Shown piece after piece: positions 1-64,000 of a DNA stretch of 64,000 nucleotides. Below the pieces are notes generated by a model. That model did not search any database and had not been told where the DNA came from. It saw only the letters and a program-made list of their open reading frames with translations. The stretch lies in assembly GCA_963971575.1 (NCBI GenBank), contig OZ020611.1, forward strand, positions 228,710,260-228,774,259, written 5' to 3'. The DNA comes from Liopterus haemorrhoidalis (taxonomy: Eukaryota; Arthropoda; Insecta; Coleoptera; Dytiscidae). The stretch's first letter is position 1. Each line of letters opens with the position of its first letter. The translations under genes and the position numbers were made by a program.

Positions 1-1161
1 AATACAAGGAAATACCTATCCATGACAAACGATTAAAACGGTAAAAAAATAAATAAAACTGTAAAGACATCAAGAGTAACAAACCGTATGATCGTAGAGA
101 AAATGTGCGACTCATGAGCATTTGAAACACCTCTATTTTATCAAATGGACTAAGTCCAAACCAAAACGCGTTCTTCGCACAGGTTGTCTGGGGTATCTTC
201 TTATTTTGCGATAATTCTAAGCGTTTTTACTGCATGTCTTGCTAATGTAAAACAATTTTCGTAATTAGAAGTATACCCTGTTCGAAATGCAAATAGTAAT
301 AAAATCACGTGTAGGATTGGAGTCCCTATTGGCTGTTAATCAAAATTAACAACTCAACAGCCAATGAACGACGAGAGATCGACGAAATTAATACGTCAAC
401 AGTGCGTGATTACTATCTCTTCATTTTGAATAAAGTATAGTTGCTAATTTTATATTTCTCTGTTAAATCGTTGTGTATTTCTGCTGTATGGGGAGGATAA
501 TTATTTAAGTGATTATTTACTGATAGTGGAAATAAAAATATTTTAATGTAGACAAGACTGAGCGGCTGTGAAACAGAAATGATTTCGTATGTGGACCCAA
601 AAAAATCTAAATAAATATGTAATCTCTAAATTGTGTTTTATTTATTACTAACTGGTGTGCCCGTTGTCTCTCTCACTCAACCTTCATCTCTTTTTCCTTT
701 GCTCTGCTTCACCTGTCAGCAGAGCACCTCAGTGTTTTTAAGTTTGTTTATATAAATGATGTAGTTTTAAAAAAGAGGCTTCAACTTTCGAAAAGATTCT
801 CTAAACATGTTGGTAGAAACCAGACTAGTAGGATAATTAGGTACTGAGTTTTTAGCATCTACTTTTTAAATATATTTCCATATAATTTTAAGGTTTTCGA
901 TTGAACTAATTTAAAAAAAAAAAATAGGCACCCTGAGAGCCATAAAATTAAGCCAGGCTTAATTTTGTGTTTTTTATTTTTAATAGTGGCAGCCATTATT
1001 TAGTTTTGAGATAACATACATACACACAAATGAATTAATTTATGTTTTAGCAAAGATACTTCTTTCAAATAACATTCTCAACGTTGAGTACAATATAACT
1101 TAAAGTTAAAATATGTTTTTTAAATATTAACCTAAAATAGATAAAAAATAAGTGTTTATAT
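1..1161. other. No gene recognised
   Basis: AT-rich sequence. A hairpin of ATTGGCTGTT/AACAGCCAAT lies at about 328-366. No splice-bounded coding frame was seen. Confidence 0.5.
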
Positions 1162-1452
1162 AAGCTGTTCACTTTTGTTCATAGATCTGGTTATTTTGGT
1201 TACTTTTATGGTGTGTTACTGACTTTAAATGTCAATTAAAAATATTCCTTACGCTGTAAAACCGACTTTAGGTTGATAAGGTTATGATCATTATAATTAA
1301 GATATCATATTTCATTATGACATATGTCAAATGGATCGACATTTTAAAAAAGTGAAATTTTTTAATACCAACATGACATACAGCTTCCAAGGTGCAAACT
1401 ATTGAAAATAAAATTCCCTCTTATTTTGTTCTTACAAAAGTGAACAGATTAT
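1162..1452. mobile_element. Family-2 TIR element (about 290 bp)
   Basis: TIR AAGCTGTTCACTTTTGT and ACAAAAGTGAACAGATTA, TA at the borders. The interior contains TTATGGTGTGTTACTGACTT, shared with copies at 2281, 2984 and 62076. Non-coding. Confidence 0.82.
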
Positions 1453-1629
1453 ATTACTATGGTTTCATAGACATAACAAAGAAACCCTAATTCATGTGTA
1501 CGGTAGAAATTGTGGCCAAACAGCTGAACCTAAAGAGTTGACATTTGGCTCGAATTTACAGTTCTTTAAGCTACTTTTAGGACAAATCCGTCTGAATGTA
1601 AAAAAATAAAATAAAACTATATAGATCTA

Positions 1630-2032
1630 CAGTCTGTTCCAAACGGTTAGGCGGAACTAAATGGGAATTTCGTTCTTTTAGGTTGTCACGAGAAGGGATC
1701 TTGCTTGGGTTATTTCATTTTTGACGTTGGAATGTCAAAATTCCAACAATGAAACCATGGTAACGAATAACATGTCAAAATTAAATTATTATTTTTTATA
1801 GGTATATTTTAATGACAAAAAAATTAATAAATGGGAAATTTGTATTAAGAAAGACAGAAAAAATCAAAATATAAAGAAAATGATATTTTAAAATGATATT
1901 AACCTTAACAAAAAAATGTTTATTGTAAGTATGATTTACAAAGCTAAACAAAACGATCGCAAAGCACGATTTAAGCGATGAAAGTAACTAGATTTCAAAA
2001 TCTAGTTCCGCCTAACCGTTTGGAACAGACTG
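1630..2032 (-). mobile_element. Family-1 TIR element (about 403 bp)
   Basis: Flanked by TA (1628-1629, 2033-2034). Terminal inverted repeats CAGTCTGTTCCAAACGGTTA then GGCGGAACTA. No transposase. This is the most frequent element of the window, Tc1/mariner-type by its TA target. Confidence 0.9.
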
Positions 2033-2280
2033 TATATACTAAAATTCAGAATATTGCCATGAATCGGAATCTTACTCTCGAAATTTTTGACGAGTTTATT
2101 TTCAGAAAGTTTTGTTTAGGATTCGTTCAAAATTAGTTATTTTTTCAAAACATAATATGGAGTTTAAAGTTTTTTTTTTTTTTTTTTTATAATAATAATA
2201 AATTATGCTTTTTATATTGTAAAAGACAAAATTATTTTTTTATCTCTCATTCTGTTATCCAAAATGGTTGGTCTAAATAT

Positions 2281-2983
2281 AAGCAGTTCACTTTTGTAAG
2301 AACAAACTAAGAGGGAATTTTGTTTTCAATAGTTTGCACCTTTGAAGCTTATGTCATGTTGGTATTAAAAAATGTCACTTTTTTAAAATGTCGATCCATT
2401 TGACAGATGTCATAATGAAAAATTATATCTTACAGTCTGTTTCAAACGGTTAGGCGGAACTAAATGGGAATTTCGTTCTTTTAGGTTGTCACGAGAAGGG
2501 ACCTTGCTAGGGATATTTCATTTTTCATGTTGGAATGTCAAAATTTAAAATTCCAACAATGAAACCATGGAAACGAAGTATATATGTCAAAATTAAATTA
2601 TTTTTTTATATATTTTAATGACAAAAATATAAATAATTGGGAAACTTGTAATAAGAATGACACAAAATTAACATATAAAGAAAATGACATTTTAAAATGA
2701 TGAAAAAAATCACCAAAAAATGTTTATTGTAAGTATGATTTACAAAGCTTAAACAACACGGCCAAAAAGCACGATTTAAACGATGAAAGTAACTAGATTG
2801 CAAAATCTAGTTCCGCTTAACCGTTTGGAACAGACTGTAATTATAATGATCATAACCTTATCAACCTAAAGTCGGTTTTACAGCGTAAGGCATATTTTTA
2901 ATTGACATTTAAAGTCAGTAACACACCATAAAAGTAATCAAAATACCCAGATCTAGTGTGTTCTTACAAAAGTGAACAGCTTA
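2281..2983. mobile_element. Family-2 TIR element interrupted by a family-1 element
   Basis: The left TIR is AAGCAGTTCACTTTTGTAAG and the right TIR ACAAAAGTGAACAGCTTA. Contains the family-1 insert 2433-2837. It abuts the next copy with a shared TTAA-like junction. Confidence 0.85.
2433..2837 (-). mobile_element. Family-1 TIR element, nested in a family-2 element
   Basis: TA-flanked with TIR CAGTCTGTTTCAAACGGTTA. Removing it restores a continuous family-2 sequence (ATCTTA joined to TTATAATG) as seen in the intact copy next to it. Confidence 0.9.
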
Positions 2984-3279
2984 AGCGGTTCACTTTTGTA
3001 AGAACAAACTAAGAGGGAATTTTGTTTTCAATAGTTTGCACCTTTGAAGCTGTATGTCATGTTGGTATTAAAAAATGTCACTTTTTTAAAATGTCGATGC
3101 ATTTGACAGATGTCATAATGAAAAATGATATCTTATTTATAATGGTTATAACCTTATCAACCTAAAGTCGGTTTTACAGCGTAAGGAATATTTTTAATTG
3201 ACATTTAAAGTCAGTAACACACCATAAAAGTAACCAAAATAACCAGATCTAGTGTGTTCTTAGAAAAGTGAACAGCTTA
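2984..3279. mobile_element. Family-2 TIR element, intact, tandem with the preceding copy
   Basis: AGCGGTTCACTTTTGTAAGA at the left, AAAAGTGAACAGCTTA at the right. Same orientation as 2281-2983. Confidence 0.83.
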
Positions 3280-3316
3280 TATCTATATTCAGAAGGGAAA
3301 AATCTAAAACAATATA

Positions 3317-3710
3317 CAGTCTGTTCCAAACGGTTAAGCGGAACTAAATGGGAATTTAGTTCTTTTAGGTTGTCACGAGAAGGGACCTTGCTTGGGTTAT
3401 TTCATTTTTCATGTTGGGATGTCAAAATTTAAAATGCCAACAGTGAAACCATGGAAACGAATGACTTATGTCAAAATTAAATATTTTTTTTAGATATTTT
3501 AATGACAAAAAAATAAATAAATGGGAAATTTGTATTAAGAATGACACAAAAAATCAAAATATAAAGAAAATGACATTTTAAAATGATATTAACCTTAACC
3601 AAAAAATGTTTATTGTAAGTATGATTTACAAACCTTAAACAAAACGGCCGAAAGGCACGATTTAAACGATGAAAGTAACTAGATTGCAAAATCTAGTTTG
3701 GAACAGACTG
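3317..3710 (-). mobile_element. Family-1 TIR element with deleted terminal repeat
   Basis: TA-flanked. The right TIR lacks about 13 bases (AAATCTAGTTTGGAACAGACTG), so it is probably immobile. The apparent protein [18 protein letters not shown] is shared by all copies and is a repeat translation. Confidence 0.88.
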
Positions 3711-4242
3711 TATATTGTAAAATTTACGATGGGTTTTTTAAAAAAACCTGTTGAAGCTTAGATTAAGAAACGAAGTAATTTAATAAATCATAAATTATTA
3801 TGACATGGTTTTTGACAAAAAAAAAAGAAATAGTGTTATACTTTATCTATATTCAGAAGGGAAAAATCTAAAAAAATATATATTGTATAATTTACGATGG
3901 GGTTTTAAAAAAAACCTGTTGAAGCTTAGATTAAGAAACGAAGTAATTTAATAAAACATAAATTATTATGACTTGGTTTTTGACAAAAAAAAAAAAAGAA
4001 ATAGTGTTATACTTTATCTATATTCAGAAGGGTTACTCTAAAATATTGAAAAAATAAAAGTAGACATTCTAATTATGTATATATTATTCTAACGCATATT
4101 GAAGTGCGTTGGAACAGTACAACAGGAATTTTTGATGAGACTATCTTATTTAAAAAGTTTAAGGGTCCTTTAAAAAATACTGTGGCGTATTGAATGGAAA
4201 CCCAAGAAATGGAAACATAGACAAAAGAACGATAAGTATTTT

Positions 4243-4700
4243 TACCGACCGCCAACATATATAAGGGATTGTGATCATACCGATTTTGAAATTTCGAGAT
4301 TTCGATGGATCTCCACGAATTGAGTTCCCTACATAACGTTTTGCCTATTTTTAGCATAATGTTTGTCTGTCTGTCTGTCCGTCCGTCGGTCTGTGTGTCT
4401 GTCGGTCCGTGTACACGTGCAGAGCAAATTCGGCTAAAAGGATTTTTATGAAACTTCATATTTAAGCTTTTGACATCAATGACACGTATGATCAACTTTT
4501 GGTAAATATCGGTTAACTAGAAATGGGAGTTTATTCGTGTTGGTTTTAAGATTTTTGCAAATATTCACAACAGAGAAATATTTCGAAAAAAAATATTCAA
4601 CAAGAGTTGCTATAAAAGCAATAACTAACAACTTTTATTTGAGACATTTTTTGATAAAGCAACATAAATTAAAAAAGTACTTTGTGATGGCGGTCGGTCC
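4243..4700 (-). mobile_element. Family-3 element (ACCGACCGCCA ends)
   Basis: The inverted ends are ACCGACCGCCAACA and TGATGGCGGTCGGT. The interior carries a CAGA-type microsatellite (4360-4412). The frame MIIRVIDVKSLNMKFHKNPF is a translation of this repeat. The true outer ends may extend further, since TCCTGTGGTG beside it is also conserved between copies. Confidence 0.7.
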
Positions 4701-4712
4701 TGTGGTGACTAC

Positions 4713-5421
4713 CAGTGATGGGCGCGTAAGTTACATTTTGTAAGTTACCTCATTGTTGACGCGTAAACAATTGATGTAAAGTAAACACAAAAACTATTGT
4801 AAACAATGATTTAGACATGCGCACTTGTTTTGAATTACAGAACCTCATTATCAATACATTTTTATAAATAATAAAATTTTAATGAAACGAATTTAAATGA
4901 AAAAGTAAGTATATAAAATTAGGACAAGTCAATATACATATTAATAAAAATCGAATTTGCATCATTATGCAGGTATTACATACAAATTAGTAAATATGAA
5001 TATGAAAAATAAAAAACTTTTTTCTTTTAAAAATTCAGTCTAATTTTTTTAATAACAAAATACATTAAATTTCACCTTTAAGAAAATCAGCTTATATTTT
5101 TTAATAACGAAAAGATTCATTGCAAATTTTGTTTAACGACCTATATTTTCTTTCATTTTCTTTAATTAAAACAAAACCTAGTTCTTCAGAACTATTCCTT
5201 CGGTTTCTTCCCACTATTTTTTAAATAAATTTATTGTTTTGAACTGAATATACTTGTTCATTAACTCTCTATTATTCGTATTAAATAACTAAAACTAACC
5301 TCATTATTTGACAGTTTACAAAGTTTACATTGTTTACATTGTTGACAAGTTTACCAATTGTTTACATAAGTTTACACGTAAACGTAAACAATTAAAGTTT
5401 ACGTGTAAACGCCCATCACTG
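4713..5421. mobile_element. Non-autonomous hAT-like element (709 bp)
   Basis: Perfect 8-bp duplication GTGACTAC at 4705-4712 and 5422-5429. TIRs begin CAGTGATGGGCG. It is AT-rich without a transposase frame and sits directly beside the family-3 element. Confidence 0.93.
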
Positions 5422-5429
5422 GTGACTAC

Positions 5430-7338
5430 AGCAGATTTTTTTTTTAAAATTTAGTATGAATGTGATTTTTGACAAATATATGCACGAAATTTTCTGTCCC
5501 ACACTTTGTGATCTAGCGGGGTTGATCCCAAAAAATTCTAATATCTTTATTTGCTTTCTTTCACCCACCCTAGACAACCAGTATGTCGTACGTGTATTTC
5601 AGGTTGCACAGACCTAGCAATAATCGATTACATTTATTTATATTTTAGGAGAGTAAACTGTATAAATAAAACAGAAGACTATTTGTTTTTATTTTTTCGT
5701 CTTCGTAAAAAAATACATAAAAGTTGTTTAGAATGAAAAAACGTTTGTTTTTAGTTTATTGCAGTATTAGTGTCCACTACCTGAAATAGAAATGTCTCAC
5801 TTATTATTATTATTATTATTATCACTTATTAATAATATTACTGAGCAAAAACCGTACGAAGTACGGGCACCTCAGCTAGTACAAGATAAAGTTGTTTATA
5901 TTACAACTGGGACTTTTTATTTTTACACCCAGTAAATAAATTTACAGTAATCATGTCATAATTGATAAACTTTGACACAAAATTATACTGATACAGTTGT
6001 CTATACTGTTACTTTTTATCTCGTTTATTTGTGCATCATGTATTTTTTTATTGTAAAAAAAAAACAAGATTAACAAATATTTATTAAAAATTCGATAAAA
6101 ATGGTATAAATAAGTTGATATATTTAACAACTGGTTTTACATCATTATTTAATTTTAATATATAAATTCAAAATAAAATTTTATTTTAGTAACTAGCTGG
6201 TTCTTACGATTACGATTAAGTGGGCAAATTAGAAACATTTTTATGCAAATGACGATGGTGAAATCAACGTCATCTGCATTATAATGACATTATTTATTAT
6301 AATACATTTTATTATATTAAAATACATTATCTTTTTAGGTATTTGTATAGATTTAAAACCCGGACTTACGTAGAAAAAATCTTCCAGGAAAATTTCAAAG
6401 TAGAATTAAAATCAGCAAAAACTGGATTAGAAATTAATGAGTATTACAATTGTAAATGACTTCTTAGAATACCTAATGTAACAAAATTATTTAGAATGTC
6501 ATCTAAGCATTATAAATAGCGTTGTTATTGTCATATTATATCGTATATTAGTATTACTCATATTTATACTTTTTATTAACAATGCATTGCATGCTATTTT
6601 TTAGATTAATTTTCCACTTTATTTGCTGTTCGTGTTTTCTTGTTTCATAATGCGAGGTGCACCATGGGTAAAGTTGAAGAATTTTATTAAGTACGTTTTA
6701 TTTCTTTCAACCGAGTTGCGAAAGTTTAGCCAGAAGAAGGTGTGCAAAAAAACGATGAAGAATCGTTTGTCGTTTGAAGCGTTCAAGGTCGGAACTGTCA
6801 TTTTGATAATTTACAATACCCATAAAATAATGATACAAAATGGATCAAAGAGCTGTCATTATTTGCTATTAATAACTTCTATCGACTTAAAAAAGGCTAC
6901 GATGTAGAAAAATTGGATGGTAGTATTTTATATTATATAATTCAGAAGTATTGGTTATTTTAAGTCTGTTTAACGTGTAATAATTAATTAATAAAAGAAT
7001 TGTCTTTTAGCATATGTAATGATCATATTCCAAAAATTAAAAATTATGTATAGTTGACTATTCCTCAGTTCTCAAATCAACATTCAAATCACATTTTAGA
7101 ATAAATGTCTTCACATTTGAAGCAATTTTGCGAATTCGTTGTTGTCGAAATCTTTCAAACAAACTTTTTAGATTAACCAAAACCATATTTTAGCGCGAAT
7201 ATTTTCTTCCCACCAACGCTAGAAGGTGGAAAAATATTTGCAATAAAACGGTGAATTGTGTTGCCACTGGTAGCAGTGGAAGGAATTTGTTAGCAATAAA
7301 ACGTACTTATTGAACTGATGATCTTCAAACAACCAACC
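5430..7338. other. No gene recognised
   Basis: Apart from the Helitron-like end and an ATT microsatellite (5800-5822) nothing is clear. The overlapping frames at 6619-6907 on both strands lack codon bias and family similarity. Confidence 0.5.
5852..5879 (+). mobile_element. Helitron-like 3' end
   Basis: Hairpin CCGTAC-GAA-GTACGG (5852-5866) is followed 9 bases later by a terminal CTAG, the layout of Helitron 3' ends. The 5' end was not located. Confidence 0.55.
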
Positions 7339-7346
7339 GCATGTAC

Positions 7347-7543
7347 TAGGGTGACCATTTTCTTAAGAAGGCAATGCGGGACGGAGCAAAAAAAAAGGTC
7401 CTCATCTCCCAAATCCAAGTGAAGAGCAAAAAAAAAAAGGTCTTCACCTCCCAAATCCAAGTGAAGAGCAAAAAAAAGGTCCTCACCTCCCAAATCCAAA
7501 ATGCGGGACAAAATGTTAAAATGCGGGACGAATGGTTACCCTA
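7347..7543. mobile_element. hAT-like MITE with internal minisatellite (197 bp)
   Basis: Perfect 8-bp duplication GCATGTAC (7339-7346 and 7544-7551), TIR TAGGGTGACCATT/AATGGTTACCCTA. Inside are three copies of a 38-40-bp unit containing AAAAAAAGGTCCTCACCTCC. Confidence 0.92.
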
Positions 7544-8329
7544 GCATGTACAGAGTTTGAAGATGCTCGTTATAGACATCTTCAGGCTGACTGATATAAA
7601 CTCATCTATTTACATATATTAAATTGGGGGTTTTATCAGTTTTTTTTTTTTTTTTGTCGCCCATATACTTTTTAATTTCAATATTAATTAGAACGATTAG
7701 ACGATATCTATTAAAAATCCATTTCTGATTATCCAAAATCTATATTAATAAAATTGGAGGTTATATCTGTTTTTTAATTTTTTCGGCCTCATATTTGGTT
7801 TTTACGCGTTTTAGGTGATTATAAGACAATATCCACAAAAAAATCAATTTTTGTCTGTCAGTCTATCCGAGATTCACGCAAAAACGGCTAGACATATTTT
7901 CACGTAATTTGGTATGATGATAGAGTAGAACCAGGATTCGAACATACGTTATAAGGCATTTCAAAAATTTTATTCTGGGAGGGGTTCGGTGTGAAAACTG
8001 TTTATTAAATTTTTTTAAATATACCCTTATTATTGACCTAACATCCAAATCATATTTGAGAAAAATAGTTTATAAATCTTTTATTTTTGTGCATTTTTTT
8101 TATGTAGATTTTTATGTAGAATATTTGTTAACAATTTAAAGTATCTCCCCTATTATTGACTTAACAGCAAAAATTTATGTAACAAAAATTCTTTATAATA
8201 AGAAATAAATAAAATAAATAAATAATAAATAATAGGTTCCTAAACGCCTTTCTAGGTGCATAGGGGCAGAGAACGTAAGATCTCCGTTTCTAGACCAAAT
8301 AATATTTATGTATCTAAAAGCCTTCTACC

Positions 8330-9320
8330 CTATATGGTGTAAGATATATATGGTGTATAGTGTAGAGAGTTGAAATTTGGCATGATCGTACAACTTTTTG
8401 ACCCGCACATAGGAAAAATACTAAAACATCTAAAAAACATATCCCCCTAAAAATATAAACAAATATGTGCTCAACGAAAAATAAATTTTTTTTTTTTAAA
8501 TTATGAGTAGGGTATCAAATGAAAGCCCTTAGTACGTGGATTAACGATCAAAATTTTATTTTTGCAAAATAAATTATTTTGACGCGATTTTTGTCAAAAT
8601 TGTGCAAAAAAATTCTTGTCCCACACCCTGTAGCCCAGATGGTTTAAACTAAAAATCTGAAAAAATTCTAAGTAATGTATATTGGTGTGAACCGGAATAG
8701 TACAACAGGAATTTTTGATCAGATTATGTTTTCGGAAAATAATGCATTTTTTGTGTTTTTAACCAAAATATGTTAAATATTTAATTCGCTATGTAACCCT
8801 ATATAAATTCGCGTGATACATCAGCGCTCATAGCGATGTGCGTTTAGTCATTGGTTTTCTAATTTGTCAAGCAGGTAACTTGCAAACTAGAGTTCGAATC
8901 CTGTCAATTTTAATTTTTTTTTTGCAGTTTTCTTTTGTTGAAATTATTTTGTCAAAATTCTAGTTATATTTTGGTAAATGTTGCATTTAATTTTTAAAAG
9001 CGTAAATTTAATAACCAGTGGGAAATGTTGAAATTATAATTTAATTCTGTTTGATGTATACGAAATCAGAGGGCGGGGCTAATGATTTAAGCAACCAATA
9101 GAAGCCATAGGCGCAATTTTCAAAATCTTAATGAACCTTGCGATGTAAAAAAAATACTGCACATATTTAGAAACTTAAACAATGGTATTAGGCATTCGAA
9201 TTAAAATTCATAAAAAAATATTTTAACATAAAATTTGTTTTGGCATCCCAAATAATCATCATTCAGTTATTAAATACCTGCAAAACCCTGAAATGTGTGA
9301 AAATTCACACTTCACATCAA
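8330..9320 (-). mobile_element. Family-4 repeat, right part
   Basis: Shares long blocks with 59870-60757 (TGACCCGCACATAGGAAAAA, GTCCCACACCCTGTAG, TGTCAAAATTCTAGTTATA) and ends with ACCTGCAAAACCCTGAAATG. The AGGGTTTTGTAGGTAT end is missing. A B-box-like GTTCGAATCC occurs near 8895. Confidence 0.65.
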
Positions 9321-10045
9321 TTTTTCTTTGTCATTTTTTTGGCTTCTACAATCGTTTTTCCTCTCTCTTCTAATATATCTTTTAATGTTTTATCCCATGT
9401 GTTTCTTGGTCTTCCTATTTTATTCTTGCCGTATGTTCTTGTCTCCCAGACTTGTTTCACTTTTCTTGTTTCTTGTAGTCTATGCATATGTCCCCACAGG
9501 CTGAGTTGCCTATTTTCTATGAATTTATCTATTGCCTCTATGTTAAGTTCTTTCCTTTTAATTCTATCCATTTTCGTCACTCCTTTCACCCTTCTTAAAT
9601 ACTTCATTTCTGCAGCTTATATTTTATTCTTTTCTCTTCTTGAAAGTGTTCACGTTTCGCATCCGAAAGTCAGTACCGGTCTATATATTGTTTTAAATAT
9701 ATTTATTTTTGTTATTTTTTTTTTTTTTGTTAATTAGATTACTATTTATATCATAGTAGAGTTTCATTGTTTTCTCAATTCTTGTGTTTATCTCCATTTC
9801 CTGTTTTCCATCATCTCGTATATCTACTCCTAAATATCTGATATTCTTGACTTGTTCTATGTTCGTGTCCTCTATTCTTATATTTAAATCTTCATCTGCT
9901 CCAATAATCATAACATTAGTCTTATTTTTGTTCATTGTCATATTATATTCTTTGAGTGTTTTATTCCATATATTTAGATTTTCTTGCAATTCGTTTCTTC
10001 CTTTTGCTATTATTACTACGTCATACTGCAAATACTCTGATATTT
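9315..10045 (-). pseudogene. Non-LTR retrotransposon reverse transcriptase, 3' fragment
   Basis: Two minus-strand frames, about 10035-9735 and 9700-9317, broken by an A-rich slip. They give the end of an RT domain (VVIIAKGRNELQENLNIWNK, VKNIRYLGVDI) and the C-terminal region typical of LINE proteins (YLRRVKGVTKMDRIK, SLWGHMHRL, NKIGRPRNTW). At the catalytic site the protein reads LQYDVVI where LQYADDVVI is expected, so the active Asp pair is damaged. The 5' part is missing. Confidence 0.8.
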
Positions 10046-10154
10046 CTGTTATTTAGACCATATAATAAGAAAACAATTTTTTTTTGTTCGATGAATTTTT
10101 TCAATTACAGTAACTTGCAAAAATTCATCTCTACTAAAAATTGGATTAAAACGT

Positions 10155-10520
10155 GAACATTTTCGAGCGATTATTTTTTACAACTTTCGACGTGGATTAA
10201 CCCAACAACACTGCATCGACTTTTGACGATGAAGCACCATCAAGGACTACTGTTTATCGATGGTTTGCCGACTTCAGTCGTGACCGTAGTTTGCTTAAGG
10301 ACAAATTTCGTGAAGGTCGTCCAAAATCAGTTGTTGTTTTGGAAAACATTGATGCTGTGCGTGAACTGATACTGCAAGATCGTCTAGTGACGTATCGTGA
10401 GATTGAGGTATCCTTGGGCATTAGTGGGACCGGCATACATTCACAATTGCATGAACATTTCGCCGTTAAAAAGATTTGTTCGCGTTGGATCCCACATAAT
10501 TTGACAATCGCAGTGGAAAA
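10155..10520 (+). pseudogene. Mariner transposase, N-terminal (DNA-binding) fragment
   Basis: Broken frames from about 10155 read EHFRAIIFYNFRRGLTQQ, then DEAPSRTTVYRWFADFSRD, FREGRPKSVVV, VTYREIEVSLGISGT and KKICSRWIPHNLTIA. This is the paired HTH region and WIPHNL motif of mariner transposases. After 10520 the frame loses similarity, and the catalytic domain is absent. Confidence 0.85.
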
Positions 10521-10599
10521 ATCCTCAATCGGAGTGGAGAAAGTGCTTCGAAAATTGGTTCAAACACATGTAAAAGTGTATTGATCTTCATGGAGAATA

Positions 10600-13080
10600 T
10601 TTTGAAAACCACTTTTGTTGATAAATAATTGTTTTTGATCTCAAATCCCGAAATATAAAAGGCAACCTTCGTACATGTTTTGTAAGGTTTTCAACCAAAT
10701 AAAAACGTAGTTTGTATTAATTAGTTTTTTAACTATCCGTTTTATATAGCGCTGACAAATTACCAGGGATAATCGACGTTTTACTGCAATTTTAAAAACA
10801 AAAATGTTTTTAAATGTTTTGATTCCGGTACCAAATAATAGCTCTTAATTTGTAAATTAATGAGTGAAAAGTAATAATAAAATAAATATTGAAACACGAT
10901 TTTTGGCAAACATGTGCCAAAATACTTTTGCCCCCACTCTATGATGCAGGAAGTTATACGATGGGAGAGGATAGAAAAAGAAAAAAAATAGAAAATGTAA
11001 TCAAATAATATTATGTAAACAACTAATTCTTAATACAAGTAGTTCTATGAAATGTAAAATTGCTAATACTGTGTTAAAAAATTGCGTGGTCGTCATGTTA
11101 ACTATGCTAATTTGTAAATTTAGCAAGAGCTTCTTAAACGCCTATTTAACTTATTTTCAGCAATAAACAAGTTTTAAAAGCGTATAAGGCATTATTATTA
11201 AAGTGAAATCTAACCTTCAAGCGGTCAAGGAGCTATTTTTTACAATTTACCGAAGCAAATTCAAATTTGTTTTAGTTCTCGGAACAAAATTTGTACTGAA
11301 ATTATTTCTAATAACTAATTTAAAATGTAAAAAATTATAAGAGTGTTTCAAAGGTCTTACGTTAGGAAAAATAGCATTTAAGTATAAAAATTCAGATAAT
11401 TCCAAAAATCTTCCGAATACTAGAACAGAAAGCTTAAGAAAAGGTCCGGGAAGAACGAATATTTCCTGATTTACTAATCTGATGAAGTAGTTTGGGGTTA
11501 CATCTCCAGAACTATTTGGGATTGCAACGAACAAGGCGTGAATTTCCATGATGGTTTCTCATTTATAAAAATAAATTAATATATTTATTTATTTTTCGTA
11601 AAAAATGCTTACAATTAAAGTTCAACAAAACGTCTTAATATAAAAATATTGCTTTCACTTTCAAAGAAGTGGGACCATCAATAATAATAATTAAAACTAA
11701 GTAAAAAAAAAACCATTACGTTAACAAAAATACTATCATTATACAATATGAGAAAATTAAACAAGTTTTGCTTCCTGAATTAAAAATATGCAAATTATTA
11801 TTTTTGAAAGCTACGGTACATTTGAAGTTTGTTGTCATAAGACAGCATAATCATACACAAAATGTGATCAAAAAATTCGTGTAATATTTTAATTTACAAA
11901 ACAGTATTTATTTATTCATCAATTTTTATATTGTTCCCTTCAAGATAGTTCCCATCGGATATAATGCTCTTATGCCACCGATTTTTCCAGGCCAGCAGAA
12001 CTGGCACAATTTTTATACAATACTAGCAGATTAATACGGCGCTGCTCGGGGAGTTGAAGTTAAAATTTGTTAACCACAACAGTAATTAATTTTTAAATTA
12101 CTTCATTGTAAACAATATTGGCATTTTTTTTTTTCGTACTAATAAACATTTTTTTAAGATTGCGTACTCTTGATATAGCGACATAATTATTCAAATGAAA
12201 ATACATCACTTTCTAAATATGCTCAAACGAATTATATGAAGGGGAGCGCTGATCCTTTTCCCCCCCTGACACATCGTCAAAATATTTGCCCAGTCAATTG
12301 ATAAAACTGTTTTAAACAACTAATTACTCGATTCAGATTAGTTAAAGTGGATATCTGGCTTCGTCATAACCTTCAGAATGCAATTTTAAAACGACACCTC
12401 AAACGTAAATAGAGTAGAAATAGTAGAAATATAATAAAAAGAGTAGTTTTGGAGACAATCGTGCTCTAAAAATCGCTGTTTGGTTTTATTTTGTAGATAA
12501 ATGTCAGCACCTTTGAGGTAAAGTGTATCAAGTCATATTTTTATCAGAAATGACATTTTAGTGCCAAGTGACTTAATAGTTCATAGTCCATCGAATGGAA
12601 AATAATTTGGAACTATAGCTCTAGCCAGTTAAAATGTACGTTGCTTTAAAACTGTATCAAGTCGAACAACGCAAGGAAGTAAACAATCTTAAGTCGTCAT
12701 TTCTGAGCTGTTTATACAATTTACCTCTGAGGTGCTGATGTGAATATCAATATCTTCTTAGGTATTTTTGAAATTATGATGTTTTACACACAAAAAGGAC
12801 TGATATAGGTAAGCTGTACTGAACAACAGTGGCATATTCAGGGGGGAGGGGCACTGGAGGCACAATTTTTTTATGAACAGAAATGGGGAAGAGTATATTT
12901 TACATTTTTAAATATATTTTTTCCCTAAATAAGCTCAAGTGTTTTTCATTAACGCTTAAGGGGCCACAAAAAAATTGCGAGAAATTTTTATCACACCGGT
13001 ATTTTTAACCGGTAGAAATGAAGTTTTTTTTTTTTTAGAGAGTGGCCACAACTTTTGCCTTTGCCTTTCTTACGAAGATC
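10600..13080. other. No gene recognised apart from a mariner remnant
   Basis: The minus-strand frame 11549-11247 (100 codons) shows no known domain and its second half is AT-biased; doubtful as an exon. 12822-12990 resembles, inverted, 23340-23480, an uncharacterised repeat. Confidence 0.45.
11924..12005 (-). pseudogene. Mariner transposase, C-terminal remnant
   Basis: The minus strand reads LAWKNRWHKSIISDGNYLEG and stops at TAA a few codons later, matching the conserved mariner C-terminus. Opposite strand to the N-terminal fragment at 10155, so it is a separate copy or a rearranged one. Confidence 0.7.
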
Positions 13081-13089
13081 ACTTCACAT

Positions 13090-13339
13090 CAGAGCCGGAA
13101 CGAGGGTGAGGCGAGCGAGGCACTTGCCTCAGGTGATCAGTGGAAAAGGGCGCCAAATTGGTGAAAAATAATAATCAATAAGAAGAAAAATAAAGGAAAA
13201 ACAACAAATGAATATCATGTTTTTAGTTCTACGAAAATTTATTAACAATGTCGCTTGAATTCTTAGGGGCACTGAACTAAATTTTGCCTAGGGGCGCCGC
13301 ATTATATCTTGCCTAGGGTCGACCCTCGCGCCGACTCTG
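13090..13339. mobile_element. hAT-like MITE (250 bp)
   Basis: TIR CAGAGCCGGAACGAGGG/CCCTCGCGCCGACTCTG. The flanking 8-mers CTTCACAT and CTTTACAT differ by one base, fitting an older target duplication. Confidence 0.85.
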
Positions 13340-14219
13340 CTTTACATTACAACATTCTTTACGAAATTATAATTCTCCTATTGATAGAGTCCTGAACTAA
13401 AAATGCAACAAATTTATTACTTCGATTAAACAATCGACAAGTCATTACTTCGTAAAATATTTTGCTATAACTTCTTTCTATTACGATTAAAATCTTGTAA
13501 AATTTATCACAAAAACAAAGATAAATTACCAATTTTACAATCAAAAAGAAATAAAAACTGAAATAAATAATCAACACTATTAATAAAATGCTAATCGTTT
13601 TGTAAACAACAGGAAAAAGGTATATTTATTCACACCTGAACGATTTCTTAAAACCATGAAGGATTTATACAAGTTCACAATGATTTAAGAATAAAATATT
13701 ACGCAATAATGTGAGTCATGGACAACAATAATGCCCTTGTCAAGTCCAGCATTGTAAATAAGGAATAAAAATACAACACACAAAATGAATAACAAGAACA
13801 ATTGATCCAAACCGCATATGCACAGCACGTAATGTATGACTTATGAAGACAAATTGCAAATTAAGATTAAATGATGTAATTTTCTACTTCATATTGGGAA
13901 TTATGTGAAAAATAATATCTTAATCGGTCACAACAGTCTATATCTGCCTTTTGAGTTGAGTCATAAATAAGTATTATCCACCTTTTTATTTTTATTGAAA
14001 ATGATATACACATGGATGACGGTGTAGCTAGCCACTGATAAGTTACTTTAATATCGTACCATTTATTATCAACTAGGTAGCGAACCTGTGATATAATATA
14101 AAGTTTGATCTCAAACTGAAGTGAGATTCCTGACTAAAGGAGTTCGGGTACTAGGCATGACTGTTATCCAGGGTTCATCATTACGATATGTGAATTAAAT
14201 TATATGTTTTAGTACTTAC

Positions 14220-14238
14220 CGACCGACTGATCAGGCAT
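14220..14238 (-). CDS. Short first coding exon of an unidentified gene, left-arm copy
   Basis: Mirror image of the right-arm exon: promoter TATA at 14423-14430 and A+1 near 14398, on the minus strand. The intron would run leftwards out of the palindrome at 13839 into unduplicated sequence, so this may be the original copy. I could not find a convincing second exon between 7.5 and 13.8 kb. Confidence 0.4.
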
Positions 14239-14394
14239 CTTGTAATTAGTCTGGATCTTAGCTGTTCACTTAACCTTTAGGTATTAAAATAATGAAAAAT
14301 AAAAATAAACAAAATCGGATAGACCACCAGAATGCGGACACAGTGCCTCGAAGAATTCATCGTTCTAGTTGTTTTCTATAACCGGACCGAATAC

Positions 14395-14430
14395 TTCTGA
14401 CCCAATTTCAGAGAGTCGGGTGTATTTATA
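14395..14430 (-). promoter_or_regulatory. TATA/Inr core promoter, left palindrome arm
   Basis: Reverse-complement duplicate of the promoter at 19935. Together with it, the palindrome yields two identical promoters pointing away from each other. Confidence 0.6.
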
Positions 14431-14835
14431 AGGGTTCTGCTAGCATTTATAGGAATAAGTTTGAACAAATGTCACCTAGAACAATGAACCCTTTAAAATT
14501 CACTAAAATTTTAAAAAATGCTAGCAGATCCTGTCATTGAATTTCCTAACACGGCGGGTGGTTTCGAAAGTTTTATAGACATTGTCCGGATGGACTAAAC
14601 GATTCGTTACAACGGTTAAGGGTTATTTGATCATACCTACGAAAGCCTAAAAAGAAAAAATATGTATATAGGCGAATATCACTAAAGTTAGTTTTACACA
14701 GTTCAATTAATTGATCAACAAATTGATCAAGTTTTTTGTCAATTAATTGAAACATTTATTGGTAACCTTGGGAACAAGAACGTCACTTTACACACATCAA
14801 TTTATATATCAATTTTTTTGAAATTTTTTAAATTA

Positions 14836-15242
14836 CAGTCTGTTTCAAACGGTTAGGCGGAACTAGATTTTGCAATCTAGTTACTTTCATCGTTTAAATC
14901 GTGCTTTTCGACCGTTTTGTTTAAGCTTTGTAAATCATACTCACAATAAACATTTTTTGGTTAAGGTTAATATCATTTTAAATTGTCATTTTCTTTATAT
15001 TTTGATTTTTTGTGTCATTCTTAATACAAATTTCCCAATTATTAATTTGTTTGTCATTAAAATATATAAAAAATAATAATTTAATTTTGACATGTCATTC
15101 GTTTCCATGGTTTCATTGCTGGAATTTTAAATTGTGACATTCCAACATTAAAAATGAAATAACCCAAGCGAGGTCCCTTGTCGTGACAACCTAAAAGAAC
15201 GAAATTTCCATTTAGTTCCGCTTAACCGTTTGGAACAGACTG
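14836..15242 (+). mobile_element. Family-1 TIR element in left palindrome arm
   Basis: TA-flanked, full length, TIR CAGTCTGTTTCAAACGGTTA. Its mirror copy is at 19123-19529. Confidence 0.9.
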
Positions 15243-15719
15243 TACCAACTGTAAAACATGTTGACATATTTATCAAAATAAAAATATGGAAAAAATCTTC
15301 ACAAAATTACGAGCTGTGAACAAAAACAAAAGAAATAACCTAGATGATGATAAATTAGAACGTTTGAGGTTATGTTAGATTTGAAACCGAAACAAAAATA
15401 ATATGTTTCGAGGTTATGCTACAACTAAACAGTTGGCAATATCTTAACAGATAAAAATATACCTAGAATTCCCTAAAAAATTTATGAAAATTTGACGAAA
15501 AATAGAACTTGTTCTATTTTCAAAATAAATTGATCAAATTTTTTGTCAATTAATTGACGAAATTTTTACGCTTTACACACATCAATTAATTGAATGTCAA
15601 CTTTTTCAATTAATTGATCAATTAATTGAATCGTGTAAAACCCACTTAAGATTTTAGTCTAGAAAGTGGAGTATAAATATTTAAGATTGTAAAGCACCCA
15701 ATATGCCTTTATTATTTAT

Positions 15720-16075
15720 AGGATCTGGACAAAAGACCAACATATATAAAAGGCCGATATGAACAAAAGGTCGACATGGAGAATAGGTCGAAATGGAGAA
15801 TAGGTCGACATGGACAAAAGGCCGACATGAAAAAAGGCCGATAGAAACAAAAAGTCGACATGGACAAAAGGCCAACATGGAAAAAAGGCCGATAGAGACA
15901 AAAAGTCGACATGGACAAAAAGCCGACATGGACAAAAGGCCGACATGGACAAGAGGCCTACATGCACATTAGATCGACAGATAAAAGGCCGACACGGACT
16001 ATGACCGACATGTACAAAAGGCCGACTCGGATAAAAATCCGACAGACAAAAGGCAGATAGACAAAAGGCCAACAA
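15720..16075. repeat. 17-18-bp minisatellite, left arm
   Basis: Degenerate tandem copies of AAAAGGCCGACATGGAC with variants (GTCGAC, AGGCCGATAGA). Its length near a multiple of three gives open frames (such as MSMSAFCPCRLFVSIGLF) in several phases, which are repeat translations. Confidence 0.9.
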
Positions 16076-17170
16076 TTTTCTTCTCAACAAAGCAGATCTT
16101 TTATATTCACTTTTATCCAGCTTAGATTTAATCACACCTTCTCTCCATATCATCTGCATAGAATTAATATGGTTTCGTTCCTTTCTGTCCGTGTGATAAT
16201 TTGTCTGTCAGCGATTCGAACCATTTATTGTTCGAATGCCCAATTCATTTTCGCAATCGTAACTTATTCATACAAAATTTAGTTTTCCAAAAAATATCCT
16301 TACCTACCAATATTCAGACACTACTTGCTACTAACTCTCTAGATATTTATAAAATTATTTATAACTAATTAAAGCAGAAAATATCAAATTATAAATGTAT
16401 TTTTAAAAACCTGTAATGCATTTAATTATATCTGGCTAATAACCAAAGCTGCTAAAGCCAACAAATAAAAGGAAAAAAAGGCCAACAAAGACAAATCGTC
16501 ATTATATTGTTTTATCACAGCATTCATGAGATGCAATATTTTCAAATCATCAAATTAGTTAGTAAAATGAATAATTTAATCTCGTATGTAATATGTTGTG
16601 TAAGTTATTTATATCTATTAAAATAAAGGTGAGATATATTTTTTCCAATTTATTTCGTTAGCTAATTTGAATATACTACCGATTGTTACCTACTAAAATG
16701 GCTGTGTTTTTGCTTTACCCTTCACAATCCCCTGAACCCGCTGTTCGCTTAAATTAGAAAATATAAAATTAATGTAAAATAAAAAAATGTGAAAAAATTA
16801 TGGGGCATTAGGGTACCCCAAGGTACCTGAAATAAAAATGGAAATTTTTAATAATTATCATCGGCATTTTAATTTTTGCTATTAGATCTATCATATGAGT
16901 GGTATTGGAAAAAAAAAATGTCCAAATTCATGGATCTTTTGTCCAAACTTTAAAAAATGAATCCAGGTTTTAAGGTCAAGCTCATCGTCCTAATTAGCGT
17001 TTTGAATGGCCCAAGACGTCTTTTAAAAAATCAGCTGTGGCCACCACAGGACCGACCGCCATCGTTAAGTACTTATATAAAATACATTCTAGCAGCAGAG
17101 TAGATATAACTTGGCCTAATATGGAAACGTTACATATAAGTATGAAAAAATTGAGACTTGGAAAAAATTT

Positions 17171-17194
17171 CGAAAAATTATTCGAAATTTTTCG
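17171..17194. repeat. Nine-bp stem, six-base loop at the palindrome turning point
   Basis: CGAAAAATT at 17171-17179 pairs with AATTTTTCG at 17186-17194. The same hairpin is present in the third copy at 20869-20892, so it pre-existed the palindrome. It is a plausible snap-back primer for the inverted duplication. Confidence 0.85.
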
Positions 17195-18289
17195 AAATTT
17201 TTTCCAAGTCTCAATTTTTTCATACTTATATGTAACGTTTCCATATTAGGCCAAGTTATATCTACTCTGCTGCTAGAATGTATTTTATATAAGTACTTAA
17301 CGATGGCGGTCGGTCCTGTGGTGGCCACAGCTGATTTTTTAAAAGACGTCTTGGGCCATTCAAAACGCTAATTAGGACGATGAGCTTGACCTTAAAACCT
17401 GGATTCATTTTTTAAAGTTTGGACAAAAGATCCATGAATTTGGACATTTTTTTTTTCCAATACCACTCATATGATAGATCTAATAGCAAAAATTAAAATG
17501 CCGATGATAATTATTAAAAATTTCCATTTTTATTTCAGGTACCTTGGGGTACCCTAATGGCCCATAATTTTTTCACATTTTTTTATTTTACATTAATTTT
17601 ATATTTTCTAATTTAAGCGAACAGCGGGTTCAGGGGATTGTGAAGGGTAAAGCAAAAACACAGCCATTTTAGTAGGTAACAATCGGTAGTATATTCAAAT
17701 TAGCTAACGAAATAAATTGGAAAAAATATATCTCACCTTTATTTTAATAGATATAAATAACTTACACAACATATTACATACGAGATTAAATTATTCATTT
17801 TACTAACTAATTTGATGATTTGAAAATATTGCATCTCATGAATGCTGTGATAAAACAATATAATGACGATTTGTCTTTGTTGGCCTTTTTTTCCTTTTAT
17901 TTGTTGGCTTTAGCAGCTTTGGTTATTAGCCAGATATAATTAAATGCATTACAGGTTTTTAAAAATACATTTATAATTTGATATTTTCTGCTTTAATTAG
18001 TTATAAATAATTTTATAAATATCTAGAGAGTTAGTAGCAAGTAGTGTCTGAATATTGGTAGGTAAGGATATTTTTTGGAAAACTAAATTTTGTATGAATA
18101 AGTTACGATTGCGAAAATGAATTGGGCATTCGAACAATAAATGGTTCGAATCGCTGACAGACAAATTATCACACGGACAGAAAGGAACGAAACCATATTA
18201 ATTCTATGCAGATGATATGGAGAGAAGGTGTGATTAAATCTAAGCTGGATAAAAGTGAATATAAAAGATCTGCTTTGTTGAGAAGAAAA

Positions 18290-18645
18290 TTGTTGGCCTT
18301 TTGTCTATCTGCCTTTTGTCTGTCGGATTTTTATCCGAGTCGGCCTTTTGTACATGTCGGTCATAGTCCGTGTCGGCCTTTTATCTGTCGATCTAATGTG
18401 CATGTAGGCCTCTTGTCCATGTCGGCCTTTTGTCCATGTCGGCTTTTTGTCCATGTCGACTTTTTGTCTCTATCGGCCTTTTTTCCATGTTGGCCTTTTG
18501 TCCATGTCGACTTTTTGTTTCTATCGGCCTTTTTTCATGTCGGCCTTTTGTCCATGTCGACCTATTCTCCATTTCGACCTATTCTCCATGTCGACCTTTT
18601 GTTCATATCGGCCTTTTATATATGTTGGTCTTTTGTCCAGATCCT
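18290..18645. repeat. 17-18-bp minisatellite, right arm
   Basis: Reverse complement of the left-arm array, apparently identical in unit order. Confidence 0.9.
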
Positions 18646-19122
18646 ATAAATAATAAAGGCATATTGGGTGCTTTACAATCTTAAATATTTATACTCCACT
18701 TTCTAGACTAAAATCTTAAGTGGGTTTTACACGATTCAATTAATTGATCAATTAATTGAAAAAGTTGACATTCAATTAATTGATGTGTGTAAAGCGTAAA
18801 AATTTCGTCAATTAATTGACAAAAAATTTGATCAATTTATTTTGAAAATAGAACAAGTTCTATTTTTCGTCAAATTTTCATAAATTTTTTAGGGAATTCT
18901 AGGTATATTTTTATCTGTTAAGATATTGCCAACTGTTTAGTTGTAGCATAACCTCGAAACATATTATTTTTGTTTCGGTTTCAAATCTAACATAACCTCA
19001 AACGTTCTAATTTATCATCATCTAGGTTATTTCTTTTGTTTTTGTTCACAGCTCGTAATTTTGTGAAGATTTTTTCCATATTTTTATTTTGATAAATATG
19101 TCAACATGTTTTACAGTTGGTA

Positions 19123-19529
19123 CAGTCTGTTCCAAACGGTTAAGCGGAACTAAATGGAAATTTCGTTCTTTTAGGTTGTCACGACAAGGGACCTCGCTTG
19201 GGTTATTTCATTTTTAATGTTGGAATGTCACAATTTAAAATTCCAGCAATGAAACCATGGAAACGAATGACATGTCAAAATTAAATTATTATTTTTTATA
19301 TATTTTAATGACAAACAAATTAATAATTGGGAAATTTGTATTAAGAATGACACAAAAAATCAAAATATAAAGAAAATGACAATTTAAAATGATATTAACC
19401 TTAACCAAAAAATGTTTATTGTGAGTATGATTTACAAAGCTTAAACAAAACGGTCGAAAAGCACGATTTAAACGATGAAAGTAACTAGATTGCAAAATCT
19501 AGTTCCGCCTAACCGTTTGAAACAGACTG
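19123..19529 (-). mobile_element. Family-1 TIR element in right palindrome arm
   Basis: Mirror copy of 14836-15242, made by the palindrome and not by transposition. Confidence 0.9.
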
Positions 19530-19934
19530 TAATTTAAAAAATTTCAAAAAAATTGATATATAAATTGATGTGTGTAAAGTGACGTTCTTGTTCCCAAGGT
19601 TACCAATAAATGTTTCAATTAATTGACAAAAAACTTGATCAATTTGTTGATCAATTAATTGAACTGTGTAAAACTAACTTTAGTGATATTCGCCTATATA
19701 CATATTTTTTCTTTTTAGGCTTTCGTAGGTATGATCAAATAACCCTTAACCGTTGTAACGAATCGTTTAGTCCATCCGGACAATGTCTATAAAACTTTCG
19801 AAACCACCCGCCGTGTTAGGAAATTCAATGACAGGATCTGCTAGCATTTTTTAAAATTTTAGTGAATTTTAAAGGGTTCATTGTTCTAGGTGACATTTGT
19901 TCAAACTTATTCCTATAAATGCTAGCAGAACCCT

Positions 19935-19970
19935 TATAAATACACCCGACTCTCTGAAATTGGGTCAGAA
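19935..19970 (+). promoter_or_regulatory. TATA/Inr core promoter, right palindrome arm
   Basis: TATAAATA at 19935-19942 and TCAGAA with A+1 at 19967, 32 bp downstream of the first T of the TATA box, which is the usual insect spacing. Leads into a 160-nt leader and the ATG at 20127. Confidence 0.65.
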
Positions 19971-20126
19971 GTATTCGGTCCGGTTATAGAAAACAACTAG
20001 AACGATGAATTCTTCGAGGCACTGTGTCCGCATTCTGGTGGTCTATCCGATTTTGTTTATTTTTATTTTTCATTATTTTAATACCTAAAGGTTAAGTGAA
20101 CAGCTAAGATCCAGACTAATTACAAG

Positions 20127-20145
20127 ATGCCTGATCAGTCGGTCG
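20127..20145 (+). CDS. Short first coding exon of an unidentified gene, right-arm copy
   Basis: ATG in good context (ACAAG before it) opens MPDQSV plus one base, then a strong donor G|GTAAGT at 20146. It lies 160 nt after a TATA/Inr start site. The frame is too short to name. In this arm the presumed intron is cut at 20526 by the palindrome junction, so this copy is probably disconnected from its downstream exons. Could instead be a chance ATG before a donor. Confidence 0.4.
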
Positions 20146-20525
20146 GTAAGTACTAAAACATATAATTTAATTCACATATCGTAATGATGAACCCTGGATA
20201 ACAGTCATGCCTAGTACCCGAACTCCTTTAGTCAGGAATCTCACTTCAGTTTGAGATCAAACTTTATATTATATCACAGGTTCGCTACCTAGTTGATAAT
20301 AAATGGTACGATATTAAAGTAACTTATCAGTGGCTAGCTACACCGTCATCCATGTGTATATCATTTTCAATAAAAATAAAAAGGTGGATAATACTTATTT
20401 ATGACTCAACTCAAAAGGCAGATATAGACTGTTGTGACCGATTAAGATATTATTTTTCACATAATTCCCAATATGAAGTAGAAAATTACATCATTTAATC
20501 TTAATTTGCAATTTGTCTTCATAAG

Positions 20526-20892
20526 TGAAATAAAAATGGAAATTTTTAATAATTATCATCGGCATTTTAATTTTTGCTATTAGATCTATCATATGAGTGG
20601 TATTGGAAAAAAAAAATGTCCAAATTCATGGATCTTTTGTCCAAACTTTAAAAAATGAATCCAGGTTTTAAGGTCAAGCTCATCGTCCTAATTAGCGTTT
20701 TGAATGGCCCAAGACGTCTTTTAAAAAATCAGCTGTGGCCACCACAGGACCGACCGCCATCGTTAAGTACTTATATAAAATACATTCTAGCAGCAGAGTA
20801 GATATAACTTGGCCTAATATGGAAACGTTACATATAAGTATGAAAAAATTGAGACTTAGAAAAAATTTCGAAAAATTATTCGAAATTTTTCG
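20526..20892 (+). repeat. Third copy of the palindrome centre
   Basis: Direct repeat of 16828-17194 with one difference seen (17160 G versus 20858 A). It begins exactly where the right palindrome arm ends. Beyond 20892 it continues into the sequence expected for the intact inverted-repeat element, so this copy joins to the original downstream flank. Confidence 0.9.
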
Positions 20893-21148
20893 TTTTATCA
20901 AAAAACGTCTCAATTAAAACTTATTATTTATTGCTTTTATAGCAACTTTTGTTCAATAATTTTTTTCGAAATATTTTTCTGTTAAATATTCACAAAAATC
21001 TTAAAATCGACACGAGTAAACTTCCATTTTTAGTCAACCGATTTTTACCAAAAGTTGATCAACTCGTGCCATTGATGGAAGAAGCTTAAATATAAAGTTT
21101 CATAAAAATCCTTTCAGCCGAATTTGCTCTGCACGTGTACACAGACGG

Positions 21149-21198
<50 letters not shown>

Positions 21199-21345
21199 GG
21201 ACGGACAGACAGACCGACAGACATCATGCTAAAAATAGTCAAAACGTTATGTAGGGACCTCAATTCGTGGTGATCCATCGAAATCTCGAAATGTCAAAAT
21301 CGGTATGATCACAATACCTCCCTTATATATGTTGACGGTCGGTAA
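20745..21345 (+). mobile_element. Family-3 element, copy at the palindrome junction
   Basis: Starts ACCGACCGCCATCG and ends TGACGGTCGGT. Contains a long CAGA microsatellite (21140-21224). Its first part is the sequence at the centre of the palindrome, so the fold-back happened inside this element. Confidence 0.7.
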
Positions 21346-21894
21346 AAAGAAATTGAAACCATTCCCGCTTACAAATCGTCTACTACCTCTCTAATTCGCA
21401 GGATACAGAAAGCGGTATTACTTGGGTCACCCAGAATTGTACGAGCGCTGAATTTAGCATAATTTTCGCGATTGCATATTGCCAGGGTTTAGGATGCAGC
21501 CGTGATTACTCAAATCCACTGGCCGCTGTGTGCCGGATTTCTTCAATTCTAAAGTATGAGTTCAGCGGACGTTTGTTGAGATCTGAAAAACTTATGATAA
21601 TATTTGGGGAAAACAATCTTGTGAACGATATTGTAAACACAAATAAAATTCAGTATTTACTTGGTAATATGTACATATTTGACAAATTAGTTTCTGATAC
21701 TATTCCAAGAATAAAATAATATTTATTACCAAATTTTCCATATCAAAAATCACCATAAATATAAAACCCATTAAAACTAGAACAAAATAAAACTGATTAT
21801 TCATCTGTTTACCAATGCAACCAATCATAATCCTCCCACCATGTGACGTAATGATTTGTTCTTCAACTTATCCTTCGAACATGTTGAGACCAAA
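21346..21894. other. Upstream region of IDGF
   Basis: Single-copy-looking sequence between the family-3 element and the IDGF initiator. Short frames (21528-21719) show no similarity. Regulatory elements are likely but none can be named. Confidence 0.4.
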
Positions 21895-21929
21895 TCAGTT
21901 TCCACCGAGAACTCTTGTGGAACAGACCT
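21895..21929 (+). promoter_or_regulatory. Candidate TATA-less Inr/DPE core promoter of IDGF
   Basis: TCAGTT at 21895-21900 fits the insect initiator TCAKTY, with A+1 at 21897. Exactly at +28 to +33 (21924-21929) lies AGACCT, which fits the downstream promoter element RGWYVT. No TATA box is seen about 30 bp upstream. This gives a 42-nt 5' UTR before the ATG at 21939. Spacing and both motifs are read directly; use as a start site is inference. Confidence 0.6.
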
Positions 21930-21938
21930 GTTTAAAAA

Positions 21939-22050
21939 ATGGTGGGCAAATTTACACTAGCAGCCGTTGTGCTGCTAGTTGCTGTGATATCAGCCAAAGC
22001 AGATCCAAAGATTATTTGCTATTATGACAGCAAAAGCCATCTTAGAGAAG
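21939..22050 (+). CDS. Idgf: IDGF coding exon 1: signal peptide and first beta strand
   Basis: Encodes residues 1-37 plus the first base of codon 38. ATG is preceded by an A-rich context. The hydrophobic leader is followed by DPKIICYYDSKS, the typical start of the mature IDGF/chitinase fold (C27). The donor is G|GTATTT. Confidence 0.93.
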
Positions 22051-25000
22051 GTATTTATTACTCTATTTATTATTTATGATTTAAAAAAAAAAACAAAACA
22101 AAATATATAACGCCAAATAAGTTAGTGCGGTTTCGTAGGTCACGTCAAAAAATGTTACTCATGTGTAATACCGGATGAGAAATCGTGGGACCTGGAGCAA
22201 AACAGGTCAAGGCCTGTTTCAATCAATTATTTTACTAAATATCCTTTTTACGTTTACATATTTTTGGGCCCCCACTATAGTTGGGCCCTGAAACAAGTGA
22301 TCCTTTAATCTTAATCATTGGCGCGATAGCCCTAGTTGAGCCAAAACCTCCTGTTTCCAGGTTTTGTGACTATATTTTCAATCTGTGTACATTCAGGAGT
22401 AATATATTACGTCCCATTTTTTTTTTTGTGTATACAAAAAGGCACCTACGGTTTATAGACGGTTGCGAACGGTTAAGTAAATCCCGTAATTTGTATTAAT
22501 ATTTACAACACAAATTATTTGACATAGTCAGGATTTGAACACACGTCCATATCCTTGATAGCGGTCAGCGCGAAGAACAAACAGTTTAGCGCTTACGACC
22601 ACAAGCTTGCACGTGATCCGTTACTTCTCGGTTAATCCGACATTACCCATGTATCTGTCTGTATGTCTAACTTATGCATATTGACATTTTAGCTACATAG
22701 ATTAACGAATGAAAAGTTATTTTTTAAAAATCATTTATTTAGATGCAATTTTTTCAAAAATATTATTCTCCCTCCTTATAAACTAGAAGGTAAAAAAGGG
22801 TCTAAAAATGTGAATATTGCACATTGATGTGAACCGGAATTGAAAAATAGGAATTTTTAATAGGATTTTTTCTACCCAATTTGAGCTACCCAAGTAACTC
22901 ATCATTGCTATCTTGCTTATTATTATAAATAGAGATTTGGTTAAATGTACAAAGTTCGATTATTTTTAATAAGAAATATCAGGTACTAGCACAGCTGGAA
23001 ATAAAGTATTTAAATAAGTATTTCAATTACTTTCTGATATTTGAAGTATTGTATTTCAAATACTTCAAAAAATGGTCTTGGTATTTGGATTTGCAAATAC
23101 TTATTAGTATTTCAGATATTTTCCTAGTATTTCATATATTAACATTAAATCATTAAAAACAACATTAAACAATTGTAGGTACTCGATTGTCTACTAAATT
23201 GTAAAATAACATTAAGGTTAGCTGGTAGAGCAGTGTAAACTGAACTTTGCCAATAAAGAGATTTATTATTATTATTATTCAGTAGCGCAGCCAGGATTTT
23301 GTCTTGGGGAGGGCCGAATCAAATTTCGAGGGCACGCGGGCCGCAGACGGCCCTAAACCCCATTTTTTGTGGCCCCTGAAGCGGTAATCAAAATCACTTG
23401 AGCTTATTTAAGGGAAAAATATATTTAAAAATGTAAAATATACTCTCTTCCCCTTTTCTGTTTATAAAAAAATGTCAAGAAACCCTTCAGGATATTTAAA
23501 GTTCCGTCACTGCCTATCATTTTGTATGTAAAATAGACTGCAACCCAAATCAGTTCGACACCCCTGCTGTTGGATATTGATGTTTATATCAAATAATAAT
23601 TCCATTATTTGTTGATAAAAAATGTAATTGTTAATCCATGTATCAAGAACTTTCACTTGATTTTTTCTTCGATAAATACATATTTATTTATATTTTTCGT
23701 GGGATATATTTCTGAAGTCTCAATATTTCTCTTACTTATGTTCAGTTCTCTAAATCAGCTGCTTGACCACAATTTGTACCGAACGAACAGACTCATGTGA
23801 CGGAATAAGGATTTCTTGATTATACTTACGAAAACCTAAAAATAACATGTAAATGTATTTTCACTTGAACAATAATTATGTCACTTTATCAAGAGTAGGC
23901 AATCTTAAAAAAATGTTTACTTATACGACAAAAAAAATAAATAAATAATGCAAATATTGTTTACAATGAAGTAATTTAAAAATTAACTACTGAGCAGCAC
24001 CGTGAAATCTGCTGGTCCTGGGAGGGGCCCAGCAGATTACAAAAAATCGGTCTAAAAATAAAAAATCAGCTGCCACTACAGGACCGACCGCCATTACAAA
24101 GTACTTGTTTAATTTATGCTGCTTTATCAAAAAATGTCTCAAATAAAAGTTTTTAGTTATTGCTTTTATAGCCACTTTCGTTAAATACATTTTTTCGAAA
24201 TATTTCTCTGTTGTGAAATATTCGCAAAAATCTTAAAACCGAGACGAGTAAATCCCCATTTCTAGTTAACCGATTTTTACCAAAAGTTGATCAACTCGTG
24301 CCATTGATGTCAAAAGCTTAAATATGATACAACTCAGTGGCGGCTCTTAAAATCTGGGCGGGCCAAAAAAATTTTGAGCCTCACGATTTAATTCTTACGC
24401 TTTAGTTGAAAAATCAGCACCGAAATATTTATCATAGGTGTAGCAAAAAAATTAAAACAGTAAACAAATTAAAAATCTTACATAAACAAAATTTTACTTC
24501 GCTTTTTATTAAGCAAAACCAACATTAACTGAATCAGCACAGCGTTAAGTGATTTCTGCGATTTAAACAAAATATCAAGTAGCATTTCCAAGAAATACAT
24601 TATTTAATCTTGTTCAGTGTTATGTTTTACATAACATAATATAATACATGCTCGTTATCCTTGACTGTTTGAGTCAGATTTCTTCAAATATATCTAATAA
24701 TATCGTTCATCGTCCATGACCTTACAATAGCGTTAAATAAATAATTTAGCGGTTTTTTCAACAATTATCTGACCAGTTATCGTTAATTATTATCAGAGAA
24801 TTAGCTAAATAGTCATGTTTATTTTCCAAATAATAAGAAGATAGTAATTTTGTCTAAATAAACTTTTTCTAGAATTTACTAAATTAGCAGTTCCTAACTG
24901 GATGATTGTGCTTACAAATTTCTAATAATTTAATAAAAATATTGACGTTTTCTTGACGTAAATGTATTCCTGGTTGTAGAACAAAAAATCTATTTTGTCA

Positions 25001-28000
25001 ACAGGTATTTTCAGGGCAATGTGGAGTCATTTTAGTTCATGAAAAAAGAAATAAAGTGATACCTATCCCTAAAATATTAGAAAGATAATTTTTCTACGAC
25101 TGTTAAAAAATTAGATAACTATCAAAAATTAATTTGATCAGGAATTCAGAGCGTAGTAATTTTTTCTGATTTTTAAAATAGCCTCTTTAGGGAATAAATT
25201 AGAAAAAAAGTTTCTTTGGTTCATTTTTGTCAAAAATCGCGTCTAAATAATCTTTTTTTCTGTACATCTGGATTGCTAAATTATGGCTGAACCTAGAAAG
25301 TTGAAATGTAGTATACATATACAATTTTTTGATCCGCATATATATATAAAAAAAAAATGTGTGTGTGAATTTTAACACATTTTAAATTTCAGTAAGTAAC
25401 AAGAAATTGTGGGTGCATACTAAAAATCATAAAATTCGATAATGCATTCATTTGTCAACTTACAAGTATGCTTAATTACAAGATGTGCACACATTAAGTC
25501 AGTTGTCTAGTTAGCCAATTTAAGAAAGCTAGCACGGCATTACACTCGATAACTTTCGAAAAAATAATCGGATCAAAAAATCCTTTTGAACTATTCCACT
25601 CAATGTGCATTACTAAGACCTATTTTTAGAATTTTATATTACCCCCTAGGTTACAGGGTGTGGGACAAAAATTTTAGACATGTTTTTGGCAAAAATCATA
25701 TGAAAATAATTAAATTTAAAAACATTATTTTTGGTTTCTTGATCTACGTCTTGATTCCACCCAATAAATTTTATAATATTATTAAGGTTATTAAAAAAAA
25801 TGATTTTTCAACGTTACAAAAAAAATATATATTATTTGAAAACTGATCTGGTCTAAAATTCTCTTTTAGTTAATCTATTTTGGTACCCATTAAATGGTGA
25901 GCATTTTATTTAGATTTCTCGGAAACAACTGGAACAAGAGATATGTTTTTTTAAATACATTTTTTCTGGCTTACCTACGAGCCCCGTCTCAGTGAAGTTG
26001 GCCCAACTATCAAAAATATTTTTTCAAAGATAATATTTATATTAGAAGGGATATTTATGGGCATCCATTCAGTTAATAATTCCAATAATGATGTGGGAAC
26101 TGTTTATTAATATTTTACAAAAAAAATTAAATCTTAACAAAAGAAACACAAAGATGTACACTCGATTCCGCTTAATTGGGACACATCGGGACTTAGGCAT
26201 TTTGGCCCAATTAAGCGGCTGCCCCAATTAAGCGAATTTCACATAAAATTAAACAATGCATATTTTTCTTTCAATAATTTTATTTTATAAACTTTTGGAC
26301 AAAACTATAAATTACATATAACCAAAAAATATAAACTTTTAAGAAAAAATAATAATAAATTCCAAAATAAAATAATAAATAGGTACATACAATTTAATTC
26401 AATGCAAAAATGCGTCAAGTGTAGTCTGACTTTTGTTTTTGTAACATTTCACTTCTACAAAATCAGCACAGGTATACAGTGCGGATGTAGGGCTCCCTTC
26501 AATTCCTTCCTGCATAAAATAACGCTGTAATATTAAATTCTTTGTACATATTTTTTCTTGAGAATATGTGTAACATAATATGTACTGTGATCTTAAATTT
26601 ACTGTCCCAATTAAGCGGAATGTTGTCCCAATTAAACATGTAAATTTACTGTTGGTTCCTTGGTTTGGTTTCTGTTCTTTGGTATTTGGCCCAAATAAGC
26701 GGCTGCCCCAATTAAGCGATGGCCCAATTAAGCGGAATCGTCTGTAGTTAGTAGTATCACAAAATGAACACAGAAAAATAGTTTCTTCTCTCATATACAT
26801 TTTTGATCCGGATACATGAGATATTTCAACATTATAACTAACAACCCTCCTACCCTAAATAATAATTTTGTTAAAAACTGTTTTGAAGAAAAAACAAAAA
26901 ATGTTCCTCATACACATTTTTGATGTAAAGTATATAAGTCAGATATTTCAATATTTAAATACAATATTTTAGAAAATATTTTAGTGAAATACTTCTAACA
27001 AAGTACTATTATAAAATAAAAACCATTTATCTTAAATTATATTTACTTTATTTTATTTCACAATTTTCATGATTTAAATAGTTGGGCCAACTTCAACTGA
27101 TACGGGGCTCGTATGCCTCAAGAGGTTTTATTTGATACCCTACTCAATTTTTTTTTAAATATTTATTTCTTATCTTATTTATTCTAAATTTGTTTATATT
27201 TTTGAGGTGATGTTGGTTTTAAGTCGCAGTATTTTTCTAATATGCGGGCGAAAAAACTGTATATGCAAGCCAACTCTTTAGGTCAAGCCATTTGTTCACA
27301 ATTTCTACCGTACAGACAGACTGACAGTATAAGGGTTTTTTGATCATACCTACAAAACCCTATAAATACAAAGCTTCGAAAGACATAGCGCACGAAAAAT
27401 ATATGAAAGAAACGTAAAATAACGTATTCTTTATAAGCATTTTTCGGCAAAAACTAATATGAAAAAAAATAAATAAATAAAATATTTTGCCACAAATGTA
27501 CAGAGACATTTTTGCAGGCCATCCGATTTCCCAATTCAAGAATTTTTAAAAATTTTATCTTGGTCATAAAATGAAAAGTCTCTTGAAGAGTAAATTAACG
27601 AAGAAAATAAAAAAATAAAATTATATTATTCTATAATAAATACTTTTATTATAAATACTGAAATGTGCGACGATTTAAATTTCACATAAATTTTATTTCA
27701 ATAGATTTGCTTAAGAAATAAATGTAAAATAAATTCTAAACAAACTGTAAATTCTTAATAAATTTTTGAGACTATCGACTGAGTATATGAAGCAATAAAC
27801 TACGAGAGTTTGTGAGCAGCTAAGTTTTTATTAATACGTCTTTCAATTTAAATCATTTATTGTTATTATTTATTTAAAATCTTAACACATTAATCTAATT
27901 TCCAGGTCAAGGTAAGATGCAAGTTACCGACCTAGACATAGCTCTGTCATTCTGCTCCCACCTTGTGTACCAGTCCGCCGGCATCAACAAGGATACGCAC

Positions 28001-31000
28001 AAGATGGTGCCGTTGAACGAGCAGTTTGACGTTACCAAGAACAACTACCGCGCCGTCACCGACCTTAAGAGGAGGTTCCCAGGACTCAGGGTACTCCTCA
28101 GCGTCGGAGGTGGAGAAGATGACCAGGACAGCGAGAAGTATATGGAACTGGTAGGTTTGCCAATTAATGATACATTGCTCTGGATACAGAATTTATTTAT
28201 GGGACTAATAATCCTTTATTGCACCCACAGTGTGATATTTTGCTACTCTCTTTTCTTGAATTGAACGAAGTTTGGGCTACACGATGAGCTGGGAACATTT
28301 CCGGTCTCCTTGATCGCAGTTCGGTTTAGTTTAACCTCCGAGATATTGTTCTTACCGTAGTGGGGTAGCTTGATTTATTGACCCCACCGCAAAAATTTCT
28401 TTGGGCCCTCCTAGGATTGTCAATTTTATTGAAACCTTTTGTTCCTAGTGGTTTCTAACAGGAACCACTTGAAATGTATTACATGATATCCAGTGACGAC
28501 GCCATAAAATTACTAATCTTACGCTATATCTTATAAAACCATCTCTTAAACGGTAAGCAGTATTTCACGCTAAAATATGTCTGTATAGGGAAAAATTGCT
28601 AAGCGATATGACATCTGGTGGGATTTTAGCAACTACAGAAATAGACATTCCACCGCGCTTTTTTTTATAAAAAATGTTTGCAGAAAAATATAATTGCATA
28701 AAAACAAGAATTAATATTGTAGCAAAATTACAAAAACCACCAGTAAACATTTAAATTCACGTTGTTTATATGTAACGAATGTCTATTTTGAATGTTCCAA
28801 GTATGCCGAAATAGCGCTGCGATCTTAAAATACTTCCCCTATGTTAAAACTTCATTTTAATATTTTGCGCTGAGATGACATATCAAACAGTTCAAAATTG
28901 CAATAAACTATTAAATTTTGCACCATTAGCGGATTGCAATGGCTGATCAGTAAATTTAAAAGTGATTTATGATTAGGTGATATTATATGGTAAATTATGT
29001 ATGGGTTTGTTTTTATGTCTAATTTTTTATACATAGGTGCTACGGGTAAAAATGATTTAATTTTCGTAAATTACACGTGTACCAAGTGGTATTACATTAT
29101 CATCAAATATAATATTTTTTGACGAAAGTTCTAAACTATAGGCTTCCAAACCTTTAGGCGGAACTAAATTTTACAATCTAGTAACTTTTATAGTTTGATT
29201 CGAGCTTTTGACTATTTTGGTTAAGCTTTGTAAGTCATACTTACAATAAACATTTTTAGGTTAAAGTTAATATCATTATAAAATGTAATTTTCATTACAT
29301 TTTGATTTTTTGTGTAATTTTTATCACAAATGTCTCATTTCTTAAATTCCTAAAAATTTTCCAAAAATTTTAAAATGTGTTATTTATTATATTTTTATAA
29401 TAAATGTCACTTAATAATAAATGCCAACATGAAAAATGAAATAACCTAGTCAAGCTCTGTTTTCATGACAACTTAAAAATACGAAACCCCCATCTAGTTC
29501 CGCTTACACCAAAGAAATTACTTATATTATCAATAATGTCGAAAAAAATATCGATGTATTATTTGAACATTTCTACACAAAACTATATGAATATAAAAAT
29601 TATTTGAAACCCACAAATATATTTAAAAAATTACAGAAAATTTTTGTCTGTTTTCTATTACTAAGTTATTGACTGATACCATTTTTACAACAATTTTTGC
29701 TATAAATATCCTATTAGATAGATAAAAATTCGCTGCTAATTAATTGTTTATCCATTTTGATATACAGATTGTTACTAATTTTATTTCAAATTATTAGTTT
29801 TGTATAAGAAACTTTTAATCTCTGGGGTTATATGCAGCGTTAAACACAAAAACAATTGTACTGGCAATACAGTCTTAAGTTTTAAGCTCACCATAACAAA
29901 TTCAAATTACTGTTTGAACAGAATATATTTTGATTCAAGATACTACAGGTTATTTTTACAATAAACTATTCATAACAAAATATTTCGAAATTTTTGCTAT
30001 AAAAATATTTAATTATATCATGCAATTAAGTTATTTATTTATTTTATTCTATTTTTATTTCCTTATTTTTTTGTCGATCTGAAAATTTGAGCTGTGAACT
30101 TGAAGAAAAAAACAATATGATATCATTCCACTAATTTAATATTTTTATTATTTTTTAGATTGAAGCCGCTGAAACACGTATAACTTTCATCAACTCTGCC
30201 ATCACCCTTGCTAAAGCTTATGGTTTTGATGGCATCGATCTTGGTTGGCAATTCCCAACAAACAAGCCAAAGAAAGTCCGCAGCACTCTCGGTTCCCTGT
30301 GGCACGGATTCAAGAAGAAGATCGGTGTTAGCAAGGGCATTGTAGATGAGAAGGCTGATGAACACAGAGAACAATTCACTGCTCTCGTCAGAGAAATGAA
30401 GAATGCTCTTAAACATGACGGTCTGTTGTTATCAATGAGTGTACTTCCAAATGTTAACAGCACAAGTAAGTTGAGAGATTGATTTTTTTGATAAAAGAGC
30501 GTTTTAATTTGATAGATGGCAGCTTTTTACTGTTTAAACATCATCATTCTCGGCTCAGTTATCCAAGTTGGATATGTGCCTTCTTTACGCTTCCATCTGA
30601 TTTATCGTGTGCCATTGCTAAAGCCAATTAGTAAAGCCAATTTTTCTTATGTCCAATCTGTGCCGTAACTAGCTTTTCATGTGCCCCAAGTTTTATTTTT
30701 GGATCCCTTAAAATAATAGTAAAATAAATACGATATAACAATAATTCGGTTCACCGATATCTGAAACGTACAGCAGAGGACGGCGGCGAAATTTATATAA
30801 TAATATTAATTTTTAATTTTTTAAAAAATTTCATTTCAGGGCATTAACTTACATACTTAACCACTCGTACATAATCAATTTACCGCCATTTTGTCACAAT
30901 ACGTCATTTGGAATTGTATACAATTTATTGTTCGTGTCATTGACTACGCGAAGATTTTTTTCAAAACTATATTAAACAATAGGGGTGCTACACAATCCCC

Positions 31001-34000
31001 TTGCTTGCATCCTGTATTTGTCACATTACTTTCTGCTACGGACAAAACACTACCAGGTCTACAAGTATGAAATGGGGATTTTTTTTTTTTTAATAAAACA
31101 CATTAATCTCAAAATAACAGTAATAGTTTATTTATTCAAAGTATGCTCTATTAGAAGTTTTTCCCATCTTTCAGGCAATTTGTGAATACCTCGCCAGTAG
31201 AACTCTTCCCCTTTCCCCGCAAACTATTCATTTAGCCATTCTTTCACATTTTCATATGAACAAAACTGCTGCTCGGCAAGTGCGTGACCCATCGATGCGA
31301 ACAAGTGGTAATCTGAAGGGGCCAAGTCTGGTGAGTAAACGGCATCGGGTAGCACTTCCCACTTGAGTGCCTCCAATGTGTTGCAAACTGCTTTTGCTTT
31401 ATGTGATGGAGAGTTTTCGTGAAGAAAGATTACCTTGTGCTGTCGTCTTTCGTATTCTGGTCGTTTTATGAGCAGCGAATGGTTCAATTCGATTAGTTGT
31501 TGTTGGTAGCGTTGGGTATTAACTGTTTCACCAGGTTTTAACAATTCATAATAGACCACACCCTTTTGGTCCCACCAAGTACAGAGCATTGTCTTTTTGC
31601 CAAAGCGATTCGGTCTTGCAGTTGATGTGGATGGTGAGCCTGGGTTCACCCATGATTTTTTGCGTTTGGGATTTTCAAAATAAATCCATTTTTCATCACC
31701 AGTAATGATACGATGCAAAAAAGATTTTCTTTTGTATCGTGCAAGCAAAATTTCACAAGTGTTTTTGCGTTTTTCCATCTGCCTCTCATTCAATGCATGT
31801 GGAACCCATCTGCCGACTTTCTGGATCTTACCTATCTCTCGTAGGCGATTGGAAACAGCTTGTTGACTAACGCCTAACTGCTCTGCTAGTTGTTTTTGTG
31901 ATTGACTATCGTCTTCCTGTAGCAATGTTTCCAATTTTGTATCTTCATATTTTTTTGGAGGTTTTCCATGTTCTTTGTCTGTAAGATCAAAGTCACCACT
32001 TTTGAAACGCCGAAACCATCGTTCACACGTATCTTGCGATGGAGCATATTCACCATAAGCTTCTCGAAGCAGTCTGTATGATTCAGCAGCAGTTTTTTTC
32101 AAATGAAAAAAAAAAACAGTAGTACTGTCCGGAATGCTCTTTATTTGGCACAAAAGTTGACTTTTTTAACACACTAAAACAAAACTATATAATCACTTTT
32201 CAAATTATAACCTATACGCATTTGACACCTAATGATAACTTAACAAAACGCCATATGTGTTGAAACTTTGAATTATACACTCTGTTTGCGCGGCAAGTTT
32301 GAAAAAAATCCGCATTTCATACTTGTACACCTGGTACAGTAAAAAGAAATTTAAAGAAATATGTTTTTTGCCTTAATATCCTCAAGAATTTTAAATTAAT
32401 ATCGATCTTGTTTTTTTAGTTAATTAAAAACAATTTGACGTATTAGAAAGCAGGTTTTCTAGAATGTTTGACAACATATTAATATATCTATTATCTTTGT
32501 AGTTTACTATGATGCTCGTGCTCTTGCTCCAAATCTGGATTGGGTGAACATCATGGGTTTCGACGTCCAAACACCAAAGAGAAATCCAAAGGAAGCTGAC
32601 TACCCAGCACCTTTGTACGACTTGCATGACAGAAACCCACAGAGCAATCTGGACTTCAACGTCAGATACTGGTAAGGAAAATAAAATTATAAAATAAATA
32701 AATAATAATTAAATTATTTCAATTTCAAATCGTACTTTCCAGTTACAATATGAAAGTAAAATATTTTTAATTATTTTTTTATCATGCTCCGAGCTACAAA
32801 TAGCGCAAGATTAAGGATGTGAAAGTGTTTAAATCAAAATGGATACTTTTTGAACACTTTTAAATAATACTATTTTAATTAACAAGCATATAATGGGGAC
32901 TGTATTTTACGAAGTTTACCACTCGAGGGTTGTAATCATCCGAGTGTAATGTAGCCATTATAGAGAGTCAAATACAATATTTTATCTACAACTATATAGT
33001 TTTATCACTCGAAAATAGCTAATTTAATTTAAAAACACAAAAATTCTGAGCGTCAAATGTAAAACGTCAGAACCGACGTCGTCAAGACGGTTTACCATCA
33101 GCTAATTCTAACCTGAAACAATGGTTAAAATTATATTATTTGTTGTTTTATTTATTCTAACTTATAAATAATATTCTACTTATAAAGATAGGCTATGTGA
33201 GGTTAAATAGCCATCGTTACTGTGCGTCAAACAATTTAACTAACCTCCCTAAAAAAAAAAAAAACTTGCAGTGTAAAACATTCATTATTCACGGATGAGC
33301 ACGCATGCGCGTTCCATTATACATGTGTGCAATATGAGCAGCTTTATGCATTTACAGTTAGACACATAATGCATTTATTATTTGATGATAGCAGATAAAA
33401 ATATTTGACTTTCAAGTCGTTATAGAGCAAACAATTTTTTGCAAACCTTAAAAGATATTCTTAAAAAAATCAGCTGTGGCCACCACAGAACCGACCGCCA
33501 TCACAAAGTACTTGTTTAATTTATGCTACTTTATCAAAAAATGTCTCGAATAAAAGTTGTTGGTTATTGCTTTTATAGCAACTTTTGATAAATAATTTTT
33601 TTCGAAATATTTTTGTTCTGAAATATTCGCAAAAATCTTAAAATCGACACGATTAACTCCCATTTCTAGTTAACCGATTTTTACCAAAAGTTGATCAACT
33701 CGTGCCATTGATGTCAAAAGCTTAAATATAAAGTTTCATAAAAATCCTTTTAGTCGAATTTGCTCTGCACGTGTGCACGGACCGACAGACAGACCGACAG
33801 ACAGACAGACACACAGACAGACCGATAGACATCAGGCTAAAAATAGTCAAAATGTAGGGACCTCAATTCGTGGAGATCCATCGAAATCTCGAAATGTCAA
33901 AATCGGTATGATCACAATACCTCCCTTATATATGTTGGCGGTCGGTAAAAATGTTAAACAGTATAAGTTGTTTCTTTTCGAAAGCTCTATCCAAACATAC

Positions 34001-37000
34001 CCAACTCGACAAACGTTATCGTTTAAAAAATCAAAGTTGTCTTTTAAGTACAGAGTGATTATTTAATGGCAAGACGACGTCACCGAATTTTACGTGCCTC
34101 CTAGCAGAATACTATGACTATAATAACTTTGAAGAAAATTTGATTATGAAGAAAAAAAGATTATGCGCATGCGCGCATAATCGCCTGCTACGATGTGTAT
34201 GAAACGGAAAATTATTAAAACTTCCAGTGACGTCGTCTCGCCATTAAATAATCACTCCGTATATACTTTCAGTTTTAATACTACCATTTCAATGCTACCA
34301 TTTTCAATACTACCATTCGATTTTTTAGATAAACTTTGCTCAAACATCGCGTTTTCGAAAAAAAATATGGGTCAAAGATTGGTCTGATACACCCTTTATA
34401 AACACAATACGGCTATTGCCAACACTTCCCTGATTACCTAGAATTAGATATTAACGAGTTCATTAAATTTTAAGGTTGGAACACGGCATGCCCGGTGTCA
34501 AAATAATCGTAGGTGTCCCCTCTTTCGGCCGTACCTGGAAGATGACCGATGAATCCGCTATTTCTGGAGTACCACCATTCATCACTGACGGACCTGGTGA
34601 AGCAGGACCTTATTCTCAACATGAGGGTCTCCTCAGTTACCCAGAAGTTTGCACCAAGATCGCCAGCCCAGTCACCGCTAAGGGAGCCGAAAGGAAATTA
34701 AGAAAAGTTGGCGATCCCAGCAAGAGATACGGTAAGTTTTTGGTAATAATATGCGTGGTTAGTGAGTGAATGATTTTGTTTTCAGTGGATTGGATTTATT
34801 CTGATTCTGATATTACGAAAAGATATGGTAATTATGCTTTATTCATTTTATGTGATTTCTCTTCACAGATCTACTTTAGATCACAATATTTTCTACTTTA
34901 GCATGTCTTGTTTCTATCACAGCACACACAGAAGGTCCGTTAAAGGTCCCAAAAAGGGTTTCAACCACATTCAAATTCCTTAGACATGTTCAATAATTCT
35001 TGTAATCTCAAATATATGATGGGTTCTGATTTAATAGGATTTTTGTGTATAGTTTTGTTAACATGTAGCAATGGAGCTTAGGTGTACCATTTAACTGAGA
35101 ATGTATGCAGGGCAAAATCCAAAAGTATAATAACTGGTTACGAAACATTATATTTTACTGCTATCTAAAAAGAATTTTGATTAAAATAAAAAACAAAAAG
35201 AAAAAACATTTCAATTTAATTAATTATAAATATAACAAAATAGGTACTTGCCTTCAAAATATTAAAATATAACTGAAAATCGGGTCTATTCTGTATCATT
35301 TGTGTTTAAAAAGATTTGGTTCAAAATGATGGTTAAAAAGTAAGGTGTAGATTTACAACCCACTGCACACTACGCATGCGTCACACACACGTCATTTGTT
35401 CAATATACAGAGATTCTAAACAGGTGGGACTGTGCAGAACTTTTATTTATGTCATTAAACTAGAATATGGGTAGCTCGCTTCGCTCGGCTTCTTCTAACC
35501 AAACACTTACTAACCGAACCTAACCTAAGATAGTGTTTTGTCATTAAACTAGAAGACGGGTAGCTCGCTTCCAGAAACCATTGTTTTAGAGCCACTGATA
35601 ATTTTTGAATTATTTAGTGTAGTCGTTATGTGCTGCCATCTGTATAGAGTTTGAAGTGGGATATTGTAAATCTTGTCCAAAAGTAACATTTTAACTAGGC
35701 GTTAAAATTTTAACCTTATTTCTTATACTGCATCTCAGGTTGTAACCAGTGATGGCATCCTACTGGTTCGGACCGGTTAGCGCGAACAGTTTCTTAAAAT
35801 TATTGAAACCTTAGGGAACCGGTTGTTAGAATTATTAAAAATAAAAGTACTCTGACTTCAGTTTTGAATCGTGCGCCGTGCCCTGCAGTGTTGCAAATGT
35901 AATATTTATTTTATAGGTTATTAATAATACGCTCTTAGAATTTTTTCCTTATATTTAATAAATGGAAGTAAGTGATTTGTTATCACTCTTAAAAATACAG
36001 AATAGGTTCCTAGATATCACATGACTTTATAGAACCGCTTCTTGAAAATTTAGGATACCATCACTGGTTGTAACCCAAGCGTTAAGCGTATAAACAAGAA
36101 TAAACTGATCTTAACCACTTGTGTATCGTCACCGCAGATACATGTCGTGAATTGACGCAATATGAAAATATTGCATATTGCAAAATATAAATTTGCCTGT
36201 TACAGAAAATCTATGGGTGAAAGAAAAATTCGCTTTCCATATTTGTTTTCAGCGTATCAAAATACATTAGAAATACCCAAAAATTGCCATGTCACAAATA
36301 GTGTGTTTATCATTGTTATTAATCGTTATTTTATGCAGTAATTCTGGAGTTAAATTTGAACATCCTGTATAATAAAGTCTGCCTTCGCTTCAATCTTTTT
36401 TTTAAACATGGATTAATTGATGCTGTTAGTAATTTTCTACTGCTCTAACTTCTAGCTAGAGTACATTCATCTTAACTTCATCACAGGGTATCATAAATTA
36501 CGTCATCAATTCTGCTCGAGAAAACATCTGATCACATTGACGTACATTAGGGTTTTAAACAATTGTTGTGGAAACCAAACGCACAAAATCATGTATTTCA
36601 AATACATTTTTACTCATTTTAGAACACGGTATACCTTGAAACGTACGAGAAATAAATATTAATAGCGGAAATAAACAAACAACATAGCACAATACGCGTA
36701 ATTAAACACAAATCAAAGTAAGTGACGCCTCTGAAATGTGTCAAGCTAACTGTTGGTTACGTAATGGACGAAATTTGGTTTCTGCGCAGCTTAGTCTGTA
36801 ACATTGGCCTGTGATGAAGTTAACTTGAACGTACTTTAGTCTGTTCTTTCAAATTTATTTAATTGCAACTCAAACTGTAGTTTGCAAAAATTTGTTACAT
36901 CTTACGAACGAAATCACTACATGCTAAATATTAATACTTAACTTATTCTCTTTCTAGGAACTTACGCCTATCGTCTACCTGAAGAAAGTGGCGAACACGG

Positions 37001-37169
37001 TTTATGGGTAGGTTACGAAGACCCAGACACAGTTGGGAACAAGGCCAGTTACGTGAAGGCTAAGGGCTTGGGCGGTATGGCTATCCATGATCTTTCTCTC
37101 GACGATTTCAGAGGTCTCTGCACTGGAGATAAGTACCCCATTTTGCGTGCAGCCAAATTCCGATTGTAA
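21939..37169 (+). CDS. Idgf: Imaginal disc growth factor (IDGF), chitinase-like secreted protein, 6 coding exons
   Basis: Six exons join in frame with GT-AG borders: 21939-22050, 27906-28150, 30159-30465, 32503-32671, 34475-34731 and 36958-37169 (1302 nt, 433 aa, the usual IDGF length). The start gives a signal peptide (residues 1-21, hydrophobic AAVVLLVAV core, AKA cleavage site). The chitinase (GH18) barrel is recognised from LRVLLSVGGG (98-107), GFDGIDLGWQFP (141-152), NIMGFDV and VGVPSFGRTW. In active chitinases the fourth-strand motif is DGxDxDWE. Here the second-last Asp is Gly148 and the catalytic Glu is Gln150, as known for IDGFs, so no chitinase activity is expected. The family is known as extracellular growth and cuticle-organising factors that act with insulin. 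C27 and C54 could form the conserved N-terminal disulfide. Introns reach 5.9 kb and are filled with transposons. The assignment to IDGF is firm; which paralogue it is cannot be said. Confidence 0.96.
22505..22620 (-). repeat. tRNA-like SINE fragment, IDGF intron 1
   Basis: The minus strand has GTGGTCGTAAGCGCTAAAC (A-box-like) and GTGTTCAAATCCTGAC (B-box-like) about 50 bases apart, as in tRNA-derived SINEs. No folded tRNA can be drawn, so it is not a tRNA gene. Confidence 0.4.
24080..24330 (+). mobile_element. Family-3 element, 3' truncated, IDGF intron 1
   Basis: ACCGACCGCCATTACAAAGT at the start. Similarity stops after AAAAGCTTAAATATGA, next to CAGTGGCGGCTC, which resembles an hAT terminus. 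Confidence 0.65.
25978..27111. mobile_element. TIR element in IDGF intron 1, split by a pogo-like element
   Basis: TIR about 33 bp starting CGAGCCCCGT, then CAGT, GAAGTTGGCCCAACTAT. TA on both sides (25976-25977 and 27112-27113). Its own sequence is about 546 bp; the rest is the insert 26159-26744. Confidence 0.88.
26159..26744. mobile_element. Pogo/Tigger-like non-autonomous element (586 bp)
   Basis: TA-flanked (26157-26158 and 26745-26746). TIR is ATTCCGCTTAATTGGG after a variable CACTCG/CAGACG start. Extra subterminal CCAATTAAGCGG copies occur in both orientations, which could bind transposase repeatedly. The family assignment is by TIR type and TA target. Confidence 0.85.
27906..28150 (+). 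CDS. Idgf: IDGF coding exon 2
   Basis: Residues 38-119. The acceptor is TTTCCAG and the donor CTG|GTAGGT. Contains TDLDIALSFCSHLVY and LRVLLSVGGG, the GH18 strand-3 motif. Codons are much more GC-rich (GC third positions) than the surrounding intron, a clear sign of selected coding sequence. The open frame runs on past the donor into the intron to 28264, but that tail has no family similarity. Confidence 0.95.
28151..29136. other. IDGF intron 2, 5' part
   Basis: No element with clear ends. GACATCTGGTGG with flanking GCTAAGCG at about 28600 recurs at about 63790, so part of it is a dispersed repeat. Confidence 0.45.
29137..29510 (+). mobile_element. Old family-1 element in IDGF intron 2
   Basis: Diverged copy: GGCTTCCAAACCTTTAGGCG at the left, TCTAGTTCCGCTTA at the right, terminal bases lost. 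Confidence 0.7.
30159..30465 (+). CDS. Idgf: IDGF coding exon 3: degenerate chitinase active site
   Basis: Residues 120-221 plus one base. The acceptor is TTTTTTAG and the donor ACAA|GTAAGT. Carries FDGIDLGWQFP (142-152), with Gly148 and Gln150 at the positions that are Asp and Glu in active chitinases. It then carries the lysine-rich stretch (VRSTLGSLWHGFKKKIG), typical of the IDGF-specific insertion after strand 4. Confidence 0.95.
31053..32334 (-). mobile_element. Mariner transposon in IDGF intron 3
   Basis: 1282 bp, the usual mariner size, flanked by TA on both sides (31051-31052 and 32335-32336). Terminal inverted repeats begin CCAGGT and share ACAAGTATGAAATG. One defective transposase gene lies inside. 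It is antisense to the host gene. Confidence 0.92.
31122..32153 (-). pseudogene. Mariner transposase with premature stop and altered catalytic residue
   Basis: The open frame 32153-31224 (309 codons) has the N-terminal HTH region (CERWFRRFKSGDFDLTDKEH, LAEQLGVSQQAVSNRL), WVPHALNE, and the catalytic motifs GDEKWIYFEN (first Asp) and YSPDLAPSDYHLF (third Asp). The second motif, normally HDN, reads HENSPSH, so Asp is Glu. After VKEWLNE a TAG (31224-31226) interrupts the frame where the family usually has Trp. The conserved end (GEEFYWRGIHKLPERWEK) follows in the same frame to about 31122. Probably inactive. Confidence 0.9.
32503..32671 (+). CDS. Idgf: IDGF coding exon 4
   Basis: Residues 222-278 (split codons at both ends). 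The acceptor is CTTTGTAG and the donor ACTG|GTAAGG. Encodes YYDARALAPNLDWVNIMGFD, the GH18 strand-6 region, and PAPLYDLHDRNPQSNLDFN. Confidence 0.94.
33480..33955 (+). mobile_element. Family-3 element, IDGF intron 4
   Basis: ACCGACCGCCATCACAAAGT at the left and TGTTGGCGGTCGGT at the right, with a CAGA microsatellite at 33782-33830. Confidence 0.7.
34051..34259. mobile_element. Small TIR element in IDGF intron 4 (209 bp)
   Basis: TA-flanked. The TIR contains GAGTGATTATTTAATGGC then GACGACGTCAC. The middle carries a near-palindrome, ATTATGCGCATGCGCGCATA. Confidence 0.88.
34475..34731 (+). CDS. Idgf: IDGF coding exon 5
   Basis: Residues 278-364 (split codons). The acceptor is TTTTAAG and the donor TACG|GTAAGT. 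Contains VGVPSFGRTWKMTDES, the strong GH18 strand-7 signature, and ISGVPPFITDGPGEAGPYSQ. The frame continues 35 nt past the donor before a stop, but the splice to exon 6 keeps family similarity. Confidence 0.94.
35747..36066. mobile_element. hAT-like MITE in IDGF intron 5 (320 bp)
   Basis: Perfect 8-bp duplication GTTGTAAC (35739-35746 and 36067-36074), ends CAGTGATGGCATCC and GGATACCATCACTG. Shares CAGTGATGG termini with the 4713 element but has a different interior. Confidence 0.92.
36958..37169 (+). CDS. Idgf: IDGF coding exon 6, C-terminus
   Basis: Residues 364-433 and a TAA stop at 37167-37169. The acceptor is TTTCTAG. Encodes LWVGYEDPDTVGNKASYVKA and GGMAIHDLSLDDFRGLCTGD, the last barrel strand of IDGFs, ending in AAKFRL. 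Confidence 0.95.
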
Positions 37170-37259
37170 TTTATAAGTTGAAATAAGTAAAAGTTCAAAT
37201 ATTGTACTATATGAGATATATTTATAGAGTTTGTACTGATGATTTTAATGATAAGACGA

Positions 37260-37265
37260 AATAAA
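37260..37265 (+). terminator. Poly(A) signal of IDGF
   Basis: AATAAA 91 nt after the stop codon, followed within 25-50 nt by T-rich and TGTGTT-like sequence suitable for cleavage. The 3' UTR would be about 110-120 nt. Confidence 0.75.
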
Positions 37266-37387
37266 TTGATTGCATATTAATATTTCAAAACTGTGTTTTT
37301 ATTTGATATTCTTTAAAAATGGTTTACAATTGAATTATTTATTTCAGTAACCACCTATCGACCAAAATCGGCAAAAGTGAGTTTATT

Positions 37388-37416
37388 CTAGCTGGAGTAC
37401 ACGTACTTCGTACGGT
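37388..37416 (-). mobile_element. Helitron-like 3' end, minus strand
   Basis: The minus strand reads ACCGTACGAAGTACG then CTCCAGCTAG, the same family as at 5852. A possible matching 5' end (TCTATATTAATAAAATTG) is on the minus strand near 39840, which would make a 2.45-kb element containing the large-TIR insert. The link is inference. Confidence 0.45.
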
Positions 37417-37530
37417 TTTTGTAATGCATATTTTGCTGTAACGTAAATGAAGAGATATTTAAACTTGAAGTAGAACACAATATAATCGTTTCTATCCATT
37501 GAACAAAAAAGATTTGTCTTTTTATTATTC

Positions 37531-38893
37531 AGAGTGTTTGTTTGAAACGCCGCACCTCGAATAACTCCTTTATTTTAAAAGATTCAAAAAATTCTTCAAA
37601 AGAAAAACTAGACAAAAGGGCCCCCTTATGGACTATAATAAGAATTCTGCATCACTTCCGGTTTCAGCGGAAATTGTTTCAACTTTTTATCTAGCATAGG
37701 GAATCGGTACTTTATTTATTATTTATTTTTTTTCTTGAAAGTACATTAAATCAGCTTTATAAAGATATCAAAATATCATACTTTAATTTTAACCATTTCA
37801 GAATGGCGACCATTTATTTACAAAATAATAAATAACATAAAAATCATAAAAACTAAATTATAAAAAGATATAACGTTATGTAACTAGGAAAAACAATAAA
37901 ACAAAATATGACTAAAGTTAGTAATAAACTAAGGAAAATTTACAAATGTTCAATATGACCGCCGTTGTTATCCACACATTTTCGCATTCGTAATAAAACA
38001 CTTCTATTACATTTAGAACTGTATACTCTTGAATTTCCCTGATGGCTGTTCTTAATATATGTTTAAAATCTTCTAACCTTTACAAAACCGTAGTAATGTT
38101 TTTGGCGCCCTTGGCAAATAAAGTATATTGATTAAACAAAAGAAAAAAGGTACTCATTCGCCAAATCAAAGTGATGAGCAAAAAAAAGGTCCTCATTCGC
38201 CGAATCAAAGTGATGAGCAAAAAAACGGGTCCTCACCCCCCAAATCCAAGTGATGAGCAAAAAAATAGGTCCTCAACTCTCCGCTTTTAATGAACAAATA
38301 TACACAATAGCGCCCCTGGTAAGTGCCCCGATGCCAACCCATTCCTACGGCTCTGAACATTTACCTTCAGGATACCTTTCTTGGCAGAGTTGCTGAGAAT
38401 TTATTTGACATTTCCCGAATATCAGAACCATATATGTCATTTCTTCATTTGAATAACGTACGTAAGCCATAATTACAAACGATTTGTTATGTTATCACCT
38501 TTAATATCAAACTCCGTACTAACAGGAAAGAAAATTTGCAGGACTTATTTGGTTTTTATATGTAACAAAATCATTTCAAGCTTGCTATGTTTAACTTTGT
38601 ACGATTTATGTTATTTATTATTTTGTAAATAAATGGTCGCCATTTTGAAATGGTTAAAATTAAAGTATGATATTTTGACATCCTTGTAAAGCTGATAAAT
38701 TTAAGTACCGATTCCCTATGCTAGATAAAAAGTTGAAACAATTTCCGTTTAAACCGGAAGTGATGCAGAATTCTTATTATAGTCCTTAAGTGGGCCCTTT
38801 TGTCTAGTTTAACTTTTTTTCTGAAGAATTTTTTCTCTCTTAAAATACAGGAGTTATTCGAGGTACGGCGTTTCAAACAAACACCCTGTATAC
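37531..38893. mobile_element. Large-TIR element downstream of IDGF (about 1.36 kb)
   Basis: Long inverted arms (about 37531-37840 and 38610-38893) start CAGAGTGTTTGTTTGAAACG and CAGGGTGTTTGTTTGAAACG. They share AGGGAATCGGTACTT and ATGGCGACCATTTATTT (reading inward). No transposase was seen; the open frames at both ends are arm translations. Confidence 0.8.
38140..38285. repeat. 39-41-bp minisatellite inside the large-TIR element
   Basis: Four copies of a unit with GTGATGAGCAAAAAAA and GGTCCTCA, related to the array in the hAT-like MITE at 7347. Confidence 0.88.
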
Positions 38894-39945
38894 ATTTTTC
38901 TATTAATGACAATAATAAGGGAGATAGAAGATTTTTAATAAACAGTTTTAACAACTCTTTTGCATATATTTTTGATGTTAAGTATATAATAAGTAAGATA
39001 CTTCGTTTATAGGTAGTTCTCCTCATAGCTCCCTAAAAAATATCTTATTAAAAGATGCATTAAAGAGCTACATTAAACAGAGAAGGAATAGTTTCTTTTC
39101 TCATTTATTTTTGGTCATCATGTCTAAATACGTGAAAATATTGTCACATAGGTAATCCTAGGTCAGGATTACGACATCTAGACATTGTGAAGGTCAGCTG
39201 TCTGATTAAAAACTATTCGTCAGCGTCTGATGTATGTGGCCTGATTACGAAAATGCAGACATCGCATTTTCATAATGAGGAAATATTTGTCACGACGAAT
39301 GAATATTGGAACCGGGTTAATTTTCGTTACAAAAAGGCTGGAAGTCACAAAATATGAAAGCAGTGGAACATAGCCAACTCCGCTGCACGTATTAGTCCAC
39401 AAGGTGACGACCAAGACACTGACGCCAGATTCTTGTAACGAGGGTGAAGCCAAGCAAGCAGTCACCATGTGAGTGGAAGAAGACTTCTCCAGGCTCCTCG
39501 ACTCCCGGATGGGTAGCCCCCGCCTCGGAGATAGGTCCAAGCCGATCCTGGCCAACACGGGGTGAACCGAAGACTTCCGCAACTCCATGGACCAATTCAA
39601 ACATATATTGTAAATGTGATATACATATTTAATAAATTTGTTATGTTGAAACCAGGAGTTGTGTCTCAATCAAACCACCCACGTGACAATATGTTGAGCG
39701 GTTTTAGCCTGGATCTCGGATAGGCAGACAAAAATTGCTTTTTGCGGATATTGTCTTAAAATCATCTGAAACGTGTAGAAACCAAATATGAGGCCGAAAA
39801 TTTTAAAAACAGATATAGCCTTCAATTTTATTAATATAGATGATAGATAAGAAGTAAGTAGTAGTATTAGTTTATTAAGATAGTTAAAAAAAGGGGGCAA
39901 GTTTACATTTCATCAGCTCTGAGTCTTTTTGTGGGCTGTCTTTTT

Positions 39946-41120
39946 AGGGTTTTGTAGATATGACCACCAAAAAACCCTTATAACGTCACTCATGTGTCTG
40001 TCTGTACGGTAGAAATTGTAGCCAAACGGCTGAACATAGAAAGTTGAAATTTGGAATACTTGTACAACTTTTTGACCCACATATAGGAAAACTATAGAGA
40101 TCAAAAAAAAAAAAAAAAAACAGCGCGGGATAAATATAAACAAATATGTATTTGATAAAAAAATAAATATTTTTTAAAATTTTGATTGGCATACCAAATG
40201 AAACATCTCAATGCGTAGATCAACAAACAAATTTTTGAAAAATCATTTTTTTTATTGGTTTTTTTGCCAAAAATGTGTAAAAAAACTTTTGTCCCCCACC
40301 CTATCTCCAAAAAGGATTGGTCTAAAAATCTAAAAAAAAAAACTCCGTAATGAACATGGAAGCGAAATAGTTCAACAGGAATTTTTGATCAGATATTTTT
40401 CGAAAAGCGTCGCTTTTTTGTGTCGTTGATAATAAAAAAAAAATTTAAAAATTTATTATGTGGCATCAAAAGAAATCTCTTAAGACGTAGATTACGGAAA
40501 GATAGATAGTTTTTTTAAATTCGTTTCTTTTAACACGAATTTAGCTAAAAATGTGCAAAAGTTCTTCAAAAGTCCCGCACCCTTTTCCAAAAAATGGTTC
40601 TGAAAAAATTATGGGTAATGTATATTGATCTGAGCAGGAAACGTATGAGAAGAATTTTTGATCAGATTATGTTTTTAAAAAATATGGCAGTTTTTGTTTT
40701 TGAAAAAAATTAATTATTTTCTTAATTCATGGCTAATAATGTTATGGATTTTTTTGTATATATAACTAAGATAGTGTGTGTATTTTTTTACAATTAAAAT
40801 CATTTTTTTAATAACTGAGTTACTCACACCACACCACACTACACTCTACACTGTAAAATATTTCTTATTAATCTAATGAAGACTTGAATATGAAGCAAAT
40901 GCAGAAAAAACCCTGGGATATATGCCAAATTATTTAAAATTTGTTTAAAAAAATTAAATGGAAGCTCTTAGTTCTCAAATAACGAATATAAGTGATTATC
41001 AAAAAAACTGTTGATTTTGATGTGATAAATATACCTAGACATCCAGAATTATGTTGGCTTCTTACACCTATTAAATACCTGCAAAATCCTGAAATGTGTG
41101 AAAATTCACACTTTACTTCA
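39946..41120 (+). mobile_element. Family-4 repeat between the two genes
   Basis: Starts AGGGTTTTGTAGATAT and ends ATACCTGCAAAATCCT (41076-41091) plus the conserved GAAATGTGTGAAAATTCACA. It has inverted 16-bp ends and no transposase. Blocks such as CAACAGGAATTTTTGATCAG recur in all copies. Confidence 0.75.
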
Positions 41121-41207
41121 ATTTTTTTTAAATTCGTACATTACCTGAAATATGGGTAGATTAAAGCGGAATAAAAAAGATAAAATTCTCGTTTACAAAA
41201 AATACAG

Positions 41208-41213
41208 TTTATT
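41208..41213 (-). terminator. Candidate poly(A) signal of EXOSC10
   Basis: AATAAA on the minus strand about 555 nt past the stop codon. The sequence 41214-41765 resembles none of the repeats catalogued here, which fits a 3' UTR. Cleavage would be near 41190. Other weaker signals are possible. Confidence 0.45.
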
Positions 41214-41765
41214 ATATTTTGTAATTACAACACTGAGGACATCATAATATAGCTACTCATAAAAATATGAGTTACAGTTTGTAAAACCGAATTTTATCCA
41301 AACAAAACTCCTTATACACTTATCCAGTTAAATCAACACTGTACAATTCTGTAAACAGTAGTCTCCAAACGTTTTATATTACGTACTTCTAAACCAGAAA
41401 AAATAAACCACCAATATATGGATCATACCTTCTCTATTTGGATGGATCTCTTCCTTTAGGAAGCTCAACAGTGAATATATGTAGATTCAAAAAGAAACTA
41501 TAACTAGATATATTTTCTTCCCCCCCCCCCTCGCTCCTCAAGTATCAACGCACGTACCCAATGGAGCATCTGTACCCTACTTTGGAGACCACTGCTGTAA
41601 ACTATAGTTTAATGATATTAATTTAGCTGGATTGTGTATATTAACAGTTCTTCCTTTCTTTATATTTTTGAGTTCGTTAAATTTTGGTTTGTCGTATGTA
41701 CAATTATAATATCACAACAAATAAATCATTAATATACATAATCTGTTGAACATTTATCGTATACC

Positions 41766-41864
41766 TTACCTATTCTTACCTCGGGGAGGATTTTTATTCA
41801 TTCCGAAAAATGAACTCCTGTTGTTTCCTTGACCAATACCTCTACCTCGTACTTTACTTTTGTT
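41766..41864 (-). CDS. Rrp6: EXOSC10 last coding exon
   Basis: The acceptor is TCTTTTTCAG|AAC, followed by 32 codons and TAA at 41766-41768. Encodes [20 protein letters not shown] then [12 protein letters not shown], a short basic Gly/Arg/Asn tail matching the composition of the preceding exon. Phase 0 fits the donor at 54806. The intron between them is 12.9 kb because it holds an LTR retrotransposon. Confidence 0.8.
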   Translation of the reverse strand, partial: NKSKVRGRGIGQGNNRSSFFGMNKNPPRGKNR

Positions 41865-42504
41865 CTGAAAAAGATAATTGAATTAGTTCACATTCTCAAG
41901 TATTGCTGAATTTTTATAGGAAGCATATGATGTCATGAATAGAGACTTCTATTATGTTTACATAATATGTATATATATGTCATTTCTTTGGTTTAAGAGG
42001 ATCCTATACTCAGTCCGCGCGGCACGTAAAACACATGTTAGGGCTTGACGGATTTTACCTACTGTAATGGTACAGCCACTGGTACCCCATTTAATTTTTA
42101 TTTTTCATTTTTATCATTTATTACGCATTCCAAAATAGTAAAAGAAACAGGTTATCTTAAGTGTGTTTCTTATACCTCTAGTTACCGCTAGTACCTTCGA
42201 CCAGATGTGCGGTATTTCAGGGTGTCGGATTTCTCAAAAGGGATACACACAAAAACTATATAAGTAGGCGTCATAAAACGTTGACCACAACTGTCGACAT
42301 TTCGCGTCTGTTCACCGATTGATATATTGGTTATTTTTAAATATGTCTAGTGTTTAACATAAAATTCTAAGAAACCATTTTTTGTGAGGGTTACAACCCA
42401 AATGTGTCAAATAGTCATTAATAGGTCTGTGTTGAAAGAAATTAGTAACCATTTTATGTGTCTGGATTTTGTAAATGTTTTTATGTACAATTCTATGAGA
42501 ACTG

Positions 42505-42592
<88 letters not shown>

Positions 42593-45500
42593 GAAGACAA
42601 GTTCTTTGTCTAGAGTTTGGGGTATATAATCTTGGAGTTTGAGAACAGAAGGGGGCAGTTGGTTTCAGATACTAGCTGCTGGTAGGTCACTATATCGATT
42701 ATTTTTGCTCTGCGCCTACGGCTAACTCATAGGGCAGTGTGGAACCGTGGTTCGCCCATGTTCGGCACGCTATGTGTTAGACGTCCAGGTATCCGCGCAC
42801 TTCATGTAATATTAACGTTTTCTCGCCTACGGCTAACTCATAGGGCAGTGTGGAACCGTGGTTCGCCCATGTTCGGCACGCTATGTGTTAGACGTCCAGG
42901 TATCCGCGCACTCCGTGTAATATTTACGTTTTTCTCGCCTACGGCTAACTCATAGGGCAGTGTGGAACCGTGGTTCGCCCATGTTCGGCACGCTATGTGT
43001 TAGACGTCCAGGTATCCGCGCACTCCGTGTAATATTAACGTTTTTCTCGCCTACGGCTAACTCATAGGGCAGTGTGGAACCGTGGTTCGCCCATGTTCGG
43101 CACGCTATGTGTTAGACGTCCAGGTATCTGCACACTCCGTGTAATATTAACGTATTTCTCGAATACGGCTAACTCATAGGGCAGTGTGGAACCGTGGTTC
43201 GCCCATGTTCGGCACGCTATGTGTTAGACGTCCAGGTATCCGCGCACTCCGTGTAATATTTACGTTTTTCTCGCCTACGGCTAACTCATAGGGCAGTGTG
43301 GAACCGTGGTTCGCCCATGTTCGGCACGCTATGTGTTAGACGTCCAGGTATCCGCGCACTCCGTGTAATATTAACGTTTTTCTCGCCTACGGCTAACTCA
43401 TAGGGCAGTGTGGAACCGTGGTTCGCCCATGTTCGGCACGCTATGTGTTAGACGTCCAGGTATCCGCGCACTCCGTGTAATATTTACGTTTTTCTCGCCT
43501 ACGGCTAACTCATAGGGCAGTGTGGAACCGTGGTTCGCCCATGTTCGGCACGCTATGTGTTAGACGTCCAGGTATCCGCGCACTCCGTGTAATATTAACG
43601 TTTTTCTCGCCTACGGCTAACTCATAGGGCAGTGTGGAACCGTGGTTCGCCCATGTTCGGCACGCTATGTGTTAGACGTCCAGGTATCTGCACACTCCGT
43701 GTAATATTAACGTATTTCTCGAATACGGCTAACTCATAGGGCAGTGTGGAACCGTGGTTCGCCCATGTTCGGCACGCTATGTGTTAGACGTCCAGGTATC
43801 CGCGCACTCCGTGTAATATTAACGTTTTTCTCGCATACGGCTAACTCATAGGGCAGTGTGGAACCGTGGTTCGCCCATGTTCGGCACGCTATGTGTTAGA
43901 CGTCCAGGTATCTGCACACTCCGTGTAATATTAACGTATTTCTCGAATACGGCTAACTCATAGGGCAGTGTGGAACCGTGGTTCGCCCATGTTCGGCACG
44001 CTATGTGTTAGACGTCCAGGTATCCGCGCACTCCGTGTAATATTAACGTTTTTCTCGCCTACGGCTAACTCATAGGGCAGTGTGGAACCGTGGTTCGCCC
44101 ATGTTCGGCACGCTATGTGTTAGACGTCCAGGTATCCGCGCACTCCGTGTAATATTAACGTTTTTCTCGCCTACGGCTAACTCATAGGGCAGTGTGGAAC
44201 CGTGGTTCGCCCATGTTCGGCACGCTATGTGTTAGACGTCCAGGTATCTGCACACTTCGTGTAATATTAACGTATTTCTCGAATACGGCTAACTCATAGG
44301 GCAGTGTGGAACCGTGGTACGCCCATGTTCGGCACGCTATGTGTTAGACGTTCACGTATCCCCGCACTCCGTATCATATTTACGTTTCTCGAATACGGCT
44401 AACTCATAGGGCAGTGTGGAACCGTGGTTCGCCCATGTTCGGCACGCTATGTGTTAGACGTCCAGGTATCCGCGCACTCCGTGTAATATTAACGTTTTTC
44501 TCGCATACGGCTAACTCATAGGGCAGTGTGGAACCGTGGTTCGCCCATGTTCGGCACGCTATGTGTTAGACGTCCAGGTATCTGCACACTCCGTGTAATA
44601 TTAACGTATTTCTCGAATACGGCTAACTCATAGGGCAGTGTGGAACCGTGGTTCGCCCATGTTCGGCACGCTATGTGTTAGACGTCCAGGTATCCGCGCA
44701 CTCCGTGTAATATTAACGTTTTTCTCGCCTACGGCTAACTCATAGGGCAGTGTGGAACCGTGGTTCGCCCATGTTCGGCACGCTATGTGTTAGACGTCCA
44801 GGTATCCGCGCACTCCGTGTAATATTAACGTTTTTCTCGCCTACGGCTAACTCATAGGGCAGTGTGGAACCGTGGTTCGCCCATGTTCGGCACGCTATGT
44901 GTTAGACGTCCAGGTATCTGCACACTTCGTGTAATATTAACGTATTTCTCGAATACGGCTAACTCATAGGGCAGTGTGGAACCGTGGTACGCCCATGTTC
45001 GGCACGCTATGTGTTAGACGTTCACGTATCCCCGCACTCCGTATCATATTTACGTTTCTCGTCTACGGCTAACTCATAGGACAGTGTGGAACCGTGGTAT
45101 GCCCATGTTCGGCACGCTATGGGGGAGGACGACTGGTAATACTGGCCCTGCGCCTCACAACCGTAGGGGTCCGCGGCGCCTGACCGGTTCTCTATGGTTC
45201 ACAACCGTAGAAACCGATACACACACCGAAGGGTTGACAGACCCAACAAAACTGTATTTGCGGGTAGCAGACCCGTCCGTCGAAACAACACCGAATACAC
45301 CGTCTTGCACAGAAAGCAGCGGTTAGGTGATCAAACTATATCTACACGAGTAATAAACCCGTGTTGGATAAAACAGCCACTCATTATTGATTGCAAATAA
45401 TTAGGTATAAGATCCTAGTCAACGCTAGTGATCTTAACAATGGTATGACATGATATGGACCGCATGCTTAGTTTGGAAGTGTAGATTTGATAGTAATATT

Positions 45501-47730
45501 TGGGTAGAAACTTACGTTATCACTATAAATGTGTTAATCTGAATTTACCTTCCAGCCATCACAATCAGACGCATTAATAACCATGTTTGTACTATTTCTG
45601 AATGACTAGACCGTTAATAAACTATTTGATTTGAATGTGTCCCGGCGTTTCTTTGTAGACATAGCTTCCCGCTCCAAGAACGAACCGACTTCATAATCCT
45701 AAAAAAACACAACGTAGGGCAAGACGAGTAAAATGGCCAGTACATAAATTCCCCAACCGTCACAGTGGTGCCGTGACCAGGATCCTTGGAGTTCTAAGCA
45801 GGATAGCTATGTCTAAGGAACATGTCAAAATTGATAGAAAAGCGAGAAGAAATACACCATTGCACAAGGACAGTATTATTTAAAATAACATCTCAAGAAT
45901 GAGAAGTAAAGGTGAGAATATTTAGTAATACATTTGTTTTATTTTAGTTACATCTTAGTAAGATGAAAACTAACGCCAAGAGACAAATTGGAACCTAAGA
46001 ATAACCATGGATCTGGGGGAGAGGCAGCAACTCTATTTTATGCTGAAGGAGACGTGAAAACATTGTTTCTGTTGATATGGGCGACTTGAGGAGAAATGCG
46101 GGATACCGAGCTATTGCAGCCAGAATACAGCGGCGTATCAGAGAATTATGATGCGGGGGAGAGTTCCTCCCATCTACACTATCTTCCGGACTGGCCGGAA
46201 TAGAATAATCATGGAAAATTCCTCTCCAACTATTGTTATCTACAAACAGATATATACGAGTGAGAAATAATTAAAGAAGAAGAAGAAGAAGGTTAGTAAC
46301 AGTTTATTACCAGCGGTTACTCAGGTTTAGGTCTGAATTAAGTAAGATCTTCACAATAACTGGGCTACCGACGTAATAATTTAAGCTGTTATACCTACGA
46401 CGACGAACTAAATATTACCTATGATATACAAAGTTAAAACCCGCAAAGAGACAACACTACAAGCTACCTGGACTCTACTAGCCATACATGTCAGGAGCAA
46501 AGCTAAGCTGAGATATTGAAAAGGAGAGACTTCAAATTACATGGACATATAAAGTCACGACAGCTTACTGGAGAAGCTGCCGTTCAGCCAGCTAATACCG
46601 CTAGAGAGTAAGGAATTGTCAAACAAGTGCATGGCAATCCACTGATACCGCTGGTCGGAGACCATCGACGCCTTCGTCAGACAGCTGTGTCCCCAGCTCA
46701 CGCCATTAGAGACAAACATGACTCTGAAGTAGCCAGTAATGAGTACAATAAGGTAGTGTATAGTTCGAGAATTTTGAAAAACACCACGCAACCCTGGAAG
46801 GAAGCAAAGCTACAGCATCTCGCACCAGGACTCATCGGCCGGGGGGAGCCCACCTCCGCCTATGATGATGCCGTCAACTCCGTATCTTCAGGCCCACAAC
46901 CAACAAGGATATTAATTCGGATAAAATATTTTGATATTCTATCTATGTAATTCTTGTTATGTACAAGTATATTAATTGGTGAGCATTTTTTTGAATTTGT
47001 TACAAAAAATTTCGGTTTTGTGCACTTGCGGAATTACCAGAAAGAGATTTAATAACTTTATGTTGCAAAATGGGATAGTCAAAATTATAATAATAATAAT
47101 TTATTAATTTGACTAGGAAAAATTAACTATATTTGAAACCACAGTATTTTAGTTGTTCGTTTGTGGCGTTCGTATTTGGAAATTTCTCTATTAATTTACT
47201 TCTTTGTGCTAGATCGAATACATTTACGGGGAAAGGGATGTTGCGAATTGTTCCTAATTCTGTCGACACAATTCGCAAGGGGGAGACTGTAATGGTACAG
47301 CCACTGGTACCCCATTTAATTTTTATTTTTCATTTTTATCATTTATTACGCATTCCAAAATAGTAAAAGAAACAGGTTATCTTAAGTGTGTTTCTTATAC
47401 CTCTAGTTACCGCTAGTACCTTCGACCAGATGTGCGGTATTTCAGGGTGTCGGATTTCTCAAAAGGGATACACACAAAAACTATATAAGTAGGCGTCATA
47501 AAACGTTGACCACAACTGTCGACATTTTGCGTCTGTTCACCGATTGATATATTGGTTATTTTTAAATATGTCTAGTGTTTAACATAAAATTCTAAGAAAC
47601 CATTTTTTGTGAGGGTTACAACCCAAATGTGTCAAATAGTCATTAATAGGTCTGTGTTGAAAGAAATTAGTAACCATTTTATGTGTCTGGATTTTGTAAA
47701 TGTTTTTATGTACAATTCTATGAGAACTGG

Positions 47731-47805
<75 letters not shown>

Positions 47806-50800
47806 GAAGACAAGTTCTTTGTCTAGAGTTTGGGGTATATAATCTTGGAGTTTGAGAACAGAAGGGGGCAGTTGGTTTCAGATACTAGCTGCTGGTAGGT
47901 CACTATATCGATTATTTTTGCTCTGCGCCTACGGCTAACTCATAGGGCAGTGTGGAACCGTGGTTCGCCCATGTTCGGCACGCTATGTGTTAGACGTCCA
48001 GGTATCCGCGCACTTCATGTAATATTAACGTTTTCTCGCCTACGGCTAACTCATAGGGCAGTGTGGAACCGTGGTTCGCCCATGTTCGGCACGCTATGTG
48101 TTAGACGTCCAGGTATCCGCGCACTCCGTGTAATATTTACGTTTTTCTCGCCTACGGCTAACTCATAGGGCAGTGTGGAACCGTGGTTCGCCCATGTTCG
48201 GCACGCTATGTGTTAGACGTCCAGGTATCCGCGCACTCCGTGTAATATTAACGTTTTTCTCGCCTACGGCTAACTCATAGGGCAGTGTGGAACCGTGGTT
48301 CGCCCATGTTCGGCACGCTATGTGTTAGACGTCCAGGTATCTGCACACTCCGTGTAATATTAACGTATTTCTCGAATACGGCTAACTCATAGGGCAGTGT
48401 GGAACCGTGGTTCGCCCATGTTCGGCACGCTATGTGTTAGACGTCCAGGTATCCGCGCACTCCGTGTAATATTAACGTTTTTCTCGCATACGGCTAACTC
48501 ATAGGGCAGTGTGGAACCGTGGTTCGCCCATGTTCGGCACGCTATGTGTTAGACGTCCAGGTATCTGCACACTCCGTGTAATATTAACGTATTTCTCGAA
48601 TACGGCTAACTCATAGGGCAGTGTGGAACCGTGGTTCGCCCATGTTCGGCACGCTATGTGTTAGACGTCCAGGTATCCGCGCACTCCGTGTAATATTAAC
48701 GTTTTTCTCGCCTACGGCTAACTCATAGGGCAGTGTGGAACCGTGGTTCGCCCATGTTCGGCACGCTATGTGTTAGACGTCCAGGTATCCGCGCACTCCG
48801 TGTAATATTAACGTTTTTCTCGCCTACGGCTAACTCATAGGGCAGTGTGGAACCGTGGTTCGCCCATGTTCGGCACGCTATGTGTTAGACGTCCAGGTAT
48901 CTGCACACTTCGTGTAATATTAACGTATTTCTCGAATACGGCTAACTCATAGGGCAGTGTGGAACCGTGGTACGCCCATGTTCGGCACGCTATGTGTTAG
49001 ACGTTCACGTATCCCCGCACTCCGTATCATATTTACGTTTCTCGAATACGGCTAACTCATAGGGCAGTGTGGAACCGTGGTTCGCCCATGTTCGGCACGC
49101 TATGTGTTAGACGTCCAGGTATCCGCGCACTCCGTGTAATATTAACGTTTTTCTCGCATACGGCTAACTCATAGGGCAGTGTGGAACCGTGGTTCGCCCA
49201 TGTTCGGCACGCTATGTGTTAGACGTCCAGGTATCTGCACACTCCGTGTAATATTAACGTATTTCTCGAATACGGCTAACTCATAGGGCAGTGTGGAACC
49301 GTGGTTCGCCCATGTTCGGCACGCTATGTGTTAGACGTCCAGGTATCCGCGCACTCCGTGTAATATTAACGTTTTTCTCGCCTACGGCTAACTCATAGGG
49401 CAGTGTGGAACCGTGGTTCGCCCATGTTCGGCACGCTATGTGTTAGACGTCCAGGTATCCGCGCACTCCGTGTAATATTAACGTTTTTCTCGCCTACGGC
49501 TAACTCATAGGGCAGTGTGGAACCGTGGTTCGCCCATGTTCGGCACGCTATGTGTTAGACGTCCAGGTATCTGCACACTTCGTGTAATATTAACGTATTT
49601 CTCGAATACGGCTAACTCATAGGGCAGTGTGGAACCGTGGTACGCCCATGTTCGGCACGCTATGTGTTAGACGTTCACGTATCCCCGCACTCCGTATCAT
49701 ATTTACGTTTCTCGTCTACGGCTAACTCATAGGACAGTGTGGAACCGTGGTATGCCCATGTTCGGCACGCTATGGGGGAGGACGACTGGTAATACTGGCC
49801 CTGCGCCTCACAACCGTAGGGGTCCGCGGCGCCTGACCGGTTCTCTATGGTTCACAACCGTAGAAACCGATACACACACCGAAGGGTTGACAGACCCAAC
49901 AAAACTGTATTTGCGGGTAGCAGACCCGTCCGTCGAAACAACACCGAATACACCGTCTTGCACAGAAAGCAGCGGTTAGGTGATCAAACTATATCTACAC
50001 GAGTAATAAACCCGTGTTGGATAAAACAGCCACTCATTATTGATTGCAAATAATTAGGTATAAGATCCTAGTCAACGCTAGTGATCTTAACAATGGTATG
50101 ACATGATATGGACCGCATGCTTAGTTTGGAAGTGTAGATTTGATAGTAATATTTGGGTAGAAACTTACGTTATCACTATAAATGTGTTAATCTGAATTTA
50201 CCTTCCAGCCATCACAATCAGACGCATTAATAACCATGTTTGTACTATTTCTGAATGACTAGACCGTTAATAAACTATTTGATTTGAATGTGTCCCGGCG
50301 TTTCTTTGTAGACATAGCTTCCCGCTCCAAGAACGAACCGACTTCATAATCCTAAAAAAACACAACGTAGGGCAAGACGAGTAAAATGGCCAGTACATAA
50401 ATTCCCCAACCGTCACACTACGCTAATCAACTGATCAAAATTTAACAAAAACATATGTAAAGATAATATATAAATCTTTGATCCTGTTGATTGTATTTTC
50501 TTAAATTCCTTCCTCTTTATGAATATTGGCACTTGCAAAGTAAGCAATTTGAAAGTAAAGAAAAACAAAAAAAAAATGAAAAAAATACACAATGCAAGCA
50601 AAGTTTAATGTGTCGGTTGTACATACATACACAACTGTGACTTATATTAGTTAGTAGTACTGCAAAATTTGGATAGTCAACATGATTTTTTTTAACTGAA
50701 AATATGCTGCCTCTAGCGGACAGAAGTCTGAACCTACAAAACTCCGCCCCAATGTACTTGGCCAAGTAAGAAAAGTGACAAAACTTATCCAAGGTCATTA

Positions 50801-53800
50801 TTAGCTTTCGGAAGATTTATTTCATAGATTATTTCAGTATAAACATAAGATTTTAAAATATTTTAGAGGGAAAAAATCATTTATAATTTATTTACCGATC
50901 TTTTTAAATCTTCGTAATTAATTTATCCCAATTTTTAAGATCAGAATGGTAACCAGACAACTGGGGCAGTAAGACAATTCGGGCCGTTCACAATTGGGGC
51001 TTTTCACAACTGTGCGCCCGAGGCAAAGTGCCTCCCGAAACCGGCGCCCCATATTTTGGCCGCGCCCGGAAAAAACATTATCCGAAAGCGGCGCCCCATT
51101 CTTTACCTGCGCCTGAGGCAAAAGCGCCCCCACGAAAGTTGCGCGCCATATTTTGCCGCGTCCGCGGCAAAATCCCAACAAGCGGATTTAACGACTCGGG
51201 ACACCGTCCAGAATCCAGCGCCACCAACCGCTCGGTTCCCGCGCCGGGAAGGGCGTATCTCGGCCCTGGGAGCCGTGCGGGACCAGCTTGTTGGGATATT
51301 GCCGCGGACGCGGCAAAATATGGGGCGCAACTTTCGTGGGGCGCTTTGCCTGGGGCGCAGGAAAAGAATGGGGCGCCGCTTTCGGAGGATGTTTTTTTCT
51401 GGGCGCGGCCAAAATATGGGGCGTCGGTTTCGGGAGGCACTTTGCCCCTAAAATATGAAAAAAATTATTTATTTAAAAAAACACTAAAAATGACTTAGTT
51501 CCAACCCTTTAATGATTTGTTTTTTGATTTATTCAAATGAATACTAAAATTAACTTAATCCACCCCTTAAAATACAAAATAATTTTAATTTTATTTAAAA
51601 AAACACTAATATGTATATAATCCAACTCTAAAATACATTTTTTATTTATTTATTCAAAAGAACACTTAAATTTACTTAAGCCAACCTTTAAAAAACATTT
51701 TTTTTATATAGTATAATGTATTTATGTATTTACAATAAATAAAATTGAAATTGAAATAGTCAAAAGAGCACTAAATTTTACTTAATATAACTCTTAAAAT
51801 ACAATTTCTTTTTAATCAAATAATCACGAAAATTTTCTTAAGCCAACCCTTAAAATACAATTTTTTTATTTATTCTAATTCCCACCAAAATGTACTTAAT
51901 AAAACCATTAAAAAAAATATATATATTTCTAAAGAAGAACAGAATCAACAAATAATTTGTGATCTTTACCTACATTTTTATTAGATTTTGGTCGACTGAA
52001 TAGCATGAGCAAAATCTGTCAAAATATTAAATATGTAGGTATGATCTAAAATCTCGCTTTTTCAGTTTTTGCCCATACTATGCAACTAAACAAAATCAAA
52101 TAAACATTTATGTGAAGATAATATATTATTTGTTGATACATATACTTATCAAGGCATTGTAATCTAGTTGCTTGCTGTATGAATCGAAACGTCAAACGGT
52201 GCAAGATTTCTCATATAGTTGACACAAACAAATATTAAATGTGTTATGTTTCTGAGTGTACTGTCAGACTTGTCGTTCACGCCTTCTTGAATTGGGGGGA
52301 GCAGGCGGGAACGATAGATACCCTAATGCAAAGAGTATAGGATCCTCTCACGCGGAAAAGCGGTTCCCAAACTTTTTTGAGCGCGACCCGGTACGAGGTT
52401 TTAAAAATTTTCGCGACCCACCTTATGAAAAAAAACCATTTATTAACAAAACAAATTTTGTTTTAAAGCAGTAGCTTTATAGTATTAAAGAGTAATAAAG
52501 AGTATAGTATAGTAATAAAGAGTATAGTATAGTAATAAAGAACACAAATACACACTATTCTAGTGATTAAGTGACGTAAAAAAAATAATAATATGTACAA
52601 AAAAAATCTTTTTTGTGTTTTTACAATTTTTTTCGCGACCCGGTAAAATTTTTCTGCGACCCGGTGCCGGGTTGCGACCCACCCTTTGGGAAACGCTGGT
52701 CTAGGTTATTTCATGTTGGCATTTTTATTAAGCGACATTTATTATAAAAAATAAAATATAAGCTATTCCAAACGATTAGGCGGAACTAGATTTTGCAATC
52801 TAGTTACTTTCATAATTTAAATCGTGCTTTTTGGCCGTGTTGTTTAAGCTTTGTAAATCATACTTACAATAAACATTTTTTGGTTAAGGTTAATGTCATT
52901 TTAAAATGAAATTTTCTTTATATTTTGATTTTTTTGTATCATTCTCAATACAAATTTCCCATTTATTTATTTTTTTGTCATTAAAATATGTAAAAAAAGT
53001 ATTTTATTTTTGGCATATGTCATTTGTTCCCATGGTTTCATTGTTGGAATTTTAAATTTTGACATTCCAACGTGAAAAATGAAATAACCCAAGCAAGGTC
53101 GCTTCTCGTGACAACCTAAAAGAACGAAATTCCCATTTAGTTCCGCCTAAACGTTTGGAATAGCCTGTATATAATACATTTTCAATTTTTTAAAGAAATT
53201 TATAGAAATAAAGTGGGTTTTACACTGTTTAATTTATTGATCAATAAATTTAAAAAAATTGATCTTCAATTTATTGATGAAATATGAACACTTTACACAC
53301 AAGTGTTCATATTTCATCAATAAATTGAAAAATTTAAAAATTGAGCAATTTATTTTGAAAATAATTTTTTATAAGGGCTTTATGACACAAACTTTAATTA
53401 TTTTCATCGGCATGCTGCATGAAAACGCAGAAAATCATATTTTTTTTATTACAAGATCACGTGACCGTTTGAGTCCTTTGGGACACTGTGAATCGCATGC
53501 CTATAATCTTTAAGACTTTAATTTTGTTTTAACTGTCTATTGATAAAAGGGTAAGCATTATTAAATCAGAGAAAAACACTAAATTTTGTGCAAGTGGAAA
53601 TGCAATTTTCCATATAACCGGAACGCGTTCAGGGGTTTAGACCATCCTTTCTTTGTTGTCACAAGGTAAACATTCTCTTCTCCAAAAGACATGCTGTATG
53701 AAATCGGAGACCATACACTGTCATGAGCTCCCGGTCTATAAGTAAAACGGTTTGTTTCTTGAAATTAACAAAATATGACTTGCACCACCTTGGCTTTGAC

Positions 53801-56800
53801 CCGATTCACGGTAAGTTCATCGAAAATCAATTCATCGAATGATCAATTCATCGAAAAAAAATATTTTGTAAATATTTGAGAGGAATGCCGAGGGGATCGG
53901 AAAACCAAAAAAGCAGTGGTCAATAAAAGTTGACAGACTACACTTATTAAATAACTACAATGTGCGGTGTTCAATGTACGGTGATTCTAAACAGGTGGCA
54001 TTGTTATGTTAGTGTGAGTTTGTTTTGTCATTAAACTAGATGATGGGTAGCTCGCTTCGCTCGGCTTCTTCTAACCAAACCCTTACTAACCTAACCTAAC
54101 CTAAGATAGTGTTTTGTCATTAAACTAGAAGATGGGTAACTCGCTCCGCTCGGTTTTAGACTTTTACTAACTAAACCTAACCTAATTACCTTGTTTTTAG
54201 ATGCATAGTACTTTATTTTCCCCCATATTAGCCCAATTAAAATGCGTATCATTATGTATGAATTTATAAAAATTATTTGCGTGCAATTGCCCATAACCTG
54301 TCTTATTAAACCTTAAAAACAAAACTTTATTTGTTTTATTATATAAGTTTTCTTATTATATATCTTTATTTATATTCAAACACTATGTCACTTTATTTAC
54401 CTTTTTTTAAACCATATAAAAAATTTTATGCAATTATTTCCTAGTCTTTCTACTTTTATTGACCACTGCTTTTTTGACTTTCCGATCCCCTCGGCATTCC
54501 TCTCAAATATTTACAAAATATTTTTTTTCCGATGAATTGACGATTCGATGAATTGATCATTCGATGAATTGATTTTCGATGAATTGATTTTCGATGAATT
54601 GATTTTCGATGAATTGATTTTCGCTGAATTGATTTTCGATGAATTGATTTTCGATGAATTGATTTTCGATGAATTGATTTTCGATGAACTCGTCGGTTAC
54701 CCTTTGACCCATATACGCGTCAGACATTTTGATTTCTCGGTGACGTAATGTTCTTCTTATAAAAATTCAACTATACCGTATTTCCCTCTCCACTACTGAA
54801 CTTACCTTTCCTTTGAAGTTTGTTTTAACATTATGAGCATTATTAACACTCCCAGCACCTCCTTGGAACTGTTTAAAATCGAATGTAGCATAATCGAAGG
54901 CTTGAGCATTTCCCTCATTTCTGGTATTTCCTTTATTAAATTTCTTATTTCCTTCTTTATTCATATTTTGTCTTCGACTGCCACCTTGCTGATTATTTCC
55001 TTTATTTTGCTGACTGCTTCCTTGTTGATTATTTCCTTTATTTTGCTGACTGTTTCCTTGCTGATTATTTCCTTTATTTTGCTGACTGCCACCTTGCTGA
55101 TTATTTCCTTTATTTTGCTGATTGTTTCTTTGTTGATTATTTCCTTTATTATGCTGATTTCTTCCAGGCTGATTTAGTTCTTTATTATGTTGATTGCTTC
55201 CTGGTTGATTTAGTCCTTTATTTTGTTGATTACTTCTTTGCTGATTATTTTGACGTTTCTTATTAGGACGTCTTCGTTGATTCTGATTCGGATATTGATT
55301 TTGATTTTGTTGATTTGGAATATGCTGATTCTGGTTTTGATTGTATTTTTTATTTTGCCAATTATTATCTCTTTTTTGTGTGGAATTTTCATCTTCGAAA
55401 CTACCACTTGGCCTAGCATTTCCTTGGTTATCTTTGAATTTTTTAGGTAATTGATTTTTACCACCTTTGTTTTTTCTTTTACGAAAGTTGTTCCTTGTTT
55501 GTTCGGGTGCTACTGAAGGTCTTACATCGGATAGAGGTTCTACGTTAAGAGCTTGGTCATCTGATTCATTGCCTGTTTGGTCGTGTTCAGGAAGATTTGA
55601 AGGACTACGTTTTCGTTTACAACCAGTCATTTGGCGTAATGGTATATCTTTTTTACTGACTCTTACTTGGTTCTGAAAATATAAGAATAATGATAAATAC
55701 AGACAACCTACAGACTATTCCAAACGTTTAGGCGGAACTAAATGGAAATTACGTTCTTTTAGGTTGTCACGAGAAGGGACCTTACTTGGGTTATTTAATT
55801 TTTCCGGTTGGTATGTGAAAATTTAAAATTCCAACAGTGAGACCATGGAAACGAATGACGTTTATTAAAAATTTTGAAGACAAAAAAAATAAATAAATGG
55901 GAAATTTTTATTAAGAATGACAAAAAATTAAAATGCAATGAAAATGACGTGAGTATGATTTACAAAGCTTAAACAAAATGACCAAAAATCCGAATTAATA
56001 GATAAAAATTAATAGATTTCAAAATCTAGTCCCGCCTAAACATTTGAAATAGCCTTTACGCTTCTGAAATTAAAAAAAGCCATATATAAATATATTTCTT
56101 ATTAATTTAATGAAGACTTGAATACGAAGCAAATACAGAAAAATTCTCTGGGATTTTTTAATTTAAATTTTATTATAATCCATCTCAATTTGTAATACGA
56201 AACTAGATCTGGTTACTTTGGTGACTGTTGTGGTGTAAACAGACTTTGGCGTATCTGTGTGAACCAATACTATGATAATATTATAAATGTATTGTCAATA
56301 TACAACATAAAAAATGAACTTTCCCTGTTAGTTACGTATTACAAAATGAGACAGATAATATGACAAATTTCTTGCAGACTATTTAAATTTTGTTTAAAAA
56401 ATAAAATAAAAATTTAAATGTTGAATAAACCGGTTTCAATAAATTATTTTTATTAATTTTTATTCAAGTTTATTTTAATTTTTTTAAAATATGTAACTGT
56501 ATTTACAGCTCTAAAATTAATAGACTATATGCTACGAATTGTTTACTGTATATTGTCAGTAACAAGTTTGTCATGTGGTAACGAAAGAGACTGTTCACAG
56601 CTCTAAATTTAATAGACTGTGCATTGTCGACTATAGACAATTTTCCAAACTTTACAGTTAGTGTTTTGAAAACAAAGCACTCATTAAAAAACTGCTTCTC
56701 ATTAAAAAATTGAAGTAAAGTGTGCATTTTTATACATTTCTGTGTTTTGCAGGTATTTAATAAGTGTAATAAGCCAACATAATACTGGATGTCTAGGTAT

Positions 56801-59800
56801 ATTTATCACATCAAAATCAACAGTTTTTTTGATAATCACTTTTATTCGTTATTTGGGAACTAAGAGCTTCCATTTATTTTTTTTAAACAAAATTTAAATA
56901 ATTTGCCGAATATCCCAGCGTTTTTTTTTTTTTTCTACATTTGCTTCGTATTTAAGTCTTCTTTAGATTAATAAGAAATATTTTACAGTGTAGAATGTAG
57001 TGTGGTGTGGTGTGAGTAACTCAGTTCGCAACTATTAAAAAAATATATTATTTTTTAAATATTTTTAATTGCAAAAAAATACACGCACTATCTTAGCTAT
57101 AAATACAAAAAAATCATAACATTATTAGCCATAATTTAACCATGAATTAAAAAAATAATTAATTTTTTCAAAAACACAATCTGATCAAAAATTCATCTTG
57201 TAAGTTTCCGCCTCAGATCAATATACATTACCTATAATTTTTTCAGATTTCTAGTTTAACCCTTTTTGTTAAAAGGGTGCGAACTTTTGCACATTTTTGG
57301 CTAAATTCGTGTTAAAAGAAACGAATTTCAAAAAACTATCTATCGTTCCGTAATCTACGTCATAAGAGCTTTCTTTTGATACTACACAATAATTTTTAAA
57401 AAATATATATATTTTTTTTCAACGACACAAATTAATCGACATTTTTCGAAAAATGTATCTGATCAAAAATTCCTGTTTAACTATTTCAGTTCCCATCAAT
57501 GTTCATTACGAAGATTTTTTTTAGATTTTTAGATCAATCCCTTTGGGCGATAGGTTGGGGGACAAAAGTTTGTCGAGACATTTTTGGCAAAAATCAAATA
57601 AAAAAAAAAAAATTGTTACAAAAATAAAAATTTGTTTGTTGATCCACAAATTAAGAGGTTTCATTTGGTATGCCAATCAAAATTTTAAAAAAATATTTAT
57701 GTTTTTATTAAATACATATTTGTTTATATTTATCCCGCGTTGTATTTTTTTGAACTCTCTATAGTTTTCCTATATGTACCGTGTGATCATAATTTCTTGT
57801 CAGTTACATAAGAGTAAACAATGAGCTTAAAAATATCAAAACTGTATTCTATCTCATATCTCAAAATTCCAATTTAACAAAGAACCAATCAGATTTCTTT
57901 GTTTGTTGATAACTTCATGTTGTTCGTTAACTCATTGGTGTGTAGAGAAAAAGTAGTGTTCATTTCATAATTAATTGGTTTTTGTTAAGATATATTATTG
58001 TTTTTTTTTTTTCGTTATTATTGTTGTTGTTATTATTGTCATTAAGATTGTAATTGGAAGACGATTGTTGATCGAGGTTAGCACTTAGAGGTAAGTGAAA
58101 TATTGAACATACATAACCCAATATAAAAATCGAATCTACGTCTATGTGTGCATGGTCCTTGGAAATAAATTTGATAACAAAATGTTTCTGTCAACTATTG
58201 CATAACTGACAAGAAATTATGACCGCTCTGTAGGTCAAAAAGCTGTACAAGAATGCCAAATTTTAACTTTCTATGTTCAGCCATTTGGCTACAATTTCTA
58301 CCGTACAGACAGACATACGAGTGACGTTATAAGGGTTTTATGGTGGACATACATACAAAATCCTAAAAAATTAAATGGAAGCTCTTATTACTCAAATAAC
58401 GAATAAAAAGGATTATCCAAGAATTGTTGATTTTGAAGTGATTTTAGAAAAAATATTCCTAGACATCCAGCATTCTGCTTGCTTCTTAAGTCCATTCTAC
58501 ATTATACTTTTTTTAATACTATCCAACTCTGACGTCAATTCAACTTTTGATACCACAGAATATAGTGGGGAGAAAAAATAAGAGAAAGTGATACTTCCAT
58601 CTTTTATTACTTTGTAATACTTTTCACTGCCAACTTAAAAAATTCTAGTTTCAGGTGACAGACAACAGTTTGGTTATAGAACCAATTCTAGTAACCAATT
58701 TATAAATACTGTTTAATTGTGCTAAGTTTATATTTAATTATATGTTCTAAATAAACTTCTTATCAACTTAATAAACTTCTAAAAGTTTTAAAGTTGTAAA
58801 CAAAAACTAAAAAGTTGGTAGTTGGTACGACTGAGAAGTATACAACTGTCATCCAAAAATTTGACCGGAGGTAGTTTTGAAAATAGTGTAGTTTGCAGTG
58901 TAGCACCGAAAGTTGGAAGGAAGTATTGTGTTTCACATTATACTTTTTACGTCAATAATACGCAAAAAATCTGTAGTGCTACGCAAAAAAGTATAATGTA
59001 GAACGAACTTTACACTTATTAAATACCTAAAAATCTGTGAAATGTGTGAAAATTTGCACTTCAATTTTTTTTTAATTTATGGCAACAAAACATAAGATAA
59101 ATAAATACTTACAGCATTATCCTCAACACATGGTTTGTTAATGACTTCTACACTAATATTAATCCCGTTTTGCGTAACCTTTCTTTCTACAGCAGGTTTC
59201 CCATCTGTTTTGTCATTATTTTCCTCTATGCTTATTTTATCCCCTTCAAATCCTTTAACCACACGTTCTGGCTTTCTTTCTTTCGCTAACAAAGCTTTTT
59301 CTTTCTCTTTTTCTTCTTCCATAGCCTGAATAAATGGTTTAACCATCTTATACCTTTCAAAAGGTCCCAAAAATTTCATTTTCTTTACTTTACTCAGCGC
59401 ATCTTTTTGTAATTTTCTAAGAGAGTCTTCAATAGAATCAAATACATTTATAACAGGATTATCGTTCTCTATTTTTATATTTAGGTCTACATCCATTTGT
59501 TTTTTTATTGGTTTTTCTGGTGTTTCAGTTTTTTCAATGTTTTGGTTTAGTATGTTGCCGAGTAAGGTTGGTAGGTCATCTCGGAATTCTCCTGTATAGG
59601 TTAAATCATGTGGACAATTTAAAGCGGTGTCTACATTGAGTCTTGTTACTGTTTGAACGCTTCCGAGACTTCTTGATTGTTCCGATAATATTGGCTGAAA
59701 ATAAAAATATCAGATTGGTACTTATGAAATGTCGAATATTTTTCTTTAAATGTTTCTGATAGAGATAGGAAGAGTTCAGCCAGATCTCTCGTAAACCTAC

Positions 59801-62800
59801 GGGTAGGATAAACGTTCCATACTACTCTATTACAATATCTCCATGTCATAGGTGAAGTTAAAACATTGATGTGAAGTGTCAATATTCACACATTTCAGGG
59901 TTTCGCAGGTATATAATAAGTGAAGGCTGAGTGTGTAGGACAAATTTTACTTTGTAGTAATCACGGCAAAATGAACGATATTTTTAAAATAATTTATCGT
60001 CTGTTAATCATATAATAAGAATGGTTATTAAATTTACGCTCTTAAAAATTAAATGCAACATTTGTCAAAATATAACTAGAATTTTGACAAAATAATTTCA
60101 ACATAATAAAAATTAAAAAAAAAACAAAAAATAAAATTCACTCTGTACTCGAACTCGAAACCCTTCGTTTCCAGCGCACTTTAGCTTCCGACATTGCACG
60201 CTTTGCATTTGGGTGTCTTACATTGGTATAACTTTTGTACTTTGTGAACCAAAAACCACAAAAAATGCGTTATTTTCCGAAAACATAATCTGATCAAAAA
60301 TTCCTGTTGTACTATTTCGGTTCACACCAATATACATTACTTAGAATTTTTTTAGATTTTTAGTTTAAACCATCTGGGCTACAGGGTGTGGGACAAAATT
60401 TTATTTGCACAATTTTGACAAAAATCGCATCAAAATAATTTATTTTGCAAAAATAAAAATTTGATCGTTAATCCACGTACTAAGGGCTTTGATCTAATAC
60501 CCTACTCAGAATTTAAAAAAAAATATTTTTGATGTCGATGAGCACATATTTGTTTATATTTTTAAGGGGATAAGTTTTTTAGATGTTTTAGTATTTTTCC
60601 TATGTGCGGGTGAAAGAGTTGTATAAGCAGGCCAAATTTCAACTCTCTAGGTTTAGCCGTTTGGCTACAATTTTTACCGAACAGACAGACAGACAGACAG
60701 ACAGACAGACGACAAAATGACGGTATAAGGGTTTTTTGGTCATACCTACAAAACCCTAAAAAAGGATCAATTCTTCTTTAATAAACGTATGTTCGACTTG
60801 ACTTTGAAACGTAAAATAAATAAATTAATAAATAAAATTAAATCAAATGAATAAATTAAGTAATTATGTAAGTAATAAAGTTTTGGTTTTTTTGCAATGG
60901 TCAATAAAACTTTTATTTTGTTTGTTTTTAATGTCCTTCAATCCCTAGCATTGATCCTTATTCTCGAATAACACTCTTAAATTAAAATGGGATTCTTATT
61001 TTCGGACAGAGGGAGTATTTGATATCCCCCCCCCCCATATGACATATCACCACCTGACATATCCAAATAATAATAATAATAAGTTGACGGTTGCTGAAGT
61101 TGCGATTAGTGGACGCTGGTCAAGACCTGTCAAACCCCAAATAATAATAATAATAATTACTACAATTACCTTAACAAGTGACTGTTCTCTGGCTTTCAGT
61201 ATAAGCTTGTGTATTTCCAATAAATTCGCTCGAACTAAAGGTGGTATTGGATTACAGCAAGCCAATATCCCTTGCATTTCTCTCGGTAATATTTCAGCAA
61301 TTTGCAACAACATATGATTGGGCAAAACATAACCTGTACTCTCATCTTCAGTTCTTGATATACCGTCCCTCCATTTATACAATTCCTTTAATGCAAACAT
61401 TTGTCGGTTATCAAATAATTTTTTGCATTTCCTGTAGAAGTCCAAATGGCTGTTTGCGGTTAATCGTGGTTTCTTGTATCGTTTCTTGCAAAGTTCCGTA
61501 CTTTGGTCTATTACTGCTTTTAATATATGTGATTTTTTGTTACCTAAATCTAGAAGTTCATTTCTCAATTTGTGATAGATGTATATTAGATAATGGGTGT
61601 CTTCACGTGCGTAGACTTTTAGTTCGTCAGGTAAAGGCCTAAAAATGTGAATGGAGACAATTAAAATTGAGGGGCCAAGTTCATAATCTTTTACTTAATA
61701 TTAACAGCACTACTAACACAAATATACTAAGCGCTATTAAAAATTGATGTTCATAATACAGAATTATTGTTAGTAGTGTTATAGTCGGATTGCTGATAAG
61801 TGACTGTTCGTTGCTACAAGTATCGATATTCAATACTATATGCTTTCTCTGTCTATATCACTATAATTATTTGCATACCCATAGTAACGTATAGTGACTC
61901 AAGTTGACAACTAACCTTCAAAATTATTAGAAAACAAAGCATTAGAAAGAAACAGCATGATTCGTAGATATCTTTACTAATTAGAGCGCGAAAATAAATT
62001 TACAGCAGTACTCAAAGAAACAAAATTATTAATTTTAAGGTAATAATTATAAATAAGGAAAAATTTATACTCATATAAGCAGTTCACTTTTGTAAGAACA
62101 AACTAAAGTCTGTTTCAAACGGTTAGGCGGAACTAGATTTTGCAATCTAGTTACTTTCATCGTTTAAATCATGCTTTTCGGCCGTTTTGTTTAAGCTTTG
62201 TAAATCATACTTACAACAAACATTTTTTGGTTAAGGTTAATATCATTTTAAAATGTCATTTTCTTTATATTTTGGTTTTTTGTGTCATTCTTAATACAAA
62301 TATCCCATTTACAGTCTGTTCCAAACGGTTAGGCGGAACTAGATTTTGCAATCTAGTTACTTTCATCGTTTAAATCGTGCTTTTCGACCGTTTTGTTTAA
62401 GCTTTGTAAATCATACTTACAATAAACATTTTTTGGTTAAGGTTAATATCATTTTAAAATGTTATTTTCTTTATATTTTGATTTTTTGTGTCATTCTTAA
62501 TACAAATTTCCCATTTATTTATTTTTTGTCAGTAAAATAAGTAAAAAAAAATAGTAGTATTAAATTTTGACATATGTCATTCGTTTCCATGGTTTCATTG
62601 TTGGAATTTTAAATTTTGACATTCCAACATGAAAAATGAAATAACCCAAGCAAGGTCCCTCTTCTCGTGACAACCTAAAAGAACGAAATTCCCATTTAGT
62701 TCCGCCTAACCGTTTGGAACAGACTGTATTTATTTTTTTGTCATTAAAATATATAAGAAAAATAATTAAATTTTGACATATGTCATTCGTTTCCATGGTT

Positions 62801-63648
62801 TCATTGTTGGAATTTTAAATTTTGACATTCCAACGTGAAAAATTAAATAACCCAAGCAAGGTCCCTTTTCGTGACAACCTAAAAGAACGAAATTCCCATT
62901 TAGTTCCGCCTAACCGTTTGAAACAGACTGTAGATCTGGTTATTTTGGTTACTTTTATGGTGTGTTACTGACTTAAAATGTCAATTAAAAATATTCCTTA
63001 CTCTGTAAAACCGACTTTAGGTTGATAAGGTTATGATCATTATAATTAAGATATCATTTTTCATTATGACATATGTCAAATGGATCGACATTTTAAAAAA
63101 GTGACATTTTTTAATACCAACATGACATACAACTTCAAAGGTGCAAACTATTGAAAACAAAATTCCCTCTTAGTTTGTTCTTACAAAAGTGAACAGCTTA
63201 TACGTAAATTTTGGATTATAATTTGTTGTTTATTCCAGCAGATTTAAAATTAAAGTTTATGAATTTAATAATTGGCCGCAAGCCATATTTTAATTAATAT
63301 TTATTACCAGACACTGACAGTTAAGACAAATAACAAAACACATTTTTAAAATCGCTAAAAAATGGTAACTAGATTATTATTTGAATGCACTACTTGATAC
63401 ATACATGTAACAGTCACCTATCAGCAATCCGAATATACTAGATGGTACACAATTTACCTTATTCTCCAGTCTGCAAGTTGAAAATGTTTGTTAGCATCAA
63501 TCTGGCAAAATTTTCTTAAAAGATATGCTAATGATCTCTGTTCATACACCAATTGTTTTGTTGCCTGATGAGTGTCGAACATATTTACCACATAGAGTGA
63601 TAAATCTCTTTGTAGCCATTCGATATCATGGTCTGCTCCGTGGAAAAT
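41766..63648 (-). CDS. Rrp6: Exosome 3'-5' exoribonuclease Rrp6/EXOSC10, C-terminal 735 aa (5' part beyond right edge)
   Basis: Five exons on the minus strand join in frame with GT-AG borders: 63648-63458, 61638-61170, 59694-59113, 55672-54806 and 41864-41766 (2208 nt including TAA). The protein is the catalytic subunit of the nuclear exosome, which trims rRNA and snoRNA precursors and degrades aberrant RNA. Visible evidence is [15 protein letters not shown] and NMFDTHQA (ExoII, Asp of the DEDD site), then LADWRIRPLP and YAREDTHYL (ExoIII, Tyr and Asp of DEDDy), then an HRDC domain ([20 protein letters not shown] to HKLILKARE). The ExoI DxE motif and the N-terminal PMC2NT region must lie off-window. 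The tail is lysine-rich, then N/Q-rich with a 12-residue repeat, ending in an RG-containing basic peptide. The similarity to animal EXOSC10 is strong; the tail composition is unusual. Confidence 0.95.
42504..42594 (+). repeat. GA microsatellite in 5' LTR
   Basis: About 90 bp of almost pure GA with a GATA and a GGGA interruption. The 3' LTR equivalent (47728-47807) is shorter and has a second GATA interruption. Confidence 0.95.
42710..45115 (+). repeat. 112-bp tandem array in 5' LTR, 22 copies
   Basis: The anchor AGGGCAGTGTGGAACCGTGG recurs at 42731, 42842, 42954, 43066 and so on to 45078 (with AGGACAG in the last). Nearly every interval is 112 bp, a few 110-111. Units differ in recurrent ways: TCCGCGCACT versus TCTGCACACT, joined to TTTTTCTCGCC versus TATTTCTCGAA. 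This gives an ordered pattern of subtypes, a sign of block duplication inside the array. Frames such as [18 protein letters not shown] are repeat translations only. Confidence 0.95.
45765..47287 (+). other. Internal domain of the LTR element, no coding capacity seen
   Basis: 1523 bp between the LTRs. It starts with the primer binding site candidate at 45766 and ends with the polypurine tract at 47277-47286. The longest frame (46627-46950, 107 codons) shows no capsid, zinc-knuckle, protease or polymerase motif. A packaging or dimerisation signal would be expected here but cannot be read. Confidence 0.8.
47288..50417 (+). repeat. 3' LTR, 3130 bp
   Basis: Same order as the 5' LTR but with 17 repeat units and a GA tract 12 bp shorter. 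Five units (560 bp) plus 12 bp account exactly for the 572-bp length difference. The TATA box equivalent is at 47482-47489. Confidence 0.92.
47925..49768 (+). repeat. 112-bp tandem array in 3' LTR, 17 copies
   Basis: The same unit as in the 5' LTR; anchors run from 47944 to 49731. The subtype order matches the 5' LTR with five units missing after the fourth copy. Confidence 0.95.
50422..51020. other. EXOSC10 intron, between LTR element and fold-back repeat
   Basis: AT-rich and featureless; frames at 50413-50798 are not splice-bounded or similar to a family. Confidence 0.45.
51021..51449. repeat. GC-rich fold-back repeat in EXOSC10 intron
   Basis: Inverted arms 51021-51185 and 51285-51449, each about 165 bp, share AAGTGCCTCCCGAAACCG, GCGCCCCATATTTTGGCCGC and GCCGCGTCCGCGGCAA. 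A non-matching 100-bp GC-rich core sits between. The sequence is far more GC-rich than anything nearby. The overlapping open frames in all phases come from the lack of AT-rich stop codons. Confidence 0.85.
52358..52698. mobile_element. hAT-like MITE, EXOSC10 intron
   Basis: Ends AAGCGGTTCCCAAACTTTTT and GGGAAACGCTG, with repeated GCGACCCGGT inside. No target duplication was seen. Confidence 0.65.
52760..53167 (+). mobile_element. Family-1 element, variant termini
   Basis: Ends read AGCTATTCCAAACGATTAGG and CGTTTGGAATAGCCTG, a subfamily with AGGCTATTCC instead of AGTCTGTTCC. Lies in EXOSC10 intron DNA. Confidence 0.8.
53985..54190. repeat. Dispersed repeat with telomere-like CCTAA units
   Basis: GGTAGCTCGCTTCGCTCGGC and TTTTGTCATTAAACTAGA(A/T) occur twice here in tandem and again at 35395-35570 in IDGF intron 5. 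ACCTAACCTAACCTAAG at about 54090 has three units matching the insect telomere repeat TTAGG. Confidence 0.7.
54541..54690. repeat. 15-bp minisatellite GAATTGATTTTCGAT
   Basis: About ten copies, nearly perfect (one TCGCTG variant). Part of the fold-back element. Confidence 0.92.
54806..55672 (-). CDS. Rrp6: EXOSC10 exon: basic then N/Q-rich repeat tail
   Basis: The acceptor is ATTTTCAG and the donor AAG|GTAAGT. It has 289 codons in phase 0. It opens with [20 protein letters not shown], a Lys/Arg cluster (possible nuclear localisation signal), then an Asn/Gln-rich segment. This includes about six or seven copies of a 12-residue unit close to [12 protein letters not shown] (about 54960-55210). 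It ends with [17 protein letters not shown]. Reading past the donor reaches a stop quickly, so the splice is required to reach the RG-rich last exon. Joining to this gene rests on strand, phase and neighbouring donors; RNA evidence is not available here. Confidence 0.85.
55711..56056 (-). mobile_element. Family-1 element, diverged, in EXOSC10 intron
   Basis: Left end CAGACTATTCCAAACGTTTA, right end CATTTGAAATAGCCTTTA. The interior is shortened. It starts 39 bp upstream of the exon at 55672. Confidence 0.75.
56711..58364 (-). mobile_element. Family-4 repeat in EXOSC10 intron
   Basis: Inverted relative to 39946-41120 and highly similar (CCTAGACATCCAG, AAAAACTGTTGATTTTGATG). Interrupted by the 57779-58230 element. 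Confidence 0.72.
57779..58230. mobile_element. TIR element nested in a family-4 element (452 bp)
   Basis: TA-flanked. TIR includes TCATAATTTCTTGTCAGTTA in both ends. Removing it joins TATATG-TA to GGTCAAAAAG exactly as in other family-4 copies. Confidence 0.88.
59113..59694 (-). CDS. Rrp6: EXOSC10 exon: charged linker after the HRDC domain
   Basis: The acceptor is TTTTCAG|CC and the donor GCT|GTAAGT. It has 194 codons in phase 0 on both sides. Starts [19 protein letters not shown] and contains [12 protein letters not shown], a TPEKPIKKQ basic stretch, [14 protein letters not shown] and a Glu/Lys run ([19 protein letters not shown]). The exon's length divisible by three and its intact frame support it. 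The similar placement of a low-conservation linker is known for EXOSC10. Confidence 0.9.
59868..60757 (-). mobile_element. Family-4 repeat, most complete copy
   Basis: AGGGTTTCGCAGGTAT at 59897-59912 and ATACCTACAAAACCCT at 60742-60757 are inverted ends. Includes a CAGA tract (60682-60710) and a B-box-like stretch (GTTTCGAGTTCGAGT, minus strand, about 60142-60156). Confidence 0.75.
61170..61638 (-). CDS. Rrp6: EXOSC10 exon with ExoIII motif and HRDC domain
   Basis: The acceptor is TTTTTAG|G and the donor AAG|GTAATT. Encodes [20 protein letters not shown] (Tyr and Asp of the DEDDy site), a linker with [10 protein letters not shown], and then the whole HRDC fold. The open frame runs on past the donor through a run of ATT codons, but this is intron. 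Confidence 0.95.
62106..62930 (+). mobile_element. Family-1 element (outer), interrupted by another family-1 copy
   Basis: The TA-flanked outer element (TA 62104-62105 and 62931-62932) is split by 62312-62726. It is itself inside a family-2 element. All sit in the EXOSC10 intron 61639-63457. Confidence 0.85.
62312..62726 (+). mobile_element. Family-1 element (inner), inserted into a sister copy
   Basis: TIR CAGTCTGTTCCAAACGGTTA; TA at 62310-62311 and 62727-62728. Removing it rejoins CCCATTTA and TTTATTTTTT exactly as in uninterrupted copies. Confidence 0.92.
63458..63648 (-). CDS. Rrp6: EXOSC10 exon with ExoII motif (first exon visible in window)
   Basis: The acceptor is TTTTTAG before ATTTTC, and the donor is AG|GTAAAT. 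It encodes 63 codons plus two bases of the Arg codon completed by the next exon. [20 protein letters not shown] and NMFDTHQA are hallmark EXOSC10 sequences, and [20 protein letters not shown] leads into DWRIRPLP across the splice. Confidence 0.95.
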
Positions 63649-63867
63649 CTAAAAATAAATTTACAAAATCGGTTATTGTAAATGTTCATCTAAATGAAAT
63701 AATGCATGCAACAAAAAAGATATTTTTTTTAATTATAAACAATTTTTGTCATACTGTTTTGCTATTAAGTCAACAGGGGAAACTTCCTAAGCGGTCTGAC
63801 ATCTGGTGGCGATTTCAGGAAGATACGAGAGTGACATTGTTTTATTTTGTTCGATGGAGCAATATAT

Positions 63868-63975
63868 GATATTCCAAACGTTTAGGCGGAACTAGATTTT
63901 GAAATCTAATAATTTATATCTATTAATTCGGACTTTTGGTCATTTTGTTTAAGCTTTGTAAATCATACTCACATC
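63868..63975 (+). mobile_element. Family-1 element fragment near right edge
   Basis: ATTCCAAACGTTTAGGCGGA starts at the left. Similarity is lost near 63975, so it is truncated or interrupted. Confidence 0.65.
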
Positions 63976-64000
63976 GCAAATTTCAGATCAGTGTTTCTCA

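What the first reader, a model, noticed from the sequence alone, without database searches (positions are those of the whole stretch)
42063..50417. LTR retrotransposon whose LTRs are mostly a 112-bp satellite, with no coding region
Seen: TG...CA direct repeats of 3.7 and 3.1 kb, CTAC target duplication, primer-binding-site candidate, polypurine tract and a 1.5-kb internal domain without gag/pol. 22 and 17 copies of a 112-bp unit fill most of each LTR. Known non-autonomous classes (TRIM, LARD) differ: TRIMs have short LTRs and LARDs a long internal domain. A short-core element with giant satellite LTRs is unusual and may be undescribed. Such an element could seed satellite arrays across the genome.
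Basis: partly seen in the sequence, partly recalled or inferred. Interest (0 to 1): 0.9.

Follow-up and report, generated by a model that had tools for sequence, protein, structure and literature searches.

The report
Retrotransposon family with satellite-filled LTRs
A mobile DNA element without genes, present in many copies in an unidentified animal genome, carries a block of tandem repeats inside each of its end repeats; the block's length, and in different branches its sequence, changes much faster than the rest of the element.

Summary
Confirmed. The feature is a recent LTR-retrotransposon insertion: TG...CA LTRs of 3,702 and 3,130 bp, 4-bp target duplication, PBS, PPT, and a 1,523-bp internal domain without recognisable coding. 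The LTRs differ by two substitutions, 12 bp of a GA tract and exactly 560 bp (five 112-bp units). The genome (1.02 Gb) holds 21 near-complete internal domains. All 10 copies with both ends read have 4-bp TSDs, as do 8 of 10 solo LTRs checked. Every unit cluster that the searches listed (a part of the sites) lies in an LTR, so the unit looks like the element's own. Relatives carry other units (122, 134, 139 and, in a distant relative, 124 bp) in the same LTR slot, just downstream of a TATA box found in all 22 LTRs compared. In 11 of 15 insertions with both LTRs measured, the arrays differ in length. One copy joins the U3 of one subfamily to the array of another, as strand transfer within R would. 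No autonomous partner was found. [quoted passage not shown] Satellite seeding elsewhere is not supported.

The parts
42059..42062 (+). target site duplication CTAC, left copy
   Evidence: 4-bp TSDs at all 10 copies with both ends read
42063..45764 (+). 5' LTR, 3,702 bp, TG...CA
42257..42263 (+). first TATA-like box; its longer context CTATATAAGTAGG is present in 17 of 22 LTRs compared
42505..42594 (+). (GA)n tract, 5' LTR; runs of 8 or more GA in 12 of 22 LTRs compared (112- and 122-bp types and the chimera), not in the other 139/134-bp LTRs or the 124-bp relative
42623..42629 (+). second TATA box TATATAA, present in 22 of 22 LTRs compared; candidate core promoter about 90 bp before the array
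   Evidence: role inferred
42713..45121 (+). 112-bp satellite array, 22 unit starts
45616..45621 (+). AATAAA in a conserved AATAAACT(A/G)TTTGAT motif, candidate poly(A) signal; would place the array inside R
   Evidence: 21 of 22 LTRs; role inferred
45765..47287 (+). internal domain, 1,523 bp, no recognisable coding
45766..45783 (+). [quoted passage not shown]
   Evidence: recurs in related copies
47277..47287 (+). polypurine tract AAGGGGGAGAC at the 3' LTR
   Evidence: PPT|LTR junction at 24 sites
47288..50417 (+). 3' LTR, 3,130 bp
47730..47807 (+). (GA)n tract, 3' LTR, 12 bp shorter
47926..49774 (+). 112-bp satellite array, 17 unit starts (five fewer than the 5' LTR)
50418..50421 (+). target site duplication CTAC, right copy

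Best explanation
It is a recently inserted copy of a non-autonomous LTR-retrotransposon family that depends on proteins of another element, probably Ty3/gypsy-like by its 4-bp TSD. The LTR has a fixed slot, between a conserved TATA box and the 3' part of the LTR, that held a tandem array in every complete LTR read. From the conserved TATA and AATAAA motifs the array should lie inside R, the part of the RNA repeated at both ends (inferred). The tRNA-primed first cDNA must then transfer from the 5' R to the 3' R, and a tandem array lets it pair in any register or with a co-packaged RNA. Copying a long array also invites slippage. This would change array length at retrotransposition, homogenise units and join the U3 of one subfamily to the array of another. 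Shown: structure, TSDs, copies, solo LTRs, unequal arrays, different units in one slot, one chimera. Inferred: R limits, strand-transfer mechanism, trans-mobilisation, superfamily.
For: Structure. Twenty-one near-complete internal domains, the others 84-91% identical to the window copy. Four-bp TSDs in 10 of 10 copies with both ends read, of 11 examined. Solo LTRs with clear TSDs in 8 of 10 checked. Different units in the same slot. TATATAA in 22 of 22 LTRs, AATAAACTRTTTGAT in 21 of 22. Arrays differ in length between the LTRs of one insertion in 11 of 15 pairs, while 7 of 9 pairs aligned have 0-1 substitution in 980 bp outside the array (the other two have 10). The extreme is 17 against 46 units with 0 substitutions. 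Chimera at C1:55.67 Mb: U3 part 93-95% to two 112-type LTRs and 86-87% to two 139-type; 3' part 98-99% to the 139-type and 92% to the 112-type. The unit clusters listed lie in LTRs.
Against: No transcript data, so the R limits are guesses. Standard reverse transcription makes both LTRs of an insertion from one copy, so unequal LTRs need slippage in plus-strand or displacement synthesis, or unequal exchange after insertion. Four of 15 pairs have equal unit numbers. No autonomous partner was found. The 112-bp unit has no clear similarity to the others, so one ancestral array is unproven. RNA folding of tandem units is not unusual on the sense strand, so there is no sign of an RNA role.
Confidence: 0.8

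Rival explanations
1. The arrays change length after insertion, by unequal sister-chromatid exchange or replication slippage as in any satellite, and reverse transcription has no part in it.
For: Several differences are whole numbers of units (560 bp in the window copy; 139, 973 and 693 bp in three 139-bp copies), as both processes would give. In C6:41.2 Mb the longer array reads mostly as repeats of segments present in the other LTR (13 against 31 units), and C6:37.8 Mb differs by three units.
Against: Several pairs have no substitution outside the array, so the exchange rate would have to be very high. A chimeric LTR with its switch between U3 and array is better explained by strand transfer.
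Confidence: 0.4
2. A host satellite inserted by chance into one LTR and is carried along without role; other copies captured other satellites.
For: The 112-bp unit is not clearly related to the 122/134/139-bp units.
Against: No listed 112- or 139-bp cluster lies outside LTRs (partial lists). The slot is at the same alignment position in the types aligned, including the distant 124-bp relative, and 134-, 139- and probably 122-bp units are homologous.
Confidence: 0.12
3. The array is kept because it works as a repeated enhancer, insulator or CpG-rich control block close to the promoter, like the repeat in the gypsy 5' UTR.
For: Slot beside the promoter kept in the LTRs read; units are 51-60% G+C against 31% in the window's first 42 kb, and CpG is 1.35-1.74 times expectation in four of five unit types. 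PMC3286476 (section 14) cites the gypsy 5' UTR tandem repeat as an insulator.
Against: The 124-bp unit has CpG 0.77 of expectation, and no shared motif between 112-bp and other units was found. Not exclusive of the best explanation.
Confidence: 0.3
4. It is not a mobile element but a chance pair of satellite blocks with direct-repeat flanks, or a segmental duplication.
For: None beyond the satellite content.
Against: PBS, PPT, TG...CA ends, TSDs in 10 of 10 copies with both ends read, and solo LTRs.
Confidence: 0.01

Closest known systems
cqUNK elements of Culex quinquefasciatus (38 non-autonomous LTR families; PMC3286476, section 14 and passages read)
   Same: Insect LTR elements with PBS, PPT and mostly TSD, no coding region, no known master copy; contain tandem arrays; repeat sequence varies among families.
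   Different: Their arrays are described as lying between the LTRs and the LTRs in the table are 125-931 bp; here the array is inside the LTR, so it is doubled, and measured LTRs are 1.6-6.3 kb.
Ogre/Tat plant retrotransposons with hypervariable tandem arrays (PMC7004042, passages read)
   Same: Retrotransposon-borne arrays of varying monomer sequence and length; illegitimate recombination or abnormal strand transfer between co-packaged copies is cited there as a hypothesis for their origin.
   Different: Arrays lie in the 3' UTR of plant elements and some expanded into true satellites; here the array is in the LTR of a non-coding animal element and no free array was seen in the partial lists.
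pDv elements and the pvB370 satellite of the Drosophila virilis group (review table in PMC9659126 seen; original recalled)
   Same: Satellite related to terminal repeats of a dispersed element.
   Different: The review table files pDv as Class II; the original was not read, so structure could not be compared.
LARDs such as Sukkula (PMC7215508 passages; LTR sizes recalled)
   Same: Large non-coding LTR elements, assumed to be mobilised in trans.
   Different: Satellite-filled LTRs are not in the passages that I saw; the internal domain here is only 1.5 kb.
TRIM, TRIMp3/Helenus (PMC10886601 abstract and passages; PMC6934838 abstract and outline)
   Same: Non-coding; animal Helenus has 4-bp TSDs and some use tRNA-His as primer.
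   Different: Helenus is 311-1,263 bp with a tRNA-like Pol III promoter; neither holds here.
Woot of Tribolium castaneum (recalled; original not held)
   Same: Gypsy-class beetle element with about 3.6-kb LTRs.
   Different: Autonomous, with gag-pol; whether its LTR holds a comparable array was not checked.

Membership tests
LTR retrotransposon | Two LTRs with TG...CA ends and short TSD | tested here: met
LTR retrotransposon | PBS next to 5' LTR and PPT next to 3' LTR | tested here: met
   recurs
LTR retrotransposon | Dispersed copies and solo LTRs with TSDs | tested here: met
   (of 10 solo LTRs 8 clear, 1 ambiguous in a GT tract, 1 without)
Ty3/gypsy superfamily | pol gene phylogeny | not testable with these tools
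   no pol; the 4-bp TSD is only suggestive
TRIM | Short element (under about 1 kb) with short LTRs | tested here: not met
   8.36-kb element, LTRs over 3 kb
TRIMp3 / Helenus / Ajax | tRNA- or 5S-like Pol III sequence in the LTR | tested here: not met
   no tRNA by ARAGORN; no Rfam match at gathering score; one sub-threshold match, RAGATH-26, E 2.1
LARD | Long LTRs, non-coding, several-kb internal domain | tested here: inconclusive
   long LTRs and no recognisable coding met; internal domain 1.5 kb; no agreed minimum checked
Culex cqUNK type | Non-coding LTR element with tandem repeats between the LTRs | tested here: not met
   the arrays are inside the LTRs
Retrozyme | Self-cleaving ribozyme in the LTR | tested here: not met
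   no family at Rfam gathering score in the window; in 42063-47290 nothing up to E 5 except RAGATH-26 at 20.9 bits against a threshold of 86.3
Ordinary satellite DNA | Arrays mainly outside mobile elements | tested here: not met
   all 9 clusters among the 100 listed of 760 sites (112-bp unit) and all 10 among the 100 listed of 542 (139-bp unit) lie in LTRs; the listed sites are exact matches on C1 (with 76, 87, 106)

The most novel reading that the evidence does not exclude
The R region of this retrotransposon is a satellite-generating slot: each round of reverse transcription can lengthen, shorten, homogenise or swap the array through strand transfer between repeats of co-packaged RNAs, so satellite turnover is coupled to transposition and new satellite types arise inside LTRs much faster than the flanking LTR diverges.
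Probability: 0.35. Interest if true: 0.75.

Novelty: new variant of a known kind. Interest (0 to 1): 0.58.

Why it matters
Links between transposons and satellites are usually seen after the event. Here related elements in one genome show five satellite units in the same LTR slot, array-length differences within single young insertions, and a strand-transfer-like chimera. That makes the question whether retrotransposition itself creates and turns over satellites directly testable. It also warns that tools which expect two LTRs of equal length can misjudge such elements.

Tried and rejected
Free satellite: rejected as far as seen, because all listed unit clusters lie in LTRs (with 76, 87, 106, 107). 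The lists show only 100 of 760 and 100 of 542 sites, exact matches, all on C1.

Pol III or small-RNA LTR, ribozyme: no tRNA, no Rfam family at gathering score. RNA structure of the unit: single unit z -1.53 on the sense strand (16 of 200 shuffles as good); tandem dimers z -2.8 to +0.7 over four units and both strands, the one value below -2 being the minus strand of the 122-bp unit. Rejected as a general feature.

Constraint within the unit: variable columns 24 of the first 68 and 26 of the last 44 among 53 distinct units. Suggestive, but gene conversion could do the same; not used.

Autonomous partner: PBS pattern, 28 sites: 12 at known copies, one the 124-bp relative on C4, and 15 whose short flanks showed no similar LTR end by eye. 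LTR-end+PBS pattern, 41 sites at up to 2 mismatches, control 3; one of the looser ones (C1:97.48 Mb) was read and is unrelated. PPT|LTR pattern, 24 sites at up to 1 mismatch, all at internal-domain matches; one of them (C1:113.71 Mb) I did not read. Two more sites on C7 have 3 mismatches, and the control had 16 matches. At C11:30.06 Mb an integrase C-terminal piece and a Baculo_F (envelope-like) frame lie upstream of a copy of our family. I tested whether they belong to it. They do not seem to: the copy there is a deletion product, the first 24 bases of our LTR joined to internal position 467, and the stretch after the envelope frame recurs beside other envelope places (C12:22.93, C2:24.24, C1:197.18, C7:31.69), of which at least two (C1, C7) have a second copy 8.8 kb away like an LTR, while those places show no match to our internal domain. 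So it is probably a neighbouring errantivirus-like element with other LTRs. A partner with other ends is not excluded.

Exact patterns in viral and prokaryote collections: nothing, as expected for an animal. Literature: nine searches, eight with hits, one with none; among the listings and the passages I read I saw no LTR-embedded satellite array of this kind. That covers open-licence PMC full text only. One search lists virus papers on LTR repeats (listing only), not followed up.

Copies left out of the 15-pair count: C1:108.15 and C9:28.41 (one LTR incomplete); C4:24.86, C1:125.21, C1:93.73 and C16:37.42 (second LTR not read or measured); C11:30.06 (deleted), C1:113.71 and C2:32.03 (fragments); the C4:27.16 relative. 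Within the 15, C11:33.39 differs by a non-whole number (4.48 units; its 5' LTR seems to lack about 76 bp).
Full report
OBSERVATION. The window element spans 42063-50417. LTRs of 3,702 and 3,130 bp begin TGTAATGGTACA and end CCAACCGTCACA, with CTAC on both sides. The internal domain of 1,523 bp starts with G and TGGTGCCGTGACCAGGAT and ends with AAGGGGGAGAC directly before the 3' LTR. Over 3,130 aligned bases the LTRs differ by two substitutions, a 12-base difference in a GA tract and one 560-base gap. Read as unit variants, the 5' array is A B C D B C B C D E D C C F G E D C C F H (then a partial unit) and the 3' array is the same without five units near its start. One deletion of five units in the 3' LTR, or two duplications in the 5' LTR, explains this (inference).

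NO CODING. The longest stop-to-stop frame is 112 aa, within the range of the randomised sequences. Ten of the 22 pieces of at least 35 aa were scanned and gave no Pfam match above cut-off. The 112-aa piece found nothing in the protein database. No tRNA, Rfam family or ribozyme reached its threshold.

COPIES. The window lies on contig C1 of a 1.02-Gb genome. A search with the internal domain gave 31 matches, all 26 candidates scored. I group them into 21 near-complete internal domains including this one (the others 84-91% identical, some interrupted), and four partial matches: C11:30.06, C1:113.71, C2:32.03, and C4:27.16, which is a distant relative. Ten other copies were read on both sides. 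Together with the window copy, 10 of 11 have both ends, and all 10 have perfect 4-bp TSDs: CTAC, GTAC, AGCT, CCCT, GAGT, AGTT, AACC, CTAT, GTAC, GTAC. The eleventh (C1:108.15) has a 3' LTR without its end. The first 438 bases of the LTR gave 282 candidates, of which only the best 40 were scored; by position, 18 of those 40 are not near any internal-domain match. The last 643 bases gave 311 candidates, 40 scored. Ten of at least 11 solo LTRs bounded by both lists were checked: 8 have clear 4-bp TSDs, one sits in a GT tract and is ambiguous, one has none.

IS THE UNIT A FREE SATELLITE? A 25-base piece of the 112-bp unit occurs 760 times (up to 1 mismatch; reversed control 0). Only 100 sites are listed, exact matches on C1; they form nine clusters, each next to an LTR start or end found. 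A 27-base piece of the 139-bp unit occurs 542 times (control 0); the ten clusters among its 100 listed sites, again exact matches on C1, all lie upstream of an LTR end in the right orientation. The last cluster measures 1.07 kb away, because the list is cut inside it. So within what was listed the units are the element's own; the unlisted sites were not checked.

DIFFERENT SATELLITES IN ONE SLOT. Copies whose internal domains are 84-89% like the window's carry other units: 122 bp (C9:28.41 Mb, in its 3' LTR; its 5' LTR has lost that part), 139 bp (C11:33.98, C4:24.86, C1:55.67, C16:39.86, C11:33.40, C1:93.66, C2:31.30, C16:26.26) and 134 bp (C1:125.21, C1:93.73). C16:37.42 and the other near-complete copies carry the 112-bp unit. 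A distant relative at C4:27.16 Mb, alignable only in parts (77% over 113 bp and 82% over 55 bp of the internal domain), has nearly the same ends, PPT and PBS and a 124-bp unit, six copies, in the same place. In the alignment (7 sequences before, 5 after the array) the arrays start shortly after the same TATATAA stretch and end before a shared stretch around TCACAACCGT. Units of 134 and 139 bp are clearly homologous (score 99, maximum 35 in 300 shuffles). The 122-bp unit is related more weakly (36 against a maximum of 30 with the 134-bp unit; 31, with 2 of 300 shuffles as good, with the 139-bp unit; but its comparison with the reverse strand of the 134-bp unit also exceeds all shuffles). The 112-bp unit shows no clear relation (best 25, 11 of 300 shuffles as good). 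G+C is 51-60% in all five against 31% in the window's first 42 kb; CpG is 1.35-1.74 times expectation in four and 0.77 in the 124-bp unit.

ARRAYS CHANGE FASTER THAN SEQUENCE. Unit counts in 5'/3' LTRs of the 112-bp type: window 22/17, C1:242.5 17/46, C9:17.5 8/8, C6:36.9 23/12, C4:42.4 8/8, C1:118.6 22/9, C6:37.8 14/11, C6:41.2 13/31. In the first 380 and last 600 bases, these pairs and, last, C11:33.98 have 1, 0, 0, 1, 0, 10, 1 (plus a one-base gap on each side), 0 and 10 substitutions. For 139-bp copies the differences are 5 units (C11:33.98), about 2 (C1:55.67; 266 bp, with a variable GA tract), 1 (C16:39.86), 0 (C1:93.66), 0 (C2:31.3), 7 (C16:26.26), and 4.48 for C11:33.39, whose 5' LTR has lost about 76 bp. 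In all, 11 of 15 pairs differ and 4 do not. The two 8/8 pairs differ by 26 and 16 bp, of which 26 and 15 lie at the GA tract.

MECHANISM. TATATAA about 90 bp before the array is present in 22 of 22 LTRs (20 insertions, two of them with both LTRs), the upstream TATA context in 17 of 22, and AATAAACT(A/G)TTTGAT, 131-151 bases from the 3' end, in 21 of 22. I infer that transcription starts just before the array and ends after it, so the array makes up most of R. Minus-strand transfer from 5' R to 3' R can then pair in any register or with another RNA. The chimera at C1:55.67 Mb has a U3 part 93-95% like two 112-bp-type LTRs (86-87% like two 139-bp-type) and a 3' part 98-99% like the 139-bp type (92% like the 112-bp type) with a 139-bp array, the product expected from strand transfer between two RNAs. 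That the two LTRs of one insertion differ needs an additional step (slippage in plus-strand or displacement synthesis, or later unequal exchange), and the data do not decide between these.

WHO MOVES IT? Unknown. All 24 PPT|LTR junctions with at most one mismatch fall at internal-domain matches, and no gag-pol element with these ends was found. The one place where coding pieces (integrase C-terminal domain, Baculo_F) were seen beside a family member, C11:30.06 Mb, looks like a separate errantivirus-like neighbour. [quoted passage not shown] That my PBS is tRNA-His rests on recall of tRNA sequence.

KNOWN RELATIVES. PMC3286476 (section 14 read) describes 38 Culex families of non-coding LTR elements with tandem repeats between the LTRs. 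PMC7004042 (passages) reports arrays in the 3' UTR of Ogre elements and cites abnormal strand transfer as a hypothesis. PMC9659126 (passages and table) lists satellites derived from LTRs. In what I read of them none describes a standing array inside the LTR that varies between the two LTRs of one insertion. Repbase and Dfam were not available.

HOST. Not identified. The element lies between putative exons of an EXOSC10-like gene on the minus strand (HRDC and exonuclease domains). Among the best hits the top one with a name is from the fly Eurosta solidaginis at 62% identity; three unnamed ones score higher, up to 91%. An arthropod is likely, no more.

Noticed in passing
13839-20526: A 6.69-kb near-perfect palindrome (99.91% self-inverted); an assembly fold-back artefact or a very recent inverted duplication.
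   Followed up: partly
31050-32345: A mariner-type transposon with a long transposase frame (Pfam Transposase_1, HTH_48) and what look like terminal inverted repeats TACCAGGT....
   Followed up: partly
41760-61694: Exons of an EXOSC10/RRP6-like gene on the minus strand; a candidate exon with AG/GT borders near 41783-41867 would put the retrotransposon in an intron, in antisense orientation.
   Followed up: partly
L031 (G000:C1:55668300-55673300): Chimeric LTR: 112-type U3 and GA tract joined to a 139-type array and 3' part.
   Followed up: yes
L056 (G000:C4:27157500-27162500): Distant non-coding relative with nearly the same LTR ends, PBS and PPT but a 124-bp unit array in the same slot.
   Followed up: partly
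L025/L026 (G000:C9:28.40-28.42 Mb): Copy whose 5' LTR lacks everything from the GA tract to the PBS while the 3' LTR has a 122-bp array and the TSD is intact.
   Followed up: no
L029 and L078 (G000:C11:30060400-30066600): An errantivirus-like element (integrase C-terminal domain, then a Baculo_F envelope-like frame), with four further copies of 92-95% protein identity elsewhere, upstream of a deleted copy of the satellite-LTR family.
   Followed up: partly
4238-4707, 20894-21348, 33481-33952: Three dispersed copies (83-89% identical) of a repeat of about 450 bp, not identified.
   Followed up: no
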